Source: Lacrimispora indolis DSM 755
Lineage (GTDB): Bacteria; Bacillota; Clostridia; Lachnospirales; Lachnospiraceae
DNA length: 64,000 nt
Direction: 5' to 3'
NCBI RefSeq assembly: GCF_000526995.1
Contig: NZ_AZUI01000001.1
Location: forward strand, 620,001-684,000
Within the stretch, counting starts at the first letter, position 1. The number at the start of each line of letters is the position of its first letter. Made by a program: the position numbers and the translations under genes. Below are positions 1 through 64,000 of the stretch, piece after piece. The notes below the pieces were generated by a model. It saw nothing but the letters and a program-made list of their open reading frames with translations, was not told where the DNA came from and ran no database searches.

Positions 1-96
1 TATAAAAGAAAGAGATGTGGTCAGACCTGAATAAAGAATGATCACAACATAATAAATAATGCAGGAAACGGCTATCAGCCAAAATATTAACGCCAT
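1..96 (-). CDS. Membrane protein, N-terminal fragment (runs off the window)
   Basis: An open frame starts with ATG at 94-96 and continues to the window edge for 32 codons without a stop. A GGAGG lies seven bases before the ATG. The visible residues (MALIFWLIAVSC, then IIYYVVIILYSG) are almost entirely hydrophobic, so they form a first transmembrane helix or signal anchor. A candidate promoter lies at 157-185. The rest of the gene is outside the window, so the family cannot be named. Confidence 0.55.
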   Translation of the reverse strand, partial: MALIFWLIAVSCIIYYVVIILYSGLTTSLSFI

Positions 97-156
97 ATGC
101 CAGCCTCCATTCTACACGTTTTAAAATCAGGTAAATTCTGGGCATAATTCTTTTAT

Positions 157-185
157 AGCATACCACAATATAGGAATTTCTACAA
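157..185 (-). promoter_or_regulatory. Candidate promoter of the membrane protein gene
   Basis: On the minus strand TTGTAG (180-185) and TATGCT (157-162) are 17 bp apart and about 60 bp upstream of the start at 96. The match to the sigma-A consensus is moderate. Confidence 0.35.
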
Positions 186-245
186 CTGTCACTGAAATTA
201 TAGGAAAATCAGGTATGGATGCACCTGATACTCTTATAATGAAGC

Positions 246-300
246 AGAAAAGGCGGCTTGCAGAAGAAAACCAGTACCTGTTTTCTTTTGCAAGCCGCCC
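246..300 (-). terminator. Rho-independent terminator of the trpB2 gene
   Basis: A long stem (GGCGGCTTGCA... with ...TGCAAGCCGCC, about 252-299) is followed on the minus strand by a T-rich stretch. It lies 25 bp past the trpB2 stop codon. Confidence 0.8.
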
Positions 301-322
301 TTGTTCCTCATAAAAGGTGTTT

Positions 323-1708
323 CTATTCCATATTACCCGGGAATCTTGGAATTCCGTCAAATCCGACCTTCAGATCATCATCGGCGGGGATATAGTCTGT
401 CATCACTCCGTCATGGAACTTCTCATATGCCAACATATCAAAATATCCTGTGCCGGTAAGGCCAAAGAGGATGGTCTTTTCTTCTCCTGTCTCTTTGCAC
501 TTTAAAGCCTCGTCAATCGCCGCCTTAATCGCATGACTGCTTTCCGGGGCCGGAAGGATTCCTTCTACTCTCGCAAACTGTTCCGCTGCCTCAAATACAG
601 CTGTCTGTTCTACTGAGCGAGCTTCCATGTATCCGTCATGATAAAGCTGTGACAATGTGGAACTCATCCCATGATACCGCAGGCCACCCGCATGGTTTGC
701 TGATGGGATAAATCCACTTCCGAGGGTATACATTTTAGCCAGCGGACATACCATTCCGGTATCGCAAAAATCATAAGCAAAAACGCCTCGTGTCAGGCTT
801 GGGCAGGATGCAGGTTCTACGGCAATAAACCGGTAATCTGCTTCGCCCCTGAGTTTTTCACCCATAAACGGAGATATCAATCCTCCCAGATTGGAGCCGC
901 CGCCCGCACATCCGATGATAATATCAGGCTTGATTCCGTATTTATCCATGGCAATCTTGGCTTCCACTCCAATCACTGACTGATGAAGCAGCACCTGGTT
1001 TAAAACGCTTCCCAGCACATACCGGTACCCATCTGTATGGGTTGCCACTTCCACCGCCTCAGAAATGGCACATCCCAGACTTCCTGTGGTCCCGGGATGA
1101 TCAGCCAGGATCTTTCTTCCTATCTCTGTTGTCTCAGACGGGGACGGAGTCACGCTTGCCCCATAGGTGCGCATTACTTCTCTGCGGAAGGGCTTTTGTT
1201 CATAAGAACACTTCACCATATACACCTTGCAATCCAGTTCCAGATAAGAGCATGCCATGGAAAGAGCCGTTCCCCACTGCCCTGCCCCGGTCTCAGTGGT
1301 CACTCCCTTTAACCCCTGTTCCTTTGCGTAATAAGCCTGTGCAATAGCGGAATTCAGCTTATGGCTTCCGCTTGTATTATTTCCTTCAAATTTGTAATAA
1401 ATTTTAGCCGGAGTCTGAAGCTTCTCTTCCAGGCAGTATGCTCTTACTAACGGTGCCGGACGGTACATTTTATAAAAGTCACGGATTTTTTCCGGAATTT
1501 CTATAAAACGATTATCATTATCCAGCTCCTGTTTTACCAGTTCTTTACAAAATACAGTTCCAAGTTCTTCCTCTGACATTGGCTGTAAGGTTCCGGGATT
1601 TAAAAGAGGGGCCGGCTTATTCTTCATATCGGCACGAACATTGTACCACTCCTTTGGCATCTCGCTTTCTTCCAGATAAATTTTGTAGGGAATCTTGTTT
1701 TCACTCAT
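323..1708 (-). CDS. trpB: TrpB2-type tryptophan synthase beta chain
   Basis: This is a PLP enzyme of 461 residues that joins indole and serine to make tryptophan. The lysine motif near residue 115 reads EGNNTSGSHKLNSA, which is the TrpB2 form. Classical TrpB has NHTGAHKIN at this place. The PLP-phosphate loop GCAGGGSNLGG lies near residue 270. The protein is about 60 residues longer than classical TrpB, as usual for TrpB2. No trpA or other trp gene is adjacent, so the likely role is indole salvage rather than de novo synthesis (inference). The ATG has AAAGGAG eight bases upstream. A T-box leader with a UGG specifier precedes the gene, so expression should rise when tRNA-Trp is uncharged. Confidence 0.9.
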   Translation of the reverse strand: MSENKIPYKIYLEESEMPKEWYNVRADMKNKPAPLLNPGTLQPMSEEELGTVFCKELVKQELDNDNRFIEIPEKIRDFYKMYRPAPLVRAYCLEEKLQTPAKIYYKFEGNNTSGSHKLNSAIAQAYYAKEQGLKGVTTETGAGQWGTALSMACSYLELDCKVYMVKCSYEQKPFRREVMRTYGASVTPSPSETTEIGRKILADHPGTTGSLGCAISEAVEVATHTDGYRYVLGSVLNQVLLHQSVIGVEAKIAMDKYGIKPDIIIGCAGGGSNLGGLISPFMGEKLRGEADYRFIAVEPASCPSLTRGVFAYDFCDTGMVCPLAKMYTLGSGFIPSANHAGGLRYHGMSSTLSQLYHDGYMEARSVEQTAVFEAAEQFARVEGILPAPESSHAIKAAIDEALKCKETGEEKTILFGLTGTGYFDMLAYEKFHDGVMTDYIPADDDLKVGFDGIPRFPGNME

Positions 1709-1728
1709 GCAAAAATCTCCTTTCTTCT

Positions 1729-1790
1729 TTCCCGCCCACGATTTATGGGCATAAAGGTATACCCGTAGGGTGTTTCTTCTTTCCGGGATA
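1729..1790 (-). repeat. Intercistronic double-hairpin repeat, copy 1
   Basis: Read on the minus strand, a CCC-TAC-GGG hairpin is followed by the core ATACCTTTATG and then a GCCCA...TGGGC hairpin. It lies about 20 bp upstream of the trpB2 ATG, between the T-box terminator and the ribosome site. It belongs to the family also found at 11.7, 18.2, 19.4, 20.4 and 62.7 kb. Confidence 0.75.
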
Positions 1791-1799
1791 AGTAGATTT

Positions 1800-2084
1800 T
1801 TACAATAAAAAAACTCTTATCCCACACAATAAATTATTGCAGGGACAAGAGTATGAATCGTCATAACTCCTGCGGTGCCACCCGGCTTGATGCATCTGGC
1901 GCATCCTCTCACGCATACTGACATATGCTGACTTTTATAACGGAGTTTACTCTCCGGCTTACCTACTTACCATTCAGTTCGCCCTCAGAAGCCCATTCCC
2001 AATTGCCTTTCCCTGCCGCAATCCCACCGCCTGCGGCTCTCTGTGTGGTAAGTACAACGGTACTTGCTCTTCCTCATAGGTTTA
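1800..2084 (-). promoter_or_regulatory. T-box leader, tRNA-Trp specific
   Basis: Read on the minus strand, the leader contains an AGAGAG bulge motif, a specifier loop with GAA followed directly by TGG (UGG at 1970-1972) and the conserved T-box GGGTGGCACCGC (1872-1883). It ends in a terminator stem (1813-1852) followed by seven or more Ts. A TACTTA/TAAGTA helix closes the specifier loop. UGG is the tryptophan codon and matches the trpB2 gene downstream. Uncharged tRNA-Trp would stabilise the antiterminator. Confidence 0.9.
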
Positions 2085-2089
2085 AAAAA

Positions 2090-2118
2090 ACTCTACCACG
2101 GGAATTGTTATTTGTCAA
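2090..2118 (-). promoter_or_regulatory. Promoter of the T-box/trpB2 transcript
   Basis: On the minus strand TTGACA (2113-2118) is 17 bp from TAGAGT (2090-2095). It is placed correctly for a transcript that begins at the 5' end of the T-box leader. Confidence 0.75.
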
Positions 2119-2155
2119 TCATTTATACTTGAGTTTTACCGGATTCAAGTCCTCC

Positions 2156-2950
2156 CTACATAAAGGACTGAAATGTTTCAAAGAAATCATCTGTCCATGG
2201 AATATTCACGTAATCTTCATTGATGTTGCGCTTAAACAAACTGGGATACTTTTTAATTAAGTCTTTTTTGTCCCTGTCCAATTTAAAGAGGTGCTTTTGC
2301 AGCACGTACAGCATTGCCTTGGTATCTCTTGTCTGGAGAGCGAGTATGATTTCTTCATGCTGTGCAACAATTTCTTTTACACTCTGCATTTCCCGGCAGC
2401 TTAGAAGCCGTATTCTCCTGAAATGGCCTCCAACATTATTGATGGTCTGAAAGCTGAAAAGGCGGTCTGTTACCCGGTAAAATATCTTATGAAACTCATC
2501 ATCCATATGCAGGAACTTCCTTACATCACCATTGCCTGTCTCAGTAAAGGCTTTCTGTTCCATCAGGTTGTTCTGTAATTCCAACAAATCCGTAGGAGTA
2601 TGGCATGCCATAAACAGCTTCATAACCTCTTCTTCTACGGCAAGCCTTAAAAAACGTTCCTGTTCCACTCTATCTAAATCTATCTTGGACACCCTTGTTC
2701 CTCTCTGTGGGAGAAGAGTCACCAGATCTTCCTGTTCAAGCCTGATGAGCGCATCTCTGACCGGAGTGCGCCCAATGTTTAATAAATCACAAATATCCCT
2801 GATACTTAAGTTGATCCCCGGTCTTAAATGAAGATCCAGGATTTTTTCACGGAGAAGCTGGTACGCATTGTTATCTGTGCTTTCCCCCTGACGGGAAGCC
2901 TCCTCCTGGCCGTCAGCGGAAGACGATATGGCTCCATTATATACTTCCAA
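2156..2950 (-). CDS. GntR-family (FadR/FCD type) transcriptional regulator
   Basis: The protein has 264 residues. Its N-terminal winged helix-turn-helix reads AYQLLREKILDLHLRPG, then IRDICDLLNIGRTPVRDALIRLEQEDLV and LLPQRGTRV, the GntR signature. The helical C-terminal half fits an FCD ligand-binding domain. I chose the TTG at 2948-2950 because AAAGGAGG lies seven bases upstream; an ATG at 2996-2998 lacks a good site and would add 16 residues. It is the last gene after the permease, hydantoinase and HExxH genes and probably regulates that operon (inference). The palindrome at 7285-7296 is a candidate operator. The effector is unknown. Confidence 0.85.
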   Translation of the reverse strand: MEVYNGAISSSADGQEEASRQGESTDNNAYQLLREKILDLHLRPGINLSIRDICDLLNIGRTPVRDALIRLEQEDLVTLLPQRGTRVSKIDLDRVEQERFLRLAVEEEVMKLFMACHTPTDLLELQNNLMEQKAFTETGNGDVRKFLHMDDEFHKIFYRVTDRLFSFQTINNVGGHFRRIRLLSCREMQSVKEIVAQHEEIILALQTRDTKAMLYVLQKHLFKLDRDKKDLIKKYPSLFKRNINEDYVNIPWTDDFFETFQSFM

Positions 2951-3028
2951 CTTTGAACCTCCTTTTATAATTGACCATATTTTTTTAATAATCGCCATTT
3001 TCCAACAATAAAATAATCATATTCCATT

Positions 3029-3673
3029 TTATAGGATAGAGGAGAAAAAATCAATAGAGCAAACACCCGTCTTAATCAATAAACACATTTCATACAGGCA
3101 GGGAGAATAGGATAGCCCACTCATTATTTTGGAAAAATGAATGGCTCCCACCTCTCCTGCCCCGTCAAGGCCTCTGGACTTAGGAAACAGATTCCATACC
3201 GGCCTTTTTAACATTTTGCTGCGGGTATAGATTCCCGGCGTATTTTCTTCAATACAGTGGAAAATTTCATGGAACAGAACGATTTCTTCCAGTGCTTCCT
3301 CCCGGATTATTTCCGTTAAACCGTATTCTTTTATAAAACCTTTTATTGCGTTTAAGGTACTGTCATTTAAAATGACAGTACCTTCTTCCGGTTCATATAT
3401 TCCCATATATAAAAATGGTTTTCTAAGTTCTTCTTTTGTTCTTTTTATGGTTAAACCCAGTGTACCGGCAAGAGAAGCGCCGGAAACGGCCCCATAGTCC
3501 TTCTTTAACTGTGACGCATATTTTTCTGCCGTTTCCATGGAGTAAAACAGAATTTCCCGTTCTTCCTCTTTTGACAGTTCACAGGAAGCCGGTTGATTTT
3601 TTAGCACACGGCTATACCATTTTACATCATGGACAGCAGCAATTTTTTCTATAAGCTCCCGCATACACTCCAT
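3029..3673 (-). CDS. Putative zincin-like protein with HExxH motif
   Basis: I do not recognise a named family for this 214-residue protein. It has the pattern LFHEIFHCIEE near residue 133, an HExxH zinc-protease signature. A later glutamate in GAGEVGAIHFSK near residue 174 could be the third ligand. No signal peptide or membrane helix is visible, so it is probably cytoplasmic. The start lies just past the hydantoinase stop codon with almost no gap, so translation is probably coupled. It could be a peptidase working on products of the hydantoinase pathway, but this is only an inference from its neighbours. Confidence 0.6.
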   Translation of the reverse strand: MECMRELIEKIAAVHDVKWYSRVLKNQPASCELSKEEEREILFYSMETAEKYASQLKKDYGAVSGASLAGTLGLTIKRTKEELRKPFLYMGIYEPEEGTVILNDSTLNAIKGFIKEYGLTEIIREEALEEIVLFHEIFHCIEENTPGIYTRSKMLKRPVWNLFPKSRGLDGAGEVGAIHFSKIMSGLSYSPCLYEMCLLIKTGVCSIDFFSSIL

Positions 3674-3676
3674 TTT

Positions 3677-5803
3677 TTACAGCTCGTTGCGCGCCAGGAT
3701 CAGGATGATTTCAGCATCTTCCTTGATATCAATAAGCTCAACCCCGGCTAATCCTGATACCTGATCCAAGGCCGGAATTCCGGAATAATCGATAACTCTG
3801 GATTCTGAGGCAATATAACAATCCGGATTGATCCTGACTTCACTTGAAAAGTTGCTGGCCTTATCCCAGGCAAGTTTCAAATCCTCACGGAGCCTGGATT
3901 TTGTTGTAACCAGCACCGTGCCATTGGATCTTTGCACCTTCACAAAGCCTTTTTTATCTATCACTCTCACGGGAGTTTTCCCGTCTTTTTCAGCAGTCAC
4001 CACAAATATGGAACCATTGCTTCCTGCCAGCTTCATCTTAGACCGTTCCAGGCCAATGGATTCCGCCGCAATTGTAAGCGCCTCTTCCTCATCACAATTC
4101 TTCATTAAGTCCGTGGTCTTCACTTCTGTGGATCCCATGGCAATGGCCGTAACCTTCTGGGCCTGCTCATCAATTTCCACATAGACTTCAATGCTGTCTT
4201 CCACTGCACCGCTGTTCATTGCCAAAGCCTTTGCTTCTTTCTTAAGGGCGGCAATATCTTCTGCAGTTGGATTGGGAATGGTCCGCTCTACCATTTCCCT
4301 GACCATGGCCAGCGCCACGCCGATAGAAGAAATAACCTCGGCATTCACCGGTATCTGGTATTTAAAATTCATTTCATTTGCCGTAAAGGTCAACAGTGTT
4401 CCGGCACCGCCTCCTGCACCTACCAGTACGATCTGTTCTCTTTCAATTTTGTATTTATCGATCAGGTCTTCAATGACGGGTTTGATTTTATCACAAGCTT
4501 TTTGAAGAACCGCCCTTGCCGTATCTTCCAGGGACATCCCCACTTCATCGGCCAGCAGCTGCATGGCTTTGCAGCTGGATTCGTAATTACCCATTGCATA
4601 ATCCCCGTCTTCCAGGATTCCCAGTACATTGGCAGCACAGGTATTTGTGATGGTTACGCTTTCGCCGTTCTTCAAGCGTACCGCCACATAGTCGCTGGGG
4701 TCATTTTCACGTGGCTTGATGTAATATAATTCTGCCCCTTCAAACAGCGCAGGCTCTGTAAAACAGGCATATCCCATATTTGCAATATGTGCGGAACGGG
4801 GGCCCACATCAACGATCGCGCCCTTTTTCGCACGGATCATACTTCCGCCGGCAACACCAAGTACCCGGACATCTAAGCTGTTTACGTAGGTTCTGTGCCC
4901 TCCGATAATGGAATAATCCACAGCCGGACGGCCGTTTTTGATCACCCCGATATTGGTGGAGGTTCCGCCGACCTCAAAATAAATGCCATTGGAAGCCCGC
5001 AGATACATAAGGGCACCAATTACACTGGCCGCAGGTCCTGAGAGCATGGTAAGGATCGGGCGCTTTTTCATTTCGTTGATTTCCATGACCCCGCCGTCCC
5101 CGCGCATGATCATAAGAGGGACCGTTACCTTTGCGGCACGTACGCTTCGCTCTGTGGAATTGGCCGTATCCAGCATTTTGGGCAGGATGGACGCATTTAA
5201 GCAGGCGGTTCGGGTTCGGGTGGTCAGACCATAGAGCTTTGTAATATCAGAAGCTACGGTACAGGGGATTCCCTGACCTTCTGCAATCTCCGCAACCATG
5301 CGCTCTTCCTTCATATTGTCCACGCCAAATGCCTTGCTGGCCACGATCACCTTATCCCCCTGATCTGCCATCTTTTTGATCACAGAAGATACGTTATCCG
5401 GAGTCATGTCCTTGGTTTTCATAAAGCTATGGTCAATATTGATCCACTTTCCGGTTCCCAGATCAATATCCTTGATCTTTGTCTGGCGCTTTGTAAAGAA
5501 TGCCTCCAGACCGCCGCCGCTCATTCCAATGACACCCACTTTTGCCACGTCTCCCTCCAGCAGGGCATTGGTAGCCTGAGTGGTGCTGTGAGCAATAAAA
5601 ATCACTTCCTCTGGTTTAATATCGTTCTCAGAAAGGCATTTCTTAAATGCTTCCACAACACCTGCTGCCACTCCGTTTTCGTCATGGTGGGTTGTCATTA
5701 CGGATCCTTTTCCCACAATCTCGTTTGTACTGTTGTCTATTGCTACGGCCTTTGTGTGGGTTCCTCCCACATCAATGCCAATTCTTATTGCTCGGTTGCT
5801 CAT
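3677..5803 (-). CDS. Hydantoinase/oxoprolinase family protein (HyuA-like)
   Basis: The protein has 708 residues. The N-terminal motif RIGIDVGGTHTKAVAID is the ATP-binding signature of the hydantoinase/oxoprolinase fold. MLSGPAASVIGA and YFEVGGTSTNIG further on are typical of the hydantoinase A domain. Family members use ATP to open cyclic amides such as hydantoins or 5-oxoproline, or carboxylate ketones together with partner subunits. No HyuB-type subunit is present here, so the substrate is open. I chose the ATG at 5801-5803, which has GGAGG seven bases upstream; a longer frame begins at 5851. It follows a permease gene by 89 bp and precedes the HExxH gene, and all are on one strand. Confidence 0.85.
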   Translation of the reverse strand: MSNRAIRIGIDVGGTHTKAVAIDNSTNEIVGKGSVMTTHHDENGVAAGVVEAFKKCLSENDIKPEEVIFIAHSTTQATNALLEGDVAKVGVIGMSGGGLEAFFTKRQTKIKDIDLGTGKWINIDHSFMKTKDMTPDNVSSVIKKMADQGDKVIVASKAFGVDNMKEERMVAEIAEGQGIPCTVASDITKLYGLTTRTRTACLNASILPKMLDTANSTERSVRAAKVTVPLMIMRGDGGVMEINEMKKRPILTMLSGPAASVIGALMYLRASNGIYFEVGGTSTNIGVIKNGRPAVDYSIIGGHRTYVNSLDVRVLGVAGGSMIRAKKGAIVDVGPRSAHIANMGYACFTEPALFEGAELYYIKPRENDPSDYVAVRLKNGESVTITNTCAANVLGILEDGDYAMGNYESSCKAMQLLADEVGMSLEDTARAVLQKACDKIKPVIEDLIDKYKIEREQIVLVGAGGGAGTLLTFTANEMNFKYQIPVNAEVISSIGVALAMVREMVERTIPNPTAEDIAALKKEAKALAMNSGAVEDSIEVYVEIDEQAQKVTAIAMGSTEVKTTDLMKNCDEEEALTIAAESIGLERSKMKLAGSNGSIFVVTAEKDGKTPVRVIDKKGFVKVQRSNGTVLVTTKSRLREDLKLAWDKASNFSSEVRINPDCYIASESRVIDYSGIPALDQVSGLAGVELIDIKEDAEIILILARNEL

Positions 5804-5892
5804 TCGTTGTCCTCCATCTAAAACAGGCAAGGGCATACAGACATTTTGCATGCCCTTATCTGTGAAACTTTTTCATCTGCCAAAGCTGAGCA

Positions 5893-7194
5893 TTAAACCA
5901 TTCTTCCTATGGTAAAATAAATAAGGATTTCAATGGCAACAAGGCTTGCCCAGGCCCACGGCAGATTGGTCTTTATGTACTGTTTTGGCTCTACCTTTGC
6001 ATAGCTTAAGCCCCACATGGTCCAGGACTGGGTAGGACAAGCACTTGCTACAATAGCAACCGGAGGAATCAGGAACATGGCAAACAGGAAATGAGGATTA
6101 AACGCACCCGTTGCATTTAAAATCGAATACAGAGCAATGCCGGAGCCCCAGATCATCAGCGGTCCGCGGAACAATGCCAGAGGCGCCAGAATACAGAAGG
6201 CCGCCAGAACTACAATTTCGGATCTTGGAACTACATCACCAAGCAAGGTCTGAAGATAAGGCACCACCTTCGTCGCAGCTCCCTGGAAAATGTTTACGCT
6301 GTAAAGCATACCGATCAAAAGTCCGCTGTCCGCAACACCGTCGTATAATGTCTTTTGTGTCTTATCCACAGCAGTCTTGTAAGTCCTTAAATTCCGTGTG
6401 AACAAAAGTCCTATAAAGCTGCCTAACAGGAAAGCCGGAACCGGCTGCCATTTGAAAATTCCTACCATTGCAATGGGCACAAAAGGCACGATAAAGCAGT
6501 ACCAGCCAAGGGGCTTTTCTTCGTAGCTTTCCTGTACGCCCGCTTCCCAGGCCCGCCTTCTTCCTCTTTTGCTGTTTTTGAAATGATGGAACACAACAAA
6601 TGCGATCATAATGACCATGTGAATGGCAGTTGCCATCAGGGCAAAGCGGATGTAGTTGTCATTGTAGGAAGCCACATCTTCACCAAATACTTTTTCAAAC
6701 TGGCTCACATAAGCGATGTTTAAGTACATTCCCCCTGCAACGGACAGCATATAAGCGCCTAAAGCCGCCCTCTTCTCCACTCCCATGGAAAACAGAATGG
6801 GAAGCACGATCATACCGATGGCCATAACGGAGCCTACTCCAAAAACGCTGGTAAAAAGCAGGTTGCAGATAATGCACAGCAGCAATGTGGTTACCAGGGG
6901 TCTGTCTCCTGCAAATTCCACGGTCTTTTTAATGATATAGCCGGCAATTCCCGTATCAACCAGAATACGTCCAAACCATGCACCAAAGATTATAATTGCT
7001 ATGGTCTTTCCGTAATCATCCAGCGGCTTTTGAAATACATCGCTTACCACCTCATTGATCGGCACACGTCCGATCAAACACCATAAAACGGCTGTGGCAA
7101 TAAATCCGATCAAAAGATTTCCGCCTTTCATGCAGTACACTACCAGCCCCACAAAGACCAGCAGCAGCAATATGCCAGTAATAATGTCAAGCAT
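5893..7194 (-). CDS. Permease of the ion-transporter (GntP/DcuC/CitMHS-like) superfamily
   Basis: This is an integral membrane protein of 433 residues with about 11 hydrophobic segments. The first is MLDIITGILLLLVFVGLVVY. The region GAWFGRILVDTGIAGYIIKK near residue 72 and the later GVGSVMAIGMIVLPILFSMGV resemble carboxylate/gluconate permeases of the GntP or DcuC type. It is the first gene of the permease-hydantoinase-HExxH-GntR operon and probably imports the compound that the hydantoinase processes. The assignment to the superfamily is by pattern; the exact family and substrate are not certain. Confidence 0.7.
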   Translation of the reverse strand: MLDIITGILLLLVFVGLVVYCMKGGNLLIGFIATAVLWCLIGRVPINEVVSDVFQKPLDDYGKTIAIIIFGAWFGRILVDTGIAGYIIKKTVEFAGDRPLVTTLLLCIICNLLFTSVFGVGSVMAIGMIVLPILFSMGVEKRAALGAYMLSVAGGMYLNIAYVSQFEKVFGEDVASYNDNYIRFALMATAIHMVIMIAFVVFHHFKNSKRGRRRAWEAGVQESYEEKPLGWYCFIVPFVPIAMVGIFKWQPVPAFLLGSFIGLLFTRNLRTYKTAVDKTQKTLYDGVADSGLLIGMLYSVNIFQGAATKVVPYLQTLLGDVVPRSEIVVLAAFCILAPLALFRGPLMIWGSGIALYSILNATGAFNPHFLFAMFLIPPVAIVASACPTQSWTMWGLSYAKVEPKQYIKTNLPWAWASLVAIEILIYFTIGRMV

Positions 7195-7284
7195 CGTTTC
7201 TCTCTCCTTTTTAATTGTAATTTTTTACAGCTACGTCATGTCTGTTTCCGGATTTGATTCTTGGTGTCGCAACTAAAATTTCAT

Positions 7285-7296
7285 CTGATATATCAG
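7285..7296. promoter_or_regulatory. Candidate GntR operator palindrome
   Basis: CTGATATATCAG is a perfect 12-bp palindrome about 90 bp upstream of the permease start. It lies next to an AT-rich -10-like TATATT/TATTAT on the minus strand. FCD-type GntR proteins bind short palindromes of this size. The link to the GntR gene at 2156-2950 is an inference. Confidence 0.35.
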
Positions 7297-7341
7297 TTTT
7301 CTCATATAATATATCACATGAAAGATGCAGATACTATATGC

Positions 7342-7378
7342 ATTATTTATAAAAAATAAATAATTTTTTATAAATAAT
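7342..7378. repeat. Perfect AT-only inverted repeat
   Basis: Two 16-bp arms (7342-7357 and 7363-7378) made only of A and T are exact reverse complements around a 5-bp spacer. They lie about 150 bp upstream of the permease gene. No G or C is present, so this is not a typical terminator. Confidence 0.6.
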
Positions 7379-7450
7379 ACACATTTTCTTTATACTTTTA
7401 CCTTAAACTGTGATCATTCAAAGAAAGAAAATCCCGCTTTCATTTTTTAG

Positions 7451-7502
7451 CATAAAAAAGAGGCTGGAGAAAACCTCTTTCCGGTTCTCTCCGCCTCTTC
7501 CG
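7451..7502 (-). terminator. Terminator of the satD/DUF3307 operon
   Basis: AAGAGGC-GGAGA... pairs with ...TCTCC-GCCTCTT, and the minus strand continues with TTTTTTATGC. It lies just past the DUF3307 stop codon. Confidence 0.8.
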
Positions 7503-7527
7503 CCCAAAGCATATGGGTAATCTGATT

Positions 7528-8271
7528 TTATATCTTAAAATAGCTGTTTGTCACGGCACAGGCAATGGCTATGAATGCACTTAATAATGTGCCCACCAGA
7601 TATTTTTCTGCAAACGCCTGATCTTCCAGCTTTTTAAAACGTGCCACACTTTTTGCCGTCAGCACAAATCCAATGGTACTGTACTGCCCTATCATGCCCA
7701 GCAGGAATATGATTTCACGTTCCAATATTCCTATATAGGATCCGATTTTGGGATTTTCTGTGTCACGTTCCTTTGTCACTGCTGCAAAGACCAGCTTGAT
7801 CAGTATGGAAGCCGGATGGCCGCAGATTAAGATTCCCATTGCCATCTTAATGATGTCAGCCAGTACTTTTGTATCATAGCTTCCTGTTAAAATATGTATA
7901 TACGCCCCGCCTGTAAGCCCTGTCAGGCTGCATCCGATTATAAGGATGGCAGCATGTAAGATCTGGTCAATGAAAAACAGACAGATATCCTGACCGGGTT
8001 TTAAATTTCTGTTTTTTTCAATCCATATCTTACAATCATCAATGGCTCCATGGGATATTCCGGCAAGAACAGAAAAAATAAGGAGTCCGGGCACCTGATC
8101 CCTGGTCAGGGGAATCACCGCACAAATAAACAGGGAAAAGGAATAGCACATACAGTGCATCACCAGGATGGAGAAATTATTCTTTTTCTTTTCTGCGATC
8201 TCATCAGTCTGGACATAGAAATCGCCTATGATATGCCCTATCAACAGTAATTTAAGAATCATATTTTTCAC
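7528..8271 (-). CDS. DUF3307 family membrane protein
   Basis: The protein has 247 residues and about six hydrophobic segments. The N-terminal LLLIGHIIGDFYVQTDEIAEKK carries the H..GDF..Q pattern of DUF3307. Its first 20 bases overlap the 3' end of the satD-like gene, so the two are translationally linked. DUF3307 genes commonly sit next to satD, but the function of the pair is not known. A membrane effector or partner of the SatD-like protein is plausible (inference). Confidence 0.75.
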   Translation of the reverse strand: MKNMILKLLLIGHIIGDFYVQTDEIAEKKKNNFSILVMHCMCYSFSLFICAVIPLTRDQVPGLLIFSVLAGISHGAIDDCKIWIEKNRNLKPGQDICLFFIDQILHAAILIIGCSLTGLTGGAYIHILTGSYDTKVLADIIKMAMGILICGHPASILIKLVFAAVTKERDTENPKIGSYIGILEREIIFLLGMIGQYSTIGFVLTAKSVARFKKLEDQAFAEKYLVGTLLSAFIAIACAVTNSYFKI

Positions 8272-9109
8272 CGTAATTGTTTTTTAAATATTGAAGCGCC
8301 ATATAATCCATACTGCGGATCACCTGGACATTTCCCCGTTTCATGACTGTGTCTATATTTTGCCTGGATCTCTGCATGATGTCAGCGATCCTGGTATTCA
8401 TTCCTTTTCTGTAAACAGCCTCATCAGCCTCTGTCGTATTGCCGGTTATCAATATTTCATCCTGGATGGCCACATTCCCATTGGAAAAATCCACATCTTG
8501 TTTCTGAATCCTGCCGTATGTTTTTTCCTTCACTCCATAGCTTTCTTTTAATTTAAGCATTTCCAAAGCATGATCTCTCACTGCTCCCCGCTTCCGTTCT
8601 TCCACAAAAGGGTAAAGAAGCTCTGAGACCAGCTGAAGAAAATTCTGCATATAATTCTGACCGCCTTTGTAACCGCAGGAAACATTCAGCAGATAATTGG
8701 CAAATACATCTTTTTCTGATTTTGAGTATATTCTGATATTTTGAAATTGTTTTTTATATACCTCTTCAATGGCATATCTGGCATGGTGATATGCCGGGCC
8801 ATCCTGCTGGGCAGAGGTTCCTCCCTCTATCCTCACATTCCATTCCCCCACTCCCAGGCCCGCGCGTATTTGTACCGGGTGAACCATAAGTTCCAGAATT
8901 CTCCAATATGATACCGCTGCAAAAGGGGTTAGAAACAGTCCCTGAAGCTCGTCGCCTCCGCTAAACGTCACCTCACACGCAAGTACTTCTTTGTTGATGT
9001 CATTTAACATCTTAATGCATTTCGTTAAATATTCCTGTACCTCATTGCGTGTACCTATATCATAAGATTTGGATTTTTTAATATCTATAATCAGCGCACT
9101 GTAGTTCAT
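8252..9109 (-). CDS. SatD-family protein (palm-like domain plus C-terminal HTH)
   Basis: The protein has 285 residues. The N-terminal part has ALIIDIKKSK near residue 5, EVTFSGGDELQGLF near residue 50 and QIRAGLGVGEWN near residue 80. These are spaced like the two metal-binding aspartates of class III nucleotidyl cyclase or GGDEF-type palm domains. The C-terminal part (TRIADIMQRSRQNIDTVMKRG) looks like a helix-turn-helix. SatD is a family known from Streptococcus mutans acid tolerance, without a proven activity. I chose the ATG at 9107-9109, with AGGA seven bases upstream; an in-frame TTG lies at 9125-9127. It has its own promoter and is followed by an overlapping DUF3307 membrane gene. Confidence 0.7.
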   Translation of the reverse strand: MNYSALIIDIKKSKSYDIGTRNEVQEYLTKCIKMLNDINKEVLACEVTFSGGDELQGLFLTPFAAVSYWRILELMVHPVQIRAGLGVGEWNVRIEGGTSAQQDGPAYHHARYAIEEVYKKQFQNIRIYSKSEKDVFANYLLNVSCGYKGGQNYMQNFLQLVSELLYPFVEERKRGAVRDHALEMLKLKESYGVKEKTYGRIQKQDVDFSNGNVAIQDEILITGNTTEADEAVYRKGMNTRIADIMQRSRQNIDTVMKRGNVQVIRSMDYMALQYLKNNYGEKYDS

Positions 9110-9132
9110 ATTAGTTCCTGCCTCCAATTTCC

Positions 9133-9160
9133 ATTATACACGCAACCGGCGGAATGTCAA
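9133..9160 (-). promoter_or_regulatory. Promoter of the satD-DUF3307 operon
   Basis: On the minus strand TTGACA (9155-9160) is 16 bp from TATAAT (9133-9138). The transcript would start only about 20 bases before the start codon. Confidence 0.85.
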
Positions 9161-9165
9161 ACTTA

Positions 9166-9221
9166 TTTGTTTGCATATGGAATTATACCACATTTTTGTT
9201 TGCATCTTACAACTGCAAACA
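9166..9221. promoter_or_regulatory. Array of TGTTTGCA sites upstream of satD
   Basis: TTTGTTTGCAT occurs twice in direct orientation (9166-9176 and 9195-9205), 29 bp apart. An inverted core TGCAAACA lies at 9214-9221. All three are immediately upstream of the -35 box, where a regulator would bind. The HTH of the SatD-like protein is one candidate (inference). Confidence 0.5.
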
Positions 9222-9261
9222 TGATCAGGATATCAGCGGCCCTGAGGGTTTTTATTTTATA

Positions 9262-10491
9262 TCAGTCCATCTCACTGCGGCGCAGGATGTCATAAGGCTC
9301 CATTTCCACACTTAAATCAACAAAAAGGACTTCTCTGGAATGAGGTGCGCTTTCCTGGGATTTGCCCTCATCATCATAGATGGCTTTCACAACGGCTTCC
9401 AGATTACGTCCGTCAGGCTTCATCACTTCAATAGTCTCGCCAACAATAAACTTGTTTTTCTGCGTGGTGCGGGCAAAACCTCTCTCATCCACCGCTTCAA
9501 TGGTTCCCAGATACGTGTAGTTTTTTACGTAGGTATTGTTATCATAAATCTGCGTGGTGGAATCGGCCTTTCCAAAGTAAAAGCCGGTGGTAAATTCCCG
9601 GTAAGTGCATTTGCCGATTTCGGAACGGTACCACTCCATGTTGGCCTGATAAAGCTCCGGATCTTTGTTAAAGTCATCAATGGCCTTCCGGTAAGTCCTT
9701 GCCACGGCAGCTACATAAAGGGCTGTTTTCATGCGTCCCTCGATCTTAAGGCTGTCGATTCCCGCATCCATCATCTCCGGAATGTGTTCGATCATACACA
9801 AGTCCTTGGAATTGAAGATATAAGTCCCCCGCTCGTTTTCATAAACAGGCATATATTCTCCCGGACGTTTTTCCTCAACAATGGAATATTTCCAGCGGCA
9901 GGGATGGGTACAGGCTCCCTGATTGGCATCTCTTCCGGTCATGAAATTGCTTAAAAGGCAGCGCCCGGAATAGGAGATGCACATGGCTCCGTGAATAAAG
10001 CTTTCGATCTCCATGTCCTCCGGAATCCGGCTGCGTATTTCCTTGATCTCTGCCAGGGAAAGCTCTCTGGCGGATACCACCCTCTTGGCCCCAAGCCGGT
10101 GCCAGAATAAATAAGTCCCGTAATTGGTATTATTTGCCTGGGTGCTGATGTGGATCTCCATATCCGGCAAGATCCGCTTTGCGATCTCAAATACTCCCGG
10201 ATCGGAAATGATCAGGGCATCAGGCCCTGTTTCCTTTAATTCTTTAAAATATTCTTCCACTCCGGCCAGGTCGTCATTATGGGCCAGTATGTTGGCCGTA
10301 ATATAGACCTTTACCCCTTTTTCGTGAGCAAAGGCAATCCCTTCCCGGATTTCCTCCATTGTAAAATTCTTGGCCTTGGCTCGAAGGCCAAAGGCTTCTC
10401 CTCCGATGTAGACAGCGTCGGCGCCGTAAATCACAGCGGTTTTTAATACCTCCAGGCTGCCTGCAGGAATCAAAAGTTCGGTCTTTCTCAT
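9262..10491 (-). CDS. trhP: Peptidase U32 family, tRNA 5-hydroxyuridine synthesis protein TrhP-like
   Basis: The protein has 409 residues. ELLIPAGSLEVLKTAVIYGADAVYIGG at the N terminus and the U32 signature around DLCMIEHIPEMMDAGIDSLKIEGRMKT are clear. Conserved cysteines occur in GAMCISYSGRC and QGACTHPCRW. TrhP proteins make 5-hydroxyuridine at position 34 of tRNAs, using prephenate in the species studied. The gene lies downstream of trmR, whose product methylates this base, and of a small mltG-like gene. This mirrors the Bacillus subtilis yrrL-yrrM-yrrN-yrrO order and supports the tRNA role over a protease role. The ATG has a GGAG site. Confidence 0.85.
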   Translation of the reverse strand: MRKTELLIPAGSLEVLKTAVIYGADAVYIGGEAFGLRAKAKNFTMEEIREGIAFAHEKGVKVYITANILAHNDDLAGVEEYFKELKETGPDALIISDPGVFEIAKRILPDMEIHISTQANNTNYGTYLFWHRLGAKRVVSARELSLAEIKEIRSRIPEDMEIESFIHGAMCISYSGRCLLSNFMTGRDANQGACTHPCRWKYSIVEEKRPGEYMPVYENERGTYIFNSKDLCMIEHIPEMMDAGIDSLKIEGRMKTALYVAAVARTYRKAIDDFNKDPELYQANMEWYRSEIGKCTYREFTTGFYFGKADSTTQIYDNNTYVKNYTYLGTIEAVDERGFARTTQKNKFIVGETIEVMKPDGRNLEAVVKAIYDDEGKSQESAPHSREVLFVDLSVEMEPYDILRRSEMD

Positions 10492-10629
10492 AAAACTCCT
10501 CTCTCGTATTTGTCTCCTGATAAATTATGAAAGTCCGGCTGGCTTATGGCCCGCCGAACGGCTGATTTTCTATTTTCTAAATTCTCCAGTGTAAATTCAG
10601 GCACACCTTGTCCGCCTTCATTAAGTAAA

Positions 10630-11271
10630 TTATTTTAGGATGCTGACGGTAATGCCGTCACCGATAGGAACAATGGAGGTGGTAAGCTGCTTTGAATGCT
10701 TTAATTCATACAGGTATTCCCGCATCCGTCCGTGAATGGTCCTGTTCCGGCGTTCCACCACATAGCGGGATTCTATGATATCTCCATCCTGAAGGACATT
10801 ATCAGAAATCAGCATTCCGCCGGATCTCATAAGCTCCAGGAGCCTGGGCAGCCACAGGAGATATTGTCCCTTGGCCGCATCCAAAAAGACAAGATCAAAG
10901 GGGCCGGACAGCCCCTTTAATATCTCCTGCGCATCTCCTTCAAGAAGGGTGATCCGCTGGGTCTCCCCGGCCGCTTTAAAGTTTTCCCTGGCCTGGGGGA
11001 TCCTCTTTTCATATTTTTCTATGGTAGTGATATGGCAGTCAGGCGGCATGGTCTCAGCCATTAAAAGAGTGGAATAACCCACCGCTGTTCCCACCTCTAA
11101 AATGGACTTTGGCCTCATGGCCGCCGTCATGGTCTGAAGGAAGGCAGCGGTCTCTTCCCTGATAATTGGGACACCTTCCTGTCTCGCCTTTTTTCCGATT
11201 TTTGAAAGGAGCGGGCTTCTGTCTGTTTCCAGAGACTTGATATAATCCGTTATCCTGTCATTTACAATCAT
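10630..11271 (-). CDS. trmR: SAM-dependent O-methyltransferase, tRNA 5-hydroxyuridine methyltransferase TrmR
   Basis: The protein has 213 residues. The SAM-binding motif ILEVGTAVGYSTLLMAE near residue 58 and FDLVFLDAAKGQYLLWLPRLLELMRSGGMLISDNVL further on match the class I O-methyltransferase family 3. TrmR converts 5-hydroxyuridine to 5-methoxyuridine at tRNA position 34. The general catechol-O-methyltransferase label would also fit the sequence, but the adjacent trhP gene favours TrmR. The start overlaps the stop of the mltG-like gene by four bases, so the two are coupled. Confidence 0.85.
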   Translation of the reverse strand: MIVNDRITDYIKSLETDRSPLLSKIGKKARQEGVPIIREETAAFLQTMTAAMRPKSILEVGTAVGYSTLLMAETMPPDCHITTIEKYEKRIPQARENFKAAGETQRITLLEGDAQEILKGLSGPFDLVFLDAAKGQYLLWLPRLLELMRSGGMLISDNVLQDGDIIESRYVVERRNRTIHGRMREYLYELKHSKQLTTSIVPIGDGITVSILK

Positions 11272-11663
11272 TTTTTCTCTTCCTTTTCCCCTGTATTCTC
11301 ATTCATCATCTGAAGGATCTCCTTGGAGGTCATGGAAGTGTTGAAGGTATATTCTCCCGGATTTACCTTATAATCAAAAAACTCCGCCTGTATGATAAAG
11401 GAATATTCATTGGCAATCAGACCATTGTCCTTTAGAAGCTTTGCTGCCTGAGCCACAGAGGTTTCCTTACTTACGGTTATTTCCTTGTTCCGCCCCGGCT
11501 CCGCTTCCATGGCAGAAGCGTAGAATATTTCATGGCCGAACTCATATCCTCTGGTAACTCCCTCATAAAGCAGAAGGATCACCAGGGCGACGATAATAAG
11601 CCTGCTTGAAATCCCTATGACTGCTCCTGTTATTTTATTAATCTCTTTCGTTGCCCGGCTCAT
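11268..11663 (-). CDS. Small MltG/YceG-like membrane protein without catalytic domain
   Basis: The protein has 131 residues. One transmembrane helix (LIIVALVILLLYEGV) is followed by a LysM-like segment, ITVSKETSVAQAAKLLKDNGLIANEYSFIIQAE, then VNPGEYTFNTSMTSKEILQMM. This is the N-terminal part of MltG. The lytic transglycosylase domain of about 200 residues is missing. The place next to trmR is where full-length mltG (yrrL) sits in Bacillus. I chose the ATG at 11661-11663, since the longer frame would translate the hairpin repeats at 11686-11776. It may bind wall or divisome components but should not cleave glycan. Confidence 0.7.
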   Translation of the reverse strand: MSRATKEINKITGAVIGISSRLIIVALVILLLYEGVTRGYEFGHEIFYASAMEAEPGRNKEITVSKETSVAQAAKLLKDNGLIANEYSFIIQAEFFDYKVNPGEYTFNTSMTSKEILQMMNENTGEKEEKK

Positions 11664-11685
11664 ATCCTGCATTCCTTTCATTATT

Positions 11686-11737
11686 ACCGCCCGCTTCACA
11701 GGGCATAAAGGTATACCCGAAGGGTGTTTCCTTCTTA
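11686..11737 (-). repeat. Intercistronic double-hairpin repeat, copy 2
   Basis: On the minus strand a CCC-TTC-GGG hairpin, the core ATACCTTTATG and a GCCC...GGGC hairpin lie in the gap between the rnj stop and the mltG-like start. Confidence 0.75.
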
Positions 11738-11738
11738 C

Positions 11739-11776
11739 TGTCCGTTTCACAGGACATAAAGGTATGCCCCCTGTTA
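11739..11776 (-). repeat. Intercistronic repeat, copy 3 (truncated)
   Basis: The core ACCTTTATG and a TGTCC...GGACA hairpin are intact, but the first hairpin is cut at the rnj stop codon. It sits in tandem with the copy at 11686-11737. Confidence 0.65.
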
Positions 11777-13441
11777 TACTTCCATGATGATCGGCAGAAT
11801 CATAGGATTCCGCTTCATGCGCTTCCATAAGAAGTCGCTTAAGCTGTCCCGAATAACGTTTTTAATCTTTCCCCAGTCATTGACATGGCGGTCCAGACAA
11901 TCAGAAACAGCATCGTTAACAATATTTCTGGCCTGCTCCATTAAATCCTCCGACTCACGCACATAAACAAATCCTCTGGACACAATGTCCGGCCCTGCCA
12001 AAAGCTGGTTGGAGTATTTCTCCAGGGTCAGAACCACCACAATGATTCCGTTCTGGGCCAGGTTCTGTCTGTCTCTTAAAACAATATTTCCCACATCTCC
12101 CACGCCAAGGCCGTCTACCAGGATTCCTCCCGCCTGCACGTGATCTACAATCTTCCAGGATTCCTGTCCTACCTCCACCACATCGCCGGAGGACATAACG
12201 ACCACATTCTCCTTGGGAATTCCCATGGCCTGAACCAGATTTTTCTGAGCCATGATGTGACGGTATTCGCCATGGACCGGAATGGCATATTTGGGGCGGA
12301 CCAGGGCATACATCAGCTTGATTTCCTCCTGGCAGGCATGTCCCGACACATGAGTATCATCGCTGATCACCTCTGCTCCCTTCATGGAAAGCTCGTTGAT
12401 GACCTTGGAAACAGCCTTTTCATTTCCCGGAATGGGATGAGAACTTAAAATTATCACATCGGTTGGCTTGATGGAGATCTTCTTATGGGTGCTGCTTGCC
12501 ATTCGGGAAAGGGCTGCCATGGATTCCCCCTGGCTTCCGGTGGTGATAAGTACCGTCTGCTCATCAGGATAATTTTTCAGCTGGTCAATATCAATAAGGG
12601 TCCCGTCCGGAATATTGATATAGCCAAGCTCGCTGGCCGTACCGATGACGTTGACCATGCTGCGGCCCTCTACCACTACCTTCCGTCCGTACTTGGCCGC
12701 GGAGTTGATGACCTGCTGCACCCGGTCCACGTTTGAGGCAAAGGTCGCCACAAGGATGCGGTTGTTCTTATGGTCTGCAAAAATGTTGTCAAAGGTTTTT
12801 CCCACGGTCTTTTCCGAAGGAGTGAATCCTGGCCTGATGGCATTGGTGCTGTCACACATCATGGCAAGAACTCCCTTTTTGCCCAGCTCTGCAAAACGCT
12901 CCAAATCAGCCGGTTCCCCGAATACGGGAGTATAGTCAATCTTAAAATCGCCTGTATGCAGGATCACGCCTGCCGGAGAGAAAATGGCAAGTGCGGAAGC
13001 ATCGGCGATGCTGTGGTTTGTTTTAATAAATTCAATACGGAAACAGCCTAAGTTAACGGACTGTCCGTGCTTGATCACCTTTCTCTTGGTGTTTTTCAGT
13101 AAATTATGTTCTTTTAATTTGTTCTCGATCAGGGCAATGGTCAGCTTTGTTCCATATACCGGTACATTAATGTCCCTTAAGATATAGGGAAGGGCGCCGA
13201 TATGGTCCTCATGTCCATGGGTGATGAGAAATCCCTTTACCTTATCAATGTTCTGTTTCAGATAAGAAACATCCGGTATTACCAGATCGATCCCAAGCAT
13301 ATCATCCGTAGGGAATGCCAGTCCGCAGTCCACAACGATGATGCTGTCTTCATATTCAAAAGCAGTGATATTCATACCAATCTGCTCCATTCCTCCTAAA
13401 GGAATGATTTTAACTTTCGCGTTGCTGTCTTGTTTTTTCAA
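11774..13441 (-). CDS. rnj: Ribonuclease J
   Basis: The protein has 555 residues. It is a metallo-beta-lactamase/beta-CASP nuclease with 5'-to-3' exo- and endonuclease activity in mRNA decay and rRNA processing. The zinc motif FLITHGHEDHIGALPYIL is near residue 75, HTGDFKIDYTP near residue 160, and SSHPIPGNE with HVSGHACQEE mark the beta-CASP part and the later metal ligands. The length is normal. It lies in the ireB-ruvX-DUF1292-fur-rnj operon, 15 bp after fur. Confidence 0.95.
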   Translation of the reverse strand: MKKQDSNAKVKIIPLGGMEQIGMNITAFEYEDSIIVVDCGLAFPTDDMLGIDLVIPDVSYLKQNIDKVKGFLITHGHEDHIGALPYILRDINVPVYGTKLTIALIENKLKEHNLLKNTKRKVIKHGQSVNLGCFRIEFIKTNHSIADASALAIFSPAGVILHTGDFKIDYTPVFGEPADLERFAELGKKGVLAMMCDSTNAIRPGFTPSEKTVGKTFDNIFADHKNNRILVATFASNVDRVQQVINSAAKYGRKVVVEGRSMVNVIGTASELGYINIPDGTLIDIDQLKNYPDEQTVLITTGSQGESMAALSRMASSTHKKISIKPTDVIILSSHPIPGNEKAVSKVINELSMKGAEVISDDTHVSGHACQEEIKLMYALVRPKYAIPVHGEYRHIMAQKNLVQAMGIPKENVVVMSSGDVVEVGQESWKIVDHVQAGGILVDGLGVGDVGNIVLRDRQNLAQNGIIVVVLTLEKYSNQLLAGPDIVSRGFVYVRESEDLMEQARNIVNDAVSDCLDRHVNDWGKIKNVIRDSLSDFLWKRMKRNPMILPIIMEV

Positions 13442-13456
13442 TATTTTACCTCCATC

Positions 13457-13924
13457 TTATGATTTTCCGTCCTGTTCTTCTTCCATTGCCTCCCGGCATT
13501 CCCTGCAATACCCGTGCAGCTTCACTTCATGATCAGTCACTAAAAAACCTGACCTGTCAAGAAGAGCCTGCTCCAGCGTATCCAGCAAATCGCCTTGAAA
13601 GGAAAATACGTTTCCGCATCGGTTGCAAATTGCGTGGTGGTGGTGATGTCTGGACTCACGATCCAAGCCCCCTAATTCATAGCGGGCAAATCCGTCGTCA
13701 AAACTGACCTTATCGATCACTGATAAATCCACCAGCACCTGCACGGTCCTGTAAATCGTAGCAAGCCCAATCTCCGGGTACTTCTGCCTGGCCAGATCAT
13801 AGATCTCTTCCGCAGTCAGATGCTGCCCGGGGCGCTCTGCCATGAGTTCCAGCACCAGCATACGCTGGTTGGTCACCTTGAGTCCTTTCTCTCGAAGCAT
13901 ATTTTTAAAAACTTCCTGTTTCAT
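13457..13924 (-). CDS. Fur-family metal/peroxide-responsive repressor
   Basis: The protein has 155 residues. The winged helix (LKVTNQRMLVLELMAERPGQHLTAEEIYDLA, then IGLATIYRTVQVL) is the Fur DNA-binding domain. The HHHHH cluster near residue 93 and the pairs CNRCGN and CRECRE supply metal ligands, including the structural zinc site. Fur, Zur and PerR cannot be separated by eye. I chose the ATG at 13922-13924, with GAGGG upstream, rather than an in-frame TTG at 13937-13939. The gene is within the ireB-rnj operon. Confidence 0.88.
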   Translation of the reverse strand: MKQEVFKNMLREKGLKVTNQRMLVLELMAERPGQHLTAEEIYDLARQKYPEIGLATIYRTVQVLVDLSVIDKVSFDDGFARYELGGLDRESRHHHHHAICNRCGNVFSFQGDLLDTLEQALLDRSGFLVTDHEVKLHGYCRECREAMEEEQDGKS

Positions 13925-13969
13925 GTGACAGTCCCTCAATTGCTCACCATCATGAAAGATGTTTTTCTT

Positions 13970-14251
13970 TCAAACTTCAATATCCACGTCTGCTCCGTCC
14001 AGCAGTTCGGAAAATATCTTAAATAAATAATCTATCTCGTTATCATCCTCTACAAACTCATACAAAGCCTGAGTCTCTTCCTGCTTTGACAAATCCTTTA
14101 AGATGTAACATTCTCCTTCATCTTCATCATCTGCCGCATCGGTTACCAGCAGATAATTCATTCCATTGATTCTGGTTTCTTCCAGAACGTAAAATTCCAC
14201 GTCCTCCCCTGTATCTGTTGTCAGGGTAATTTTCATTTCTTCACTGTTCAT
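13970..14251 (-). CDS. DUF1292 family protein (YrzB-like)
   Basis: This is a small acidic protein of 93 residues. [32 protein letters not shown] and the acidic run [13 protein letters not shown] are typical of DUF1292. The start overlaps the end of ruvX by 11 bases, and GGAGG precedes the ATG. The ireB-ruvX-DUF1292 order is widely conserved in Firmicutes. The function is not known. Confidence 0.85.
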
Positions 14252-14681
14252 TCCTGCCTCCTGTCGGTAAGCTGTCCAGATAGCCCTGCAGAATCAGTCC
14301 TGCTGCCACCTTATCAATGACCGCCTTGCGGTGTTCCCGCCTCACGCCGCTTTCCTGTAATATTCTCTCCGATGCAACAGTCGTAAGCCTCTCATCCCAA
14401 AGGATGACGGGAAGCCCTGTCCGCCTGATAAGCATCTCTTTAAACTGTTCCGTTTTCTCAGCCCGGTCGCCTGCTGAGTTATTCATATTTTTAGGATACC
14501 CAAGGACAATGGTTTCAATCTCATATTCCCGGATCAGTTCCTCAATCCTGGCACAGGTCTTTCTCAGTTTATTCTCTTCTTCTCTCGTAATTGTCTCCAC
14601 TCCCTGGGCTGTTATACCAAGTGAGTCGGAAACTGCAACTCCTACAGTTTTAGAACCGTAATCAAGCCCCATAATCCTCAT
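14241..14681 (-). CDS. ruvX: Holliday junction resolvase-like protein RuvX/YqgF
   Basis: The protein has 146 residues and an RNase H-like fold. [27 protein letters not shown] holds the first catalytic aspartate, [21 protein letters not shown] the second region, and [15 protein letters not shown] the last acidic site. Family members act in pre-16S rRNA maturation and have been proposed as Holliday resolvases. I chose the ATG at 14679-14681 with AGGAG seven bases upstream; the frame is open for another 43 codons upstream but without a good site. Confidence 0.9.
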
Positions 14682-14846
14682 ATTTTGTCTCCTAACGAAT
14701 CCGGCAGGCTGCCAGGGTTTCGCGTATTCTGTCATAATTTGTGCAGCAAAATAAAGCTGGTCCAAAGCCAACCGTATAAAAACAAACTGCCAGACTCCGC
14801 CTTCTTTCACTTCATCTGACAGCTAGACTTAAGATTATCCACAAAC

Positions 14847-15107
14847 TTACTTCAACTTCGTATTAATATATACCCTCATAAGCTCTTCTAAAATCTCATC
14901 CCGCTCCACTTTCATGATAAGACTTCTGGCGTTCTTATGGCTGGTAATATAAGTAGGATCCCCTGACATAATATAACCCACGATCTGGTTAATAGGATTA
15001 TAGCCCTTTTCAGTGAGGGCAATATAAACCTGTTCCAATACCTGGCTTACATTCAGTTTGTTTTCCTGTACTGCCTTGAAAAATTGCGTATTATGAATAT
15101 CGCCCAT
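14847..15107 (-). CDS. ireB: IreB-family regulatory phosphoprotein (UPF0297/YrzL)
   Basis: The protein has 86 residues: [10 protein letters not shown] at the start, then [35 protein letters not shown]. This is the highly conserved UPF0297 family. In Enterococcus IreB is phosphorylated by the Ser/Thr kinase IreK and affects cephalosporin tolerance. I chose the ATG at 15105-15107; an in-frame GTG nine bases upstream is too close to the AAAGGA site. It is the first gene of the operon that runs to trhP. Confidence 0.9.
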
Positions 15108-15137
15108 GTTTCTCACGTCCTTTAACTGTTCTACTAT

Positions 15138-15166
15138 ATTCTAAACCAAAATTATGGATTCGGCAA
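15138..15166 (-). promoter_or_regulatory. Promoter of the ireB operon
   Basis: On the minus strand TTGCCG (15161-15166) is 17 bp from TAGAAT (15138-15143), about 30 bp upstream of the ireB start. Confidence 0.65.
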
Positions 15167-15186
15167 GACAAAAATAAATTTTGTCT
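15166..15186 (-). terminator. Weak hairpin between mtaB and ireB
   Basis: AGACAAAA (15166-15173) pairs with TTTTGTCT (15179-15186) just past the mtaB stop codon. The Ts are within the stem and the following T-tract is short, so terminator strength is uncertain. Confidence 0.4.
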
Positions 15187-15187
15187 G

Positions 15188-16507
15188 TCAGCGCTGTAAA
15201 AATGCCACTTCATCATTCATCATTTCCACAAGAATTCCTTCTATCACCGCACCCTTTAAGCCTTCTTCAAATGGAACCGCCGCCTTTACATATTCTCTCG
15301 TATGACCGATCATGTAACGGGCCTCATTCCACCAGTATTCCTCTTCCATAAGCACCTCTGTCCTGCATCCCAGCCACGATTTCCGGTACTCAAGGGACAT
15401 TTCCTTTTCCAGGCAAAGGAGTTCATTGCTGCGTTCCGCCTTGATGGATTCCGGTATCTGTTCCGGCATCACCGCTGCTCTGGTGCCGTTTCTTTTAGAA
15501 TATTTAAAAACATGCATCTCATAGAACCGGACTTTTTCTAAGTATTCCCTGGTGGCCTTAAATTCCTCTGGCCTTTCCCCGGGAAATCCTACGATCACAT
15601 CAGTGGTGATGGCAGGATTTTTAAAGACCTTCCGCAAAATATTACAGCAGTTTAAATACTCCTTCGTGGTGTAGCGGCGGTTCATCCTCTTTAAAGTATC
15701 ATCGCACCCGCTTTGAAGGGACAAATGGAAGTGGGGGCATATTTTATGAAGTCCTGCAAGCTCCCCGCCGAACTCTTCGGTCACAATCCTTGGTTCTAAG
15801 GAACCAAGGCGGATCCGTTTTAAGCCTTCCACTTCATGAATGCTTTTCACCAGATCCAAAAGGGTAAGCCGCTCCTCCTCCGGAAAATCCATTCCATAAG
15901 AGCTTAAATGGATCCCCGTGAGCACGATCTCCTGATAACCGGAGGAAGTCAGACGTTTTACCTCTTCCACCACTTCAGCCGGCTTCCGGCTCCTCACCCG
16001 CCCTCTGGTATAGGGAATGATGCAGTAGCTGCAAAACTGGTTGCAGCCATCCTGGACCTTGATAAAGGCCCTTGTGTGATCTGCAATCTTGCCAATGGAC
16101 AGGTTCTCATACTCCCTGGTGTCACTGATATCAATAATTGTTTCCTCTTCAGGCCCTTTCCTGCTGGCAAAATAATCCTCCAAAACGGAAACCAGCTCGG
16201 TCTTTTTGTTGTTGCCGATGACCAGATCCACCGCCTCATCCTTTTTAAGCTCTTCCCCGGCTGCCTGAACGTAGCACCCGGCCGCAACCACCACTGCCTC
16301 AGGATTCATTTTCTTTGCTCTGTGAAGCATCTGCCTGGATTTGCGGTCTGCAATATTCGTAACGGAGCAGGTATTGATGATATAAACATCCGCACCTTCT
16401 GCAAAGGGAACAATTTCATATCCGGCGTTTTCAAGAAGCTGCTGCATGGCCTCTGTCTCATAGGAATTGACCTTGCATCCAAGATTATGCAGGGCTGCCT
16501 TTTTCAT
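15188..16507 (-). CDS. mtaB: tRNA (N6-threonylcarbamoyladenosine-37-C2) methylthiotransferase MtaB
   Basis: The protein has 439 residues. The N-terminal UPF0004 domain starts with KKAALHNLGCKVNSYETEAM and has the cysteines in INTCSVTN and AAGCYVQ that bind an auxiliary Fe-S cluster. The radical SAM motif CNQFCSYCIIPYTRGR is near residue 150, and a TRAM-like domain ends the protein. The enzyme adds a methylthio group to t6A37 in tRNAs reading ANN codons. GCKVN at the start separates MtaB from MiaB. In related genomes mtaB follows rsmE; here thiI and the desulfurase lie between them. Confidence 0.92.
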   Translation of the reverse strand: MKKAALHNLGCKVNSYETEAMQQLLENAGYEIVPFAEGADVYIINTCSVTNIADRKSRQMLHRAKKMNPEAVVVAAGCYVQAAGEELKKDEAVDLVIGNNKKTELVSVLEDYFASRKGPEEETIIDISDTREYENLSIGKIADHTRAFIKVQDGCNQFCSYCIIPYTRGRVRSRKPAEVVEEVKRLTSSGYQEIVLTGIHLSSYGMDFPEEERLTLLDLVKSIHEVEGLKRIRLGSLEPRIVTEEFGGELAGLHKICPHFHLSLQSGCDDTLKRMNRRYTTKEYLNCCNILRKVFKNPAITTDVIVGFPGERPEEFKATREYLEKVRFYEMHVFKYSKRNGTRAAVMPEQIPESIKAERSNELLCLEKEMSLEYRKSWLGCRTEVLMEEEYWWNEARYMIGHTREYVKAAVPFEEGLKGAVIEGILVEMMNDEVAFLQR

Positions 16508-16566
16508 TTTATTTTCTCCTATCTAAATAATCAGATTATTTTCAGTATTTTCATGTAAAATTACCA

Positions 16567-16595
16567 TTGACTTTTATACAATATATCAGTAGTAT
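16567..16595 (+). promoter_or_regulatory. Promoter of the HPr-like gene
   Basis: TTGACT (16567-16572) is 17 bp from TAGTAT (16590-16595), about 60 bp upstream of an AAGGAGG site and the ATG at 16659. Confidence 0.75.
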
Positions 16596-16658
16596 TGAAG
16601 TGAAAAAGGGGCGGTTCCCTGATAAAATAAAAACAGCTCACTTAAGGAGGTTTTTCAC

Positions 16659-16892
16659 ATGAAAACAGTTCGCATATCTTTAAATTCCATCGACAAAGTA
16701 AAATCTTTCGTAAATGATTTAACAAAATTTGATACTGATTTTGATCTGGTTTCCGGCAGATACGTAATCGACGCAAAGTCTATTATGGGCATTTTCAGCC
16801 TGGATCTTTCCAAACCCATTGATTTAAATATTCACTCCGAAAACAACGCCGATGAAATCTTAAATATTTTATCTCCATATATTGTAGATTAA
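16659..16892 (+). CDS. HPr-like protein lacking the phosphorylatable histidine
   Basis: The protein has 77 residues. MKTVRISLNSIDKVKSFVNDLTKF, then the ending DAKSIMGIFSLDLSKPIDLNIHS, follows the HPr fold, including the SIMGIFSLDL segment around the usual Ser-46 site. At the position of the catalytic histidine loop (GLHARPA) it reads SIDKVKS, so PEP-dependent phosphotransfer is not expected. It may be a regulatory HPr paralog. It has its own promoter and terminator and is the only plus-strand gene in this part. Confidence 0.75.
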   Translation: MKTVRISLNSIDKVKSFVNDLTKFDTDFDLVSGRYVIDAKSIMGIFSLDLSKPIDLNIHSENNADEILNILSPYIVD

Positions 16893-16904
16893 GCATAATT
16901 AATG

Positions 16905-16965
16905 TCTTTCGGGGCCCGGCCTTTTCCAAAAGGAGCCGGACCCCGATTTTATTTTTCTTTTAACA
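16905..16965 (+). terminator. Terminator of the HPr-like gene
   Basis: TCGGGG-CCGGC pairs with GCCGG-CCCCGA and is followed by TTTTATTTTTCTTTT on the plus strand. Confidence 0.85.
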
Positions 16966-18138
16966 CCAGACCTTTTCCACAGTGCTTATGGCTGTCTCAA
17001 CCATTTCCCCGATCTTTTCCTCTAATTTTTCCTCTGACCGCTCAATCATCTTTAAATTGGGCTTTGTCACCGGATGCTTTGCCACAAAAATGGTACAGCA
17101 ATCCTCAAAAGGAAGCACGGATGTCTCATAAGTACCGATCTTTTCCGATACATCCACAATCTCCTGCTTGTCAAAGCCAATGACAGGGCGGAATACAGGC
17201 ATGGTGGTTGCTGCGTCCGTTGCTGCCAGGGACTGCATGGTCTGGGAAGCCACCTGTCCGATGCTCTCTCCGGTTATAAGGGCCATTGCCCCGCAATCCC
17301 CTGCCAGCCGTTCTGCGATCCGCATCATATAGCGCCTCATGATGATGGTAAGCTCCTCATGAGGGCATTGATCGTAAATATAAAGCTGAATATCCGTGAA
17401 ATTCACAATATGCAGATGGACCGGCCCGGAATACTTAGAAACCAGCTTAGCCAGATCGATCACCTTCTGCTTTGCCCGTTCGCTGGTATAAGGAGGCGCA
17501 TGGAAATAAACGGCATCGATTTTCACTCCCCGTTTTGCGATCATATAACCTGCCACCGGGCTGTCGATACCTCCGGATAAAAGAAGCATGGCCTTTCCGT
17601 TGGTACCTACCGGCATTCCGCCGGGACCTGGAATGGAATGGGAGTAAATGTTGATCTTATTCCGTACTTCCACATGAAGCATCATATCCGGCTTATGGAC
17701 ATCCACCTTTGTCTCCGGAAAAGCGTTAAGGATCAGTTCCCCCAGTTCCCGGTTGATCTGTTCCGAATTTACCGGATACTTTTTATTTCCCCTGCGGGCA
17801 TTGACCTTAAAGGTAAAATTCTTATCCTCGTAGAATTCATCCACATAGGACAGCACCTGTTTTTTTAAATCCTCATAACCATCGTCCTCCACCTGCACCA
17901 TGGGGCAGATGGCGGCAATGCCGAAAATGCATTTTAAAGCCTCCACGACCTCATCAAAGTCATATTCCGACTCAGCGGTCACATAAATACGTCCTGACTC
18001 CTTGGAAACCACAAAATCGCCTTCCACTCTTTTTAATGAGTGGCGGATCTGGGCTACCAGGGCATCCTCAAACAGATAACGGTTTTTTCCTTTTACTCCG
18101 ATCTCCGCATATTTGATTAAAAATGATTGATATTGCAT
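16960..18138 (-). CDS. thiI: tRNA uracil 4-sulfurtransferase ThiI
   Basis: The protein has 392 residues. An N-terminal ferredoxin-like and THUMP region is followed by the PP-loop LLLSGGIDSPVAGYMIAKRG near residue 185. The C-terminal rhodanese domain of the enterobacterial enzyme is absent, as in the Bacillus form. ThiI makes 4-thiouridine in tRNA and can supply sulfur for thiamine. The partner cysteine desulfurase is encoded directly upstream, 84 bp away, with one hairpin repeat in the gap. This pairing matches NifZ-ThiI of Bacillus. Confidence 0.93.
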   Translation of the reverse strand: MQYQSFLIKYAEIGVKGKNRYLFEDALVAQIRHSLKRVEGDFVVSKESGRIYVTAESEYDFDEVVEALKCIFGIAAICPMVQVEDDGYEDLKKQVLSYVDEFYEDKNFTFKVNARRGNKKYPVNSEQINRELGELILNAFPETKVDVHKPDMMLHVEVRNKINIYSHSIPGPGGMPVGTNGKAMLLLSGGIDSPVAGYMIAKRGVKIDAVYFHAPPYTSERAKQKVIDLAKLVSKYSGPVHLHIVNFTDIQLYIYDQCPHEELTIIMRRYMMRIAERLAGDCGAMALITGESIGQVASQTMQSLAATDAATTMPVFRPVIGFDKQEIVDVSEKIGTYETSVLPFEDCCTIFVAKHPVTKPNLKMIERSEEKLEEKIGEMVETAISTVEKVWC

Positions 18139-18157
18139 CTGTTATCCTTTCCTCTTT

Positions 18158-18212
18158 CCTTCCCATGACTTTTGGGCATAAAGGTATACCCGGAGGGTAT
18201 TACTATTTTCCT
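18158..18212 (-). repeat. Intercistronic double-hairpin repeat, copy 4
   Basis: On the minus strand ACCCTCCGGGT, the core ATACCTTTATG and a CCCA...TGGG hairpin lie between the desulfurase stop and the thiI start. Confidence 0.75.
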
Positions 18213-18222
18213 GCAGACTCCC

Positions 18223-19377
18223 TCAGCCTCTCTGATACCGCCTTAAAACAGGCAAAAGCTCCTTTAGCGCATCCATGCAGTAATCCACTTCCTCTTTTGT
18301 GTTATAAGCCCCAAAGCTGAACCGCAGCGTGGAATCTAAAAGTTCCGTTTTCACGCCGATCCCCTTTAAAGTTCCGCTGACAGCCGGATGATTTGAAGAA
18401 CAGGCAGAACCTGAGGAAACATAAATATCCCGTTCCTCAAGGGCATGCAAAAGCACCTCGCTCCTGATGCCGGAAAAGCTGGCACTGACAATCTGAGGCG
18501 CTGATAAATCGCCGGGAAGGCTGTTTACCGTAACGCCATGGATCTCCGAAAGCCTGCTGATCATGTAATCCTTAAGGGCAATCAAAGCCTGAATTTTCTC
18601 TCCATGATCCGTATACATGATTTTAGCCGCCGCTGCCATGCCTGCGATCCCCGGAACATTTTCCGTACCGGAACGCATGCCTCTCTGCTGGCCGCCTCCA
18701 TAAATCAAGGGCCTTATTTTCACTTTCTGGTCAATGTATAAAAAGCCCACCCCTTTTGGTCCGTGTATCTTATGGGCGCTGACGGATAAAAGGTCAATCC
18801 CCTGGCGCTTTGGCCTGATAACAAACTTTCCGTAAGCCTGAATGGCATCTACATGAAACAGGATGGACGGATTCTTCTTTTTAATGATCTTTGAAATAGC
18901 TTCGATAGGCTCCACAGCGCCGATCTCATTATTCACATACATGATGGAAACCAGAATGGTCTCCGGGCGGATAGCCGCTTCCAGTTCTTCCAGACGGATA
19001 TGGCCATGGGCATCCACAGGCAGATACGTCACGGAAAAACCCTGTTCTTCTAAATATGCCAGAGGATTGTATACAGAGGCGTGTTCAATGCCGGTGCTGA
19101 TGATGTGGTTTCCTGCCCTTTTATTGGCCATTGCCCCCTCAATTAAGGCCATGTTGTTGGACTCGGAACCTCCGGAGGTAAAGACGATCTCCTTTGCCGC
19201 TACCTTTAAAGTCCCGGCTATGATCTCCGCCGCTTCCTTAATATACTTTTCCGCTTCCATTCCCTTTTTATGCTTGGCAGAAGGATTTCCATAGTCCTCT
19301 GTCATAATTTTTACAACAATATCTTTTACAGGCTCCAACACCTTGGTCGTCGCCGAATTATCAAAGTAAGCTTCCAT
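18223..19377 (-). CDS. Cysteine desulfurase (NifS/IscS-like)
   Basis: The protein has 384 residues and is a class V aminotransferase-fold PLP enzyme. MEAYFDNSATTKVLEPV opens it, FTSGGSESNNMAL binds PLP, LLSVSAHKIHGPKGVGFLYI holds the PLP lysine, and YVSSGSACSSNHPAVS holds the catalytic cysteine. It removes sulfur from cysteine and most likely passes it to ThiI, the next gene. I chose the ATG at 19375-19377, since the longer frame reads through the hairpin repeats. Confidence 0.92.
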   Translation of the reverse strand: MEAYFDNSATTKVLEPVKDIVVKIMTEDYGNPSAKHKKGMEAEKYIKEAAEIIAGTLKVAAKEIVFTSGGSESNNMALIEGAMANKRAGNHIISTGIEHASVYNPLAYLEEQGFSVTYLPVDAHGHIRLEELEAAIRPETILVSIMYVNNEIGAVEPIEAISKIIKKKNPSILFHVDAIQAYGKFVIRPKRQGIDLLSVSAHKIHGPKGVGFLYIDQKVKIRPLIYGGGQQRGMRSGTENVPGIAGMAAAAKIMYTDHGEKIQALIALKDYMISRLSEIHGVTVNSLPGDLSAPQIVSASFSGIRSEVLLHALEERDIYVSSGSACSSNHPAVSGTLKGIGVKTELLDSTLRFSFGAYNTKEEVDYCMDALKELLPVLRRYQRG

Positions 19378-19400
19378 ATATGGCTCTTTCCTTTCTGCTT

Positions 19401-19453
19401 TCCTGTCCATGCTTTTTGGACATAAAGGTATGCCCGAAGGGTGCTTCCTCTTC
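19401..19453 (-). repeat. Intercistronic double-hairpin repeat, copy 5
   Basis: On the minus strand a CCC-TTC-GGG hairpin, the core ATACCTTTATG and a TGTCC...GGACA hairpin lie just upstream of the desulfurase ribosome site. It is in tandem with the next copy. Confidence 0.78.
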
Positions 19454-19505
19454 CCTGTCCATGCTTTTTGGACATAAAGGTATGCCTGAAAGGCGTTCCT
19501 CTTAC
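19454..19505 (-). repeat. Intercistronic double-hairpin repeat, copy 6
   Basis: The first hairpin is GCC-TTTCA-GGC, while the core and the TGTCC...GGACA hairpin are the same as in copy 5. Copies 5 and 6 form a tandem pair between rsmE and the desulfurase gene. Confidence 0.78.
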
Positions 19506-19602
19506 TGCCCGTATTTCCGGCAGTGCCGCCCCGCTTCAGTGCCCCCCGCATGATCGGGTGTACCGGGTGCCAAGGGATACCGCAGGGTATTTCCTGCGCC
19601 TG

Positions 19603-20340
19603 TCAGTCCTCCAGCTGGAAAGCCAGCACGGATAAAATGGCAAGGCCGGCGGTTTCCGTTCTCAAGATCCGTTTGCCCAGGGTGATCTGCTTTGCTCCAA
19701 AACGCTCTGCAAGCTCCATTTCAGAATCCTCAAATCCACCTTCCGGTCCGATAAATATCCCTGCGCTCATTGCCGGCTTGATTCCGGACAGAATCTCTTT
19801 GGTTTTAGCCATATCCTTTGCATGTTCAAAGGGAATGACAGTCATGTCCAGCTCTTCTGCAAAGGCCAGCGCCTCCTGAAAGGTCATGATCCCGGCCACC
19901 TCCGGTATGATAAGCCGCTTGGACTGCTTGGCAGCGCTTTCTGAAACCGCCCTCCAGCGGCGGAGCTTTGATTCTTCCTTCTTTTTATCCAGACGCACCA
20001 CGGTACGCTTTGTTTCCACAGGAATGATCCGGTATACTCCAAGCTCCACGGCCTTCTGGATGATCAGCTCCATCTTGTCCCCCTTTGGCAGTCCCTGAAA
20101 CAGATAAAGCCTGGCAGGAAGCTCCACGCCGCCTTCTTCTACAGACAGGATCTTAGCCGTAACTTCTGAAGAAGCCACTTCCACGACCTCACATAAGTAA
20201 TCCTTATCCACACCATTGCTGATTAGTATCTGTTCCCCAGCTCCCATTCGCAGGACATTTTTCATATGGTTCACATCCGGTCCCAGAATCCGTATCGCCG
20301 ACTCTCCGATCTGGTCCGGATTTACAAAAAAGTGATACAT
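19603..20340 (-). CDS. rsmE: 16S rRNA (uracil(1498)-N3)-methyltransferase RsmE
   Basis: The protein has 245 residues with a SPOUT fold. MYHFFVNPDQIGESAIRILGPDVNHMKNVLRM forms the PUA-like N terminus. QKAVELGVYRIIPVETKRTVVR and FIGPEGGFEDSEMELAERFG with LGKRILRTETAGLAILSVL form the SAM-binding knot. I chose the ATG at 20338-20340, which has GAGGA upstream. It follows prmA as in most Firmicutes, with a hairpin repeat in the gap. Confidence 0.93.
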   Translation of the reverse strand: MYHFFVNPDQIGESAIRILGPDVNHMKNVLRMGAGEQILISNGVDKDYLCEVVEVASSEVTAKILSVEEGGVELPARLYLFQGLPKGDKMELIIQKAVELGVYRIIPVETKRTVVRLDKKKEESKLRRWRAVSESAAKQSKRLIIPEVAGIMTFQEALAFAEELDMTVIPFEHAKDMAKTKEILSGIKPAMSAGIFIGPEGGFEDSEMELAERFGAKQITLGKRILRTETAGLAILSVLAFQLED

Positions 20341-20352
20341 CCGCTTTCCTCT

Positions 20353-20404
20353 TCCCTGTCCATGCCTTTTGGACATAAAGATATGCCTGCAAGGCGTTCC
20401 TCTT
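20353..20404 (-). repeat. Intercistronic double-hairpin repeat, copy 7
   Basis: On the minus strand GCC-TTGCA-GGC, a core variant ATATCTTTATG and a TGTCC...GGACA hairpin fill the gap between the prmA stop and the rsmE start. Confidence 0.75.
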
Positions 20405-20405
20405 C

Positions 20406-21362
20406 CTATTTTTTTCTGACAGTTATGGAAACCCATTCGCCCTGATAGGTGGTTTCCACAAGCTCAAAGGCTTCATTTTCCTCAAATGCCTTCTTCACAG
20501 CTTCCTCTTTCATATTGATGATGCCGGAAGTGATGAAAACAGCGTTTTTCTTCATATGAACGGAGATTTCCTTCTGAAGCAGGATGATGATGTCCGCCAG
20601 AATATTGGCTACAACCAGATCATACTTTTCAAAGCCGGCTTTCTCCTGTACGTCCCTGTCATCAATGATATTTCCCTGCAATACTTTAAATTTCTCCCCG
20701 GGGATATCATTGGCTTCCATATTCTCCTTAACAGCAGCAATGGCATTTTCGTCAAGGTCCGTTCCAAATGCTTCTTTTACCCCCAGCTTTAAGGCGGTGA
20801 TTCCAAGGATGCCGCTTCCGGTGCCCACGTCAAGGAGAGTGGTCTCCGGTGTCACGTATTTTTGCAGCTGCCGGATACAAAGCTGGGTCGTCTCATGCTG
20901 TCCTGTTCCAAAGGCAGTTCCAGGATCAATTTGGATCAAAAGCTTGTCCCTGTGTTCCTCCGGGATCTCCTCCCAGGTGGGTTTTATGAGAATATTGTCA
21001 ACGGTAAACGGCTTAAAATACTGTTTCCAGTTATTGATCCAGTCCTTGTCCTCTGTCTCGCCGGACTCTATGGTACATTCTCCCAAGTCCGTGAACATGG
21101 AAAGCTGGGAAAGTCCTTCTTCCACCCGCTTTAACATACCATCTATGTCAGAATCCGGTTCTAAGTAAAAGCTGACCTTTGCAAGACCTTCATCTGGCGG
21201 CAGCTCCGGCAGGATGTCGATAAACATGCCTTTTGTCTCCGCTTCCGTAAGGGGAGTGTTATCCTCAATTTCAATTCCTTCTATTCCGATCTCATCAAAC
21301 ATGCTGCTGATCAAGTCCACGGCTTCCGTGGTAGTGGTCAGCGTAAACTTTTTCCATTTCAT
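20406..21362 (-). CDS. prmA: Ribosomal protein L11 methyltransferase
   Basis: The protein has 318 residues. The N-terminal substrate-recognition part is followed by LIQIDPGTAFGTGQHETTQLC near residue 165, and then the SAM motif LLDVGTGSGILGITALKLG and VANILADIIILL. PrmA trimethylates L11. In related species it follows dnaJ directly; here about 5 kb of other genes separate the two. The tauE stop lies 10 bp upstream of its start, so it could be read from the tauE promoter. Confidence 0.94.
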   Translation of the reverse strand: MKWKKFTLTTTTEAVDLISSMFDEIGIEGIEIEDNTPLTEAETKGMFIDILPELPPDEGLAKVSFYLEPDSDIDGMLKRVEEGLSQLSMFTDLGECTIESGETEDKDWINNWKQYFKPFTVDNILIKPTWEEIPEEHRDKLLIQIDPGTAFGTGQHETTQLCIRQLQKYVTPETTLLDVGTGSGILGITALKLGVKEAFGTDLDENAIAAVKENMEANDIPGEKFKVLQGNIIDDRDVQEKAGFEKYDLVVANILADIIILLQKEISVHMKKNAVFITSGIINMKEEAVKKAFEENEAFELVETTYQGEWVSITVRKK

Positions 21363-21371
21363 AGCAATTCC

Positions 21372-22118
21372 CTATCCTTTTATAATTTTCACAAACAGGC
21401 ACAAAAGCACAACTAAAACCACCGGGCGCACGACCTTTAACCCATTTTTCACCACAAGGCCTGACCCGATGTAATGGCCTGCAATGCAGAAAAGACCTGA
21501 CGCCAGTCCTAAGGGAATCAAAACCTTTCCGTTTATTAAAAAAGTTGCCAATGCCGCGACGTTGGATGATAAGTTGATCACCTTCGTGGTGCCTGATGCG
21601 CTCCTGACATCCATTTTCGCAAGTCCGGTCAGGATCAGCAGCAAAAAGGTCCCTGTTCCCGGCCCGTAAAATCCGTCATAACAGCCAATGATCAGGGCCG
21701 CACACATGCTGATCAAAAACATTTTTTTCTCAGGCAATTCCGTGTCTGCCTCATGCTCTCCCAGATTTTTGTTCTTGAGAACATAAAAAGCGACTATGGG
21801 AAGCACTGCCAGCATCATTCCCTTTAATACCCGCTCACTGGCAAGCATTGACAAATGCGCCCCAATGGCAGAACCAACCACGGCAAACAGGGCGGCAAAC
21901 AGCGACAGCTTTGCTTTAATATAGCCGTCTTTGGCATATCTGGCCGTGGAGATAACGGTTCCCATGGTAGAACCCAGCTTATTGGTACCAATGGCAAAAT
22001 GGGGCGGTATTCCTGCCGCTAAATATGCCGGAAGGGAGATAAGCCCTCCCCCTCCGGCTATGGAATCTACAAAACCCGCCAGAAAAACAAGAGGGCAGAC
22101 GATCAAATACTGGTACAT
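21372..22118 (-). CDS. TauE/SafE family anion exporter
   Basis: The membrane protein has 248 residues and about eight hydrophobic segments. FLAGFVDSIAGGGGLISLPAYLAAGIPPHFAIGTNKL is the family's N-terminal repeat, and GCYDGFYGPGTGTFLLLIL is the second one. The family moves sulfite, sulfoacetate or other anions across the membrane. It has its own promoter at 22242-22270 and the AAAGGAAAC site before the ATG. The substrate is not evident from the neighbours. Confidence 0.88.
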   Translation of the reverse strand: MYQYLIVCPLVFLAGFVDSIAGGGGLISLPAYLAAGIPPHFAIGTNKLGSTMGTVISTARYAKDGYIKAKLSLFAALFAVVGSAIGAHLSMLASERVLKGMMLAVLPIVAFYVLKNKNLGEHEADTELPEKKMFLISMCAALIIGCYDGFYGPGTGTFLLLILTGLAKMDVRSASGTTKVINLSSNVAALATFLINGKVLIPLGLASGLFCIAGHYIGSGLVVKNGLKVVRPVVLVVLLCLFVKIIKG

Positions 22119-22241
22119 GTATTGTTTCCTTTCTTTGGTATGGTTTTCCCGAAAAAAGCAATGCTGAATTCAAAAAACAGAAAACCAGCCCCTCGGTCAG
22201 CCGCCAGGGCACCGAACGTTCTTATTATTAAACCACATGAT

Positions 22242-22270
22242 ATCATAACATACAATGAAATGTGTTGCAA
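22242..22270 (-). promoter_or_regulatory. Promoter of tauE-prmA-rsmE
   Basis: On the minus strand TTGCAA (22265-22270) is 17 bp from TATGAT (22242-22247), about 120 bp upstream of the tauE start. Confidence 0.65.
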
Positions 22271-22532
22271 GCGTATAACATGAACGAAATTTGAAGGGAT
22301 ATTTCATCTTTTTTAAAATAAATAATTTTTTTTGAAAAAGGATGCAATAAAAATTGATGCTGCTGCATTAACTAATTGAACGGATGAAAATACTTTTGTT
22401 TCGTTCCGAGAACAAGGGCAAAAAAAATATCAAGTAAACGAAATTCCTTGATGCATTACACCCCATCACACCCGCCTGAGTGATTGGACCGGAACAGGAT
22501 CTATTTTCACAAATTACAAACCAAAAACATTT

Positions 22533-22603
22533 GTAATGAAAAACAGGAGGCGCGTCATATGGCTGAAGCATTTCAGCTGTCTGGCGCGTCCCCTGTTTTT
22601 TAT
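22533..22603 (-). terminator. Terminator of the UxuA/RraA gene cluster
   Basis: ACAGG-GGCGCG pairs with CGCGTC-CCTGT around an inner hairpin GCTGAA/TTTCAGC. T-runs flank both sides, so it can work in both directions. The stretch 22271-22532 holds no gene that I can support. Confidence 0.75.
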
Positions 22604-22743
22604 GATAAAAAATTCATGTCCGTCTGATAATTATATGGAAGGACTGATTTAACGTCCATGTAAAGCTGAAAAGCCGATGTTAAGATATGTCAGCAGCTAT
22701 AGCTGTCAGACATACCGGAGAGCGGCAGTCTGTTATTTCCTGT

Positions 22744-22914
22744 TCAGGTGTTATCATCCCCGGAAAGTGCCAGATAGGATGGATTGGCAATTCCCTGCTG
22801 CTCCAGCCTAAGCTTAAGCTTTCTCTGAGCCCCATTCAGCTCATACCTAAAAATTCCCGACTCATTCTCGTTTGCATAAGTGCCCACATAAACCGCGTAA
22901 TCTCTCTCCATCAT
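22744..22914 (-). pseudogene. Remnant of a lactonase-family (6-phosphogluconolactonase-like) gene
   Basis: Only 56 codons remain. RDYAVYVGTYANENESGIFRYELN and IANPSYLALSGDD match the first blade of the seven-bladed lactonase beta-propeller, whose members have about 340 residues. The frame then stops. It begins seven bases after the RraA-like stop codon with a GGGAG site, so it was the last gene of the cluster. The next 130 bases downstream show no continuation of the propeller in any frame that I can read, so a deletion is likely. Confidence 0.65.
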
Positions 22915-22921
22915 TTCTCCC

Positions 22922-23581
22922 TTACAGTATTCCAAATGTTGCAAAGGCTTCTGTTGCGCTCATTCCATCCTCAATGGCCTTTCTGACCGTTTTTTCTCCC
23001 CGTGCCTTCTCAAGAGCCTTTTTAATTACATATTCAATATGCTCTGCAGGAATCACCAAAACACCATCAATATCGCCAAAAATCAGGTCTCCGGGCATTA
23101 CGGTGACTCCGTCCAGCTCAATCCTGCAGCGGTAATCCACTACCTGCGTCCGTACTGAGGAATCCTGAGCATAACAGCCTCTGGAAAATACAGGCCAGTT
23201 CTGATCCAGTACCTGGGGTGTATCCCTGTGCCAGCCGTTGACCACTGCTCCTGCTGCTCCCCGCTTTTTTGCGGTGGCTGTCAGCAGTTCTCCCCAATAG
23301 GCGCAGCGCATATCGCCTCCCGTTGCCAGGTAGATCTCATCCTCCTGCAAATCATCTAATGCCTCTGTCAGAAGTCCAAAAGGCTTTTTCTGCTCACCAT
23401 ATACGTCAATCATCAAAACTGTCATAGCATAGCCTGCCAGCTTCATGTCCTCCCTCAAAGGCCGGATTGCCTGAGGAAGGAACTGATGATACAGTCCTAT
23501 CTGATCCAGTATATCACCTACAACCGGAGTGTAAAGCTCTTTTTTCATAATTGCCAGCAATTCATGTCTATCTAACGCCAT
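22922..23581 (-). CDS. RraA-like / 4-hydroxy-4-methyl-2-oxoglutarate aldolase family protein
   Basis: The protein has 219 residues. The conserved site [35 protein letters not shown] near residue 86 and [21 protein letters not shown] near residue 155 are typical of the RraA/HMG-aldolase fold. Members are mostly aldolases or decarboxylases of 2-keto acids; the original RraA inhibits RNase E. A metabolic role is favoured because it sits in a sugar-acid cluster behind a mannonate dehydratase-like gene. AAAGGAGGA precedes the ATG. The upstream pseudogene's last codons overlap its start. Confidence 0.8.
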
Positions 23582-24109
23582 TTTAAATCTCCTCCTTTTT
23601 CAATCCAAAAGCACAGTTCTGTTCTTTTCTCCTCATTTGCCTGCAGGCGGAAAGCACCTCCATTTTCAACCGCTTTTTCCAGGCCTGCAGACCAGCCACA
23701 TCCACATATATGGAAAAAAACTGCTGTCCCAGCTCATTCCATAGCTTAAGCCTTTGTTTTCATTGTATACTCTGTACCACGCCTTTTCCGGGAAACCGGT
23801 CACATACAGCATATCTGCTGTTCCGGCTTTTTCTCCTGGAATCAGAGAAAGATCTGTTTCATCGTCTGTCACCAGCCATTCAAACTTTGTTCCCGGCTTT
23901 ACGCGTTGGGTCTCAAAATCCATTTCATCCATGGTAAATCCTATGGTTCCATTTGTATGAATCTGACAGCTTTCATCCAGAAACGGCTTTCCCACCGTCG
24001 GATGATGCCCCCACATAAGTTCCATGGGCTCCTCCGCCAAGTTTGTGATTTTTTCCCTGATTGTTACAGCACTTTCCCCATTCTTTAGAGAAATTTCCTT
24101 CTCCAGCAT
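23572..24109 (-). pseudogene. Decayed aldose-1-epimerase-like (DUF4432) gene, truncated and frameshifted
   Basis: The readable part begins MLEKEISLKNGESAVTIREK and contains ELMWGHHPTVGKPFLDE, typical of the middle of DUF4432 mutarotase-like proteins of about 300-350 residues. The N-terminal portion of about 130 residues is missing. After SFFPYMWMW, near 23700, the frame is wrong. Continuing in another frame gives WSAGLEKAVENGGAFRLQ and then a plausible family C terminus ending GGDLKW, with its stop inside the RraA start. It is therefore both 5'-truncated and frameshifted. AAGGA lies seven bases before its apparent ATG, and the UxuA stop is directly upstream. Confidence 0.65.
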
Positions 24110-24111
24110 TT

Positions 24112-25179
24112 TCAGTCCTTCAGACTCATTAATTCTGCTTTTATAAATCCAAGGGCATAGGCCATGCCCGCATGCCATGAATCACCGCACTGTATTTGAG
24201 GCGTATGATCCGGAACCAGTACGCCCGTGAAATTGTTTTTATATAGAATATCCAGAGTTCTTCTTATGTCAATATCTCCGTCATCTACGAATACTTCTGT
24301 ATATTTTGGAACCTTTCCCCGTACATTCCTCACATGGGCATAGGCAATCTTTCCCTGGGAGGAGTACTGCTCCAGGGCATCATAAATATTTCCGTTTGTC
24401 ATTTCCTGAATGCTGCCCATGCAGAAATCGATTCCGTTTGACGGGCTGGGAACCAGATCCAGCACCTTCTGGTACAGCTCCGGCTGATAAACAAGCCTTG
24501 GCGTATTTCTCAAAAACGGCATAGGCGGATCATCGGGATGAAGCGCCATCATTACCCCAGCTTCTTCAGCTACAGGAAGAATGTTTTCCAAAAACCATCT
24601 CATCCGTCTCCAAAGCTCCTCATATCCTATATCTTCAATATATCCTTCCTGTTCATTTCCAGAATAGGTCATATTCCATATTTCACCTTTGGGAATCCTG
24701 GCATCCAGTTCTAGAAGATCTGCGTCAAAGCAGGTACTTACCGCTCCACCTCTTGCGTCTGTGGTCTTCTGGTGTCCCCACACTCCCGCAAGGCTGAAAT
24801 TATATCCGAAACAACGGATACCCGCTTTTCCTGCATTACGGATAATCCTCTTTAAGCTTTCCATCTGTTCTTCTTTTCCAGGGCCATCTAACAGTACATC
24901 GTACCAGTCTGCCGGATTGAAGTTTTCAATTCCGTAAATGTTAAGTCCCTTATCCTTTGCCTTCTGCTGAAGGGCCAGCATGCTTTCCAGGCTCCACACA
25001 GACTCCCCTGCTTTGGCTGTTCCGTAATTTTCCTTGTCGTTCGTTGCTTTGACAATATCCCCTTCGCCGTCGTAATAATTTGCAAGATGGATAATCAAAT
25101 CCGTACAGCCGCACTGCCTTGCAAAGGTAAATTCTTCATCCTTTAGCATGTAACGGTATAAACCGACTCCCAGCTTCAT
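24112..25179 (-). CDS. Mannonate dehydratase (UxuA) family protein
   Basis: The protein has 355 residues and a TIM-barrel fold. MMALHPDDPPMPFLRNTPRL near residue 213 is the family's metal-binding signature, and GNIYDALEQYSSQGKIAYAHVRNVRG and VPDHTPQIQC add further conserved positions. UxuA converts D-mannonate to 2-keto-3-deoxygluconate in hexuronate breakdown. It is the first gene of the cluster. No uxuB, uxaC or kdgK is present, so a divergent substrate is possible. It is transcribed away from the AraC regulator at 25385. Confidence 0.82.
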   Translation of the reverse strand: MKLGVGLYRYMLKDEEFTFARQCGCTDLIIHLANYYDGEGDIVKATNDKENYGTAKAGESVWSLESMLALQQKAKDKGLNIYGIENFNPADWYDVLLDGPGKEEQMESLKRIIRNAGKAGIRCFGYNFSLAGVWGHQKTTDARGGAVSTCFDADLLELDARIPKGEIWNMTYSGNEQEGYIEDIGYEELWRRMRWFLENILPVAEEAGVMMALHPDDPPMPFLRNTPRLVYQPELYQKVLDLVPSPSNGIDFCMGSIQEMTNGNIYDALEQYSSQGKIAYAHVRNVRGKVPKYTEVFVDDGDIDIRRTLDILYKNNFTGVLVPDHTPQIQCGDSWHAGMAYALGFIKAELMSLKD

Positions 25180-25384
25180 TTCTGTCCTCCTAAACCGATT
25201 CTATCATTTATTTTCCTAGTATTAAATGAATTGTTGCCACTGTTTACAGAAGCTCATTTCTTTATACTGATACTATATCTTAATTCCGTTCAGATTTCTT
25301 CTTTACGTTTGATATTTTTTGTATTATATTGATATATATATGGAAATGATTTGGATTTTACTATAAACTTCCAGGAGGTTTACT

Positions 25385-26257
25385 ATGCAAACTGATCCTA
25401 AAACCGTCAATACTCCATTGGTATTTCCAAGTGATTGTGAAGTTTACTATTCCATTCGTACACTTATTGACAAAAATGAATACCCTCAGATACATGATTT
25501 TTATGAAATAATACTAGTAACGGAAAATGTACTGGATATCTTGTTAAATAATGATCATTTAAGACTCTCCCGCGGAGATCTTCTTCTGATTCGCCCCGGG
25601 GATGTCCACACAAAAATACAAAACGGAGCCGCGACACATATCAACCTGGCTTTTCCCACCTATACATTGAAGGCACTGTTCTGCTACCTCTACAATTCTC
25701 CCAATCCTTTTCAGGAGCTTTCGGAAAGCTCTCACGTTCCCGTTGCACGCCTGACCACAATTGATACCGTTATGATCCAGAATCGCCTGGCCTTCCTCAA
25801 CCAGTTTTCCACATCTGCTATGGAAGAAAAAAACACCCATCTTCGGGCGATTTTAATCGATATTCTGTATTCTTACCTTATGCCGGAGCTAATGCGGCAG
25901 AAACGGACAGATCAGTCTCCTGATCTGCCCGCCTGGTTTTCGTCTGCTTTAGATGGACTTTTAAATGCAGCAAACCTTGTAATGGGAATGGATTATCTGA
26001 TCCAGCAGACAGAACGCTCCCCTGAGCACATCTGCCGAACTTTCCGTAAGTATCTGGGAATCTCACCCTCAGCCTATATCAACGCAAAACGGCTGAATTA
26101 TGCCGCCAACCTGCTATCCCACACAGATATGGAAATCGCAGATGTTATTTACGAAAGCGGTTTTCAAAACATCAGCCATTTCTATCATTTATTTAAAAAA
26201 GAATATGGAATATCTCCACTAAAATATAAAAAATCATATTTGATTCAAAAACTTTAA
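25385..26257 (+). CDS. AraC-family transcriptional regulator
   Basis: The protein has 290 residues. An N-terminal cupin-like sensing domain (YPQIHDFYEIILVTENVLDIL, then GDLLLIRPGDVHTK) is followed by two helix-turn-helix units, ending GISPSAYINAKRLNYAANLL and IADVIYESGFQNISHFYHLFKKEYGISPLKYKK. It diverges from the UxuA-like gene with 205 bp between, so it probably controls that cluster in response to a sugar acid (inference). CCAGGAGG lies seven bases before the ATG. Confidence 0.88.
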   Translation: MQTDPKTVNTPLVFPSDCEVYYSIRTLIDKNEYPQIHDFYEIILVTENVLDILLNNDHLRLSRGDLLLIRPGDVHTKIQNGAATHINLAFPTYTLKALFCYLYNSPNPFQELSESSHVPVARLTTIDTVMIQNRLAFLNQFSTSAMEEKNTHLRAILIDILYSYLMPELMRQKRTDQSPDLPAWFSSALDGLLNAANLVMGMDYLIQQTERSPEHICRTFRKYLGISPSAYINAKRLNYAANLLSHTDMEIADVIYESGFQNISHFYHLFKKEYGISPLKYKKSYLIQKL

Positions 26258-26502
26258 AAATACTATCATTTATTCATAATAAAAGGCTGCTTTATATGCC
26301 TCCTTTCACGTCGGCATTGTCAAACCTTTGGTTTCCTCCGGCACAACTCCCTAAAGATAAACTGCCTCTGCATAAGGCAGAAATTCTTCACTGCAAAGTA
26401 CCTTTAAAGCATTATTTATTGCCTGCATATGCCGCTCCATGAAATTCCTCCGCTCAAATATTCACCTGAAAATTTCATTATTATTATACATAAAAATCAA
26501 AT
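26258..26502. other. Intergenic stretch without a recognised gene
   Basis: I see no supportable coding frame here. A short hairpin AGGC...GCCT at about 26284-26305 just past the AraC stop may be a weak terminator. Confidence 0.4.
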
Positions 26503-26541
26503 AAAAAAGGTACAGCAGAAATTTCCCGCCATACCTTTTAA
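26503..26541 (-). terminator. Terminator of the small wall-binding protein gene
   Basis: On the minus strand AAAAGGTA pairs with TACCTTTT and is followed by TTATTTG, 17 bp past the stop codon. Confidence 0.55.
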
Positions 26542-26557
26542 GTCCGTTCCATCAAAC

Positions 26558-27118
26558 TCACTGTATCCATGCACCGTCAGCCCCCACCTTATATCCGTCG
26601 GGAGTCACCGTATTGGTGAGCAGCCTCCCCAGATAACCATCAGACATGGTGTTAAAATAATAAGCCTTACCGTCAATGATCTGCCAGCCAGTTCTCATGG
26701 CACCTAATGTTCCGTCATCCACGGGATTTAAGTAGTACCGCAAGCCGCCTTCATCGGAATACCAGCCGGTGAGCATATGGCCTTCCCAGTTAAACCGGTA
26801 CCATCTGCCGTCAAGATACTTCCAGCTGTTGGAAGGCCAGCTTCCGTCACTGTACTGAAACCACCAGCCGGAAGGGCTGTACCGCCAGCCCCTCTGGTAG
26901 CTGTAGCTGCCTGGACCGTCATCGTCATCATCGTCGTCATCCCAAAAATCAAAGGATTCACTTCCTTCAATAGGCCCTTTGATTTTTGTGCCGGAACCGT
27001 TCCATCCTGGAAAATCCCGGACAGACTGCCCGTCAGCGGCCAAAACGGCCGCAGGAAATAAAACTGCCAGCCACAATACAACAGCTCCTAAGGCCAGCTT
27101 TTTTGTAAACCTTCCCAT
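26558..27118 (-). CDS. Small secreted cell-wall-binding repeat protein
   Basis: The protein has 186 residues. A signal peptide (KKLALGAVVLWLAVLFPAAVLAADG) is followed by a run of eight aspartates near residue 62. Choline-binding-like repeats follow: GWWFQYSDGSWPSNSWKYLDGRWYRFNWEGHMLTGW and GWQIIDGKAYYF. The last 20 residues (TVTPDGYKVGADGAWIQ) match the ends of the giant proteins at 34864 and 46048, so they share one wall-anchoring mode. It sits between dnaJ and the AraC gene. Its role may be to decorate or modify the wall. Confidence 0.82.
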   Translation of the reverse strand: MGRFTKKLALGAVVLWLAVLFPAAVLAADGQSVRDFPGWNGSGTKIKGPIEGSESFDFWDDDDDDDDGPGSYSYQRGWRYSPSGWWFQYSDGSWPSNSWKYLDGRWYRFNWEGHMLTGWYSDEGGLRYYLNPVDDGTLGAMRTGWQIIDGKAYYFNTMSDGYLGRLLTNTVTPDGYKVGADGAWIQ

Positions 27119-27157
27119 ACTTTCCCTTCTTTCCTACCCATGTACCTTCCGGAGTTC

Positions 27158-28297
27158 CTATTTAAAGATCCCCTTCTTTTTATGTTTTTCGCCTTCACCT
27201 GTGCCGTTCATGGCTTCATCAAACTTGCGAAGCGCTTCTTTTTGAGCCTCGTTCATGCGCTCCGGCACTTGAACCACCAAAGTGACAAAATGGTCGCCCC
27301 GGATCGTCCGGTTGCGTAAGGAGGGAACGCCCTTTCCTTTTAAGCGCACCTTAGTATCGGTCTGGGTTCCCGGCTTCACCTCGTATTCCACGTCCCCATC
27401 CACGGTCTTAATGCGGATGCTTCCGCCTAAGGCAGCATTTGTAAAGGAAATGGGCACTGTTGAGAAAATGCTGGTATCCTGACGCTTGAAGATGGGATGG
27501 TTGGATACCACTGCCTCTACCAGCAGATCGCCTCTCTCGCCGCCATTGGTTCCCGGCTCTCCTGCACCTGCAAGGCGCACGGACTGGCCGTTGTCAATTC
27601 CCGCAGGAATAGTGACTTTGAATTTCTTTCTCTTTGTAATATATCCGCTGCCGTAGCAGTCCGGACATTTTTCCTTAACGATTTTCCCTGTGCCGCCGCA
27701 ATCCGGACAGGTCTGAACATTCTGTATCTGGCCGAAAAAGGATTGCTGGGTATACATGATCTTTCCTTTTCCATTACATTTTGGACATGTAACCGGTGAG
27801 GTTCCCGCCTTTGCACCGCTTCCGTGGCAGGAGGAACACTCTTCCTTATAGTTCATCTCAATCTCTTTTTCACAGCCGAAAATCGCATCCTCAAAAGTAA
27901 TTCGGATGCTGGTTCTGACATTGGCTCCCCTAGATGGCCCATTGTAACGGGCGCTGCTGCTTCTTCGTCCTCCGCCAAAGATATCTCCGAAAATATCCCC
28001 GAAAATATCTCCCATGTCCGCTCCGTTGAAATCAAAGCCGCCGAAACCGCCTGCTCCTCCGCTTCCGTCAAAAGCAGCGGAACCAAACTGGTCATACTGA
28101 CGCCTCTTGTCAGGGTCGCTAAGGACACTGTATGCTTCGGAAGCCTGCTTAAATTTCTCAGCAGCTGCGGCATCTCCGGGGTTAGTGTCAGGATGGTATT
28201 TCTTAGCTAATGCCCTGTAAGCTTTCTTAATGGCTGCGTCATCCGCATCCTTTGGAACGCCCAGGGTTTCATAATAATCTTTTTTATTCTCTGCCAT
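27158..28297 (-). CDS. dnaJ: Chaperone protein DnaJ
   Basis: The protein has 379 residues. It has the J domain with HPD ([11 protein letters not shown]), a Gly/Phe-rich linker, and four CxxCxGxG zinc repeats ([36 protein letters not shown]). I chose the ATG at 28295-28297 ([14 protein letters not shown]). It stimulates DnaK ATPase and is the last gene of the heat-shock operon. Confidence 0.96.
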
Positions 28298-28382
28298 CTT
28301 AGGTCTACCTTTCATGTTTCAATCCGCATTCTGCATTCATATATGAGCACAGGATGACACAGCAATTGCACTGAAAGACTCC

Positions 28383-28414
28383 GGAAAAAGTGCTGTATCG
28401 CTACAACACTTTTC
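28383..28414 (-). other. Hairpin between dnaK and dnaJ
   Basis: GGAAAAGTGTTGTA pairs with TACAGCACTTTTTCC in the minus-strand transcript, about 30 bases past the dnaK stop. There is no clear T-run, so it may be an mRNA processing or stability element that lowers dnaJ relative to dnaK (inference). Confidence 0.5.
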
Positions 28415-28443
28415 CCAAAGTCCCGTCAACCGTCCAGACTAGT

Positions 28444-30318
<1,875 letters not shown>

Positions 30319-30369
30319 CTATTTAATAAACCAAATGTGAATGTTATCTGTTTTCTGAGTTTTATATGA

Positions 30370-31020
30370 CTAATTCGCCACCTGCACCATGGAATGTCTT
30401 ACCACGGTGTCGCGGTAGGTGTAACCCTTCTGGAGTTCCTGGGAAACAACATTCTCTCCCAGTGACTCATCTTCAATATGCATGACCGCATTATGGAAAT
30501 TGGGATCAAACGGCTTTCCCACTGCTTCAATGGGCTTTACGCCTGCTTCTTCCAGTGTTTTCATCAGCTGTTTGTATATCTTTTCCATGCCATCTGCAAA
30601 AGGAGCGTTCTTCTCCTCCTCGGAAATGGCTGCAAGGCCTCTTTCAAAATTATCTACTACAGGGAGGATCCGTTCCACAATATCCTTTGCCCCGATTTCA
30701 AACATGGCTGTCTTTTCCTTCTCTGTTCTCTTGCGGTAATTATCGAATTCAGCCATGTTCCTCTGAAGGCGGTCTGTCAGTTCTTCTATCTTTTCATCTC
30801 TTGGGTCTTTTTTCTCTTTCTTTTTCCCGAAAAGACCCTTTTTCACGGATTCTTCCTTAGAATCCTCTTCCGCCGTTTCTTCCTCTGAAACGCCTTCCTG
30901 GATTCCGTCGTCTGCACAGGCTTCTGTGCCTTCTATTTCTTTTTCAGTGAAAGCGGCATCTTCCGCCTGAACAGTCTCATCTGCCAGTCTTTCATCTGTT
31001 TTCACATCTTCCATGCTCAA
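30370..31020 (-). CDS. grpE: Nucleotide exchange factor GrpE
   Basis: The protein has about 216 residues. A long acidic N-terminal part is followed by the coiled-coil region RDEKIEELTDRLQRNMAEFDNYRKRTEKEK and the conserved VLPVVDNFERGL and FDPNFHNAVMHIED. It releases ADP from DnaK. The annotated TTG at 31018-31020 has AAAGG eight bases upstream; an ATG two codons later is also possible. It starts just after the hrcA stop. Confidence 0.94.
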   Translation of the reverse strand: MSMEDVKTDERLADETVQAEDAAFTEKEIEGTEACADDGIQEGVSEEETAEEDSKEESVKKGLFGKKKEKKDPRDEKIEELTDRLQRNMAEFDNYRKRTEKEKTAMFEIGAKDIVERILPVVDNFERGLAAISEEEKNAPFADGMEKIYKQLMKTLEEAGVKPIEAVGKPFDPNFHNAVMHIEDESLGENVVSQELQKGYTYRDTVVRHSMVQVAN

Positions 31021-31031
31021 TGCTCTTCCCT

Positions 31032-32081
31032 TTACCTTTCATCTTTTTTCAAAATGGCATCCAGCTGCGTCATGAGATTGCGCAATGTGCTGAGTACCTT
31101 TTCATAATCCATGCGTTTCGGTCCTATGATTCCAATGGTACCCCTTAAGCCTTCGCCCAGCTCATAGTTGGCAGTTACAATGCTGCAGTCCTTCATGGTC
31201 TTAACGGGTGCTTCATCACCGATGTATACCTGGATTCCGGATCCGCTCTCCGAGCTGTTCACATCATCGATCAGCCCCTGCAAAAGCTCCTTTTGTTCCA
31301 GCGTGCCGATAAGCTTACTGGCCCTTTCTCCATCACTTAACTCCGGATACTTGAAAATATTGGTGGCCCCGCTGGTGTAAATCTGAAGGTCTTCATCATC
31401 GCCCTGGATGGCTCCTGCCACCTCGGTCAGTACCCGGTCCACCACATCACAGTGGGGCCCTGCCTGAATTTTCAGCCTGCTGATCACTTCAAGATTGATC
31501 TCTTCTATGGTCAGCCCGTTAAGGGCATTGTTAAGAAGAATATTCAGATTCAGAAGTCCTTCGTCATTTAATTCCGTATGAATGGGAATTATGGTATTCT
31601 TAATGATGTTTCCCTCCACCACGATTACTACAAGAAGCTTTTCTTCATCAACCTTGGAAAGCTGGATAAACTTCAGTTTGTTCCTGTGGTACTGGGGAGC
31701 GCTGATCATTGCCGCGTAATTGGTGTTCTGGGCAAGAAGCTTTGCCATCTGCTTTAACAACAGCTCCACCCTGTCTACCCGTTTCAGCATCATATCCTTG
31801 ATCTCAGTGACTTCCTCTTCTTTTTCCTGCATGATCTGGTCCACATAAAAGCGGTATCCTCTGTCGGAAGGAATCCTTCCTGCCGAGGTGTGAGGCTGCA
31901 TAATGTACCCCAGCTCCTCCAGATCAGACATCTCATTCCGGATGGTAGCGGAACTCAAGTTCAAATCCGTATACTTTGATATGGTACGGGAACCGACCGG
32001 TTCTCCTGTTTCCAGATAAGTCTTGATGATGGCTTTTAATATGGTTACCTTCCGCTCATCTAACTGATCCTTATCACTCAA
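31032..32081 (-). CDS. hrcA: Heat-inducible transcription repressor HrcA
   Basis: The protein has 349 residues. The winged helix LDERKVTILKAIIKTYLETGEPVGSRTISK, then SSATIRNEMSDLEELGYI and PHTSAGRIPSDRGYRFYVD, is the HrcA signature. It binds the CIRCE palindrome at 32111-32137 and represses this operon. I chose the TTG at 32079-32081 because AGGAAGTGGAG lies upstream; a GTG at 32115-32117 falls inside CIRCE and is unlikely. Confidence 0.94.
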   Translation of the reverse strand: MSDKDQLDERKVTILKAIIKTYLETGEPVGSRTISKYTDLNLSSATIRNEMSDLEELGYIMQPHTSAGRIPSDRGYRFYVDQIMQEKEEEVTEIKDMMLKRVDRVELLLKQMAKLLAQNTNYAAMISAPQYHRNKLKFIQLSKVDEEKLLVVIVVEGNIIKNTIIPIHTELNDEGLLNLNILLNNALNGLTIEEINLEVISRLKIQAGPHCDVVDRVLTEVAGAIQGDDEDLQIYTSGATNIFKYPELSDGERASKLIGTLEQKELLQGLIDDVNSSESGSGIQVYIGDEAPVKTMKDCSIVTANYELGEGLRGTIGIIGPKRMDYEKVLSTLRNLMTQLDAILKKDER

Positions 32082-32110
32082 GCTGCTCCACTTCCTTTCT
32101 GAGTTTTTTG

Positions 32111-32137
32111 TTAGCACTCAACGTTTGGGAGTGCTAA
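32111..32137. promoter_or_regulatory. CIRCE operator
   Basis: TTAGCACTC, nine bases and GAGTGCTAA form a perfect CIRCE element. It lies between the hrcA promoter and its start codon. Confidence 0.97.
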
Positions 32138-32151
32138 CATCTTCTTTTCAT

Positions 32152-32180
32152 AATATATTCTTTTTTTCTACTTTTGTCAA
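32152..32180 (-). promoter_or_regulatory. Promoter of the hrcA-grpE-dnaK-dnaJ operon
   Basis: On the minus strand TTGACA (32175-32180) is 17 bp from TATATT (32152-32157), and CIRCE begins about 15 bp downstream of the -10 box. Confidence 0.88.
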
Positions 32181-32279
32181 TACATTCCTATAAAAATTTT
32201 TGGTGAAGTTTTTGTGGCTTGTTTGTACATTTTTCCTCATTCTTTTATTAAATATTACAAAGCTGTTGACAACTTTTTC

Positions 32280-32307
32280 TTGACATTTAACACTTTTGTA
32301 ATATAAT
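32280..32307 (+). promoter_or_regulatory. Promoter of the first 3D-domain protein gene
   Basis: TTGACA (32280-32285) is 16 bp from TATAAT (32302-32307). The transcript has an untranslated leader of about 190 bases. Confidence 0.85.
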
Positions 32308-32354
32308 GGTAAGGAAGACACCATAACAACACGATCATAGCAACACGATCTAGT

Positions 32355-32483
32355 CCGCAGTGTTGCCTGTGAATCCTACGGCTCCACAGGCTTACGGGCA
32401 TTCGCCCTATGAATTGGAACAAGAACAAATTTTCTTACGTGCGGGCACGACGAAAAATTTGTTCTTGTTCCAATCCGCACTGC
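32355..32483 (+). promoter_or_regulatory. Multi-helix structured leader upstream of the 3D-domain gene
   Basis: An outer stem GCAGTG (32357-32362) with CACTGC (32478-32483) encloses three hairpins. These are GCCTGTG/CACAGGC (32365-32391), GGGC/GCCC (32396-32407) and a perfect 21-bp inverted repeat (32413-32433 with 32454-32474) whose loop holds a further CGTGC/GCACG stem. There is no T-run, so it is not a plain terminator. It may be a regulatory RNA or a small inserted palindromic element. Confidence 0.55.
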
Positions 32484-32501
32484 TCATTGCGAGGTAAAAT
32501 T

Positions 32502-33080
32502 ATGAAAAGTTTTTCAGGGAAGAAATGTATTACCGGATTCCTGACACTTCTTTGTATTCTGCTGTTATCTATGTCTGCACTGGCAGCCGAAACTACGGGA
32601 AAAGACCAAACTGTGAATCAAGTACAGTCCGAAAGCTCTGGAACAGATCACCAAACCATACAAACCGGTACCGAAAATCAGACAGCAGCAGCCAATACGG
32701 AGACACTTCCTGAGGAAATCGGACCTGGTATCAAGAAAAAGGAACCGGTAAAACCGGAGGAGCCGGCGGCGCCCGTTTATGAAAAAGGAGAATCTCTTGG
32801 GTTCTTCACCGCCACTGCATACTGCCCTAACAGCGAAAACACCGGCAAGCAGGGCCTGACCTATTCCGGTACGGTTCCCAAGCCGCAGCATACCATATCC
32901 GCAGATATCACCATCCTTCCTCTCGGAACCAAGGTTATGATCGACGGTATCGTCTATACCGTTGAGGATATCGGAAGCAGTGTGAAGGGAAATAAAGTAG
33001 ATATTTTCTTCGCAAGCCGCGCAGAAGCCCTGGATTTTGGAAGACAGACAAAAGAATTATTTGCAGTCATTGAACAGTAA
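32502..33080 (+). CDS. Secreted 3D-domain (RlpA-like) protein
   Basis: The protein has 192 residues. A signal peptide (CITGFLTLLCILLLSMSALAAE) is followed by a low-complexity linker and a C-terminal 3D domain: LGFFTATAYCPNS, then HTISADITILPLGTKVMIDG and VEDIGSSVKGNKVDIFFAS. The domain is a double-psi beta-barrel found in wall hydrolases. I chose the ATG at 32502, with GAGGT upstream; the frame is open for another 31 codons that would cover the leader hairpins. It is transcribed away from hrcA. Confidence 0.85.
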   Translation: MKSFSGKKCITGFLTLLCILLLSMSALAAETTGKDQTVNQVQSESSGTDHQTIQTGTENQTAAANTETLPEEIGPGIKKKEPVKPEEPAAPVYEKGESLGFFTATAYCPNSENTGKQGLTYSGTVPKPQHTISADITILPLGTKVMIDGIVYTVEDIGSSVKGNKVDIFFASRAEALDFGRQTKELFAVIEQ

Positions 33081-33097
33081 AAATGTCCCCATTACGC

Positions 33098-33143
33098 CGC
33101 AGAACAGCGAACCACATCGCTGTTCTGCGGTGTTTTTTTTGCG
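33098..33143 (+). terminator. Terminator of the first 3D-domain gene
   Basis: CCGCAGAACAGCGA pairs with TCGCTGTTCTGCGG and is followed by GTTTTTTTT. Confidence 0.93.
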
Positions 33144-33239
33144 CAAACAATGAGCCGGACAAATATGCTTGTATATTCATTAAACAAATGCCGAGGCAAC
33201 TAAGAAAAGAAGCACAGAGAGATTTTTTAGTGTTTATTC

Positions 33240-33267
33240 TTGACAAATTTGGAAAAATGTGTAAAAT
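33240..33267 (+). promoter_or_regulatory. Promoter of the second 3D-domain gene
   Basis: TTGACA (33240-33245) is 16 bp from TAAAAT (33262-33267). The leader then contains an AT-rich imperfect hairpin (ACAAAACTGT... with ...ACAGTTTGT) at about 33292-33342. Confidence 0.75.
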
Positions 33268-33365
33268 GATTACTTGTACCTCATTTATTACAAAACTGTT
33301 ACATATAATTATAAATATATTAAATTATATTACAGTTTGTAAAAAAGAAAGGAAGTATTTGTAAT

Positions 33366-34088
33366 ATGCATAAAACAAACCGAATTCACTGGTTCCTGGG
33401 AGCCTTACTAATGATGACATTTTTTCTGATAAATACATTTCTCATTTTTGCAGCGCAGACCGCTGGCATCATTGACAACGCCGACGAAAGCAGCGTCAGA
33501 GGCTGGGCCCTTAACAACTCTGATCCCAATACTGCTGCAGAAGTAAAAGTTGTTATTACCAATCAGGCAAACGGGCAGGTTGTGGCGGAGCTTACTGCCG
33601 CTGCCTCCAAATACCGGGAGGATTTAGTATCCCACGGGACCGGAAATTATGGTTTTGAGATACCGGTTCCATGGAGTTCTTACGGAGACGGCACCTACCT
33701 GGTAGAAGCCTATTCCGGCGGTCAGAAGCTGTCTGGCACTAAAGTCCACCCTGTGGGCGATCTCGCTGCCGCAAACCTCCAAAACAGCGGTTCTAACCTC
33801 CGTTCTCTGGGAGTATTTAAAACCACAGCTTACTGCCCCTGCCGCAAATGCTCCGGAGGGTGGGGCGGACGTACCAGCACAGGAACCATTGCCACTGCAA
33901 ACCATACCATTTCTGTTGACCCAAGAGTCATTCCCTACGGAAGCCGCATCATGGTCAACGGAGTCATCTATACGGCGGAGGACTGCGGAGGCGGAGTCAA
34001 GGGAAACCACATTGATATTTTCTTCAACACCCATGGGGAGACCCGCTCCTATGGCACCAGGAGCGTGGAAGCATATCTGGTTCAATAA
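33366..34088 (+). CDS. Secreted 3D-domain protein with N-terminal Ig-like domain
   Basis: The protein has 240 residues. An N-terminal signal (LGALLMMTFFLINTFLIFAAQ) is followed by a beta-rich segment, GIIDNADESSVRGWALNNSDP and GTGNYGFEIPVPWSSYGDGTY. The C-terminal 3D domain reads LGVFKTTAYCPCRKCSGG, HTISVDPRVIPYGSRIMVNG and AEDCGGGVKGNHIDIFF. It is a paralog of the upstream gene but has its own promoter. A role in wall remodelling is likely, and its position next to the wall-binding proteins supports this. Confidence 0.85.
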   Translation: MHKTNRIHWFLGALLMMTFFLINTFLIFAAQTAGIIDNADESSVRGWALNNSDPNTAAEVKVVITNQANGQVVAELTAAASKYREDLVSHGTGNYGFEIPVPWSSYGDGTYLVEAYSGGQKLSGTKVHPVGDLAAANLQNSGSNLRSLGVFKTTAYCPCRKCSGGWGGRTSTGTIATANHTISVDPRVIPYGSRIMVNGVIYTAEDCGGGVKGNHIDIFFNTHGETRSYGTRSVEAYLVQ

Positions 34089-34102
34089 CGCAGGATCCCA
34101 GT

Positions 34103-34147
34103 ATAAAAGCCCGGTGAAGATTTTACCTTTCACCAGGCTTTTATTTA
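34103..34147. terminator. Bidirectional terminator between convergent genes
   Basis: AAAAGCC-GGTGAA pairs with TTCACC-GGCTTTT. It lies past the 3D-domain gene stop and abuts the stop of the convergent gene at 34145. Confidence 0.8.
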
Positions 34148-34681
34148 TACGGAACTCTTCATTCCGTTTCCGCATCTTTCCGTTCTTACGGCAACTTCTT
34201 TAATCATGCGCATCAATTCTAATGCGCTTCGAAATCCCACATACTCTTTTGATGTAAGCTTTCCTATCACTCTCCCCTGCATGCTGGCATTCTGACGATG
34301 CTCTATTTTAATGATCAGCGTTTCTTTTGCCAGAATAGCCCGGGAGCTTAAGGTTTTGCTGTCCTGCAGCTGAATCTTTGCCTTAACCGGTATAGTGTTT
34401 GTCCTTTTATTTCTGTATGCATATTCCTCCGACATCTTTTTTGTAAGAAACCTTGGTTCCGTGGATGGATGGGGCGTTCCGATCCAGTCACATATTTCAT
34501 CTAATTTAAGAATTAAATCGCCTACACCGGAAAACCAGACAGGCCTGTCTATGTAACTGTTAAGAATTTCACCATATAAATCTCCTTCTTTTTTTCCGTG
34601 AAAACAAACAAGCATGGTGCTGACCCGGTCCGTTGCAATCATGCCGTGGCACACGTTCTGCATTTCTTCGTTTTTTATCAT
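34145..34681 (-). CDS. Hypothetical protein
   Basis: I do not recognise this 178-residue protein. It has no signal peptide or membrane helix. The N-terminal part holds MLVCFHGKKEGDLYGEILNSYID, and the C-terminal part (NASMQGRVIGKLTSKEYVGFRSALELMRMIKEV) is amphipathic. GAGGA precedes the ATG. It lies 183 bp downstream of the giant protein gene at 34864, on the same strand, so it could be the last gene of the surface operon or a separate unit. Confidence 0.6.
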   Translation of the reverse strand: MIKNEEMQNVCHGMIATDRVSTMLVCFHGKKEGDLYGEILNSYIDRPVWFSGVGDLILKLDEICDWIGTPHPSTEPRFLTKKMSEEYAYRNKRTNTIPVKAKIQLQDSKTLSSRAILAKETLIIKIEHRQNASMQGRVIGKLTSKEYVGFRSALELMRMIKEVAVRTERCGNGMKSSV

Positions 34682-34725
34682 ATGTTTTTATCCTCTTTAT
34701 CTATCATGCTTTATCAGATCTTTTT

Positions 34726-34782
34726 TGCGGAAAGGGAAAGCACAGGATCCGAATACTTTCCCTTTCAATAAATTATTTCTAT
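34726..34782 (-). repeat. Hairpin repeat downstream of the giant protein gene, copy A
   Basis: GAAAGGGAAAG pairs with CTTTCCCTTTC around a 16-base loop, and ATAAATTATTTCTATTTA follows. A related hairpin with the same flank lies downstream of the wall protein gene at 41490-41550. Confidence 0.6.
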
Positions 34783-34863
34783 TTATTTTTCACCTATGTC
34801 CTGATTCCAGAGGAGCCTTATGAGAGGAGTTAATGGGATTAGGCCGGTTTTTAAGTTTCCTCC

Positions 34864-37800
34864 TTACTGCAGCCAGGCGCCATCTCCGCCGACGCTGTAT
34901 CCGTCCGGCGTCATTTCGCTGATGTACATGGAGCCCAGCGGTCTCCCTTCGTTGTTTTTATAGATCCATTTCTCCGTTGCCGGATCGTAATGATAGGTTT
35001 CCATACTGTTCTGCTCTGTAAAGTAATACCACTTTCCGTTGATGTTTCTCCAGCCCTTTGCCATCATTCCGGTTTCCGGGTCTAAATAATACCAGCGGCT
35101 GTCTTCCTTGTCATAGTGCCAGCCTGTCTTCATCTTTCCAAACCATCCGTCAGCTTCTGTATTGCAGTAATACCAGTCCAGCTTTTCGTCACGGAACCAG
35201 CCGTAATCCATGATCCCGTTGGCATTGAAATGATACCAGCCGTTCTTGCTTACGTCTCCGCTTGCATAATCCAGCTTTGCCCACATTCCCGTCAGACGGA
35301 TCCCTCCGTTTAACACAAAGGCCCACTGCCTTCCGGTTCCGGACAGTTCTTCCCAGTTTCCATTGGTTCCAACGGTATAGCTCCTGCTCCTTGACGGATT
35401 GTATGGGCTGGCTTTGATTCCGCTTCCGCTTCCTCCTCCGCCCTTGCTTCCTCCTTTGCTTCCGGAGCCCTGGATCTTGTCATAGTGGTCATAGCGGTCC
35501 TCCAATGCTTCATCCAAAGGCTTTGTGACTTCCTGAAGCTTTTCCAGGGCCTCTAACAGCTCATCCAGCGTTGCCTTCGGAGATGTCCGCTCCAGTACCT
35601 CCAGGGCCTCTTCAATGGCTTCCTTTAACTTACCGGTTTCCTTTAATGTGAGGAAATAGTCATCGCTCTTATCTATGGCAGCCTTTATGGCATCCTCCAG
35701 CTCTTTCCTGGCATGGTCCACTTCCTTCTGATTGTCCTGGTAATAGGCATAGACGTAGGTTTTCCTGCTGATCTCACGGTCCGGATCGAATTCATTCAGA
35801 CGGTCCTCACGGTAACTCCAGCCTACATAGTTATATTCCACTCCCTCTTCACTGATGAAAAGGTCTTCCGGTTCTTCTACCTGCCCGTATTCAAAGCTAT
35901 AATACCCGTCACTGGGGGCTTCTCCCTTTCTTACCTTGAAATAGTACTGGTACTTAGGAATGGCTATCTGGTTTAAGAAATACAGCCGGTATGCCTTGGA
36001 ATACACCATCACATACCTCATTCCCGCCTGGGCGGTAAAGGTAAACAACCCTCCGGTCTCTTCCGGATCATCCGACATCTCCACAAGCTCTGTCTGGACT
36101 GACCCATCATCCGGATCCGTAAAAATCCGGTACAGCTGATAGTCCATCATGTCCACATCATCCTTACCCAACTGGATAAAGGTAGTAAACTCTGCATCCG
36201 ATGGTGTGGCCATGGCCGTCTTTCTTCCGTTGACGTATCTCTCGATATCTACATTCAGTCCCCAGGCCGCCTTAAACGCCTGGCTGTGATCGCTGTTGTA
36301 TTCTGGTGATGCCTTCACTGCATTGGATTCCGTTGCCTTTGCGGCATTCTTTGTATATACCACCTTATAGGTCACATCCGCATGGTTCTGATCCATCAGG
36401 ATCCGGTCTGCATCAGTGGTCAGCTCTTCTTCTAAATCCGGTATCTCCCCCGGATCAAGGGCGATGTCATTTCCGCTTCCACCCCGGACCTCATCCACTA
36501 CCGTTGCATTGCTCGGACTGGCAACCGGCCTGGAATAGTACGCGGTAAACACCAGATTGGTATCCGGCATGTCAAAGGCCAGCTCTCTCTCATACAGCTT
36601 TCCGGTAAGTCCCGGAACCGATCCTATGGTAATCTTCCAATAAAGGAAGGTCTCCCCGGCTCCCTTGGACGCGTCTGCTGTGATCTTTACCTTGTCTCCC
36701 TTATGGGCTTCTTCATATCTGGCTGCATCGATCTCTTCCTGATCAACACTCACCACACGGCCTTCCAGAGTCTCCACGATATAGTTGGGGATTTCCAGAG
36801 CACCGCCCGGATCTGTGGTAATTGCCGATCCGTCTGGCAGCCTGCTTTCTGCCGTAATCCCTGTCTCTCCTTTTGGTCTGGCTACTACGATATACTCCTC
36901 GTTGTAGTTCAGCCCGGAAAAAGTCACGCTTCCCGGATTTCCTGTCACTGTCTGCCATCCGTCACTTCCGGTTTCCTGAGTAAGGATCACGGTTCCTTCT
37001 TTACTTAAGACTGCGTAATCCGACTTCTTATCGGCAGGCTTGATCACCAGCACCGTCTTTCCTTCGTGGTTCTCATCATACAAGATCTGGTAGTTGGTCT
37101 CCACCACCGGAGTCAGCACCTCCACCGGATCACTGATGTTTCCTGCTGTTTCTCCGATCTGGTTTCCTACGACTGCATTCACAGTTCCTGCTGCCTCGTA
37201 CACAAGGTATCTGGCTCCCGGATAAAGTCCGTCAAAATACACCCGGCCTGCAATGGTTCCTGTCTGCACTCCCACGATTTTTCCGCTTAGATCCGTAATG
37301 ACATACTGATAGCCTGCCGTGGTGTGGTAAACCGTAATCTTTCCCTTTCCTTCTCCGTTAAGTCCGCCAGAGGCATCGGGAGCTGCCACATCCGTTCCGA
37401 ATACTGCCGGATCCGGATAGAAGCGTATGGTATAGGTGTGTCCGTTCTTTAATCCATCTGTTGATTCCACTTCCGTATCCCCGTCATACCAGCCATCCAC
37501 CAGATAGTTGACCTCCGGCACATAGCCTGGGATCTGGCCTGCGATATCTCCCCAGGTCCTGTCATACTGGATATGAAGGGAGGAAATACTTCCGTCTGCC
37601 AGGGAACCGTGTTCTCCTGCCGCAAACTGAATGTTGATCCACTTTTCCGGATCTTCTTCAAACAGGGCCGTAACGGTCTCATCTCCGGTAAAGCGGTGAT
37701 CCTCTTCCAGAAGCTGTTCTCCCGCATCTAAGGATCCGTTTCCGTTCTGGTCAATAAACCAACCGGCAAACCGGTAGTACTGGTCAGCCTGAGCCAGTGG

Positions 37801-40800
37801 CACCAGGCGTTTTTCTTTTATGGTGCTCCAGGTATAGCTGTCTGTCTGGCCTGCTGTAGTGCCGTCATTTTTCAATACGGAAGCCTCATAGACTCCGGTT
37901 CCGTTCCCCTGTTCCTGTACATCAGAAGAAACTCCGCTTCCGTGGGAAATAGCACCATTAATGCCTGATTTGAAAATGATCCGGGTCCACTGGGACGGAA
38001 CACGGTCATACCGGTAGCTGACGGTCAGGTCATCGTTTGGCATGATCCCCGTAAAATCATGGGTTCCGTCAAAGCTTCCGCCGGAAAGCGGTACTGCCGC
38101 AGCACTTTCATAGGTGTATCCGTATAATTCCCGGAACTCTGCACTGACCGCCGTATCCGCTGTTTTCTGCTGTATCTCCGGATTAATGATATTCCTTAAG
38201 TTATTATCAAGGGTGTTATTATCCAGATAACTGACCGTAAACCGATACCCTTCGCCTGTTGCTTCATATATATATGTAATCTCCACCGGCTGGTTGGGCA
38301 TAACTCCCGTAAAACTGCCGTTGTTTCCAAAGCTTCCCTGAACGGCACTGACCAGATTTCCATCTGCGTCATCCGGAGTATCTCCGGCTGTTATGCTTCC
38401 CGACACAAACTGGTATCCATAGAGGTCCAAAGGAGCTGTATTTATAGCATCCTCCGGGTAATAAGCGGTTGCGGCAGGATCATGGATCACGGTTCCGTTC
38501 TCCGTCACATACCGCACCGTTAAATCGGATCTGGCTGACGGATTGTTCCGGTCTACCTTGTATGCGTATTTCACCGCCGCATCCTGTCCCGGCATCCTTC
38601 CTGTAAATTGTCCTGTAGAGCCGTCAAAGTTTCCTATGGGCGCTGCCCCCAGCCCGTCATAATTATATTCAACCGGACTGGTAAGGGAATCCAGGAGACT
38701 CCACAGATATCCATGAATGCTCTTTTTCTGGGACTGGATCTCCGCCTCCACGGAATAAGCACTTTCCGCGGTCGTTGTCTGGAACACGATGGAACCGTTC
38801 TGGTTGGTGTAATCCACCGTGTAATCAAACTTCACATTCGGATCTGATTCCCATATGGCATAGTAGGTAACCGGATCTGCCTGATAGACAGCCGGTAGGG
38901 ATGAAATGTATTCCGGGCTGGCCTGATTATTCACCTTGCTCCAGCCCTTAAACACGTATCCATACCTGGTTACGCTGGGAAGGAGGGCGTTTACGCTGTT
39001 TCCGGCTGTTCCGGTCAGTGTTTCAGGCTGAGGCGTCCCTCCGTTGACCACAAAAGCAATGGAGGCCTCAAGCCGGGTATATTCATAGGTGACTACCACA
39101 TCCTGTCCCGGCATGGTACCGGTTATTTTTCCAAAGGTATCCCCTGCTGTTTCCACTGCAGTCAAGGTACTGCCTGTTCCCTGATCAATGGAAATTCCCG
39201 TCAGTTCATACCCGGAAATACCTGACGGCGGTGGGATTACTACCTCATCACCCGATGCGAAAGACAGGCTGGGGATATCCGGCGCACTGGTTACGGTTCC
39301 TCCTGTAGAGGAATCCCGGTAAGCAAAGCTTACGGCATATCCATTGCGCTTTAAGACCGTATTCCGGGAATTATTTAAGGCGGAGGATCCGACGGTAGCA
39401 TATATCCCGACCCCGTTTCCGCTATCTGCATCCGCAAAAAAGTTGTCTGCAAACGGGCAGGAGGAAAAGCTTCCGGAATAATCAGCCGAAGGTACAGCTA
39501 TAACAACTTCCTGTCCCGAAATTGTTGTCTCTCCCACGGAAGCCTCTGGAATCTGCTCCGAAGTGATACCGATCCGGGACGAACCAAGATCTCCGTCTAC
39601 GGTAATATACTTCCCGTCAGCCAGATAAACATTTGCTTTTTTGCCTTCTGCATTTACATTATCTTTAATGGTAACTTCATTTAAAACCTGAAACTTTCCT
39701 GTGCTGTTAAAATAAATCGCTCCCCGTAAGGCAGACTGGTTCATCCTAACCTCCGCACCATCTAATATAAGATTTGCGCTGTTGGTAATATGTACTGCAC
39801 TGCCCACAGCCGAATCAGGATCACTGCTGGTCACAATATTTTTCTCCAGAACAGCATCCTTATTTAATTGGATGGTTCCCCGGTCAGCCAGAATCAGCGG
39901 ATCATTTTTGTCGGAAACATTTTCTCCGCTTAAGTTAATCCCATCAAGGCGGAGAATAGAACCTGTTCCTGACTGATCCATTTCAATCAGTGGTCCGTCA
40001 CAGTCTTTTTTTAATGCAACCGGCGTTGTTATGCGGTTCCGCTGATGGTCAACATCTGCAGTTTTAATTGTAATATCAGGGCTTCCCCCACTTTCACCAA
40101 TTACAATGGTTTGGTTAACCGGAGCGTAATCCTGAATATAGATATATCCTTTCTTTGTACCAATGGCCTGTTTTGCTCTTTCTATTGTATTAAACGGTTT
40201 ATCATATTCACCTGTTCCAGTTACGTCGTCTCCATGAACGGACGAGACATAATAAGTTTGTTCCTGCGCTTTAAAGGCAACTTTTCTAACCACCTTCTGA
40301 TAAGGACCCAAATCAAGCTTCCATGAATAAGACATTTTTGTGTCCATGTTTTCAATCCAATGGACTGTTCCATCGGTCTTATGATTCGCATTTGTCGGCT
40401 CATCAGATAAGTTAGCATAATACCTGGCATTATGGTAACTGCTACTGTTGTTGGTTATCGAATTAGAAAATACCATATAGTCACTTCCGGCCCATCTGGA
40501 ATCTACTGTTGTTACCCCCAATTCCCTTCCCACCTCGCTGTCACCATTTGTAACAACATCAAAGGTTTGCTTGGTGGCTTCATTTACCATATGGAATCCC
40601 TGGTCATCAAGATAAAGGGTAGATGCATCAGCCGGGTCAGAAGGCCCCCCGGAATATCCGATTCCATCTCCTACCATGATATCCGCACCAGTCGCCATGT
40701 ACATGGTTTTAGGAATATTTTCATTATTGTACATAACATACTCTACCATGGTCCATTTTCGGTCAGCACTGGGATATACCTTCATCTGCACTTCCACATT

Positions 40801-41268
40801 ATAACCACGGTCAGTAATCTTTTGTACACCGCCATTATTCTCAATTGTTATTGGATAGGCGATGGTATCGTTTTCACTTCCAGACCTGATTACTGTTTTA
40901 AAACCAGAATAGTCCCATGTAACAGGAACTGCATCATGAGGTTGTAATTGGATACCTCCAGTATTGTTATTCTGGTATTTTCCAGGATCCAGATTGATAT
41001 ATGGATGCTCTGCCCCAATCCGCTCCGGATCAAGAATTCCCTGAATATTAAACCCATACCATCGATCATAAGACACTTGTCCATTTGGATCGTTCCTACC
41101 CCAATAATAAGCAGAGTTTAAACCACCTCCGTTATTTTTCATACTTGTATCAGGATTCAGCTCAGTATCGGCATAAGCAGTAATTCCTGATATGGATAGC
41201 GTATTCAGTAACATTGCAAAAGCCAACACTCTTGCTACAATCCGTTTCAGCCTATGTATAAACTTCAA
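34864..41268 (-). CDS. Giant secreted cell-wall-binding surface protein (paralog A)
   Basis: The protein has 2134 residues. A signal peptide (RVLAFAMLLNTLSISGITAYADT) is followed by a unique globular part to about residue 340. A beta-helix region starts YYVSSVHGDDVTGTGEYDKPFNTI. Next come Listeria-Bacteroides-type repeats (RYGYVFKGWSKV) and several MucBP-like repeats ending TGTMPGQDVVVTYEY, TGRMPGQDAAVKYAY or TGIMPNDDLTVSYRYD. Further on are a helical spacer (KELEDAIKAAIDKSDDYF), a Gly/Ser linker and choline-binding-like wall repeats over the last 175 residues. The TTG start at 41266-41268 has AGGAGG upstream. It is the last gene of the four-gene surface operon and a near-duplicate of 46048-52374 over its later part. 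An adhesin role is inferred. Confidence 0.88.
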   Translation of the reverse strand: MKFIHRLKRIVARVLAFAMLLNTLSISGITAYADTELNPDTSMKNNGGGLNSAYYWGRNDPNGQVSYDRWYGFNIQGILDPERIGAEHPYINLDPGKYQNNNTGGIQLQPHDAVPVTWDYSGFKTVIRSGSENDTIAYPITIENNGGVQKITDRGYNVEVQMKVYPSADRKWTMVEYVMYNNENIPKTMYMATGADIMVGDGIGYSGGPSDPADASTLYLDDQGFHMVNEATKQTFDVVTNGDSEVGRELGVTTVDSRWAGSDYMVFSNSITNNSSSYHNARYYANLSDEPTNANHKTDGTVHWIENMDTKMSYSWKLDLGPYQKVVRKVAFKAQEQTYYVSSVHGDDVTGTGEYDKPFNTIERAKQAIGTKKGYIYIQDYAPVNQTIVIGESGGSPDITIKTADVDHQRNRITTPVALKKDCDGPLIEMDQSGTGSILRLDGINLSGENVSDKNDPLILADRGTIQLNKDAVLEKNIVTSSDPDSAVGSAVHITNSANLILDGAEVRMNQSALRGAIYFNSTGKFQVLNEVTIKDNVNAEGKKANVYLADGKYITVDGDLGSSRIGITSEQIPEASVGETTISGQEVVIAVPSADYSGSFSSCPFADNFFADADSGNGVGIYATVGSSALNNSRNTVLKRNGYAVSFAYRDSSTGGTVTSAPDIPSLSFASGDEVVIPPPSGISGYELTGISIDQGTGSTLTAVETAGDTFGKITGTMPGQDVVVTYEYTRLEASIAFVVNGGTPQPETLTGTAGNSVNALLPSVTRYGYVFKGWSKVNNQASPEYISSLPAVYQADPVTYYAIWESDPNVKFDYTVDYTNQNGSIVFQTTTAESAYSVEAEIQSQKKSIHGYLWSLLDSLTSPVEYNYDGLGAAPIGNFDGSTGQFTGRMPGQDAAVKYAYKVDRNNPSARSDLTVRYVTENGTVIHDPAATAYYPEDAINTAPLDLYGYQFVSGSITAGDTPDDADGNLVSAVQGSFGNNGSFTGVMPNQPVEITYIYEATGEGYRFTVSYLDNNTLDNNLRNIINPEIQQKTADTAVSAEFRELYGYTYESAAAVPLSGGSFDGTHDFTGIMPNDDLTVSYRYDRVPSQWTRIIFKSGINGAISHGSGVSSDVQEQGNGTGVYEASVLKNDGTTAGQTDSYTWSTIKEKRLVPLAQADQYYRFAGWFIDQNGNGSLDAGEQLLEEDHRFTGDETVTALFEEDPEKWINIQFAAGEHGSLADGSISSLHIQYDRTWGDIAGQIPGYVPEVNYLVDGWYDGDTEVESTDGLKNGHTYTIRFYPDPAVFGTDVAAPDASGGLNGEGKGKITVYHTTAGYQYVITDLSGKIVGVQTGTIAGRVYFDGLYPGARYLVYEAAGTVNAVVGNQIGETAGNISDPVEVLTPVVETNYQILYDENHEGKTVLVIKPADKKSDYAVLSKEGTVILTQETGSDGWQTVTGNPGSVTFSGLNYNEEYIVVARPKGETGITAESRLPDGSAITTDPGGALEIPNYIVETLEGRVVSVDQEEIDAARYEEAHKGDKVKITADASKGAGETFLYWKITIGSVPGLTGKLYERELAFDMPDTNLVFTAYYSRPVASPSNATVVDEVRGGSGNDIALDPGEIPDLEEELTTDADRILMDQNHADVTYKVVYTKNAAKATESNAVKASPEYNSDHSQAFKAAWGLNVDIERYVNGRKTAMATPSDAEFTTFIQLGKDDVDMMDYQLYRIFTDPDDGSVQTELVEMSDDPEETGGLFTFTAQAGMRYVMVYSKAYRLYFLNQIAIPKYQYYFKVRKGEAPSDGYYSFEYGQVEEPEDLFISEEGVEYNYVGWSYREDRLNEFDPDREISRKTYVYAYYQDNQKEVDHARKELEDAIKAAIDKSDDYFLTLKETGKLKEAIEEALEVLERTSPKATLDELLEALEKLQEVTKPLDEALEDRYDHYDKIQGSGSKGGSKGGGGSGSGIKASPYNPSRSRSYTVGTNGNWEELSGTGRQWAFVLNGGIRLTGMWAKLDYASGDVSKNGWYHFNANGIMDYGWFRDEKLDWYYCNTEADGWFGKMKTGWHYDKEDSRWYYLDPETGMMAKGWRNINGKWYYFTEQNSMETYHYDPATEKWIYKNNEGRPLGSMYISEMTPDGYSVGGDGAWLQ

Positions 41269-41555
41269 TTGCTTCCCTCCTAACCATAAAATCTTTTTTC
41301 AACAAAATCCTGATTTTATTTGTACTTTTAAATCTCCTACCATAAAAATCTGTTATGACTATTCAATAATTCAAAATAAAGGATTTCATACAAGGAAAAA
41401 TGATCTCATCACTCATTTTTCTTTATTCTTACAGCAATCTCTCCTGCATGGTGATAAGCTTATTTCGTATCAACTTTTATATGTAGTCCTTTTAAGAAAG
41501 GGAGAGTGCAAAATTCAAACACTTTCCCTTTCTATAAGAATTATTTCAATTTAGG
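41269..41555 (-). other. Gap between paralog A and the 1493-residue gene
   Basis: The 287 bases carry the hairpin repeat at 41490-41550 and otherwise AT-rich sequence. I see no convincing -35/-10 pair, so paralog A is probably read through from upstream or from a weak promoter. Confidence 0.4.
41490..41550 (-). repeat. Hairpin repeat downstream of the wall protein gene, copy B
   Basis: AGAAAGGGAGAGTG pairs with CACTTTCCCTTTCT. Both the stem and the flank (TTATTTCAATTTA) resemble copy A at 34726-34782, so the 3' flanks of these genes were duplicated together. It may stabilise or partly terminate the transcript. Confidence 0.6.
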
Positions 41556-44500
41556 CTACGGGGTCTCCGGTATCCATTCCCCGCTGTCCTCCACATAATA
41601 TCCATCCGGTGTCACTTCATTCCGGTACATGGAGCCCAATGGCCGTTCTGATTTGTCTGCAAAAAACCACTTTCCGGTTTTCTGATCCAGATGCCATGTC
41701 TGCCTGCTGTTTTCCGGTGCCAGATAATACCATTCACCGTCTATTTTCTGCCAGCCGGTAAGCATGGCACCGTTAAACAGATTTAGGTAGTACCATCTTC
41801 CGTCATTTTCATCAAGATGCCAGCCGGTTTTAAGGCGGCCAAACCAGCCGTCGTGAATCGTGGACATGAAATACCATTTTCCTTCTTCATCCAGAAACCA
41901 GCCGCTGTCCATTGTTCCTTCCATATCAAAATGGTATGTATAAATCAGCGTTGTTCCGTTATGAGAGTAGCGGATATTCGCCCACTGGCCTTTTAGTTTC
42001 GTTCCGCTGCTTAAAACAAAGGACCAGCCATTATTCGCGGCGTCAAAATTATCCCAGTAGCCATCCACATCATTTGTATAAGTTTTATAGCTTCCAAAGC
42101 GGTAAGCCCCTGGTCCAAGGCCGCTGCTTCCGGAACTGCTTCCTCTGCCGGAGCTGCTTCCGCCACCGGAACCGCTTCCGCCGCCGGAACCACTTCCTCC
42201 TCCAGAGCCATTCCCGCCGCCGGAACCATTGCCTCCTCCGGAACCGTTTTCTCCTCCGGAGCCGTTTTCTCCTCCAGAGCCACTTCCGTTTCTGATTCCG
42301 TCAACAATATCCTTTAATGTTTGATAAGCATCATTCAGCTGTTCAATCGTAGGACGGGGCAGGGTATCCCGCACGGTGATTGCATCCTGGATCGCATCAG
42401 CCAGTAAGTTCCTGTCTTCCTCACTTACCGTGCCATTGTTTTTCAAAGCATTGGCAATATCGATCTCATCCTCCAGCTGTTTTTTTGCTGCCTGCCACAA
42501 GGAATCATCTTCCTGTTCATACACTGCATAAAGCTGGAGATCTTTGTTAACCGGAGCCGTGACATCATACGTAGCGGAAGCTCCTGCCTGTTTTCCCAAT
42601 CCTGCAAATTCATATACGATGCCGGTAACCGGATCCGTATAGTCTTCCAGGCATTCAAGATCCATATAACCGTCCGCATCTTCAAGAGCACTACCGGCTC
42701 TTACCTTAAGACTTGCTACTGTTCCCCGTTTTGTATCGGCAATGGTAACCTTATAGGATTTGGAATAGGTCAATAGAATCGTGTCTCCCACATTTGCATC
42801 AAACAGGAACGTACCGGTAAAACCGGCATCCGGATCATTTAAATCAGGTCCCAGGGGGATAATCTCCGTGCATGCCGGATCGTCATCCCCATTTTCAACC
42901 TTCCACAACTGATAATCCATATGGCCCAGAATGCCGGCATCCAGGATTCCATAAACCTGTATATCAGGCGTGTGGTTTCCATCGGAGGGCAGGTTCTTAT
43001 TAATGCCATCCACCTTTCGTGATAATGATATATCTAAAACCCAGGGGATCTTTAATGCCTCACTGTCCACTGATGCAGCTGCTCTCACTGCATTGGACAC
43101 CGTGGCAGTCGGCGTACTTCTCCGGTCAAATTTGACCGTATATTCCACCTCATGTCCTGATACCAGTAAATTCGGATCGGAGGTGTTATCAATCAGATCC
43201 AGCTTTAAAGCTTCCAACAGATCTGTTTGTTTATTAAGAGCAAAGGCTCCATTTTTAGGTGAATAATCCACGGTTGCATTGGAGGCAGTGGCTACGGTCA
43301 TGGACTCATACCGAGCCTGAAGAACTACATCACCGGCCGGCATGGTAACCTGTTGATTCTGCTGGGCTGCAAAAATAGACATAGAACCAAGCAGGCACTC
43401 CCACTTTACAAAGTTGTATCCGGTTATATCCGGAGCTTTTATCCTAATTTTATCTCCTTTGCGGACGCTTATTTGGGTCGCTCCCTCTTCGATCTCCAGG
43501 GCTGCACCATCTCTGATGACTTCCGCTGCATAGCCTCCGTTAGTGATATACAGAGTATAAGTCCTGTTATCTGTCTGGGTTGATTCTTCTAAAAGGATCC
43601 GATTTCCCAGCAATAATTTCTCAGATGGAGCTTCTGTCTCTCCCAAATGCTTTGCAACTACCGTGTATTCCCGTCCTGATTCCAGATCCGGGAATACGAC
43701 TGCAGACGGACTTCCTGAAGCTGTCAGCCAGCCGTCTGATGATCCGGCGGGTAAAACCACATTCTCATCGCCATCAAGAAGCGCATAAAGCGTATCCCCT
43801 GCCGCAGGACTGATGGTAATTTTTTTCCTGCCTTCATTTCCGTCATTTGCAATGGAATAGTTGCTGCCAAGTGTAACAATGCCCACTCTTGCAGGCTGGC
43901 TTGTCAGGGATCCATCCACATGATCGGTCAGCAGGTCACCGGCAACGGGAGCTGCGGTTAATGAAAGTTCATAAATATAATAATAGGTACAAGGACCCAG
44001 TCCTGTAAATTTCCCGTTTTGCAGCTGGGAACCTGTCATAACAGATATCACAACGCCCTCGGTATCCGTAACTACATACTTCCGCTCTTCATTTGCACCA
44101 TTTATCTGGATTTGTCCGGTTCCATTCGCTGCTACGGTTCCGGCAGCATCAGGAATACTTAATATTCCGTCGTCTCCTGCAATTGGCGTAAATCTGGCCG
44201 TATATCTTTGATCTGAAAGAATCTGAAGGCTGTTTTGTACCTGGTTTCCATTTTCATCATACCAACCGGCAAAAAGATAGTTGTTGTCCGCATGGGTTTC
44301 AGGAAGCACAAGATCGGTCCAGGCCGTCTCCTTAGCCACATGGGCTGTGGCGGTTCCTGAAATGCTCCCATGGCTTCCGGATACAAAGACCAGATCAAAC
44401 CATTCATTAGGATCCTCTTCAAAATTTGCAATTAACTTTAAGTTCTCATTTAACTCCACATCACCGGTAAGCCTTGCTCCGGTCTTTCCGGTTCCACTTA

Positions 44501-46037
44501 AATTGGCCTTATACCAACCGTCAAATATGTAGTGAGATGCCGGTGACGGGGTGATATTCTGAGTCAGCTCGTCAATTGAATAGGTATTCAAGCGGAAGGA
44601 CTTGGGAGATGTGTCTCCGGACAGAGTTCCATTGGCACTGTTATAATAATCAATTCGGGCCCAATAATCGGGATCTGTCAAGTCTTCGTTATAAGTAATG
44701 GTAACGGCGCCTCCAAGAACATCGGTCTGAAAGGTCAGCTTTTCTTCCGTCTGATCCAGAGCGAGATTCGTGAAATTGCCATTCCATGTGATGTTGGGCG
44801 GATACGAGTATCCTGATTTTCTTTCTACCGTCAGCTCAACAGGATCAGCCGGTGAAACGGACAGATTCTGAGGCTCTGAAAGAATGTTATTGTGATTGTC
44901 CACCGTATTTACGATGATATGAGTCGTGTAATCCGGATCTAACTGATACTTATAAGTAATGATCACCATCTGATTGGGCATCTTCCCTGTATAATCCTTA
45001 ACCTCATCAAATCCGCAGCCGGCGGTAGCTGCAGAATAAATACCTCTGCCGCTTAAATCATCCGTATCACCGTATCCTGACTTTACTTCTGCATCAATAA
45101 GTTCATATGCCGTGATGCTTTCCGGAGAAACTGAAAATGAAGTTTCTGCAGAGTAAGCATAAGCATCCGGTGTTTTTATTGCTGTGCCGTCTACGTCCAC
45201 ATATTCCACACGCAGCGTGAATTTCTTGCTGGTATCCGGCTCATAGCGGTAAGCAACCGTAAGATCGTCATTGGGCATATATCCCCGGATCGCATTGGTA
45301 GAAGTGTTGACAGTTGCCGCTTCATCCAGGGTTCCTGCCCCGCTCTCATCATCAAATCTTCTGATTTTGTTATTTTTAATCAGCACTGATTTTAATTTAT
45401 ACCCCGGTATATTCCTTTTATATGTGGCTGAAACCGGTGTATTGGCCGTTACCGGATGGACCCAGGTTCCGTCGTCAAAAAATCGGATCGCCTGGCTGTC
45501 GCCGGCTGATGGCCAGGCAGACTGATTGCTGCCATCCGTCATACTGTCTCTTGCCGCATTTAGATCGCGGTAATGCATGACAGTAAAATTAAACTGACTG
45601 CTGCTGTTTCCATTCCACACCGCTTTATAGGTTTCCGGTGACAAATAGGGAAATGCGTAAGGCAAATTAAGAACCTTATTCCCGTCTTCATTGTACCAGC
45701 CGTCAAAGGTATAGCCCGGCCACTCAACCTGAAATACCGGCAGCTTGGGCCTTGGCCCGGATCCTCTGTCTTCTGTTTCAATTCCACTAAAAACGGGTGC
45801 AGACGTCAGGGCATACCCTGCCTGCCCGGTTGCGTATGAAATTCCGTTTTCGTATCTTGGCACATTCGCATATGTGGAATGTGACAGATTCGGCCCCCTC
45901 TGAGGATCAAATTGAATGATCGAAGGATCGCCGTAATTCAATGCTGCCATTGACGCGGGCGGTGCCGCCATGGTAATAACCATGGCGGCTGCCAGTATCA
46001 AAGCAGTCTGTGCTTTCCATTTCTTCCTGTTTTTCAT
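41556..46037 (-). CDS. Large secreted cell-wall-binding surface protein (protein B)
   Basis: The protein has 1493 residues. A signal peptide (ALILAAAMVITMAAPPASMAA) is followed by YTFDGWYNEDGNKVLN-type repeats, MucBP-like units (GYMPNDDLTVAYRYEPD, GKMPNQMVIITYKYQ), InlB-type segments such as YLFAGWYDENGNQVQ, a helical spacer, and a tandem Gly/Ser/Asn linker. The end has choline-binding-like repeats (GWFLDEEGKWYFMS, GWHLDENDGRWYYLN). It lacks the beta-helix N-terminal half of the two paralogs. The ATG at 46035-46037 has AAGGAGGAG that overlaps the stop codon of the upstream giant gene, so both are co-transcribed and coupled. Confidence 0.88.
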   Translation of the reverse strand: MKNRKKWKAQTALILAAAMVITMAAPPASMAALNYGDPSIIQFDPQRGPNLSHSTYANVPRYENGISYATGQAGYALTSAPVFSGIETEDRGSGPRPKLPVFQVEWPGYTFDGWYNEDGNKVLNLPYAFPYLSPETYKAVWNGNSSSQFNFTVMHYRDLNAARDSMTDGSNQSAWPSAGDSQAIRFFDDGTWVHPVTANTPVSATYKRNIPGYKLKSVLIKNNKIRRFDDESGAGTLDEAATVNTSTNAIRGYMPNDDLTVAYRYEPDTSKKFTLRVEYVDVDGTAIKTPDAYAYSAETSFSVSPESITAYELIDAEVKSGYGDTDDLSGRGIYSAATAGCGFDEVKDYTGKMPNQMVIITYKYQLDPDYTTHIIVNTVDNHNNILSEPQNLSVSPADPVELTVERKSGYSYPPNITWNGNFTNLALDQTEEKLTFQTDVLGGAVTITYNEDLTDPDYWARIDYYNSANGTLSGDTSPKSFRLNTYSIDELTQNITPSPASHYIFDGWYKANLSGTGKTGARLTGDVELNENLKLIANFEEDPNEWFDLVFVSGSHGSISGTATAHVAKETAWTDLVLPETHADNNYLFAGWYDENGNQVQNSLQILSDQRYTARFTPIAGDDGILSIPDAAGTVAANGTGQIQINGANEERKYVVTDTEGVVISVMTGSQLQNGKFTGLGPCTYYYIYELSLTAAPVAGDLLTDHVDGSLTSQPARVGIVTLGSNYSIANDGNEGRKKITISPAAGDTLYALLDGDENVVLPAGSSDGWLTASGSPSAVVFPDLESGREYTVVAKHLGETEAPSEKLLLGNRILLEESTQTDNRTYTLYITNGGYAAEVIRDGAALEIEEGATQISVRKGDKIRIKAPDITGYNFVKWECLLGSMSIFAAQQNQQVTMPAGDVVLQARYESMTVATASNATVDYSPKNGAFALNKQTDLLEALKLDLIDNTSDPNLLVSGHEVEYTVKFDRRSTPTATVSNAVRAAASVDSEALKIPWVLDISLSRKVDGINKNLPSDGNHTPDIQVYGILDAGILGHMDYQLWKVENGDDDPACTEIIPLGPDLNDPDAGFTGTFLFDANVGDTILLTYSKSYKVTIADTKRGTVASLKVRAGSALEDADGYMDLECLEDYTDPVTGIVYEFAGLGKQAGASATYDVTAPVNKDLQLYAVYEQEDDSLWQAAKKQLEDEIDIANALKNNGTVSEEDRNLLADAIQDAITVRDTLPRPTIEQLNDAYQTLKDIVDGIRNGSGSGGENGSGGENGSGGGNGSGGGNGSGGGSGSGGGSGSGGGSSSGRGSSSGSSGLGPGAYRFGSYKTYTNDVDGYWDNFDAANNGWSFVLSSGTKLKGQWANIRYSHNGTTLIYTYHFDMEGTMDSGWFLDEEGKWYFMSTIHDGWFGRLKTGWHLDENDGRWYYLNLFNGAMLTGWQKIDGEWYYLAPENSRQTWHLDQKTGKWFFADKSERPLGSMYRNEVTPDGYYVEDSGEWIPETP
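42112..42290. repeat. 18-bp tandem repeats encoding the Gly/Ser linker of protein B
   Basis: About nine units encode GSGGEN, GSGGGN or GSGGGS in turn, in frame. Such repeats tend to change copy number by slippage, which would alter linker length without breaking the frame. Confidence 0.8.
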
Positions 46038-46047
46038 AGTCTCCTCC

Positions 46048-49000
46048 TTAGTGCAGCCATGCTCCATCTCCGCCGACGCTGTATCCGTCCGGCGTCATTT
46101 CGCTGATGTACATGGAGCCCAGCGGTCTCCCTTCATTGTTTTTATAGATCCATTTCTCCGTTGCCGGATCGTAATGATAGGTTTCCATACTGTTCTGCTC
46201 TGTAAAGTAATACCACTTTCCGTTGATGTTCCTCCAGCCCTTTGCCATCATTCCGGTTTCCGGGTCTAAATAATACCAGCGGCTGTCTTCCTTGTCATAG
46301 TGCCAGCCTGTCTTCATCTTTCCAAACCATCCGTCAGCTTCTGTATTGCAGTAATACCAGTCCAGCTTTTCGTCACGGAACCAGCCGTAATCCATGATCC
46401 CGTTGGCATTGAAATGATACCAGCCGTTCTTGCTTACGTCTCCGCTTGCATAATCCAGCTTTGCCCACATTCCCGTCAGACGGATCCCTCCGTTTAACAC
46501 AAAGACCCACTGCCTTCCGGTTCCGGACAGTTCTTCCCAGTTTCCATTGGTTCCTACGGTATAGCTCCTGCTCCTTGACGGATTGTATGGGCTGGCTTTG
46601 ATTCCGCTTCCGCTTCCTCCTCCGCCCTTGCTTCCTCCTTTGCTTCCGGAGCCCTGGATCTTGTCATAGTGGTCATAGCGGTCCTCCAATACTTCATCCA
46701 AAGGCTTTGTGACTTCCTGAAGCTTTTCCAGGGCCTCTAACAGCTCATCCAGCGTTGCCTTCGGAGATGTCCGCTCCAGTACCTCCAGGGCCTCTTCAAT
46801 GGCTTCCTTTAACTTACCGGTTTCCTTTAATGTGAGGAAATAGTCATCGCTCTTATCTATGGCAGCCTTTATGGCATCCTCCAGCTCTTTCCTGGCATGG
46901 TCCACTTCTTTCTGATTGTCCTGGTAATAGGCATAGACGTAGGTTTTCCTGCTGATCTCACGGTCCGGATCGAATTCATTCAGACGGTCCTCACGGTAAC
47001 TCCAGCCTATATAGTTATATTCCACTCCCTCTTCACTGATGAAAAGGTCTTCCGGTTCTTCTACCTGCCCGTATTCAAAGCTATAATACCCGTCACTGGG
47101 GGCTTCTCCCTTTCTTACCTTGAAATAATACTGGTACTTAGGAATGGCTATCCGGTTTAGGAAATACAGCCGGTATGCCTTGGAATACACCAGCACATAA
47201 CGGGTTCCTGCCTGGGCAGTAAAGGTGAATAAGCCGCCGGTCTCTTCCGGGTCCTCTGACAGTTCTACCAGTTCCGCCTGGGCTGATCCGTCATCCGGGT
47301 CCGTAGTGATCCGGTACAGCTGGTAATCCATCATGTCCACATCATCCTTATTCAGCTGGACATAGGTGACGAATTCTGCATCCGATGGCGTGGCCATGGC
47401 CGTCTTTCTTCCGTTGACATATCTTTCGATATCTACATTCAGTCCCCAAGCAGCCTTAAACGCCTGGCTGTGATCGCTGTTGTATTCTGGCGATGCCTTC
47501 ACTGCATTGGATTCCGTTGCCTTTGCGGCATTCTTTGTATATACCACCTTATAGGTCACATCCGCATGGTTCTGATCCATCAGGATCCGGTCTGCATCAG
47601 TGGTCAGCTCTTCTTCTAAATCCGGTATCTCCCCCGGATCAAGGGCGATGTCATTTCCGCTTCCACCCCGGACCTCATCCACTACCGTTGCAATGCTCGG
47701 ACTGGCAACCGGCCTGGAATAGTACGCGGTAAACACCAGGTTGGTATCCGGCATGTCAAAGGCCAGCTCTCTCTCATAAAGCTTTCCGGTAAGTCCCGGA
47801 ACCGATCCTATGGTAATCTTCCAATAAAGGAAGGTCTCCCCGGCTCCCTTGGACGCGTCTGCTGTGATCTTTACCTTGTCTCCCTTATGGGCTTCTTCAT
47901 ATCTGGCTGCATCGATCTCTTCCTGATCAACACTCACCACACGGCCTTCCAGAGTCTCCACGATATAGTTGGGGATTTCCAGAGCACCGCCCGGATCTGT
48001 GGTAATTGCCGATCCGTCTGGCAGCCTGCTTTCTGCCGTAATCCCTGTCTCTCCTTTTGGTCTGGCTACTACGATATACTCCTCGTTGTAGTTCAGCCCG
48101 GAAAAAGTCACGCTTCCCGGATTTCCTGTCACTGTCTGCCATCCGTCACTTCCGGTTTCCTGAGTAAGGATCACGGTTCCTTCTTTACTTAAGACTGCGT
48201 AATCCGACTTCTTATCGGCAGGCTTGATCACCAGCACCGTCTTTCCTTCGTGGTTCTCATCATACAAGATCTGGTAGTTGGTCTCCACCACCGGAGTCAG
48301 CACCTCCACCGGATCACTGATGTTTCCTGCTGTTTCTCCGATCTGGTTTCCTACGACTGCATTCACAGTTCCTGCTGCCTCGTACACAAGGTATCTGGCT
48401 CCCGGATAAAGTCCGTCAAAATACACCCGGCCTGCAATGGTTCCTGTCTGCACTCCCACGATTTTTCCGCTTAGATCCGTAATGACATACTGATAGCCTG
48501 CCGTGGTGTGGTAAACCGTAATCTTTCCCTTTCCTTCTCCGTTAAGTCCGCCAGAGGCATCGGGAGCTGCCACATCCGTTCCGAATACTGCCGGATCCGG
48601 ATAGAAGCGTATGGTATAGGTGTGTCCGTTCTTTAATCCATCTGTTGATTCCACTTCCGTATCCCCGTCATACCAGCCATCCACCAGATAGTTGACCTCC
48701 GGCACATAGCCTGGGATCTGGCCTGCGATATCTCCCCAGGTCCTGTCATACTGGATATGAAGGGAGGAAATACTTCCGTCTGCCAGGGAACCGTGTTCTC
48801 CTGCCGCAAACTGAATGTTGATCCACTTTTCCGGATCTTCTTCAAACAGGGCCGTAACGGTCTCATCTCCGGTAAAGCGGTGATCCTCTTCCAGAAGCTG
48901 TTCTCCCGCATCTAAGGATCCGTTTCCGTTCTGGTCAATAAACCAACCGGCAAACCGGTAGTACTGGTCAGCCTGAGCCAGTGGCACCAGGCGTTTTTCT

Positions 49001-52000
49001 TTTATGGTGCTCCAGGTATAGCTGTCTGTCTGGCCTGCTGTAGTGCCGTCATTTTTCAATACGGAAGCCTCATAGACTCCGGTTCCGTTCCCCTGTTCCT
49101 GTACATCAGAAGAAACTCCGCTTCCGTGGGAAATAGCACCATTAATGCCTGATTTGAAAATGATCCGGGTCCACTGGGACGGAACACGGTCATACCGGTA
49201 GCTGACGGTCAGGTCATCGTTTGGCATGATTCCCGTAAAGTCATGGGTTCCGTCAAAGCTTCCGCCGGAAGCAGGAACTGCCGCAGCACTTTCATAGGTG
49301 TATCCGTATAACTCCCGGAACTCTGCACTGACCGCTGTATCCGCTGTTTTCTGCTGAACTTCCGGATTAATGATATTTTTTAAACTGCTGTCGCTGGTAC
49401 CATTGTCCAGGAAGTTCACGGCAAAGGCATATCCTTCTTCTGTTGCTTCATATATATATGTAATCTCCACCGGCTGGTTGGGCATAACTCCCGTAAAACT
49501 TCCGTTGTTTCCAAAGCTTCCCTGAACAGCACTGACCAGATTTCCATCTGCGTCATCCGGAGTATCTCCGGCTGTTATGCGTCCCGACACAAACTGGTAT
49601 CCATAGAGGTCCAAAGGAGCTGTACTTATGGCATCTTCCGGGTAATAGGGCGTTACGCCAGGCTCATGAATCACGGTTCCGTTCTCCGTCACATAGCGCA
49701 CTGTTAAACTGGATCTGGCATCCGGGTTATTTCGGTCTACCTTGTATGCGTATTTCACCGCGGCATCCTGTCCCGGCATTTTTCCGGTAAATTGACCTGT
49801 GGCGCCGTTAAAGTTTCCTATGGGCACCGCCCCCAGCCCGTCATAATTGTATTCAACCGGACTGGTATGGGAATCCAGAAGACTCCACAGATACCCATGA
49901 ATGTTCTTTTTCTGGGACTGGATCTCCGCCTCCACGGAATAAGTATTTTCCGTGGTCGTTGTCTGGAACACGATGGAACCGTTCTGGTTGGTGTAATCCA
50001 CCGTGTAATCAAACTTCACATTAGGATCTGATTCCCATATGGCGTAGTAGGTAACCGGATCTTCCGGATAAACGGCCGGAAGAGATGAAATGTATTCCGG
50101 ACCGGACTGGCTGTTTACCTTGCTCCAGCCCTTAAATACATATCCATATCTGGTTACGTTGGGAAGGAGAGCATTTACGCTGTTTCCGGCTGTTCCGGTC
50201 AGGATTTCCGGCTGGGGCGTTCCTCCGTTGACGACAAAGGCGATGGAGGCATTGATCCTGGTGTACTCATAGGTAACCATTACATCCTGCCCCGGCATGG
50301 TACCGGTTATCTTTCCAAAGGTATCCCCTGCTGTTTCCACCGCAGTCAAGGTACTGCCGGTCCCCTGTTCAATGATGATTCCGGACAGTTCATACCCGGA
50401 AATAGCTGACGGCGGCGGAATAACCACTCCATCGCCCGATGCAAGGGACAGGCTGGGGGTATCCGGCGCACCTGTCACGGTTCCTCCCGAAGAGGAATCC
50501 CGGTAAGCAAAGCTTACGGCATATCCATTGCGCTTTAAGACCGTATTCCGGGAATTGCTTAAGGAGGAGGAGCCAATGGTGGCATAAATCCCTGCCCCGT
50601 TTCCGCTATCTGCGTCCGCCAAAAAGTTATCTGCGAACGGACAGGAGGAAAGACTTCCGGAATAATCAGCCGAAGGAACGGCTATAACAACTTCCTGCCC
50701 GGCAGTCGTTGACTCTCCCACAGAAGCCTCTGGAATCTGTTCTGAAGTCACACCGATCCGGGAAGTGCCAAGGTCTCCCTCTACAGTAATGTACTTTCCT
50801 GCAGACAAAAAGACATTTGCCTTTTCTCCTGCCGTATTTGTATTATCTGTAATATGGATATCATTTAATACTGAGATTTCTCCGGTACTATTGAAATTAA
50901 CAGCACCTGAACCATTTGAAATGTTGTTGGAAACCGTACCTGAGTTTATAATCAGGCTGGCACTTCCTGTTACATCCAATGCACTGCCTGATGCGGGATT
51001 TGTTATCTTATTGCCCGTAAAAGTAGTTTCTGCATTAATATAGAGTTCCCCTGCACTCGCTTTCACTAATGGATAATTGCTTACAACACCATTGCCATTT
51101 ATGGTGATATGATTGACTCTTAATTTACTGTTATTTGAACTGACATGAAACATGGGGCCGGTGGGGTTGGTTCCACGCTCCAGTTCCACAATGTCTGAGA
51201 TTGTTTCACCATTTTCATCAAAATTACTGCTTAAAATTGTAATATCTGTTCCAGCTCCAGAGGGAACATTTATTGATCCATTAATAGGATCATAGTCCAT
51301 AATATAAATGTATCCCCTCTTACCATTCAGCTTTGACATTGCATAATCAATTGTTGCAAATGGATTAAGATATGAACCATCCCGGGAGGTACTGTCAGCT
51401 CCTCTGTCTGATGAAACATAATAAGATGTCGGCCTGACTGTGTATGCCACCCGTCTGCGAGCAATCTCGTATGGACGGACCTCTACTTTCCATGAGTAGG
51501 CAAATGCTGAATCCAGGTATGCACTTGCATTTCCCATTGCATTTGTCTTAATGTCATTACTTGAATTAAAATCATTCTTATTCTCTTTAAATGTATAATA
51601 CTGATAACCTTGGTTTGCTGGGTAAGTAGATTCAAATTCATCCGGTGCTGTAATCAAATGATTACAATTGTAACCTGAACTATATGCGCCGATCCATCGC
51701 TTTACCCCCCACTCTTCCCCATAGATCCTTAAGGCAGGATCATTGGTAATGCATTCAAACGTGGCCATTGCATCAGCCCCGGACTTTCCATTCACCATGT
51801 AAAAGCCTTCTCTTGTCCCAAAGGTTCTGCTGAGATTTGCACCATCATCATCACCTATCTGAACATCTGCGGTAGTCCCAATATACATGGTCTTTGAGGT
51901 AGTATTTTTATTGTAAATATAGTAATCCACAAAAACATACTGTCCATCCGGGCTGGTATTGGTTTTCACCGACACTTCCATATTGGGAAACTTTGCATGG

Positions 52001-52374
52001 TTGGAAGCAAATTCCATGACACCTCCATTGTATGCACCGGAATTAGGCACATAGGTGATTTGGCCGCTATTCAGCGCAGAATCATTCATGTAGGTGTGAT
52101 ATCCTCCAAAACTAAAAACCGTTTGTAAAACCTGGCTGTTACTTGTTTGATAATCATATACACCGCTTTTTTTAATGCCGACCAAATCAAATCTGGCTCC
52201 GTTGCTTAAACTTGCCCATATTGTATTATCATTATGTCCATTGGCAATTTGAGAATTATCAATCTCCGGCAAGGCATATGCAGTGATCCCGCCTGTAACG
52301 GGGATCCCGCCAAGCACAATACAGAAGGCCAGCAGCCCAGCTATTATTCGCTTGATTCTTGTTTTTATTCCCAC
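46048..52374 (-). CDS. Giant secreted cell-wall-binding surface protein (paralog C)
   Basis: The protein has 2108 residues. I chose the GTG at 52372-52374 because GAGGAGG lies nine bases upstream and a signal peptide (IIAGLLAFCIVLGGIPVTGGITAYAL) follows directly; the frame is open for 24 more codons. A unique N-terminal globular part leads to a beta-helix (YYVSSDRGADSTSRDGSYLNPFATID). Then come the same InlB-type, MucBP-like, helical, linker and wall-binding units as in paralog A. From 46048 to about 50800 it aligns with 34864-39616 at a constant offset of 11184 bp without gaps. It is the second gene of the operon. Confidence 0.88.
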   Translation of the reverse strand: MGIKTRIKRIIAGLLAFCIVLGGIPVTGGITAYALPEIDNSQIANGHNDNTIWASLSNGARFDLVGIKKSGVYDYQTSNSQVLQTVFSFGGYHTYMNDSALNSGQITYVPNSGAYNGGVMEFASNHAKFPNMEVSVKTNTSPDGQYVFVDYYIYNKNTTSKTMYIGTTADVQIGDDDGANLSRTFGTREGFYMVNGKSGADAMATFECITNDPALRIYGEEWGVKRWIGAYSSGYNCNHLITAPDEFESTYPANQGYQYYTFKENKNDFNSSNDIKTNAMGNASAYLDSAFAYSWKVEVRPYEIARRRVAYTVRPTSYYVSSDRGADSTSRDGSYLNPFATIDYAMSKLNGKRGYIYIMDYDPINGSINVPSGAGTDITILSSNFDENGETISDIVELERGTNPTGPMFHVSSNNSKLRVNHITINGNGVVSNYPLVKASAGELYINAETTFTGNKITNPASGSALDVTGSASLIINSGTVSNNISNGSGAVNFNSTGEISVLNDIHITDNTNTAGEKANVFLSAGKYITVEGDLGTSRIGVTSEQIPEASVGESTTAGQEVVIAVPSADYSGSLSSCPFADNFLADADSGNGAGIYATIGSSSLSNSRNTVLKRNGYAVSFAYRDSSSGGTVTGAPDTPSLSLASGDGVVIPPPSAISGYELSGIIIEQGTGSTLTAVETAGDTFGKITGTMPGQDVMVTYEYTRINASIAFVVNGGTPQPEILTGTAGNSVNALLPNVTRYGYVFKGWSKVNSQSGPEYISSLPAVYPEDPVTYYAIWESDPNVKFDYTVDYTNQNGSIVFQTTTTENTYSVEAEIQSQKKNIHGYLWSLLDSHTSPVEYNYDGLGAVPIGNFNGATGQFTGKMPGQDAAVKYAYKVDRNNPDARSSLTVRYVTENGTVIHEPGVTPYYPEDAISTAPLDLYGYQFVSGRITAGDTPDDADGNLVSAVQGSFGNNGSFTGVMPNQPVEITYIYEATEEGYAFAVNFLDNGTSDSSLKNIINPEVQQKTADTAVSAEFRELYGYTYESAAAVPASGGSFDGTHDFTGIMPNDDLTVSYRYDRVPSQWTRIIFKSGINGAISHGSGVSSDVQEQGNGTGVYEASVLKNDGTTAGQTDSYTWSTIKEKRLVPLAQADQYYRFAGWFIDQNGNGSLDAGEQLLEEDHRFTGDETVTALFEEDPEKWINIQFAAGEHGSLADGSISSLHIQYDRTWGDIAGQIPGYVPEVNYLVDGWYDGDTEVESTDGLKNGHTYTIRFYPDPAVFGTDVAAPDASGGLNGEGKGKITVYHTTAGYQYVITDLSGKIVGVQTGTIAGRVYFDGLYPGARYLVYEAAGTVNAVVGNQIGETAGNISDPVEVLTPVVETNYQILYDENHEGKTVLVIKPADKKSDYAVLSKEGTVILTQETGSDGWQTVTGNPGSVTFSGLNYNEEYIVVARPKGETGITAESRLPDGSAITTDPGGALEIPNYIVETLEGRVVSVDQEEIDAARYEEAHKGDKVKITADASKGAGETFLYWKITIGSVPGLTGKLYERELAFDMPDTNLVFTAYYSRPVASPSIATVVDEVRGGSGNDIALDPGEIPDLEEELTTDADRILMDQNHADVTYKVVYTKNAAKATESNAVKASPEYNSDHSQAFKAAWGLNVDIERYVNGRKTAMATPSDAEFVTYVQLNKDDVDMMDYQLYRITTDPDDGSAQAELVELSEDPEETGGLFTFTAQAGTRYVLVYSKAYRLYFLNRIAIPKYQYYFKVRKGEAPSDGYYSFEYGQVEEPEDLFISEEGVEYNYIGWSYREDRLNEFDPDREISRKTYVYAYYQDNQKEVDHARKELEDAIKAAIDKSDDYFLTLKETGKLKEAIEEALEVLERTSPKATLDELLEALEKLQEVTKPLDEVLEDRYDHYDKIQGSGSKGGSKGGGGSGSGIKASPYNPSRSRSYTVGTNGNWEELSGTGRQWVFVLNGGIRLTGMWAKLDYASGDVSKNGWYHFNANGIMDYGWFRDEKLDWYYCNTEADGWFGKMKTGWHYDKEDSRWYYLDPETGMMAKGWRNINGKWYYFTEQNSMETYHYDPATEKWIYKNNEGRPLGSMYISEMTPDGYSVGGDGAWLH

Positions 52375-52476
52375 TCTGACTTTCCTCCTCGCAATTAGTA
52401 TTTCTATGGAAAACAAACAGTTCTGATACTGTTTTTCCATATGCAATAAATGGTTTATTTTCTAGAAATACTCATG

Positions 52477-54129
52477 CTAAAAATTAAGTCTCTCTTCTGA
52501 AGGCAATTCATCTGTGGAAGGCTCCGTATCATAGCCGGCAATCATGCCTCCTTCATATGGGTTCTCCTTGTTATTCTTGTCATAATGATAGAAACCGGTT
52601 CCATCAGCTCCATTTCTCCATCTGGGTTTTTCATCATCTCCCACCCAGGCTGCGAATCTGTCATTTATGATAAGGAGATATCCCCCGTCTTTATCCTTTA
52701 CCGCCTTTTTATCACCCTTTACAATCTTTCCGTTGATATCAACTACCTGGTAATACGTTTCATCATTTTTCCGGACCTCTACAACACCGTAGCCATATCC
52801 CTCATCTGCTTCCAGCTTAAGTCCGTTGATGTAATACCGGTCATCTTTTCTCTGAAGCTGGTTCCTGTTACCATATGCCTTTCCGTTTCCGGAAAATCCA
52901 AATGTAAAGACCCCGTCTTCCAGTTCCACTTTGATTTCTTTTCCGGTCTGCATGGAACCGTCGTTTAATTCATCAGGAGAAAACAGATAAAGGTCAGATT
53001 TTTCGATCCCATATAAAGAGCCGTTTATAAAGTCCTCTGAACTCCAGGCATCCATATCGTACTGGGCTACAAACTCTGATTTTCCGTCAAACAATACAAA
53101 GCCGGTCTTCATCCTTCCGATTCCGTCAAAAGCATAATTCTTTCCGCTGATATTACGGATCCGGTTCCGGTAGACTTCTCCGCTTTCATCTGTATGCCAC
53201 CAGCTGCATTCCTGATCATCATAATCCGTTTCATCCAGATCTTCCGACGGATACATCCAGAACCACATATTTTTTAAAAGCCTGCCTCCATCATATGCGG
53301 AATAATATCTTGCGGAGGTGGAACTGGTAGGATTGCTTTTATCCGCATTGCTGATGGTAGCCACTTTGCTCCACCATGGGATCATAATTCCATTTTCGTC
53401 AAATCCATAAGTATATCCGCCAATGTTCCTTTGCCGTAAATTCTCTCCTTTGCTGTAAACCTTTTTGGAGTTTCCGTCAAAATAAATCCACATTTTTTCA
53501 TAATCTGAATAATAGCGGTCAGTAATGGCACTTAGCAGTTCTGAACCGCCGACTCCATTGCCGATTTCGCCATAATCCAGCCATTTGTCTGTATACAGAA
53601 TGCCGTCTTCTCCAGAATAATAGGCCCCTTCCACAAAGGGATCATCAGAATCATTGACGGAATTTCCATTTTCATCAAACCAGCCGGTCATCATCCGACC
53701 GTCCTCGTGAAAGATATAGGTATTTCCGTTGATCTTCTTTTTGAAACTGTTATTCTTCCTCTGATATGCCTTGCCGTCTGTTCCGAAATAGTACCAGCCT
53801 TCTTCAAAGTTTCCTTCCGGATCCTTGGATTCATCGATCCGGATCCAGGTGTTTTGAACCATCTTTCCCTCTTCATCCACAAAATAACTGGTGCTTCCAA
53901 GACTGAATATACAGTTCTTAAGAATCGTCCCTTCGGATGATAAGTAATACCAGCTATCCTTTGACTTTTTCCAGGCATTTGTCACCTGATGGTCATCCGA
54001 ATCCAGGTATGACCATTCACCATTTTCGATTTTCCAGCCTTCCGCCGCTAAGGCATCTTCGTAAAAAGAAGATGTTAAAAATCCTATTGAAAACGCAAGA
54101 ACTGTCAATACACATAACCTCTTTTTCAT
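52477..54129 (-). CDS. Secreted protein made of cell-wall-binding repeats (protein D)
   Basis: The protein has 550 residues. A signal peptide (KKRLCVLTVLAFSIGFLTSSFYEDALAAEG) is followed by choline-binding-like repeats over most of its length: WKIENGEWSYLDSDDH, WKKSKDSWYYLSSEG, GWYYFGTDGKAYQ, MMTGWFDENGNS and others. It has no other domain that I can name. It is the first gene after the invertible segment, so its leader (54130-54232) and the segment decide transcription of the whole operon. AAGGAAGG lies 12 bases before the ATG, a rather long distance. Confidence 0.85.
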   Translation of the reverse strand: MKKRLCVLTVLAFSIGFLTSSFYEDALAAEGWKIENGEWSYLDSDDHQVTNAWKKSKDSWYYLSSEGTILKNCIFSLGSTSYFVDEEGKMVQNTWIRIDESKDPEGNFEEGWYYFGTDGKAYQRKNNSFKKKINGNTYIFHEDGRMMTGWFDENGNSVNDSDDPFVEGAYYSGEDGILYTDKWLDYGEIGNGVGGSELLSAITDRYYSDYEKMWIYFDGNSKKVYSKGENLRQRNIGGYTYGFDENGIMIPWWSKVATISNADKSNPTSSTSARYYSAYDGGRLLKNMWFWMYPSEDLDETDYDDQECSWWHTDESGEVYRNRIRNISGKNYAFDGIGRMKTGFVLFDGKSEFVAQYDMDAWSSEDFINGSLYGIEKSDLYLFSPDELNDGSMQTGKEIKVELEDGVFTFGFSGNGKAYGNRNQLQRKDDRYYINGLKLEADEGYGYGVVEVRKNDETYYQVVDINGKIVKGDKKAVKDKDGGYLLIINDRFAAWVGDDEKPRWRNGADGTGFYHYDKNNKENPYEGGMIAGYDTEPSTDELPSEERLNF

Positions 54130-54188
54130 TCCTCATTATTACCTTCCTTTCTCTTTAGTTACATTTGGAGACAAATTTTCCTTTACAC

Positions 54189-54226
54189 AAAAAAAACTTG
54201 CCGCATCTATTGATATCTGCCTGCAA
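54189..54226 (-). terminator. Candidate leader terminator/attenuator upstream of protein D
   Basis: On the minus strand TTGC...GCA pairs with TGC...GCAA and is followed by eight Ts. It sits between the left inverted repeat and the D start. The stem is imperfect, so its strength is uncertain. An attenuator here would resemble the leader control of cwpV in C. difficile. Confidence 0.4.
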
Positions 54227-54232
54227 ATTACA

Positions 54233-54254
54233 ACAGAATTCCTCTTTTGTTGTA
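54233..54254 (+). repeat. Left inverted repeat of the invertible segment
   Basis: The 22-bp arm begins ACAGAATTCC and ends TTGTTGTA. It is the exact reverse complement of 54458-54479. Homology extends past one mismatch on each side (AC outside, AAG inside). Confidence 0.9.
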
Positions 54255-54278
54255 TAAGAGAAAGAAAAGCCGGGTCTG

Positions 54279-54307
54279 ATTTTACATTCTGGTTGTAAAA
54301 ATTTAAA
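54279..54307 (-). promoter_or_regulatory. Candidate promoter within the invertible segment
   Basis: On the minus strand TTTAAA (54302-54307) is 17 bp from TAAAAT (54279-54284), pointing to protein D. The -35 box is poor. After inversion it would point into the recombinase 3' end instead. Confidence 0.4.
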
Positions 54308-54317
54308 GATAAACACG

Positions 54318-54357
54318 AAAAAAAAGCTGGTTTTACAAGATTTATACAGACCAGCCT
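54318..54357 (-). terminator. Terminator within the invertible segment
   Basis: On the minus strand GCTGGT (54350-54355 complement) pairs with ACCAGC and is followed by eight Ts. In this orientation it would stop recombinase transcripts before they enter the surface operon. After inversion the T-run would be on the wrong side for that. Confidence 0.55.
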
Positions 54358-54456
54358 GTTTATTGTGCGCAAATTTTCAAAAAGGGAGATTTGAAAGAAA
54401 AATACTGGATTTTATTTCCTTTATGTAGTAGAATATTTAAAGATACTGTTCTGCTT

Positions 54457-55347
54457 TTACAACAAAAGAGGAATTCTGTCGTCAATGCCAACCAGCAATT
54501 GGAGACCTTCCAGCTGCCTTATATGGTTATAGCCGCTTTCCATAGTATAAATACGGGTCGTGTTAACGCTGCTATGTCCCAATATATCCGCAAGCCTGGA
54601 TAAATCTTTTTCTGAATCATAATAAGACCTGGCAAATAAGTGGCGCAAATTATGGGGATAAATTTTTTCCCGTGCAACTCCCGCCTCTGATCCCAATGCC
54701 TTCATATCTCTCCAGATATTGCTTCTGTCCAGCGCAGCTCCATTCCTTGTTATAAAAATCATACCGCTTTTGATATGCTGTTTCTGTGCATATCTAATTA
54801 ACATCTGAGATAACTGTCTTGTAAGAAATACCGTTCTCACCTTCCCCTTACAATCCACTTCCGCCTTTCCTTTTACAGCAGCCTCAACCGTAATATAAGG
54901 TAATTCGGACACTCGAATTCCGGTTGAACAGATCGTTTGCAGAAGTAAAGCCATTCGTTCATTGCCTTTATCCAAAGCAGTCTTTACCAATCTCTTATAC
55001 TCAGCCTTTGACAGCTCTTTGTTTTCTGAACAAAAAGTGTTGCGGCTGATTTTAAGGAACTTTACTTTACAATCCCCCCAATTGCAATAATTAAAAAAGC
55101 CATTAAGAGCAGCCAAAGCCCCATTAACAGTCACAGGAGCCATATTTCCCCGCAACGCACCTTTCCACATTATTACAATTTCTTTGTTAGCAGATCTTCC
55201 ATTGAGATAGTTCATGAATAAGCAAAGATGATGCCGGTATCTCAGTATTGTTTCCTTGCTTTTTTCACATCCATGCAACCATGTACAATATTCATCGATC
55301 AGCGTATCCGTAACGATTCTTTCTTTTCGTTTACAGGCCTTATCCAT
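54457..55347 (-). CDS. Tyrosine recombinase (candidate DNA invertase)
   Basis: The protein has 296 residues. An N-terminal SAM-like core-binding domain (DTLIDEYCTWLHGCEKSKETILRYRHHLCLFMNYL) is followed by the catalytic domain. The catalytic residues visible are Arg in CSTGIRVSEL, His-x-x-Arg in PHNLRHLFARSYY, His in LGHSSVNTT and Tyr in RIYTMESG. AGGAGG precedes the ATG. The stop codon lies in the right inverted repeat at 54458-54479, so the last codons (DDRIPLLL) are part of the recombination site. After inversion the frame would read LLLYKRKKSRV before stopping. No phage, conjugation or tRNA attachment site is nearby, so a dedicated inversion role is favoured over an integrase. Confidence 0.88.
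   Translation of the reverse strand: MDKACKRKERIVTDTLIDEYCTWLHGCEKSKETILRYRHHLCLFMNYLNGRSANKEIVIMWKGALRGNMAPVTVNGALAALNGFFNYCNWGDCKVKFLKISRNTFCSENKELSKAEYKRLVKTALDKGNERMALLLQTICSTGIRVSELPYITVEAAVKGKAEVDCKGKVRTVFLTRQLSQMLIRYAQKQHIKSGMIFITRNGAALDRSNIWRDMKALGSEAGVAREKIYPHNLRHLFARSYYDSEKDLSRLADILGHSSVNTTRIYTMESGYNHIRQLEGLQLLVGIDDRIPLLL
54458..54479 (-). repeat. Right inverted repeat of the invertible segment
   Basis: This is the exact reverse complement of 54233-54254 and includes part of the recombinase stop codon and its last seven codons. Confidence 0.9.
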
Positions 55348-55368
55348 GTTGTCCTCCTATTATGCTAT

Positions 55369-55397
55369 ACCATATTTTAAATACGAATCGTTCCCAA
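55369..55397 (-). promoter_or_regulatory. Candidate recombinase promoter
   Basis: On the minus strand TTGGGA (55392-55397) is 17 bp from TATGGT (55369-55374), just upstream of AGGAGG and the ATG. The remaining gap up to hemW (55487-55766) holds nothing that I can support. Confidence 0.5.
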
Positions 55398-55435
55398 GTT
55401 CGGGGAAAAATATTCTACATTTCCGGAAAGTTATG

Positions 55436-55486
55436 AACAAAAAACAGAAACCCTCTTGTAAAAAAGAACAAGAAGATTTCTGTCTG
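55436..55486 (-). terminator. Terminator of the lepA-hemW operon
   Basis: On the minus strand ACAGAAA...CTTGT pairs with ACAAG...TTTCTGT and is followed by TTTTTTG. It separates hemW from the recombinase gene. Confidence 0.75.
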
Positions 55487-55766
55487 TTATTGAAAAGAAA
55501 ACTCATCAAATCAATTTGCTTTCCGTGCCATCGTCTTTAACAAAGCTTCACCTCATATGCAATCAGACAAAAGTCCATATTCATAGCATATTTCAATTAC
55601 ATGATTCTTGTTATAGTATGATAATATCAGACATAAAATCCAAGATTTTTCTTCTTATCTTCGCCTTTTACTTTACTTTAACTGAAATCAAATTACTTGT
55701 TTTATGTTCTGAATTTGGGGTTAATTGTATTGAATAACAGCTATCATTACTGTATGGGGTATATGC

Positions 55767-56978
55767 TTATATTAAGAACTGGCTCATGACATAATTGCTG
55801 ATGTCGGTCCCTCTGGAGGTCAGACAGTAACAACCATTTTTATACTCCATAAGGCCCTCCTTTTCCATGGCATTTAACACCGTACCGTAAACATTCCTGA
55901 TATTGTGGCCAAAGCTGCCGACAAACCCCTGGGCAGAGACACCTTGCGTCAGGCGCAGTCCCAAAAACATGTATTCTTCCATTTTTTCCTCTATGGTCAG
56001 CCGCTCAAACTCCTGCCTGAGCACTCCCTGAAATGCTTCTTCCTGGTCAAAGGAGGCGCTGCAATACTGGTTGTAAACAGGGGTATTGTGAAAACGGCAT
56101 CCGTTTATATAGGAGGATGCGCCAAGGCCTAAGCCTAAATACTCTGTTCCTGTCCAATAGCCGATGTTGTGCCTGCACTCGTTGCCTTTTTTAGAGTAAT
56201 TGGATATTTCATATCTTTCATACCCCTGCTCAGTTAAAAATTCCTGAGTCAGGTAATACATTTCACGCTCTGTATCCTCGTCAGGCAAATCCGGCAAAGA
56301 CTTAAGGCAATTGCCTTCTTGTGACAGAAAATGATTTTTCCTCTCAGCACATTCCCCATACCGTTCAAAATAAGGGGTTCCCTCTTCCACGATCAGACTA
56401 TAGGCGGATATATGCTCCGGCTTCAGCATGGTCACCTTTTTTAAGGTATTCTTCCATGATTCCAGGGTCTGTCCTGGAATTGCTGAAATCAGATCCACAT
56501 TCACATTATCAAATCCTGCCATACGGACCCTCTGATAACTTTTTAAGAATTCATCAAAAGTATGGATTCTGCCCAGGTAGCTCAGTTCTTTGTCATCAGC
56601 GGACTGAAGGCCCATGCTGATCCGGTTTACCCCGGCTTTCCTGTAACAGGAAAGGGATTCGGCCGTGACCGTGCCGGGATTTACCTCCATGGTGATCTCC
56701 GCATCAGCCAGAATCTCAAACCCACTGGCAAGAGCCTGAAGTACTGCTGCCATGTCCTCCATATTTAATATAGAAGGAGTGCCTCCCCCTATGAATACAC
56801 TGATCACCTGGTATTCTTTGACTTTGGCACTCTGGCATCTGATTTCTTCTATTAACTTTTCAGTATATTCCCGCTGCATCTGCTGATTTCCGGGAAAAGA
56901 GAGGAAATCGCAGTAAGCGCATTTACGTACACAGAACGGGATATGCACATAAATCTCCAGATTCTTTTTATTCATCAT
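55767..56978 (-). CDS. hemW: Radical SAM heme chaperone HemW
   Basis: The protein has 403 residues. [24 protein letters not shown] carries the CxxxCxxC cluster motif. [14 protein letters not shown] and [21 protein letters not shown] are typical of HemW. HemW binds heme and delivers it, and lacks true coproporphyrinogen oxidase activity. Its start overlaps the lepA stop by 11 bases, the usual lepA-hemW coupling. In related genomes hrcA would follow; here the surface island lies between. Confidence 0.92.
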
Positions 56979-58782
56979 CTAATTTCAGTACGCTCATAAA
57001 TGCCTTTTGCGGTATCTCTACGTTACCGACCTGGCGCATACGTTTTTTACCTTCCTTCTGCTTTTCAAGAAGTTTTTTCTTACGGGAAATATCACCGCCA
57101 TAACACTTGGCAAGAACGTCCTTTCTCATGGCCTTCACCGTCTCACGGGCAATGATCTTGCCTCCGATGGCCGCCTGGATGGGGATTTCGAAAAGCTGTC
57201 TGGGAATCTCATCCTTAAGCTTCTCGCACATTCTCCGGCCCCTGTCATAGGCGGATAATGCATGGACAATAAAGGAAAGGGCATCCACTTCTTCCTTGTT
57301 CACCAGGATGTCCAGCTTTACAAGCTCTGACCGCTGGTAGCCCTTCAGCTCATAGTCAAAAGACGCATATCCCCTGGAACGGGACTTTAAGGCATCAAAG
57401 AAATCGTAAATGATTTCATTTAAAGGAAGCTCATATTTTAAGAGCGCCCTGGTAGCTTCCATGTATTCCATGCCAAGGTACACACCGCGCCGTTCCTGGC
57501 ACAAAGTCATGATGGCGCCTACAAATTCCGTGGTCACCATGATCTCCGCGCTGACGATTGGCTCTTCCATATATTCAATTTCCGTTGGATCAGGCAGGTT
57601 GGAGGGGTTTGTCAGTTCCAGCTTCTCCCCGTTCTTTTTATACACACGGTAAACAACGCCGGGAGCCGTTGTCACCAGATCCAGGTTATATTCCCGCTCC
57701 AGACGCTCCTGAATGACTTCCAGATGAAGGAGACCTAAAAATCCGCAGCGGAAACCAAAGCCAAGGGCAAGGGAAGTCTCAGGTTCAAAGAACAGGGAAG
57801 CATCGTTAAGCTGCAGCTTTTCTAAGGCATCCCTCAAATCATTGTAGCGGGCTCCATCCGCAGGATATAGGCCGCAGTAAACCATGGAAGTCACCTTCTT
57901 ATAGCCCGGAAGGGGCACCTTGCAGGGGCGGTCCGCATGGGTGATGGTATCACCCACCGCAGTATCCTTTACATTCTTAATGCTGGCTGTGAGATATCCT
58001 ACCATGCCTGCACTTAAGAATTCACAGGGAAGAAACTGTCCTGCACCGAAATAACCTACCTCCACCACCTCTTCTATTGCTCCGGTAGCCATCATGCGCA
58101 CCTTATCGCCTTTTCTCACTGTTCCTTCTTTTACCCGGAAGAAAACGATGACGCCTTTATAGGAATCATAAAGAGAGTCGAAAATCAGGGCCTGAAGGGG
58201 AGCTTCCGGGTCTCCCAGAGGAGCCGGGATCTTTTCAACTATGGCTTCCAGGACTGCTTCCACATTTTCTCCTGTCTTTGCGGAAATCCTGGGAGCATTG
58301 TGAGCCTCTATCCCTATTACATCTTCGATCTCCTCCACCACACGCTCCGGCTCTGCGCTTGGGAGATCAATTTTATTTAATACCGGAAATACGTCAAGAT
58401 CGTGATCAAGAGCCATATAAACGTTGGCAAGAGTCTGTGCCTCGATCCCCTGGGATGCATCCACCACCAGGATGGCTCCGTCGCAGGCTGCAAGGCTTCG
58501 GGAAACCTCATAGTTAAAGTCCACATGACCCGGTGTATCGATCATGTTAAAGATGTATTCTTCGCCATTTTGAGCCTTGTAAACGGTCCGGACCGCCTGG
58601 GCCTTGATGGTGATTCCCCTCTCTCGTTCCAAATCCATGTTATCAAGCACCTGGGACTGCATTTCCCTGCTGGTCAACAACCCTGTCTTTTCTATAATCC
58701 TGTCCGCAAGGGTTGACTTTCCGTGATCAATATGAGCGATAATACAAAAGTTGCGTATCTTATTCTGCTGGGCAGCTGCCAT
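56968..58782 (-). CDS. lepA: Elongation factor 4 (LepA)
   Basis: The protein has 604 residues. The GTPase motifs are [22 protein letters not shown] and LNKIDLPSA. The C-terminal domain has [26 protein letters not shown] and ends [15 protein letters not shown], then [12 protein letters not shown]. It back-translocates ribosomes. I chose the ATG at 58780-58782 with AGAGGAA upstream. Confidence 0.96.
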
Positions 58783-58875
58783 ATGATTAATTCCTCTTTT
58801 CTGATGTTTCTGGTGTTCTCCGGCAAGCACCCGTCAAAAGGGCAAAATCCGCCAGATTACTATGATATCTTTAAA

Positions 58876-58904
58876 AATATACCATTAAAATGACTGATTG
58901 TCCA
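58876..58904 (-). promoter_or_regulatory. Promoter of lepA-hemW
   Basis: On the minus strand TGGACA (58899-58904) is 17 bp from TATATT (58876-58881), about 90 bp upstream of lepA. Confidence 0.75.
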
Positions 58905-59424
58905 CCGTGAAAGCATTGAATTTCCCTGTAATTCCGTTGGAAAAATATGAATGACCGCCTGTCTTGCTGTCCTTGCTAAAAATAGCAGTATCATTTTAGT
59001 ATTATAGTGTTACTGAAATGACATTTCCTTCACATGCAAATACAGTAAATCTGTGTTAGGTTAATATTAAAGAAACAACCGCCCCAATACAAGGGGTTGC
59101 CAATAAAAAGATAGAAATCCGCCCTTTTCACTCTTCAAAGTTTACAAGGATGGGCTCATTACCGGGACTTTAATAATGGAAGGCCAACGCCCTTGCAGTG
59201 ACACCATTGTCCCTGTCACTATGGTATCATATCCCATTTCCATCTGCAATTACTTTCCTGGCAGCAAAAAGATGGATATCTATATTCTGTTATGTCTTTG
59301 ATAAACTATACAGAGAAAAGGCTACTAGTTAAGCGGTCTTGTCCCATTCATTTATTTTCCGAATGAGAAAGAGACGGGGTTGACCGCCTCTGTGTGCAGA
59401 CATACTTTTCAGATAAGTACGTAC
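58905..59424. other. Intergenic stretch between lepA promoter and the hypothetical gene
   Basis: The 520 bases hold no supportable gene. A nested hairpin with outer stem GCGGTC/GACCGC lies at about 59333-59387. It is downstream of the hypothetical gene at 59425 but lacks a T-run on the minus strand. Confidence 0.4.
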
Positions 59425-59850
59425 TTACATATAATTTTCTCTAATATAGACTTTAACTTCGCTTTTACGAATTATTTCTTCAGGCATGCGCAACTGGCTT
59501 AAACACTTATGATATGCTTTTTCCACTACTTCATTTGCCAAAGCAACTGAATCTTGAACAACTTTCATACATGATTCATCAATTTCCACGCAAGAACTGA
59601 GAGCATTACCCACAATGCCGCTTGCAAGATACGTAACTTCATTAGCGCACTGAAAGATGATCGCTTCATATTTTTCATCAAGATCCGGGAAAGTAAAACT
59701 GACCATCACTTCATAAAATTGGGTTCCTTTTAGCCCGCAGGGCACTTCGACTTCCCGACAACCCTTTAAATAACAAATTCTTCTTGTACATCTAGAGGGA
59801 TACGGCTCTTTGTATTTAAACCCCCATACCTTGATTTCAAAGCTGGGCAT
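59425..59850 (-). CDS. Hypothetical protein
   Basis: I do not recognise this 141-residue protein. It starts MPSFEIKVWGFKYKEPYPSRC and has cysteines in CTRRICYLKGC and VPCGLKG. The rest (FYEVMVSFTFPDLDEKYEAIIFQCANEVTYLASGI) suggests an alpha/beta soluble fold. I chose the ATG at 59848-59850 with GGAGAG upstream; the frame is open further upstream. It lies alone between lepA and spoIIP, where related genomes usually have no gene. Confidence 0.6.
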   Translation of the reverse strand: MPSFEIKVWGFKYKEPYPSRCTRRICYLKGCREVEVPCGLKGTQFYEVMVSFTFPDLDEKYEAIIFQCANEVTYLASGIVGNALSSCVEIDESCMKVVQDSVALANEVVEKAYHKCLSQLRMPEEIIRKSEVKVYIRENYM

Positions 59851-60215
59851 AAAAACTCTCCTCTCTAAATAAACTTCTAATTCAATATATGCCATTCTTA
59901 CTAATATGTATATCAAAAGAAAACACCTATCGGTCAAATTTCGACAAGTGTACAGTGGGAGCAGGTCAATCAAAAAGCCGTAACCCTTCTTTTGGCCGGC
60001 CCCTTCTATGTTTCCGGAAAACATTCCTTCCACTGCTCACTCTCTGAATCATGCAAACAAAAAAAGCGCAGAAACAAGAAAATCCATAACCGGATTATCC
60101 TATTCCCACGCCTTATTATGGCTTCCAGGTTGTTGCCTGGGGTACTATGTCAATATTCTGTTCACCTGTTATCATTATACCAGATAGGGCGGGATATACA
60201 TAGTTCTTACAGTTT

Positions 60216-61607
60216 TTAATTTCCTTGCAGCACCATATCTAAAACTTCTGCCAGAGGTTCCATAGCGTTTAACGCTTCCTGGTATGTATTGGTCTGGGCG
60301 CCTACCTCGATCAGGGCTGACCTTGCTCTTAAATGCAGGTTATACCGAAGTCCTTTTATGTATATTTTCCGGGTCAGATTTGGAAAATAGGCCGCTGCGT
60401 CAAGCTGCATCTGAAAGCTGAAAGCAAGGTTCTGATCCCTGTATGGGTTGGGAAGATATTCAATCGGCCCTTTTGGTGTCTGGCTGACTCCATTGAAAAA
60501 CATAATGGGCGCTGTGGGTTTCCCATTGACCTGGTTTACCATGTGCAGATTCTCATTTACCCCATCCCTGTGGACATCCAGGATCACCTCAATGGAAGGA
60601 TTATTCTGAAGGATGCCTGTAATTCCATCAAGAGCATAAGTATATGCCTTGTTTCTGTCCAGTTTTCCGTTCTGTAAATCATAAACCGAGGTATCGTGGA
60701 TCACATTATAGCCCTTTGCCGTCAAAAGTTCCGTGAGATAGCTTCCGATTCCCACTACGGTGGCATTGGGATTATCCGGCCCGTGATCTTTAAATTCTTC
60801 CTGGGAATGGGTATGGTAAATAAGGACCTGAGGTTTGTCATTTCCCCCTTCCAGGGTAAAATCCTCGGAAAGGAATTTATCTGCCTTCATTAAATCCCTG
60901 CCAACCGTAGTGGATGTATGGACGCTGTAAAAATGCTGTATCAGAAAGTCATAGTCAGCCAGCTGTTCCTTGCGGTATAAAGTCCCTGATATGGGCCATA
61001 CATTGCTTACCGCACAGGTCATGGAAGGGTCCTTATCCGTTGTCTGGATACTTCCTTTTTCAGCTGTCGGCTGATTGGTCTCAGCAGCCTGATTCTGTTC
61101 CGATCCTCCGCTTGCCGGCTGCCCCTCGGGCTGCGCTTTGCTGGTTCCGGCATTGATGCTTCCGTCTTCTCCGCTTTCCTCTCCGCCGTCATATAACAGA
61201 ACGCTGTGCTCCTCATAAAATCTCCCGCTTTCCAAATATCCCTCATAGGCTGGGTCAATATCCCCATAATCTGTTTCCGCCTTTTTACTGCTGCCCGCAT
61301 ACCGGTATAGAGGAGACTGGTTGAAAAGGAAATCACAGATCACATTGATAACGGATTTTTCACGTGTTCCGGACAAAATGCTGTTCTGTCCGTCCTCTTC
61401 CCAAGCAACGGCCGGATACTGGTGCCTCCAGATATAGGAAGCCCCAAGACCGGCCCCTTCTTTTGCCCAATTTTCCGCTTTATTAAAATCGGCCTTTTTC
61501 CCGGCCTCTGATACTTCTTTTATACTGAGAAGAACGGCCAGAACCAGGCTTACTGCAATCATCATTTTTCTTATAAACCAGTTAATTCCCTTGTTTCTCT
61601 GTTTCAT
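60216..61607 (-). CDS. spoIIP: Stage II sporulation protein P
   Basis: The protein has 463 residues. An N-terminal membrane anchor (MMIAVSLVLAVLLSI) is followed by a long low-complexity segment with SGGSEQNQAAETNQ. The amidase domain contains QVLIYHTHSQEEFKDHGPDN, EVILDVHRDGVNE and the C-terminal RSALIEVGAQTNTYQEAL. SpoIIP is a peptidoglycan amidase and endopeptidase of the engulfment DMP complex. It follows gpr, the normal order in spore formers. I chose the ATG at 61605-61607 with GGAAGG upstream. Confidence 0.92.
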   Translation of the reverse strand: MKQRNKGINWFIRKMMIAVSLVLAVLLSIKEVSEAGKKADFNKAENWAKEGAGLGASYIWRHQYPAVAWEEDGQNSILSGTREKSVINVICDFLFNQSPLYRYAGSSKKAETDYGDIDPAYEGYLESGRFYEEHSVLLYDGGEESGEDGSINAGTSKAQPEGQPASGGSEQNQAAETNQPTAEKGSIQTTDKDPSMTCAVSNVWPISGTLYRKEQLADYDFLIQHFYSVHTSTTVGRDLMKADKFLSEDFTLEGGNDKPQVLIYHTHSQEEFKDHGPDNPNATVVGIGSYLTELLTAKGYNVIHDTSVYDLQNGKLDRNKAYTYALDGITGILQNNPSIEVILDVHRDGVNENLHMVNQVNGKPTAPIMFFNGVSQTPKGPIEYLPNPYRDQNLAFSFQMQLDAAAYFPNLTRKIYIKGLRYNLHLRARSALIEVGAQTNTYQEALNAMEPLAEVLDMVLQGN

Positions 61608-61663
61608 AACCGCCTTCCTGCATAAATTATTCATAATATCCTATGCAGAATGACGGCCATTTA

Positions 61664-62641
61664 CTACGAAACTTCCTGTCCCAAAAATGCCAAGTGAATT
61701 CCTTCCGAGATGGTGAAGCTCAATTCCTTTACTGTTTCATCAATATCCGGAGGTGTCACATACATAGGTCCGAACTCCGGCTCCAGCAATTCCCTAATAA
61801 GGTCATACTGTTCATCGGAGTTCAGCTTTCCCATAAAATCTCCCATTCCCTTTGTTTCCATGCTTTTTGAAAGTGCGCCTATCATGGCAGAAACTGTATC
61901 ATGGACAATGGCCGCAGCCCCTACAACGGTGGGAACTCCAATGGCCATGACCGGCACGCCAAGGCTTTCCAAGGTAAGGCTGTGTCTGTGATTGCCCACT
62001 CCGGAACCTGGGTGGATCCCTGTGTCCGTAAGCTGAATGGTAGTCCCAAGGCGCTTTACGCTTCTGGCCGCAAGCGCATCAATTGCAATAATGAGATCAG
62101 GCTCTGTTTCGTTTATGATCCCCTTTAAAATCTCGGCGCTTTCCATGCCTGTCTGAGCCATGACCCCCGGAACAATGCCGCTGATCGTGGGCATACTTCT
62201 TCCTTTCCAGAAATCATCCCCGTACTGGACTTTCAAATGCCTTGTCACCTGAAGGTTTTTAAGGACTCTGGGACCAAGGGAATCCGGGGTCACGGAAGAA
62301 TTGCCAAGCCCTGCCACCAGCACATGAAATTCCGGCTTCCTGTAATTTTTCCCCGCAAGGAGACGTTCGATCTGGCTCGCCAGTTCTTCCGAAACCTCCC
62401 TGTGATAATCTTCGTCTTTCATGGAAAGCTCATCGGCTTCCAGGGTGATATAAGTTCCAATTGGTTTTCCCATGGCTTTTTCGCCCTTTTTATCAAGAAT
62501 TTTTACTTCGGTCATCTTTATATGGCTGTCTGCCCGGTGCCACTCCCGCAGGGATACCCCCGATATTTCACCGCCGTCGCCTGGGAAGCTTTCTCTCTCT
62601 TCTACTGCAAGATCTGTGCGCACTGTAAATGTATTTTCCAT
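61664..62641 (-). CDS. gpr: Germination protease GPR
   Basis: The protein has 325 residues. FTVRTDLAVEERES near the start resembles the self-cleavage site of the A25 family. VAGLGNSSVTPDSLGPRVL and ISGIVPGVMAQTGMESAEIL, with DLIIAIDALAARSVKRLG and DTGIHPGSGVGNHR, are conserved in GPR. It degrades small acid-soluble proteins at spore germination. I chose the ATG at 62639-62641 with AAAGGTGG upstream; an in-frame GTG lies nine bases earlier. Confidence 0.94.
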   Translation of the reverse strand: MENTFTVRTDLAVEERESFPGDGGEISGVSLREWHRADSHIKMTEVKILDKKGEKAMGKPIGTYITLEADELSMKDEDYHREVSEELASQIERLLAGKNYRKPEFHVLVAGLGNSSVTPDSLGPRVLKNLQVTRHLKVQYGDDFWKGRSMPTISGIVPGVMAQTGMESAEILKGIINETEPDLIIAIDALAARSVKRLGTTIQLTDTGIHPGSGVGNHRHSLTLESLGVPVMAIGVPTVVGAAAIVHDTVSAMIGALSKSMETKGMGDFMGKLNSDEQYDLIRELLEPEFGPMYVTPPDIDETVKELSFTISEGIHLAFLGQEVS

Positions 62642-62660
62642 TTTTTCCACCTTTCCTGTT

Positions 62661-62712
62661 AATTGCCCATGCTTTTTGACATAAAGTTATGCCAGTATGG
62701 CTTTCCAGCATT
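62661..62712 (-). repeat. Intercistronic double-hairpin repeat, copy 8 (diverged)
   Basis: On the minus strand GCC-ATACT-GGC, a core variant ATAACTTTATG and a TGTC...GGCA hairpin with one G-U pair lie 20 bp upstream of the gpr start. The sequence has drifted but both hairpins can still form. Confidence 0.6.
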
Positions 62713-62749
62713 TCTAAGGTATTTTCTGCAAAAATACGGGAATTATGTA

Positions 62750-62778
62750 TTGACATATGCGACGAAATTCGATAGAAT
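62750..62778 (+). promoter_or_regulatory. Promoter of rpsT
   Basis: TTGACA (62750-62755) is 17 bp from TAGAAT (62773-62778), about 90 bp upstream of rpsT. Confidence 0.85.
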
Positions 62779-62868
62779 GAAAAAGTATGTTTACATTGAA
62801 CTGTCCGTGTCCAGGCTTTGATGCAAAACAAAGAATAATCATATATCATTTTATTGGAGGTGTACCGA

Positions 62869-63132
62869 TTGGCTAACATTAAATCTGCTAAAAAGAGAAT
62901 TTTAGTAAACGAAACAAAAGCTGCAAGAAACAAAGCGATCAGATCCAAAGTGAAAACATCTATCAAGAAGGTAGAGGCTGCTGTTGTTGCCGGTGACAAG
63001 GCTGCTGCACAGGCAATTTTAGCAAGCGCTATCGCAGAGATCGATAAGGCTGCTACAAAGGGCGTATATCATAAGAATACCGCTTCCAGAAAAGTATCCA
63101 GAATCTCTAAAGCTGTAAACACAATGGCTTAA
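62869..63132 (+). CDS. rpsT: Small ribosomal subunit protein bS20
   Basis: The protein has 87 residues. ANIKSAKKRILVNETKAARNKAIRSKVKT and the ending GVYHKNTASRKVSRISKAVNTMA match bS20. The start is TTG at 62869-62871, with GGAGGT seven bases upstream; the frame is open five codons earlier but those codons contain the ribosome site. It diverges from gpr, as usual. Confidence 0.95.
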   Translation: MANIKSAKKRILVNETKAARNKAIRSKVKTSIKKVEAAVVAGDKAAAQAILASAIAEIDKAATKGVYHKNTASRKVSRISKAVNTMA

Positions 63133-63150
63133 TTTATAGAACAGAATTTT

Positions 63151-63187
63151 ATCCCATTCAGAATAACCCGCTGAATGGGATTTTTGT
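63151..63187 (+). terminator. Terminator of rpsT
   Basis: ATCCCATTCAG pairs with CTGAATGGGAT and is followed by TTTTGT. Confidence 0.9.
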
Positions 63188-63196
63188 ATAAATTTA

Positions 63197-63252
63197 AGGC
63201 TTTTGCAAAATGGTTTCATACGGACCCATTTTGCAAAAGCCTTTTTGTTTTA
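63197..63252. terminator. Second hairpin between rpsT and the GH13 gene
   Basis: AAGGCTTTTGCAAAATGG pairs with CCATTTTGCAAAAGCCTT and is followed by TTTTTG on the plus strand. It probably insulates the convergent genes. Confidence 0.8.
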
Positions 63253-63264
63253 TATAATATAAAA

Positions 63265-64000
63265 CTATTGATAAATCACCAGCGCTTCATAAGGTCTAAG
63301 CTCTTTGCTCTTTTTCTCCCCTGCCTCATAATTGCTGATCAAAACCGTTCCTGACTTAAATTCCTCCGGTATGCAGTAATTTACGGTCTTACTGCTGAAG
63401 CTGCATACCACCAAAAGCTTCCTGTCTCCCAAAGTCCTCACATAGGCATATATATCCGGGTCATCCGGAAGAAGCAGCTCATAACTGCCGTAAACAATGA
63501 TCTCATACTTATGGCGGAGAGCGATCAGTTTTTTATAGTAATGGAATACAGAAGTCTCCCGTTTCATCTGTTCTTTGGCATTGATGGTTTTATAATTGGG
63601 ATTTACCATGATCCACGGGTCACTTTCTGAAAATCCGGCATAAGCGCCTGTATCCCACTGCATAGGCGTCCTGGCATTGTCCCGGCTCTTGTACCTTATA
63701 TACTTCATCATTTCTTCTTCCGTAAAAATCCCCTTTCCGGTCAGCTCATGATATGCATTTATGCTGTCAAGATCCCGGAAATCATCAATGCTTTCAAATG
63801 GAACATTGGTCATGCCTAGCTCCTCTCCCTGATATACATAAGGAGTCCCCTGCATCATATGAAGGCAGGTGGCGAGCATCTTGGCTGAACGTTCTCTGTA
63901 TTCCTCACAGTCGCTGCCAAAGCGGGAAACAACTCTTGGCTGGTCGTGATTATCCCAGAACAGACTGTTCCAGGCAATTCCCTCAAGCCCTTTCTGCCAC
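63265..64000 (-). CDS. GH13 alpha-glucosidase (oligo-1,6-glucosidase or trehalose-6-phosphate hydrolase), C-terminal part
   Basis: The last 245 codons are in the window; the 5' part is cut by the window edge. SLFWDNHDQPRVVSRFGSD at the edge is conserved region IV of GH13, with the transition-state His-Asp pair. GTPYVYQGEELGMTNVPF and SRDNARTPMQWDTGAYAGFSESDPW are typical of the MalL/TreC group. The end is the beta-sandwich domain C. It hydrolyses alpha-glucosides imported from the medium. Confidence 0.9.
   Translation of the reverse strand, partial: WQKGLEGIAWNSLFWDNHDQPRVVSRFGSDCEEYRERSAKMLATCLHMMQGTPYVYQGEELGMTNVPFESIDDFRDLDSINAYHELTGKGIFTEEEMMKYIRYKSRDNARTPMQWDTGAYAGFSESDPWIMVNPNYKTINAKEQMKRETSVFHYYKKLIALRHKYEIIVYGSYELLLPDDPDIYAYVRTLGDRKLLVVCSFSSKTVNYCIPEEFKSGTVLISNYEAGEKKSKELRPYEALVIYQ

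Follow-up and report, generated by a model that had tools for sequence, protein, structure and literature searches.

Does the short non-coding segment ahead of the surface-protein genes of Lacrimispora indolis DSM 755 work as an invertible switch, and how would such a switch act on the genes around it? The segment lies in the 64,000-nucleotide stretch of DNA that we analysed (the window; features in Table 1), and an earlier note made from the letters alone had proposed that it is a recombinase-linked invertible element in front of a surface operon. Our reading is that these 203 bp are an invertible promoter/terminator switch, which the tyrosine recombinase next to it operates, and we put the probability of this at roughly three in four. 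That the segment is invertible at all is very likely, judging from comparisons among related loci, and we infer that it flips in this strain, that its promoter and terminator are active and that the proteins are expressed on the surface.

Table 1. Positions in the window of the candidate switch, the recombinase gene and the downstream operon.
Feature	Position	Strand	Remark
2134-aa protein, paralogue of the 2132-aa protein	34864..41268	-	
1503-aa protein, InlB B-repeat-like domains and choline-binding repeats	41556..46067	-	
2132-aa protein, choline-binding repeats C-terminal	46048..52446	-	
First operon gene, 550-aa choline-binding-repeat protein	52477..54129	-	PF19127, E = 5.4e-14
Left arm of the inverted repeat (operon-side recombination site)	54233..54254	+	Perfect match to right arm
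203-bp segment predicted to invert	54255..54457	.	Counterpart in 14 other same-genus loci
Terminator-like hairpin (54355-54326) and T tract (54325-54318)	54318..54355	-	Operon-facing now
Promoter-like site TGGATT-17-TAGAAT, directed toward the recombinase 3' end	54406..54434	+	Core and spacing conserved
Right arm; codes for the recombinase C terminus and overlaps the stop codon	54458..54479	-	
Tyrosine recombinase (296 aa), the predicted invertase of the segment	54457..55347	-	PF00589, conserved residues
Terminator-like hairpin in the gap between hemW and the recombinase	55442..55485	-	1 found vs 1.1 expected in shuffles; weak alone

The arms form a perfect 22-bp inverted pair with 203 bp between them, exactly where the earlier note had placed them; they are inverted rather than direct, and the roughly 200 bp between them contain no gene. 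With up to 3 mismatches allowed, the 6.38-Mb genome has the arm sequence at these two positions and nowhere else, and the reversed control pattern occurs 0 times. The recombinase that had been seen beside the repeats is indeed complete and adjoining, but the right arm does not merely neighbour its gene and lies inside it, over the stop codon. This recombination site across the enzyme's own stop codon is the least expected feature of the locus, an apparently unusual and widespread overlap. The recombinase matches Phage_integrase (PF00589) with E = 4.3e-25, and R145, K167, H232, R235, H258 and Y267, which we take to be its catalytic residues, do not vary across 26 aligned sequences. By sequence its nearest solved structures are Xer-type recombinases, and the best NCBIfam scores likewise come from Xer/XerA-type models (up to 126.7 bits, with none reaching its cut-off); the "tyrosine-type DNA invertase" models score about 30 bits.

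The arm pair at the recombinase stop is present in 78 of 87 homologous loci versus 2 of 557 points picked at random in these loci as a control, so that chance is not a serious explanation, even though some of the 87 loci are near-duplicates (most loci with identical interiors were kept) and hence not fully independent. These 87 had at least 420 bp after the stop and were drawn from 101 loci examined, the other 14 being too short. The 101 comprise 65 of 67 loci from named genome contigs, 22 new loci from a family draw of 397 genomes (20 genomes, including our own, matched at E <= 1e-85) and 14 loci of the genus; L031 and L032, second records of loci already included, were left out of the count. 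No arm pair was found at the stop in the remaining nine tested loci (L042, L047, L052, L078, L080, L082, L088, L131 and L132). In 52 of the 78 positive loci, an arm contains the last base of the stop codon, and 98 of the 120 homologous proteins listed end in LLL or ILL, as the window arm does in translation; 7887 of 8000 scored candidate proteins reach E <= 1e-60. Other recombinases taken as controls (L002-L008, L022, L023, L027 and L030) have no such arm pair at their loci. Three same-genus loci with recombinases of 42-44% identity (L025, L026 and L028) carry an arm pair of their own in the same style and seem to share the design. The repeats are therefore largely kept where the recombinase is kept, a point on which the earlier note had let its proposal depend.

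Tyrosine recombinases need identity in the crossover region, and the arm centres look as this would predict. Across 77 loci, the central 7 arm positions show 0 mismatches between the two arms of a locus, compared with 29.0 to 56.4 mismatches per central column expected with arms from different loci, though the exact 9-base seed and an automatic centring weighted partly on arm identity favour identity in this test. The 77 rows represent 67 distinct arm pairs (L040 was dropped as too short) and hold 47 different central 7-mers; their register is not constant, differing by a few bases from row to row, and is plainly wrong for L069.

Segments in opposite orientations are also found among relatives, in 3 of 104 similar pairs from the wider family, with collinear flanks in all three. 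In L045 and L096, two records of Anaerotruncus colihominis, the interior matches at 89.9% on the minus strand and the flanks at 91-96% on the plus strand; for L041 and L046, the respective values are 77% and 86-89%. In the third pair, L071 and L073, the interior is 98.9% identical on the minus strand and the flanks 82-83% on the plus strand. The inverted segments of this last pair (6815-7093 of L071 and 6869-7149 of L073) are far more alike than their flanks, and this segment may have moved or been converted independently of its surroundings. In L096 (A. colihominis JM4-15), the recombinase is followed by three arms and a duplication of about 300 bp (271-827), for which reason more than one segment might invert there.

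Contig ends point the same way. Downstream of the match, 21 contigs end within 6 kb, 11 of them within 350 bp (p = 5e-9); without L077, L081 and L092, whose contigs end before the arm, inside the recombinase gene, the count is 8 of 18 (p = 3e-6), and upstream it is 3 of 20 (p = 0.11). By eye, the contigs of L087, L064, L038 and L094 stop at the arm boundary. An assembly would be interrupted at the segment if the sequenced population contained both orientations, and the repeated arms themselves could have this effect, too. In one genus genome (G018; L109 7993-16294), two to three copies of the recombinase region surround a run of N, one of them partial and located in a long open frame; this may be an assembly artefact.

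Within the genus, we find one orientation only. Among 25 genus genomes searched, 16 contain a recombinase match at E <= 1e-30 and 14 a match with the window's arm pair. All 15 same-genus loci (the window's own plus 14, with L024 a duplicate that has the same interior and genome as L018) have their arms at the same place and the segment in the window's orientation, by a margin that is narrow for some of them (e.g., 106 vs 88 for L018). The earlier note had regarded a single orientation in all relatives as telling against it; this is what the genus presents, but the three inverted pairs show that it does not hold for the wider family. Its central proposal of a recombinase-linked invertible segment before a surface operon is well supported by the conserved arm pairs, the arm centres, the inverted relatives and the contig breaks, and is held back by the uniform orientation in the genus.

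The signals inside the segment are less clear. With a generic matrix, the promoter-like site of the window scores 6.9 toward the recombinase versus 6.4 for the best site on the opposite strand, where the 95% level of the null is 10.6; a generic scan of the region found 5 promoter sites versus 4.4 expected, which is chance level, and includes a weak operon-pointing site in the segment (54307-54279). A second matrix, partly trained on the same-genus segments, places the promoter core over its shuffle threshold in 12 of these 14 distinct segments and also in L113 and L114 of another genus; in L115 it is visible in the alignment with a score below threshold. By the generic matrix, L021 is the only confident promoter call among the 14 same-genus segments, and the best site of L016 points away from the recombinase (10.9, not a confident call). 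Extending the same matrix to 78 distinct segments gave 28 confident promoters, 26 toward the recombinase and 2 away from it, a tally that includes near-identical loci and overstates the bias because L041 and L046 are both scored as pointing toward the recombinase though mutually inverted, so that at least one of these calls is wrong. L096 and L071 have no confident call, and the two promoters pointing away are those of L075, whose hairpin direction agrees with the ON state, and L080, whose hairpin disagrees. Left out of the 78 are L024, L057, L059, L084, L119 and L120 (identical interiors), L031 and L032 (second records), L131 and L132, and loci without an arm pair. A motif-based orientation tally for the wider family (22 toward and 6 away above threshold) was rejected, the motif having drifted to T-rich sites outside the genus and its near kin. 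Since the generic matrix stays below threshold in nearly the whole genus and is inconsistent for L041 and L046, our promoter claim rests on conservation.

The hairpin of the segment went unreported by the built-in terminator scan, which has a loop limit of 8. A consensus fold backs it: 3 of its 6 pairs have changed on both sides, and three show some broken cells. The window's own hairpin has much the same score on either strand (15.9 and 16.3). Among the 14 same-genus segments, the hairpin faces the operon in 9, the opposite way in 1 (L017) and is unclear in 4 including the window; for all 78 segments, these counts are 41, 16 and 21. Taken together, the contradiction between L041 and L046 and the tie between strands in the window weaken the promoter part of our explanation.

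In our preferred reading, the assembled orientation is probably the OFF state, an assignment based on the conserved but weak promoter-like site that points at the recombinase, with orientation calls that are not fully consistent. The promoter would then point antisense into the recombinase gene from its 3' end, its direction implying antisense transcription over that gene, and the operon-facing hairpin would terminate transcripts arriving from the recombinase side. When strand exchange in the arm centres flips the segment, the promoter would face the operon and the four surface-protein genes would be transcribed (ON). OFF would be the commoner state, and we take the calls from the wider family to reflect a bias toward OFF throughout the family, which would likewise account for the one-sided result in the genus, for which a locked switch is another possible cause.

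Two well-studied switches invite comparison. In PMC2784873, the C. difficile cwpV switch is described as having imperfect 21-bp arms 195 bp apart, a promoter outside the segment, an unlinked recV gene and a terminator predicted in the OFF orientation, with about 5% of cells expressing the protein. The window is similar in its arms of about 20 bp, its segment of about 200 bp, its probably mostly OFF state and the large surface protein downstream; unlike for cwpV/RecV, its recombinase is linked, overlapping the right arm, and its likely promoter lies inside the segment. The comparison to cwpV made in the earlier note is thus apt for size and fails for layout. Because of the linked recombinase and the likely internal promoter, the switch is not a close copy of cwpV/RecV, and its layout is nearer to fim. 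E. coli fim (fimS with FimB/FimE) similarly has a short segment between inverted repeats and an adjacent tyrosine recombinase gene, with a promoter within the segment as is likely for the window, and the Discussion of PMC2784873 adds that orientation also affects the fimE transcript. The window differs from fim by having one linked recombinase instead of two and a site that overlaps the recombinase stop.

The nearness in size to cwpV raises the question of whether the window also works like cwpV, with a promoter upstream of and outside the segment (e.g., that of the recombinase) and an inversion that only makes or breaks a terminator. The terminator-like hairpin facing the operon and the weak scores of any promoter inside the segment would suit this scheme, but it leaves the conserved promoter-like site within the segment unaccounted for, and a hairpin that scores about equally on both strands may not be removed by inversion; we consider it unlikely. 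Somewhat less probable still is that the switch has decayed or become locked in this genus, with no flipping and with the operon expressed, if at all, by other means. The uniform orientation of all 15 same-genus loci and a promoter that is weak by the generic matrix argue for such a locked state, against which stand the intact conserved residues of the recombinase and arm centres that are identical within and co-changed between loci, in the genus too (L012, L021). Moreover, the orientation bias recurs in the wider family, with the caveats on its tally given above, and need not mean locking.

The arms might instead be the attachment or excision site of a mobile element with no phase switch involved. 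The recombinase is Xer/integrase-like, the cassette is patchy among species, and 4 relatives lie on viral contigs with more distant ones on plasmids (best 53% identity). All the same, we regard this as very improbable, given that the arms are inverted, about 200 bp apart and without an enclosed gene, that flanks are collinear where the segment is inverted and that 5 genomes have the recombinase at one and the same place beside hemW.

What would the overlap of site and gene mean for the enzyme itself? As the site overlaps the recombinase stop, inversion can alter what comes after LLL in the protein. Inverting the window in silico adds an 8-residue tail (YKRKKSRV) to the recombinase, and the same operation adds 8 residues (FKKKKNRV) in L009-L011, none in the eight loci L012-L018 and L020, and changes nothing in L021, where the arm lies beyond the recombinase stop. 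This prediction covers the same-genus loci except L019, which gave no readout, and was made by swapping whole arms; a crossover within the arm should not produce the outer-base change that this swap gives in clade B. Tail switching as a general rule was therefore rejected, with eight loci gaining nothing and L021 unchanged, and would be limited to some clades. The recombinases P0043 and P0053 are 94.9% identical and differ in their tails after the arm, which is suggestive only as a sign of tail switching, and the arm-encoded tail of the window recombinase (residues 289-296) is predicted with pLDDT <50. Another recombinase, P0082, looks mosaic, with a C-terminal part exactly like that of P0043 and an N-terminal part unlike it.

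A more far-reaching version of our reading, tentative and in our view rather doubtful, would make these loci a self-latching family of Clostridia switches in which the state of the segment acts back on the enzyme. The OFF state would be kept stable by antisense RNA across the recombinase, and inversion would lift this brake, feed the operon and, in some clades, rewrite the C-terminal tail of the recombinase, in the window by the predicted basic extension of 8 residues. The same cassette would have been put before choline-binding proteins, Tad pili, chemotaxis and signalling genes.

The genes downstream of the cassette are diverse indeed. In the window, four co-oriented open reading frames span 19.3 kb, and each of them matches a choline-binding-repeat model, which bears out the four co-oriented wall-protein genes of the earlier note. 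The 2132-aa and 2134-aa proteins are 78% identical overall and do not differ at all across a run of several hundred residues, located at about 1060-1480 in the displayed portion of the alignment, and this stretch within an otherwise more divergent pair suggests recent gene conversion or recombination between their genes. The recombinase adjoins hemW in 5 of 25 genus genomes (G000, G005, G011, G019 and G020; the contig of G015 stops 184 bp past hemW), and the 550-aa operon gene is found (E <= 1e-100) in exactly these 5, so that switch and operon travel together. A second clade of the genus (L104-L111) has recombinase and switch before a Tad-pilus operon instead, with Pfam matches in L105 (1-15245) to Peptidase_A24, RcpC/CpaB, a ParA-type ATPase, T2SSE, two T2SSF, TadE and a VWA/FctA protein, and in G008 a chemotaxis receptor comes after the cassette. 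For 38 hand-picked proteins after the cassettes of the wider family, the Pfam matches include GGDEF (5), Response_reg (5), SpaA (3), LRR_5 (3), MCPsignal (2), CheW (2) and SLH (2), among the 25 listed of 44 families.

This range of targets resembles what has been reported for Clostridia. PMC5903667 describes invertible sites near signalling and chemotaxis genes, similar to our wider-family cassettes ahead of GGDEF, response-regulator and chemotaxis proteins; the window itself differs in targeting a surface-protein operon, and this likeness is one of downstream genes. The available part of PMC11892184 reports an inverton group 139 with 33 invertons, 32 of them in Clostridia, that is linked to the tyrosine-type invertase group 35. 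Its example from Clostridium sp. D5 has two 26-bp arms that are 205 bp apart by coordinates, and orientation shifts were seen in reads of Clostridium sp. D5 and Intestinimonas. The layout of the window, where inversion is what we infer, fits that of a Clostridia inverton at most 5 kb from a tyrosine-type recombinase, and its switch family is perhaps, to judge by layout, the same as inverton group 139 with invertase group 35. The account of group 139 in that part of PMC11892184 does not describe an overlap of the site with the recombinase stop. The candidate switch of the window is of an already known kind, an invertible switch, and the unusual part is the overlap between the recombinase gene and its site.

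If our reading is true, cells of one clone would differ in a 20-kb set of surface proteins. The site at the stop codon would then let phase-variable operons be predicted from assembled genomes across Clostridia, including those for surface proteins, Tad pili, chemotaxis and cyclic-di-GMP signalling, and the overlap of enzyme gene and site would make the feedback hypothesis for the OFF bias directly testable.
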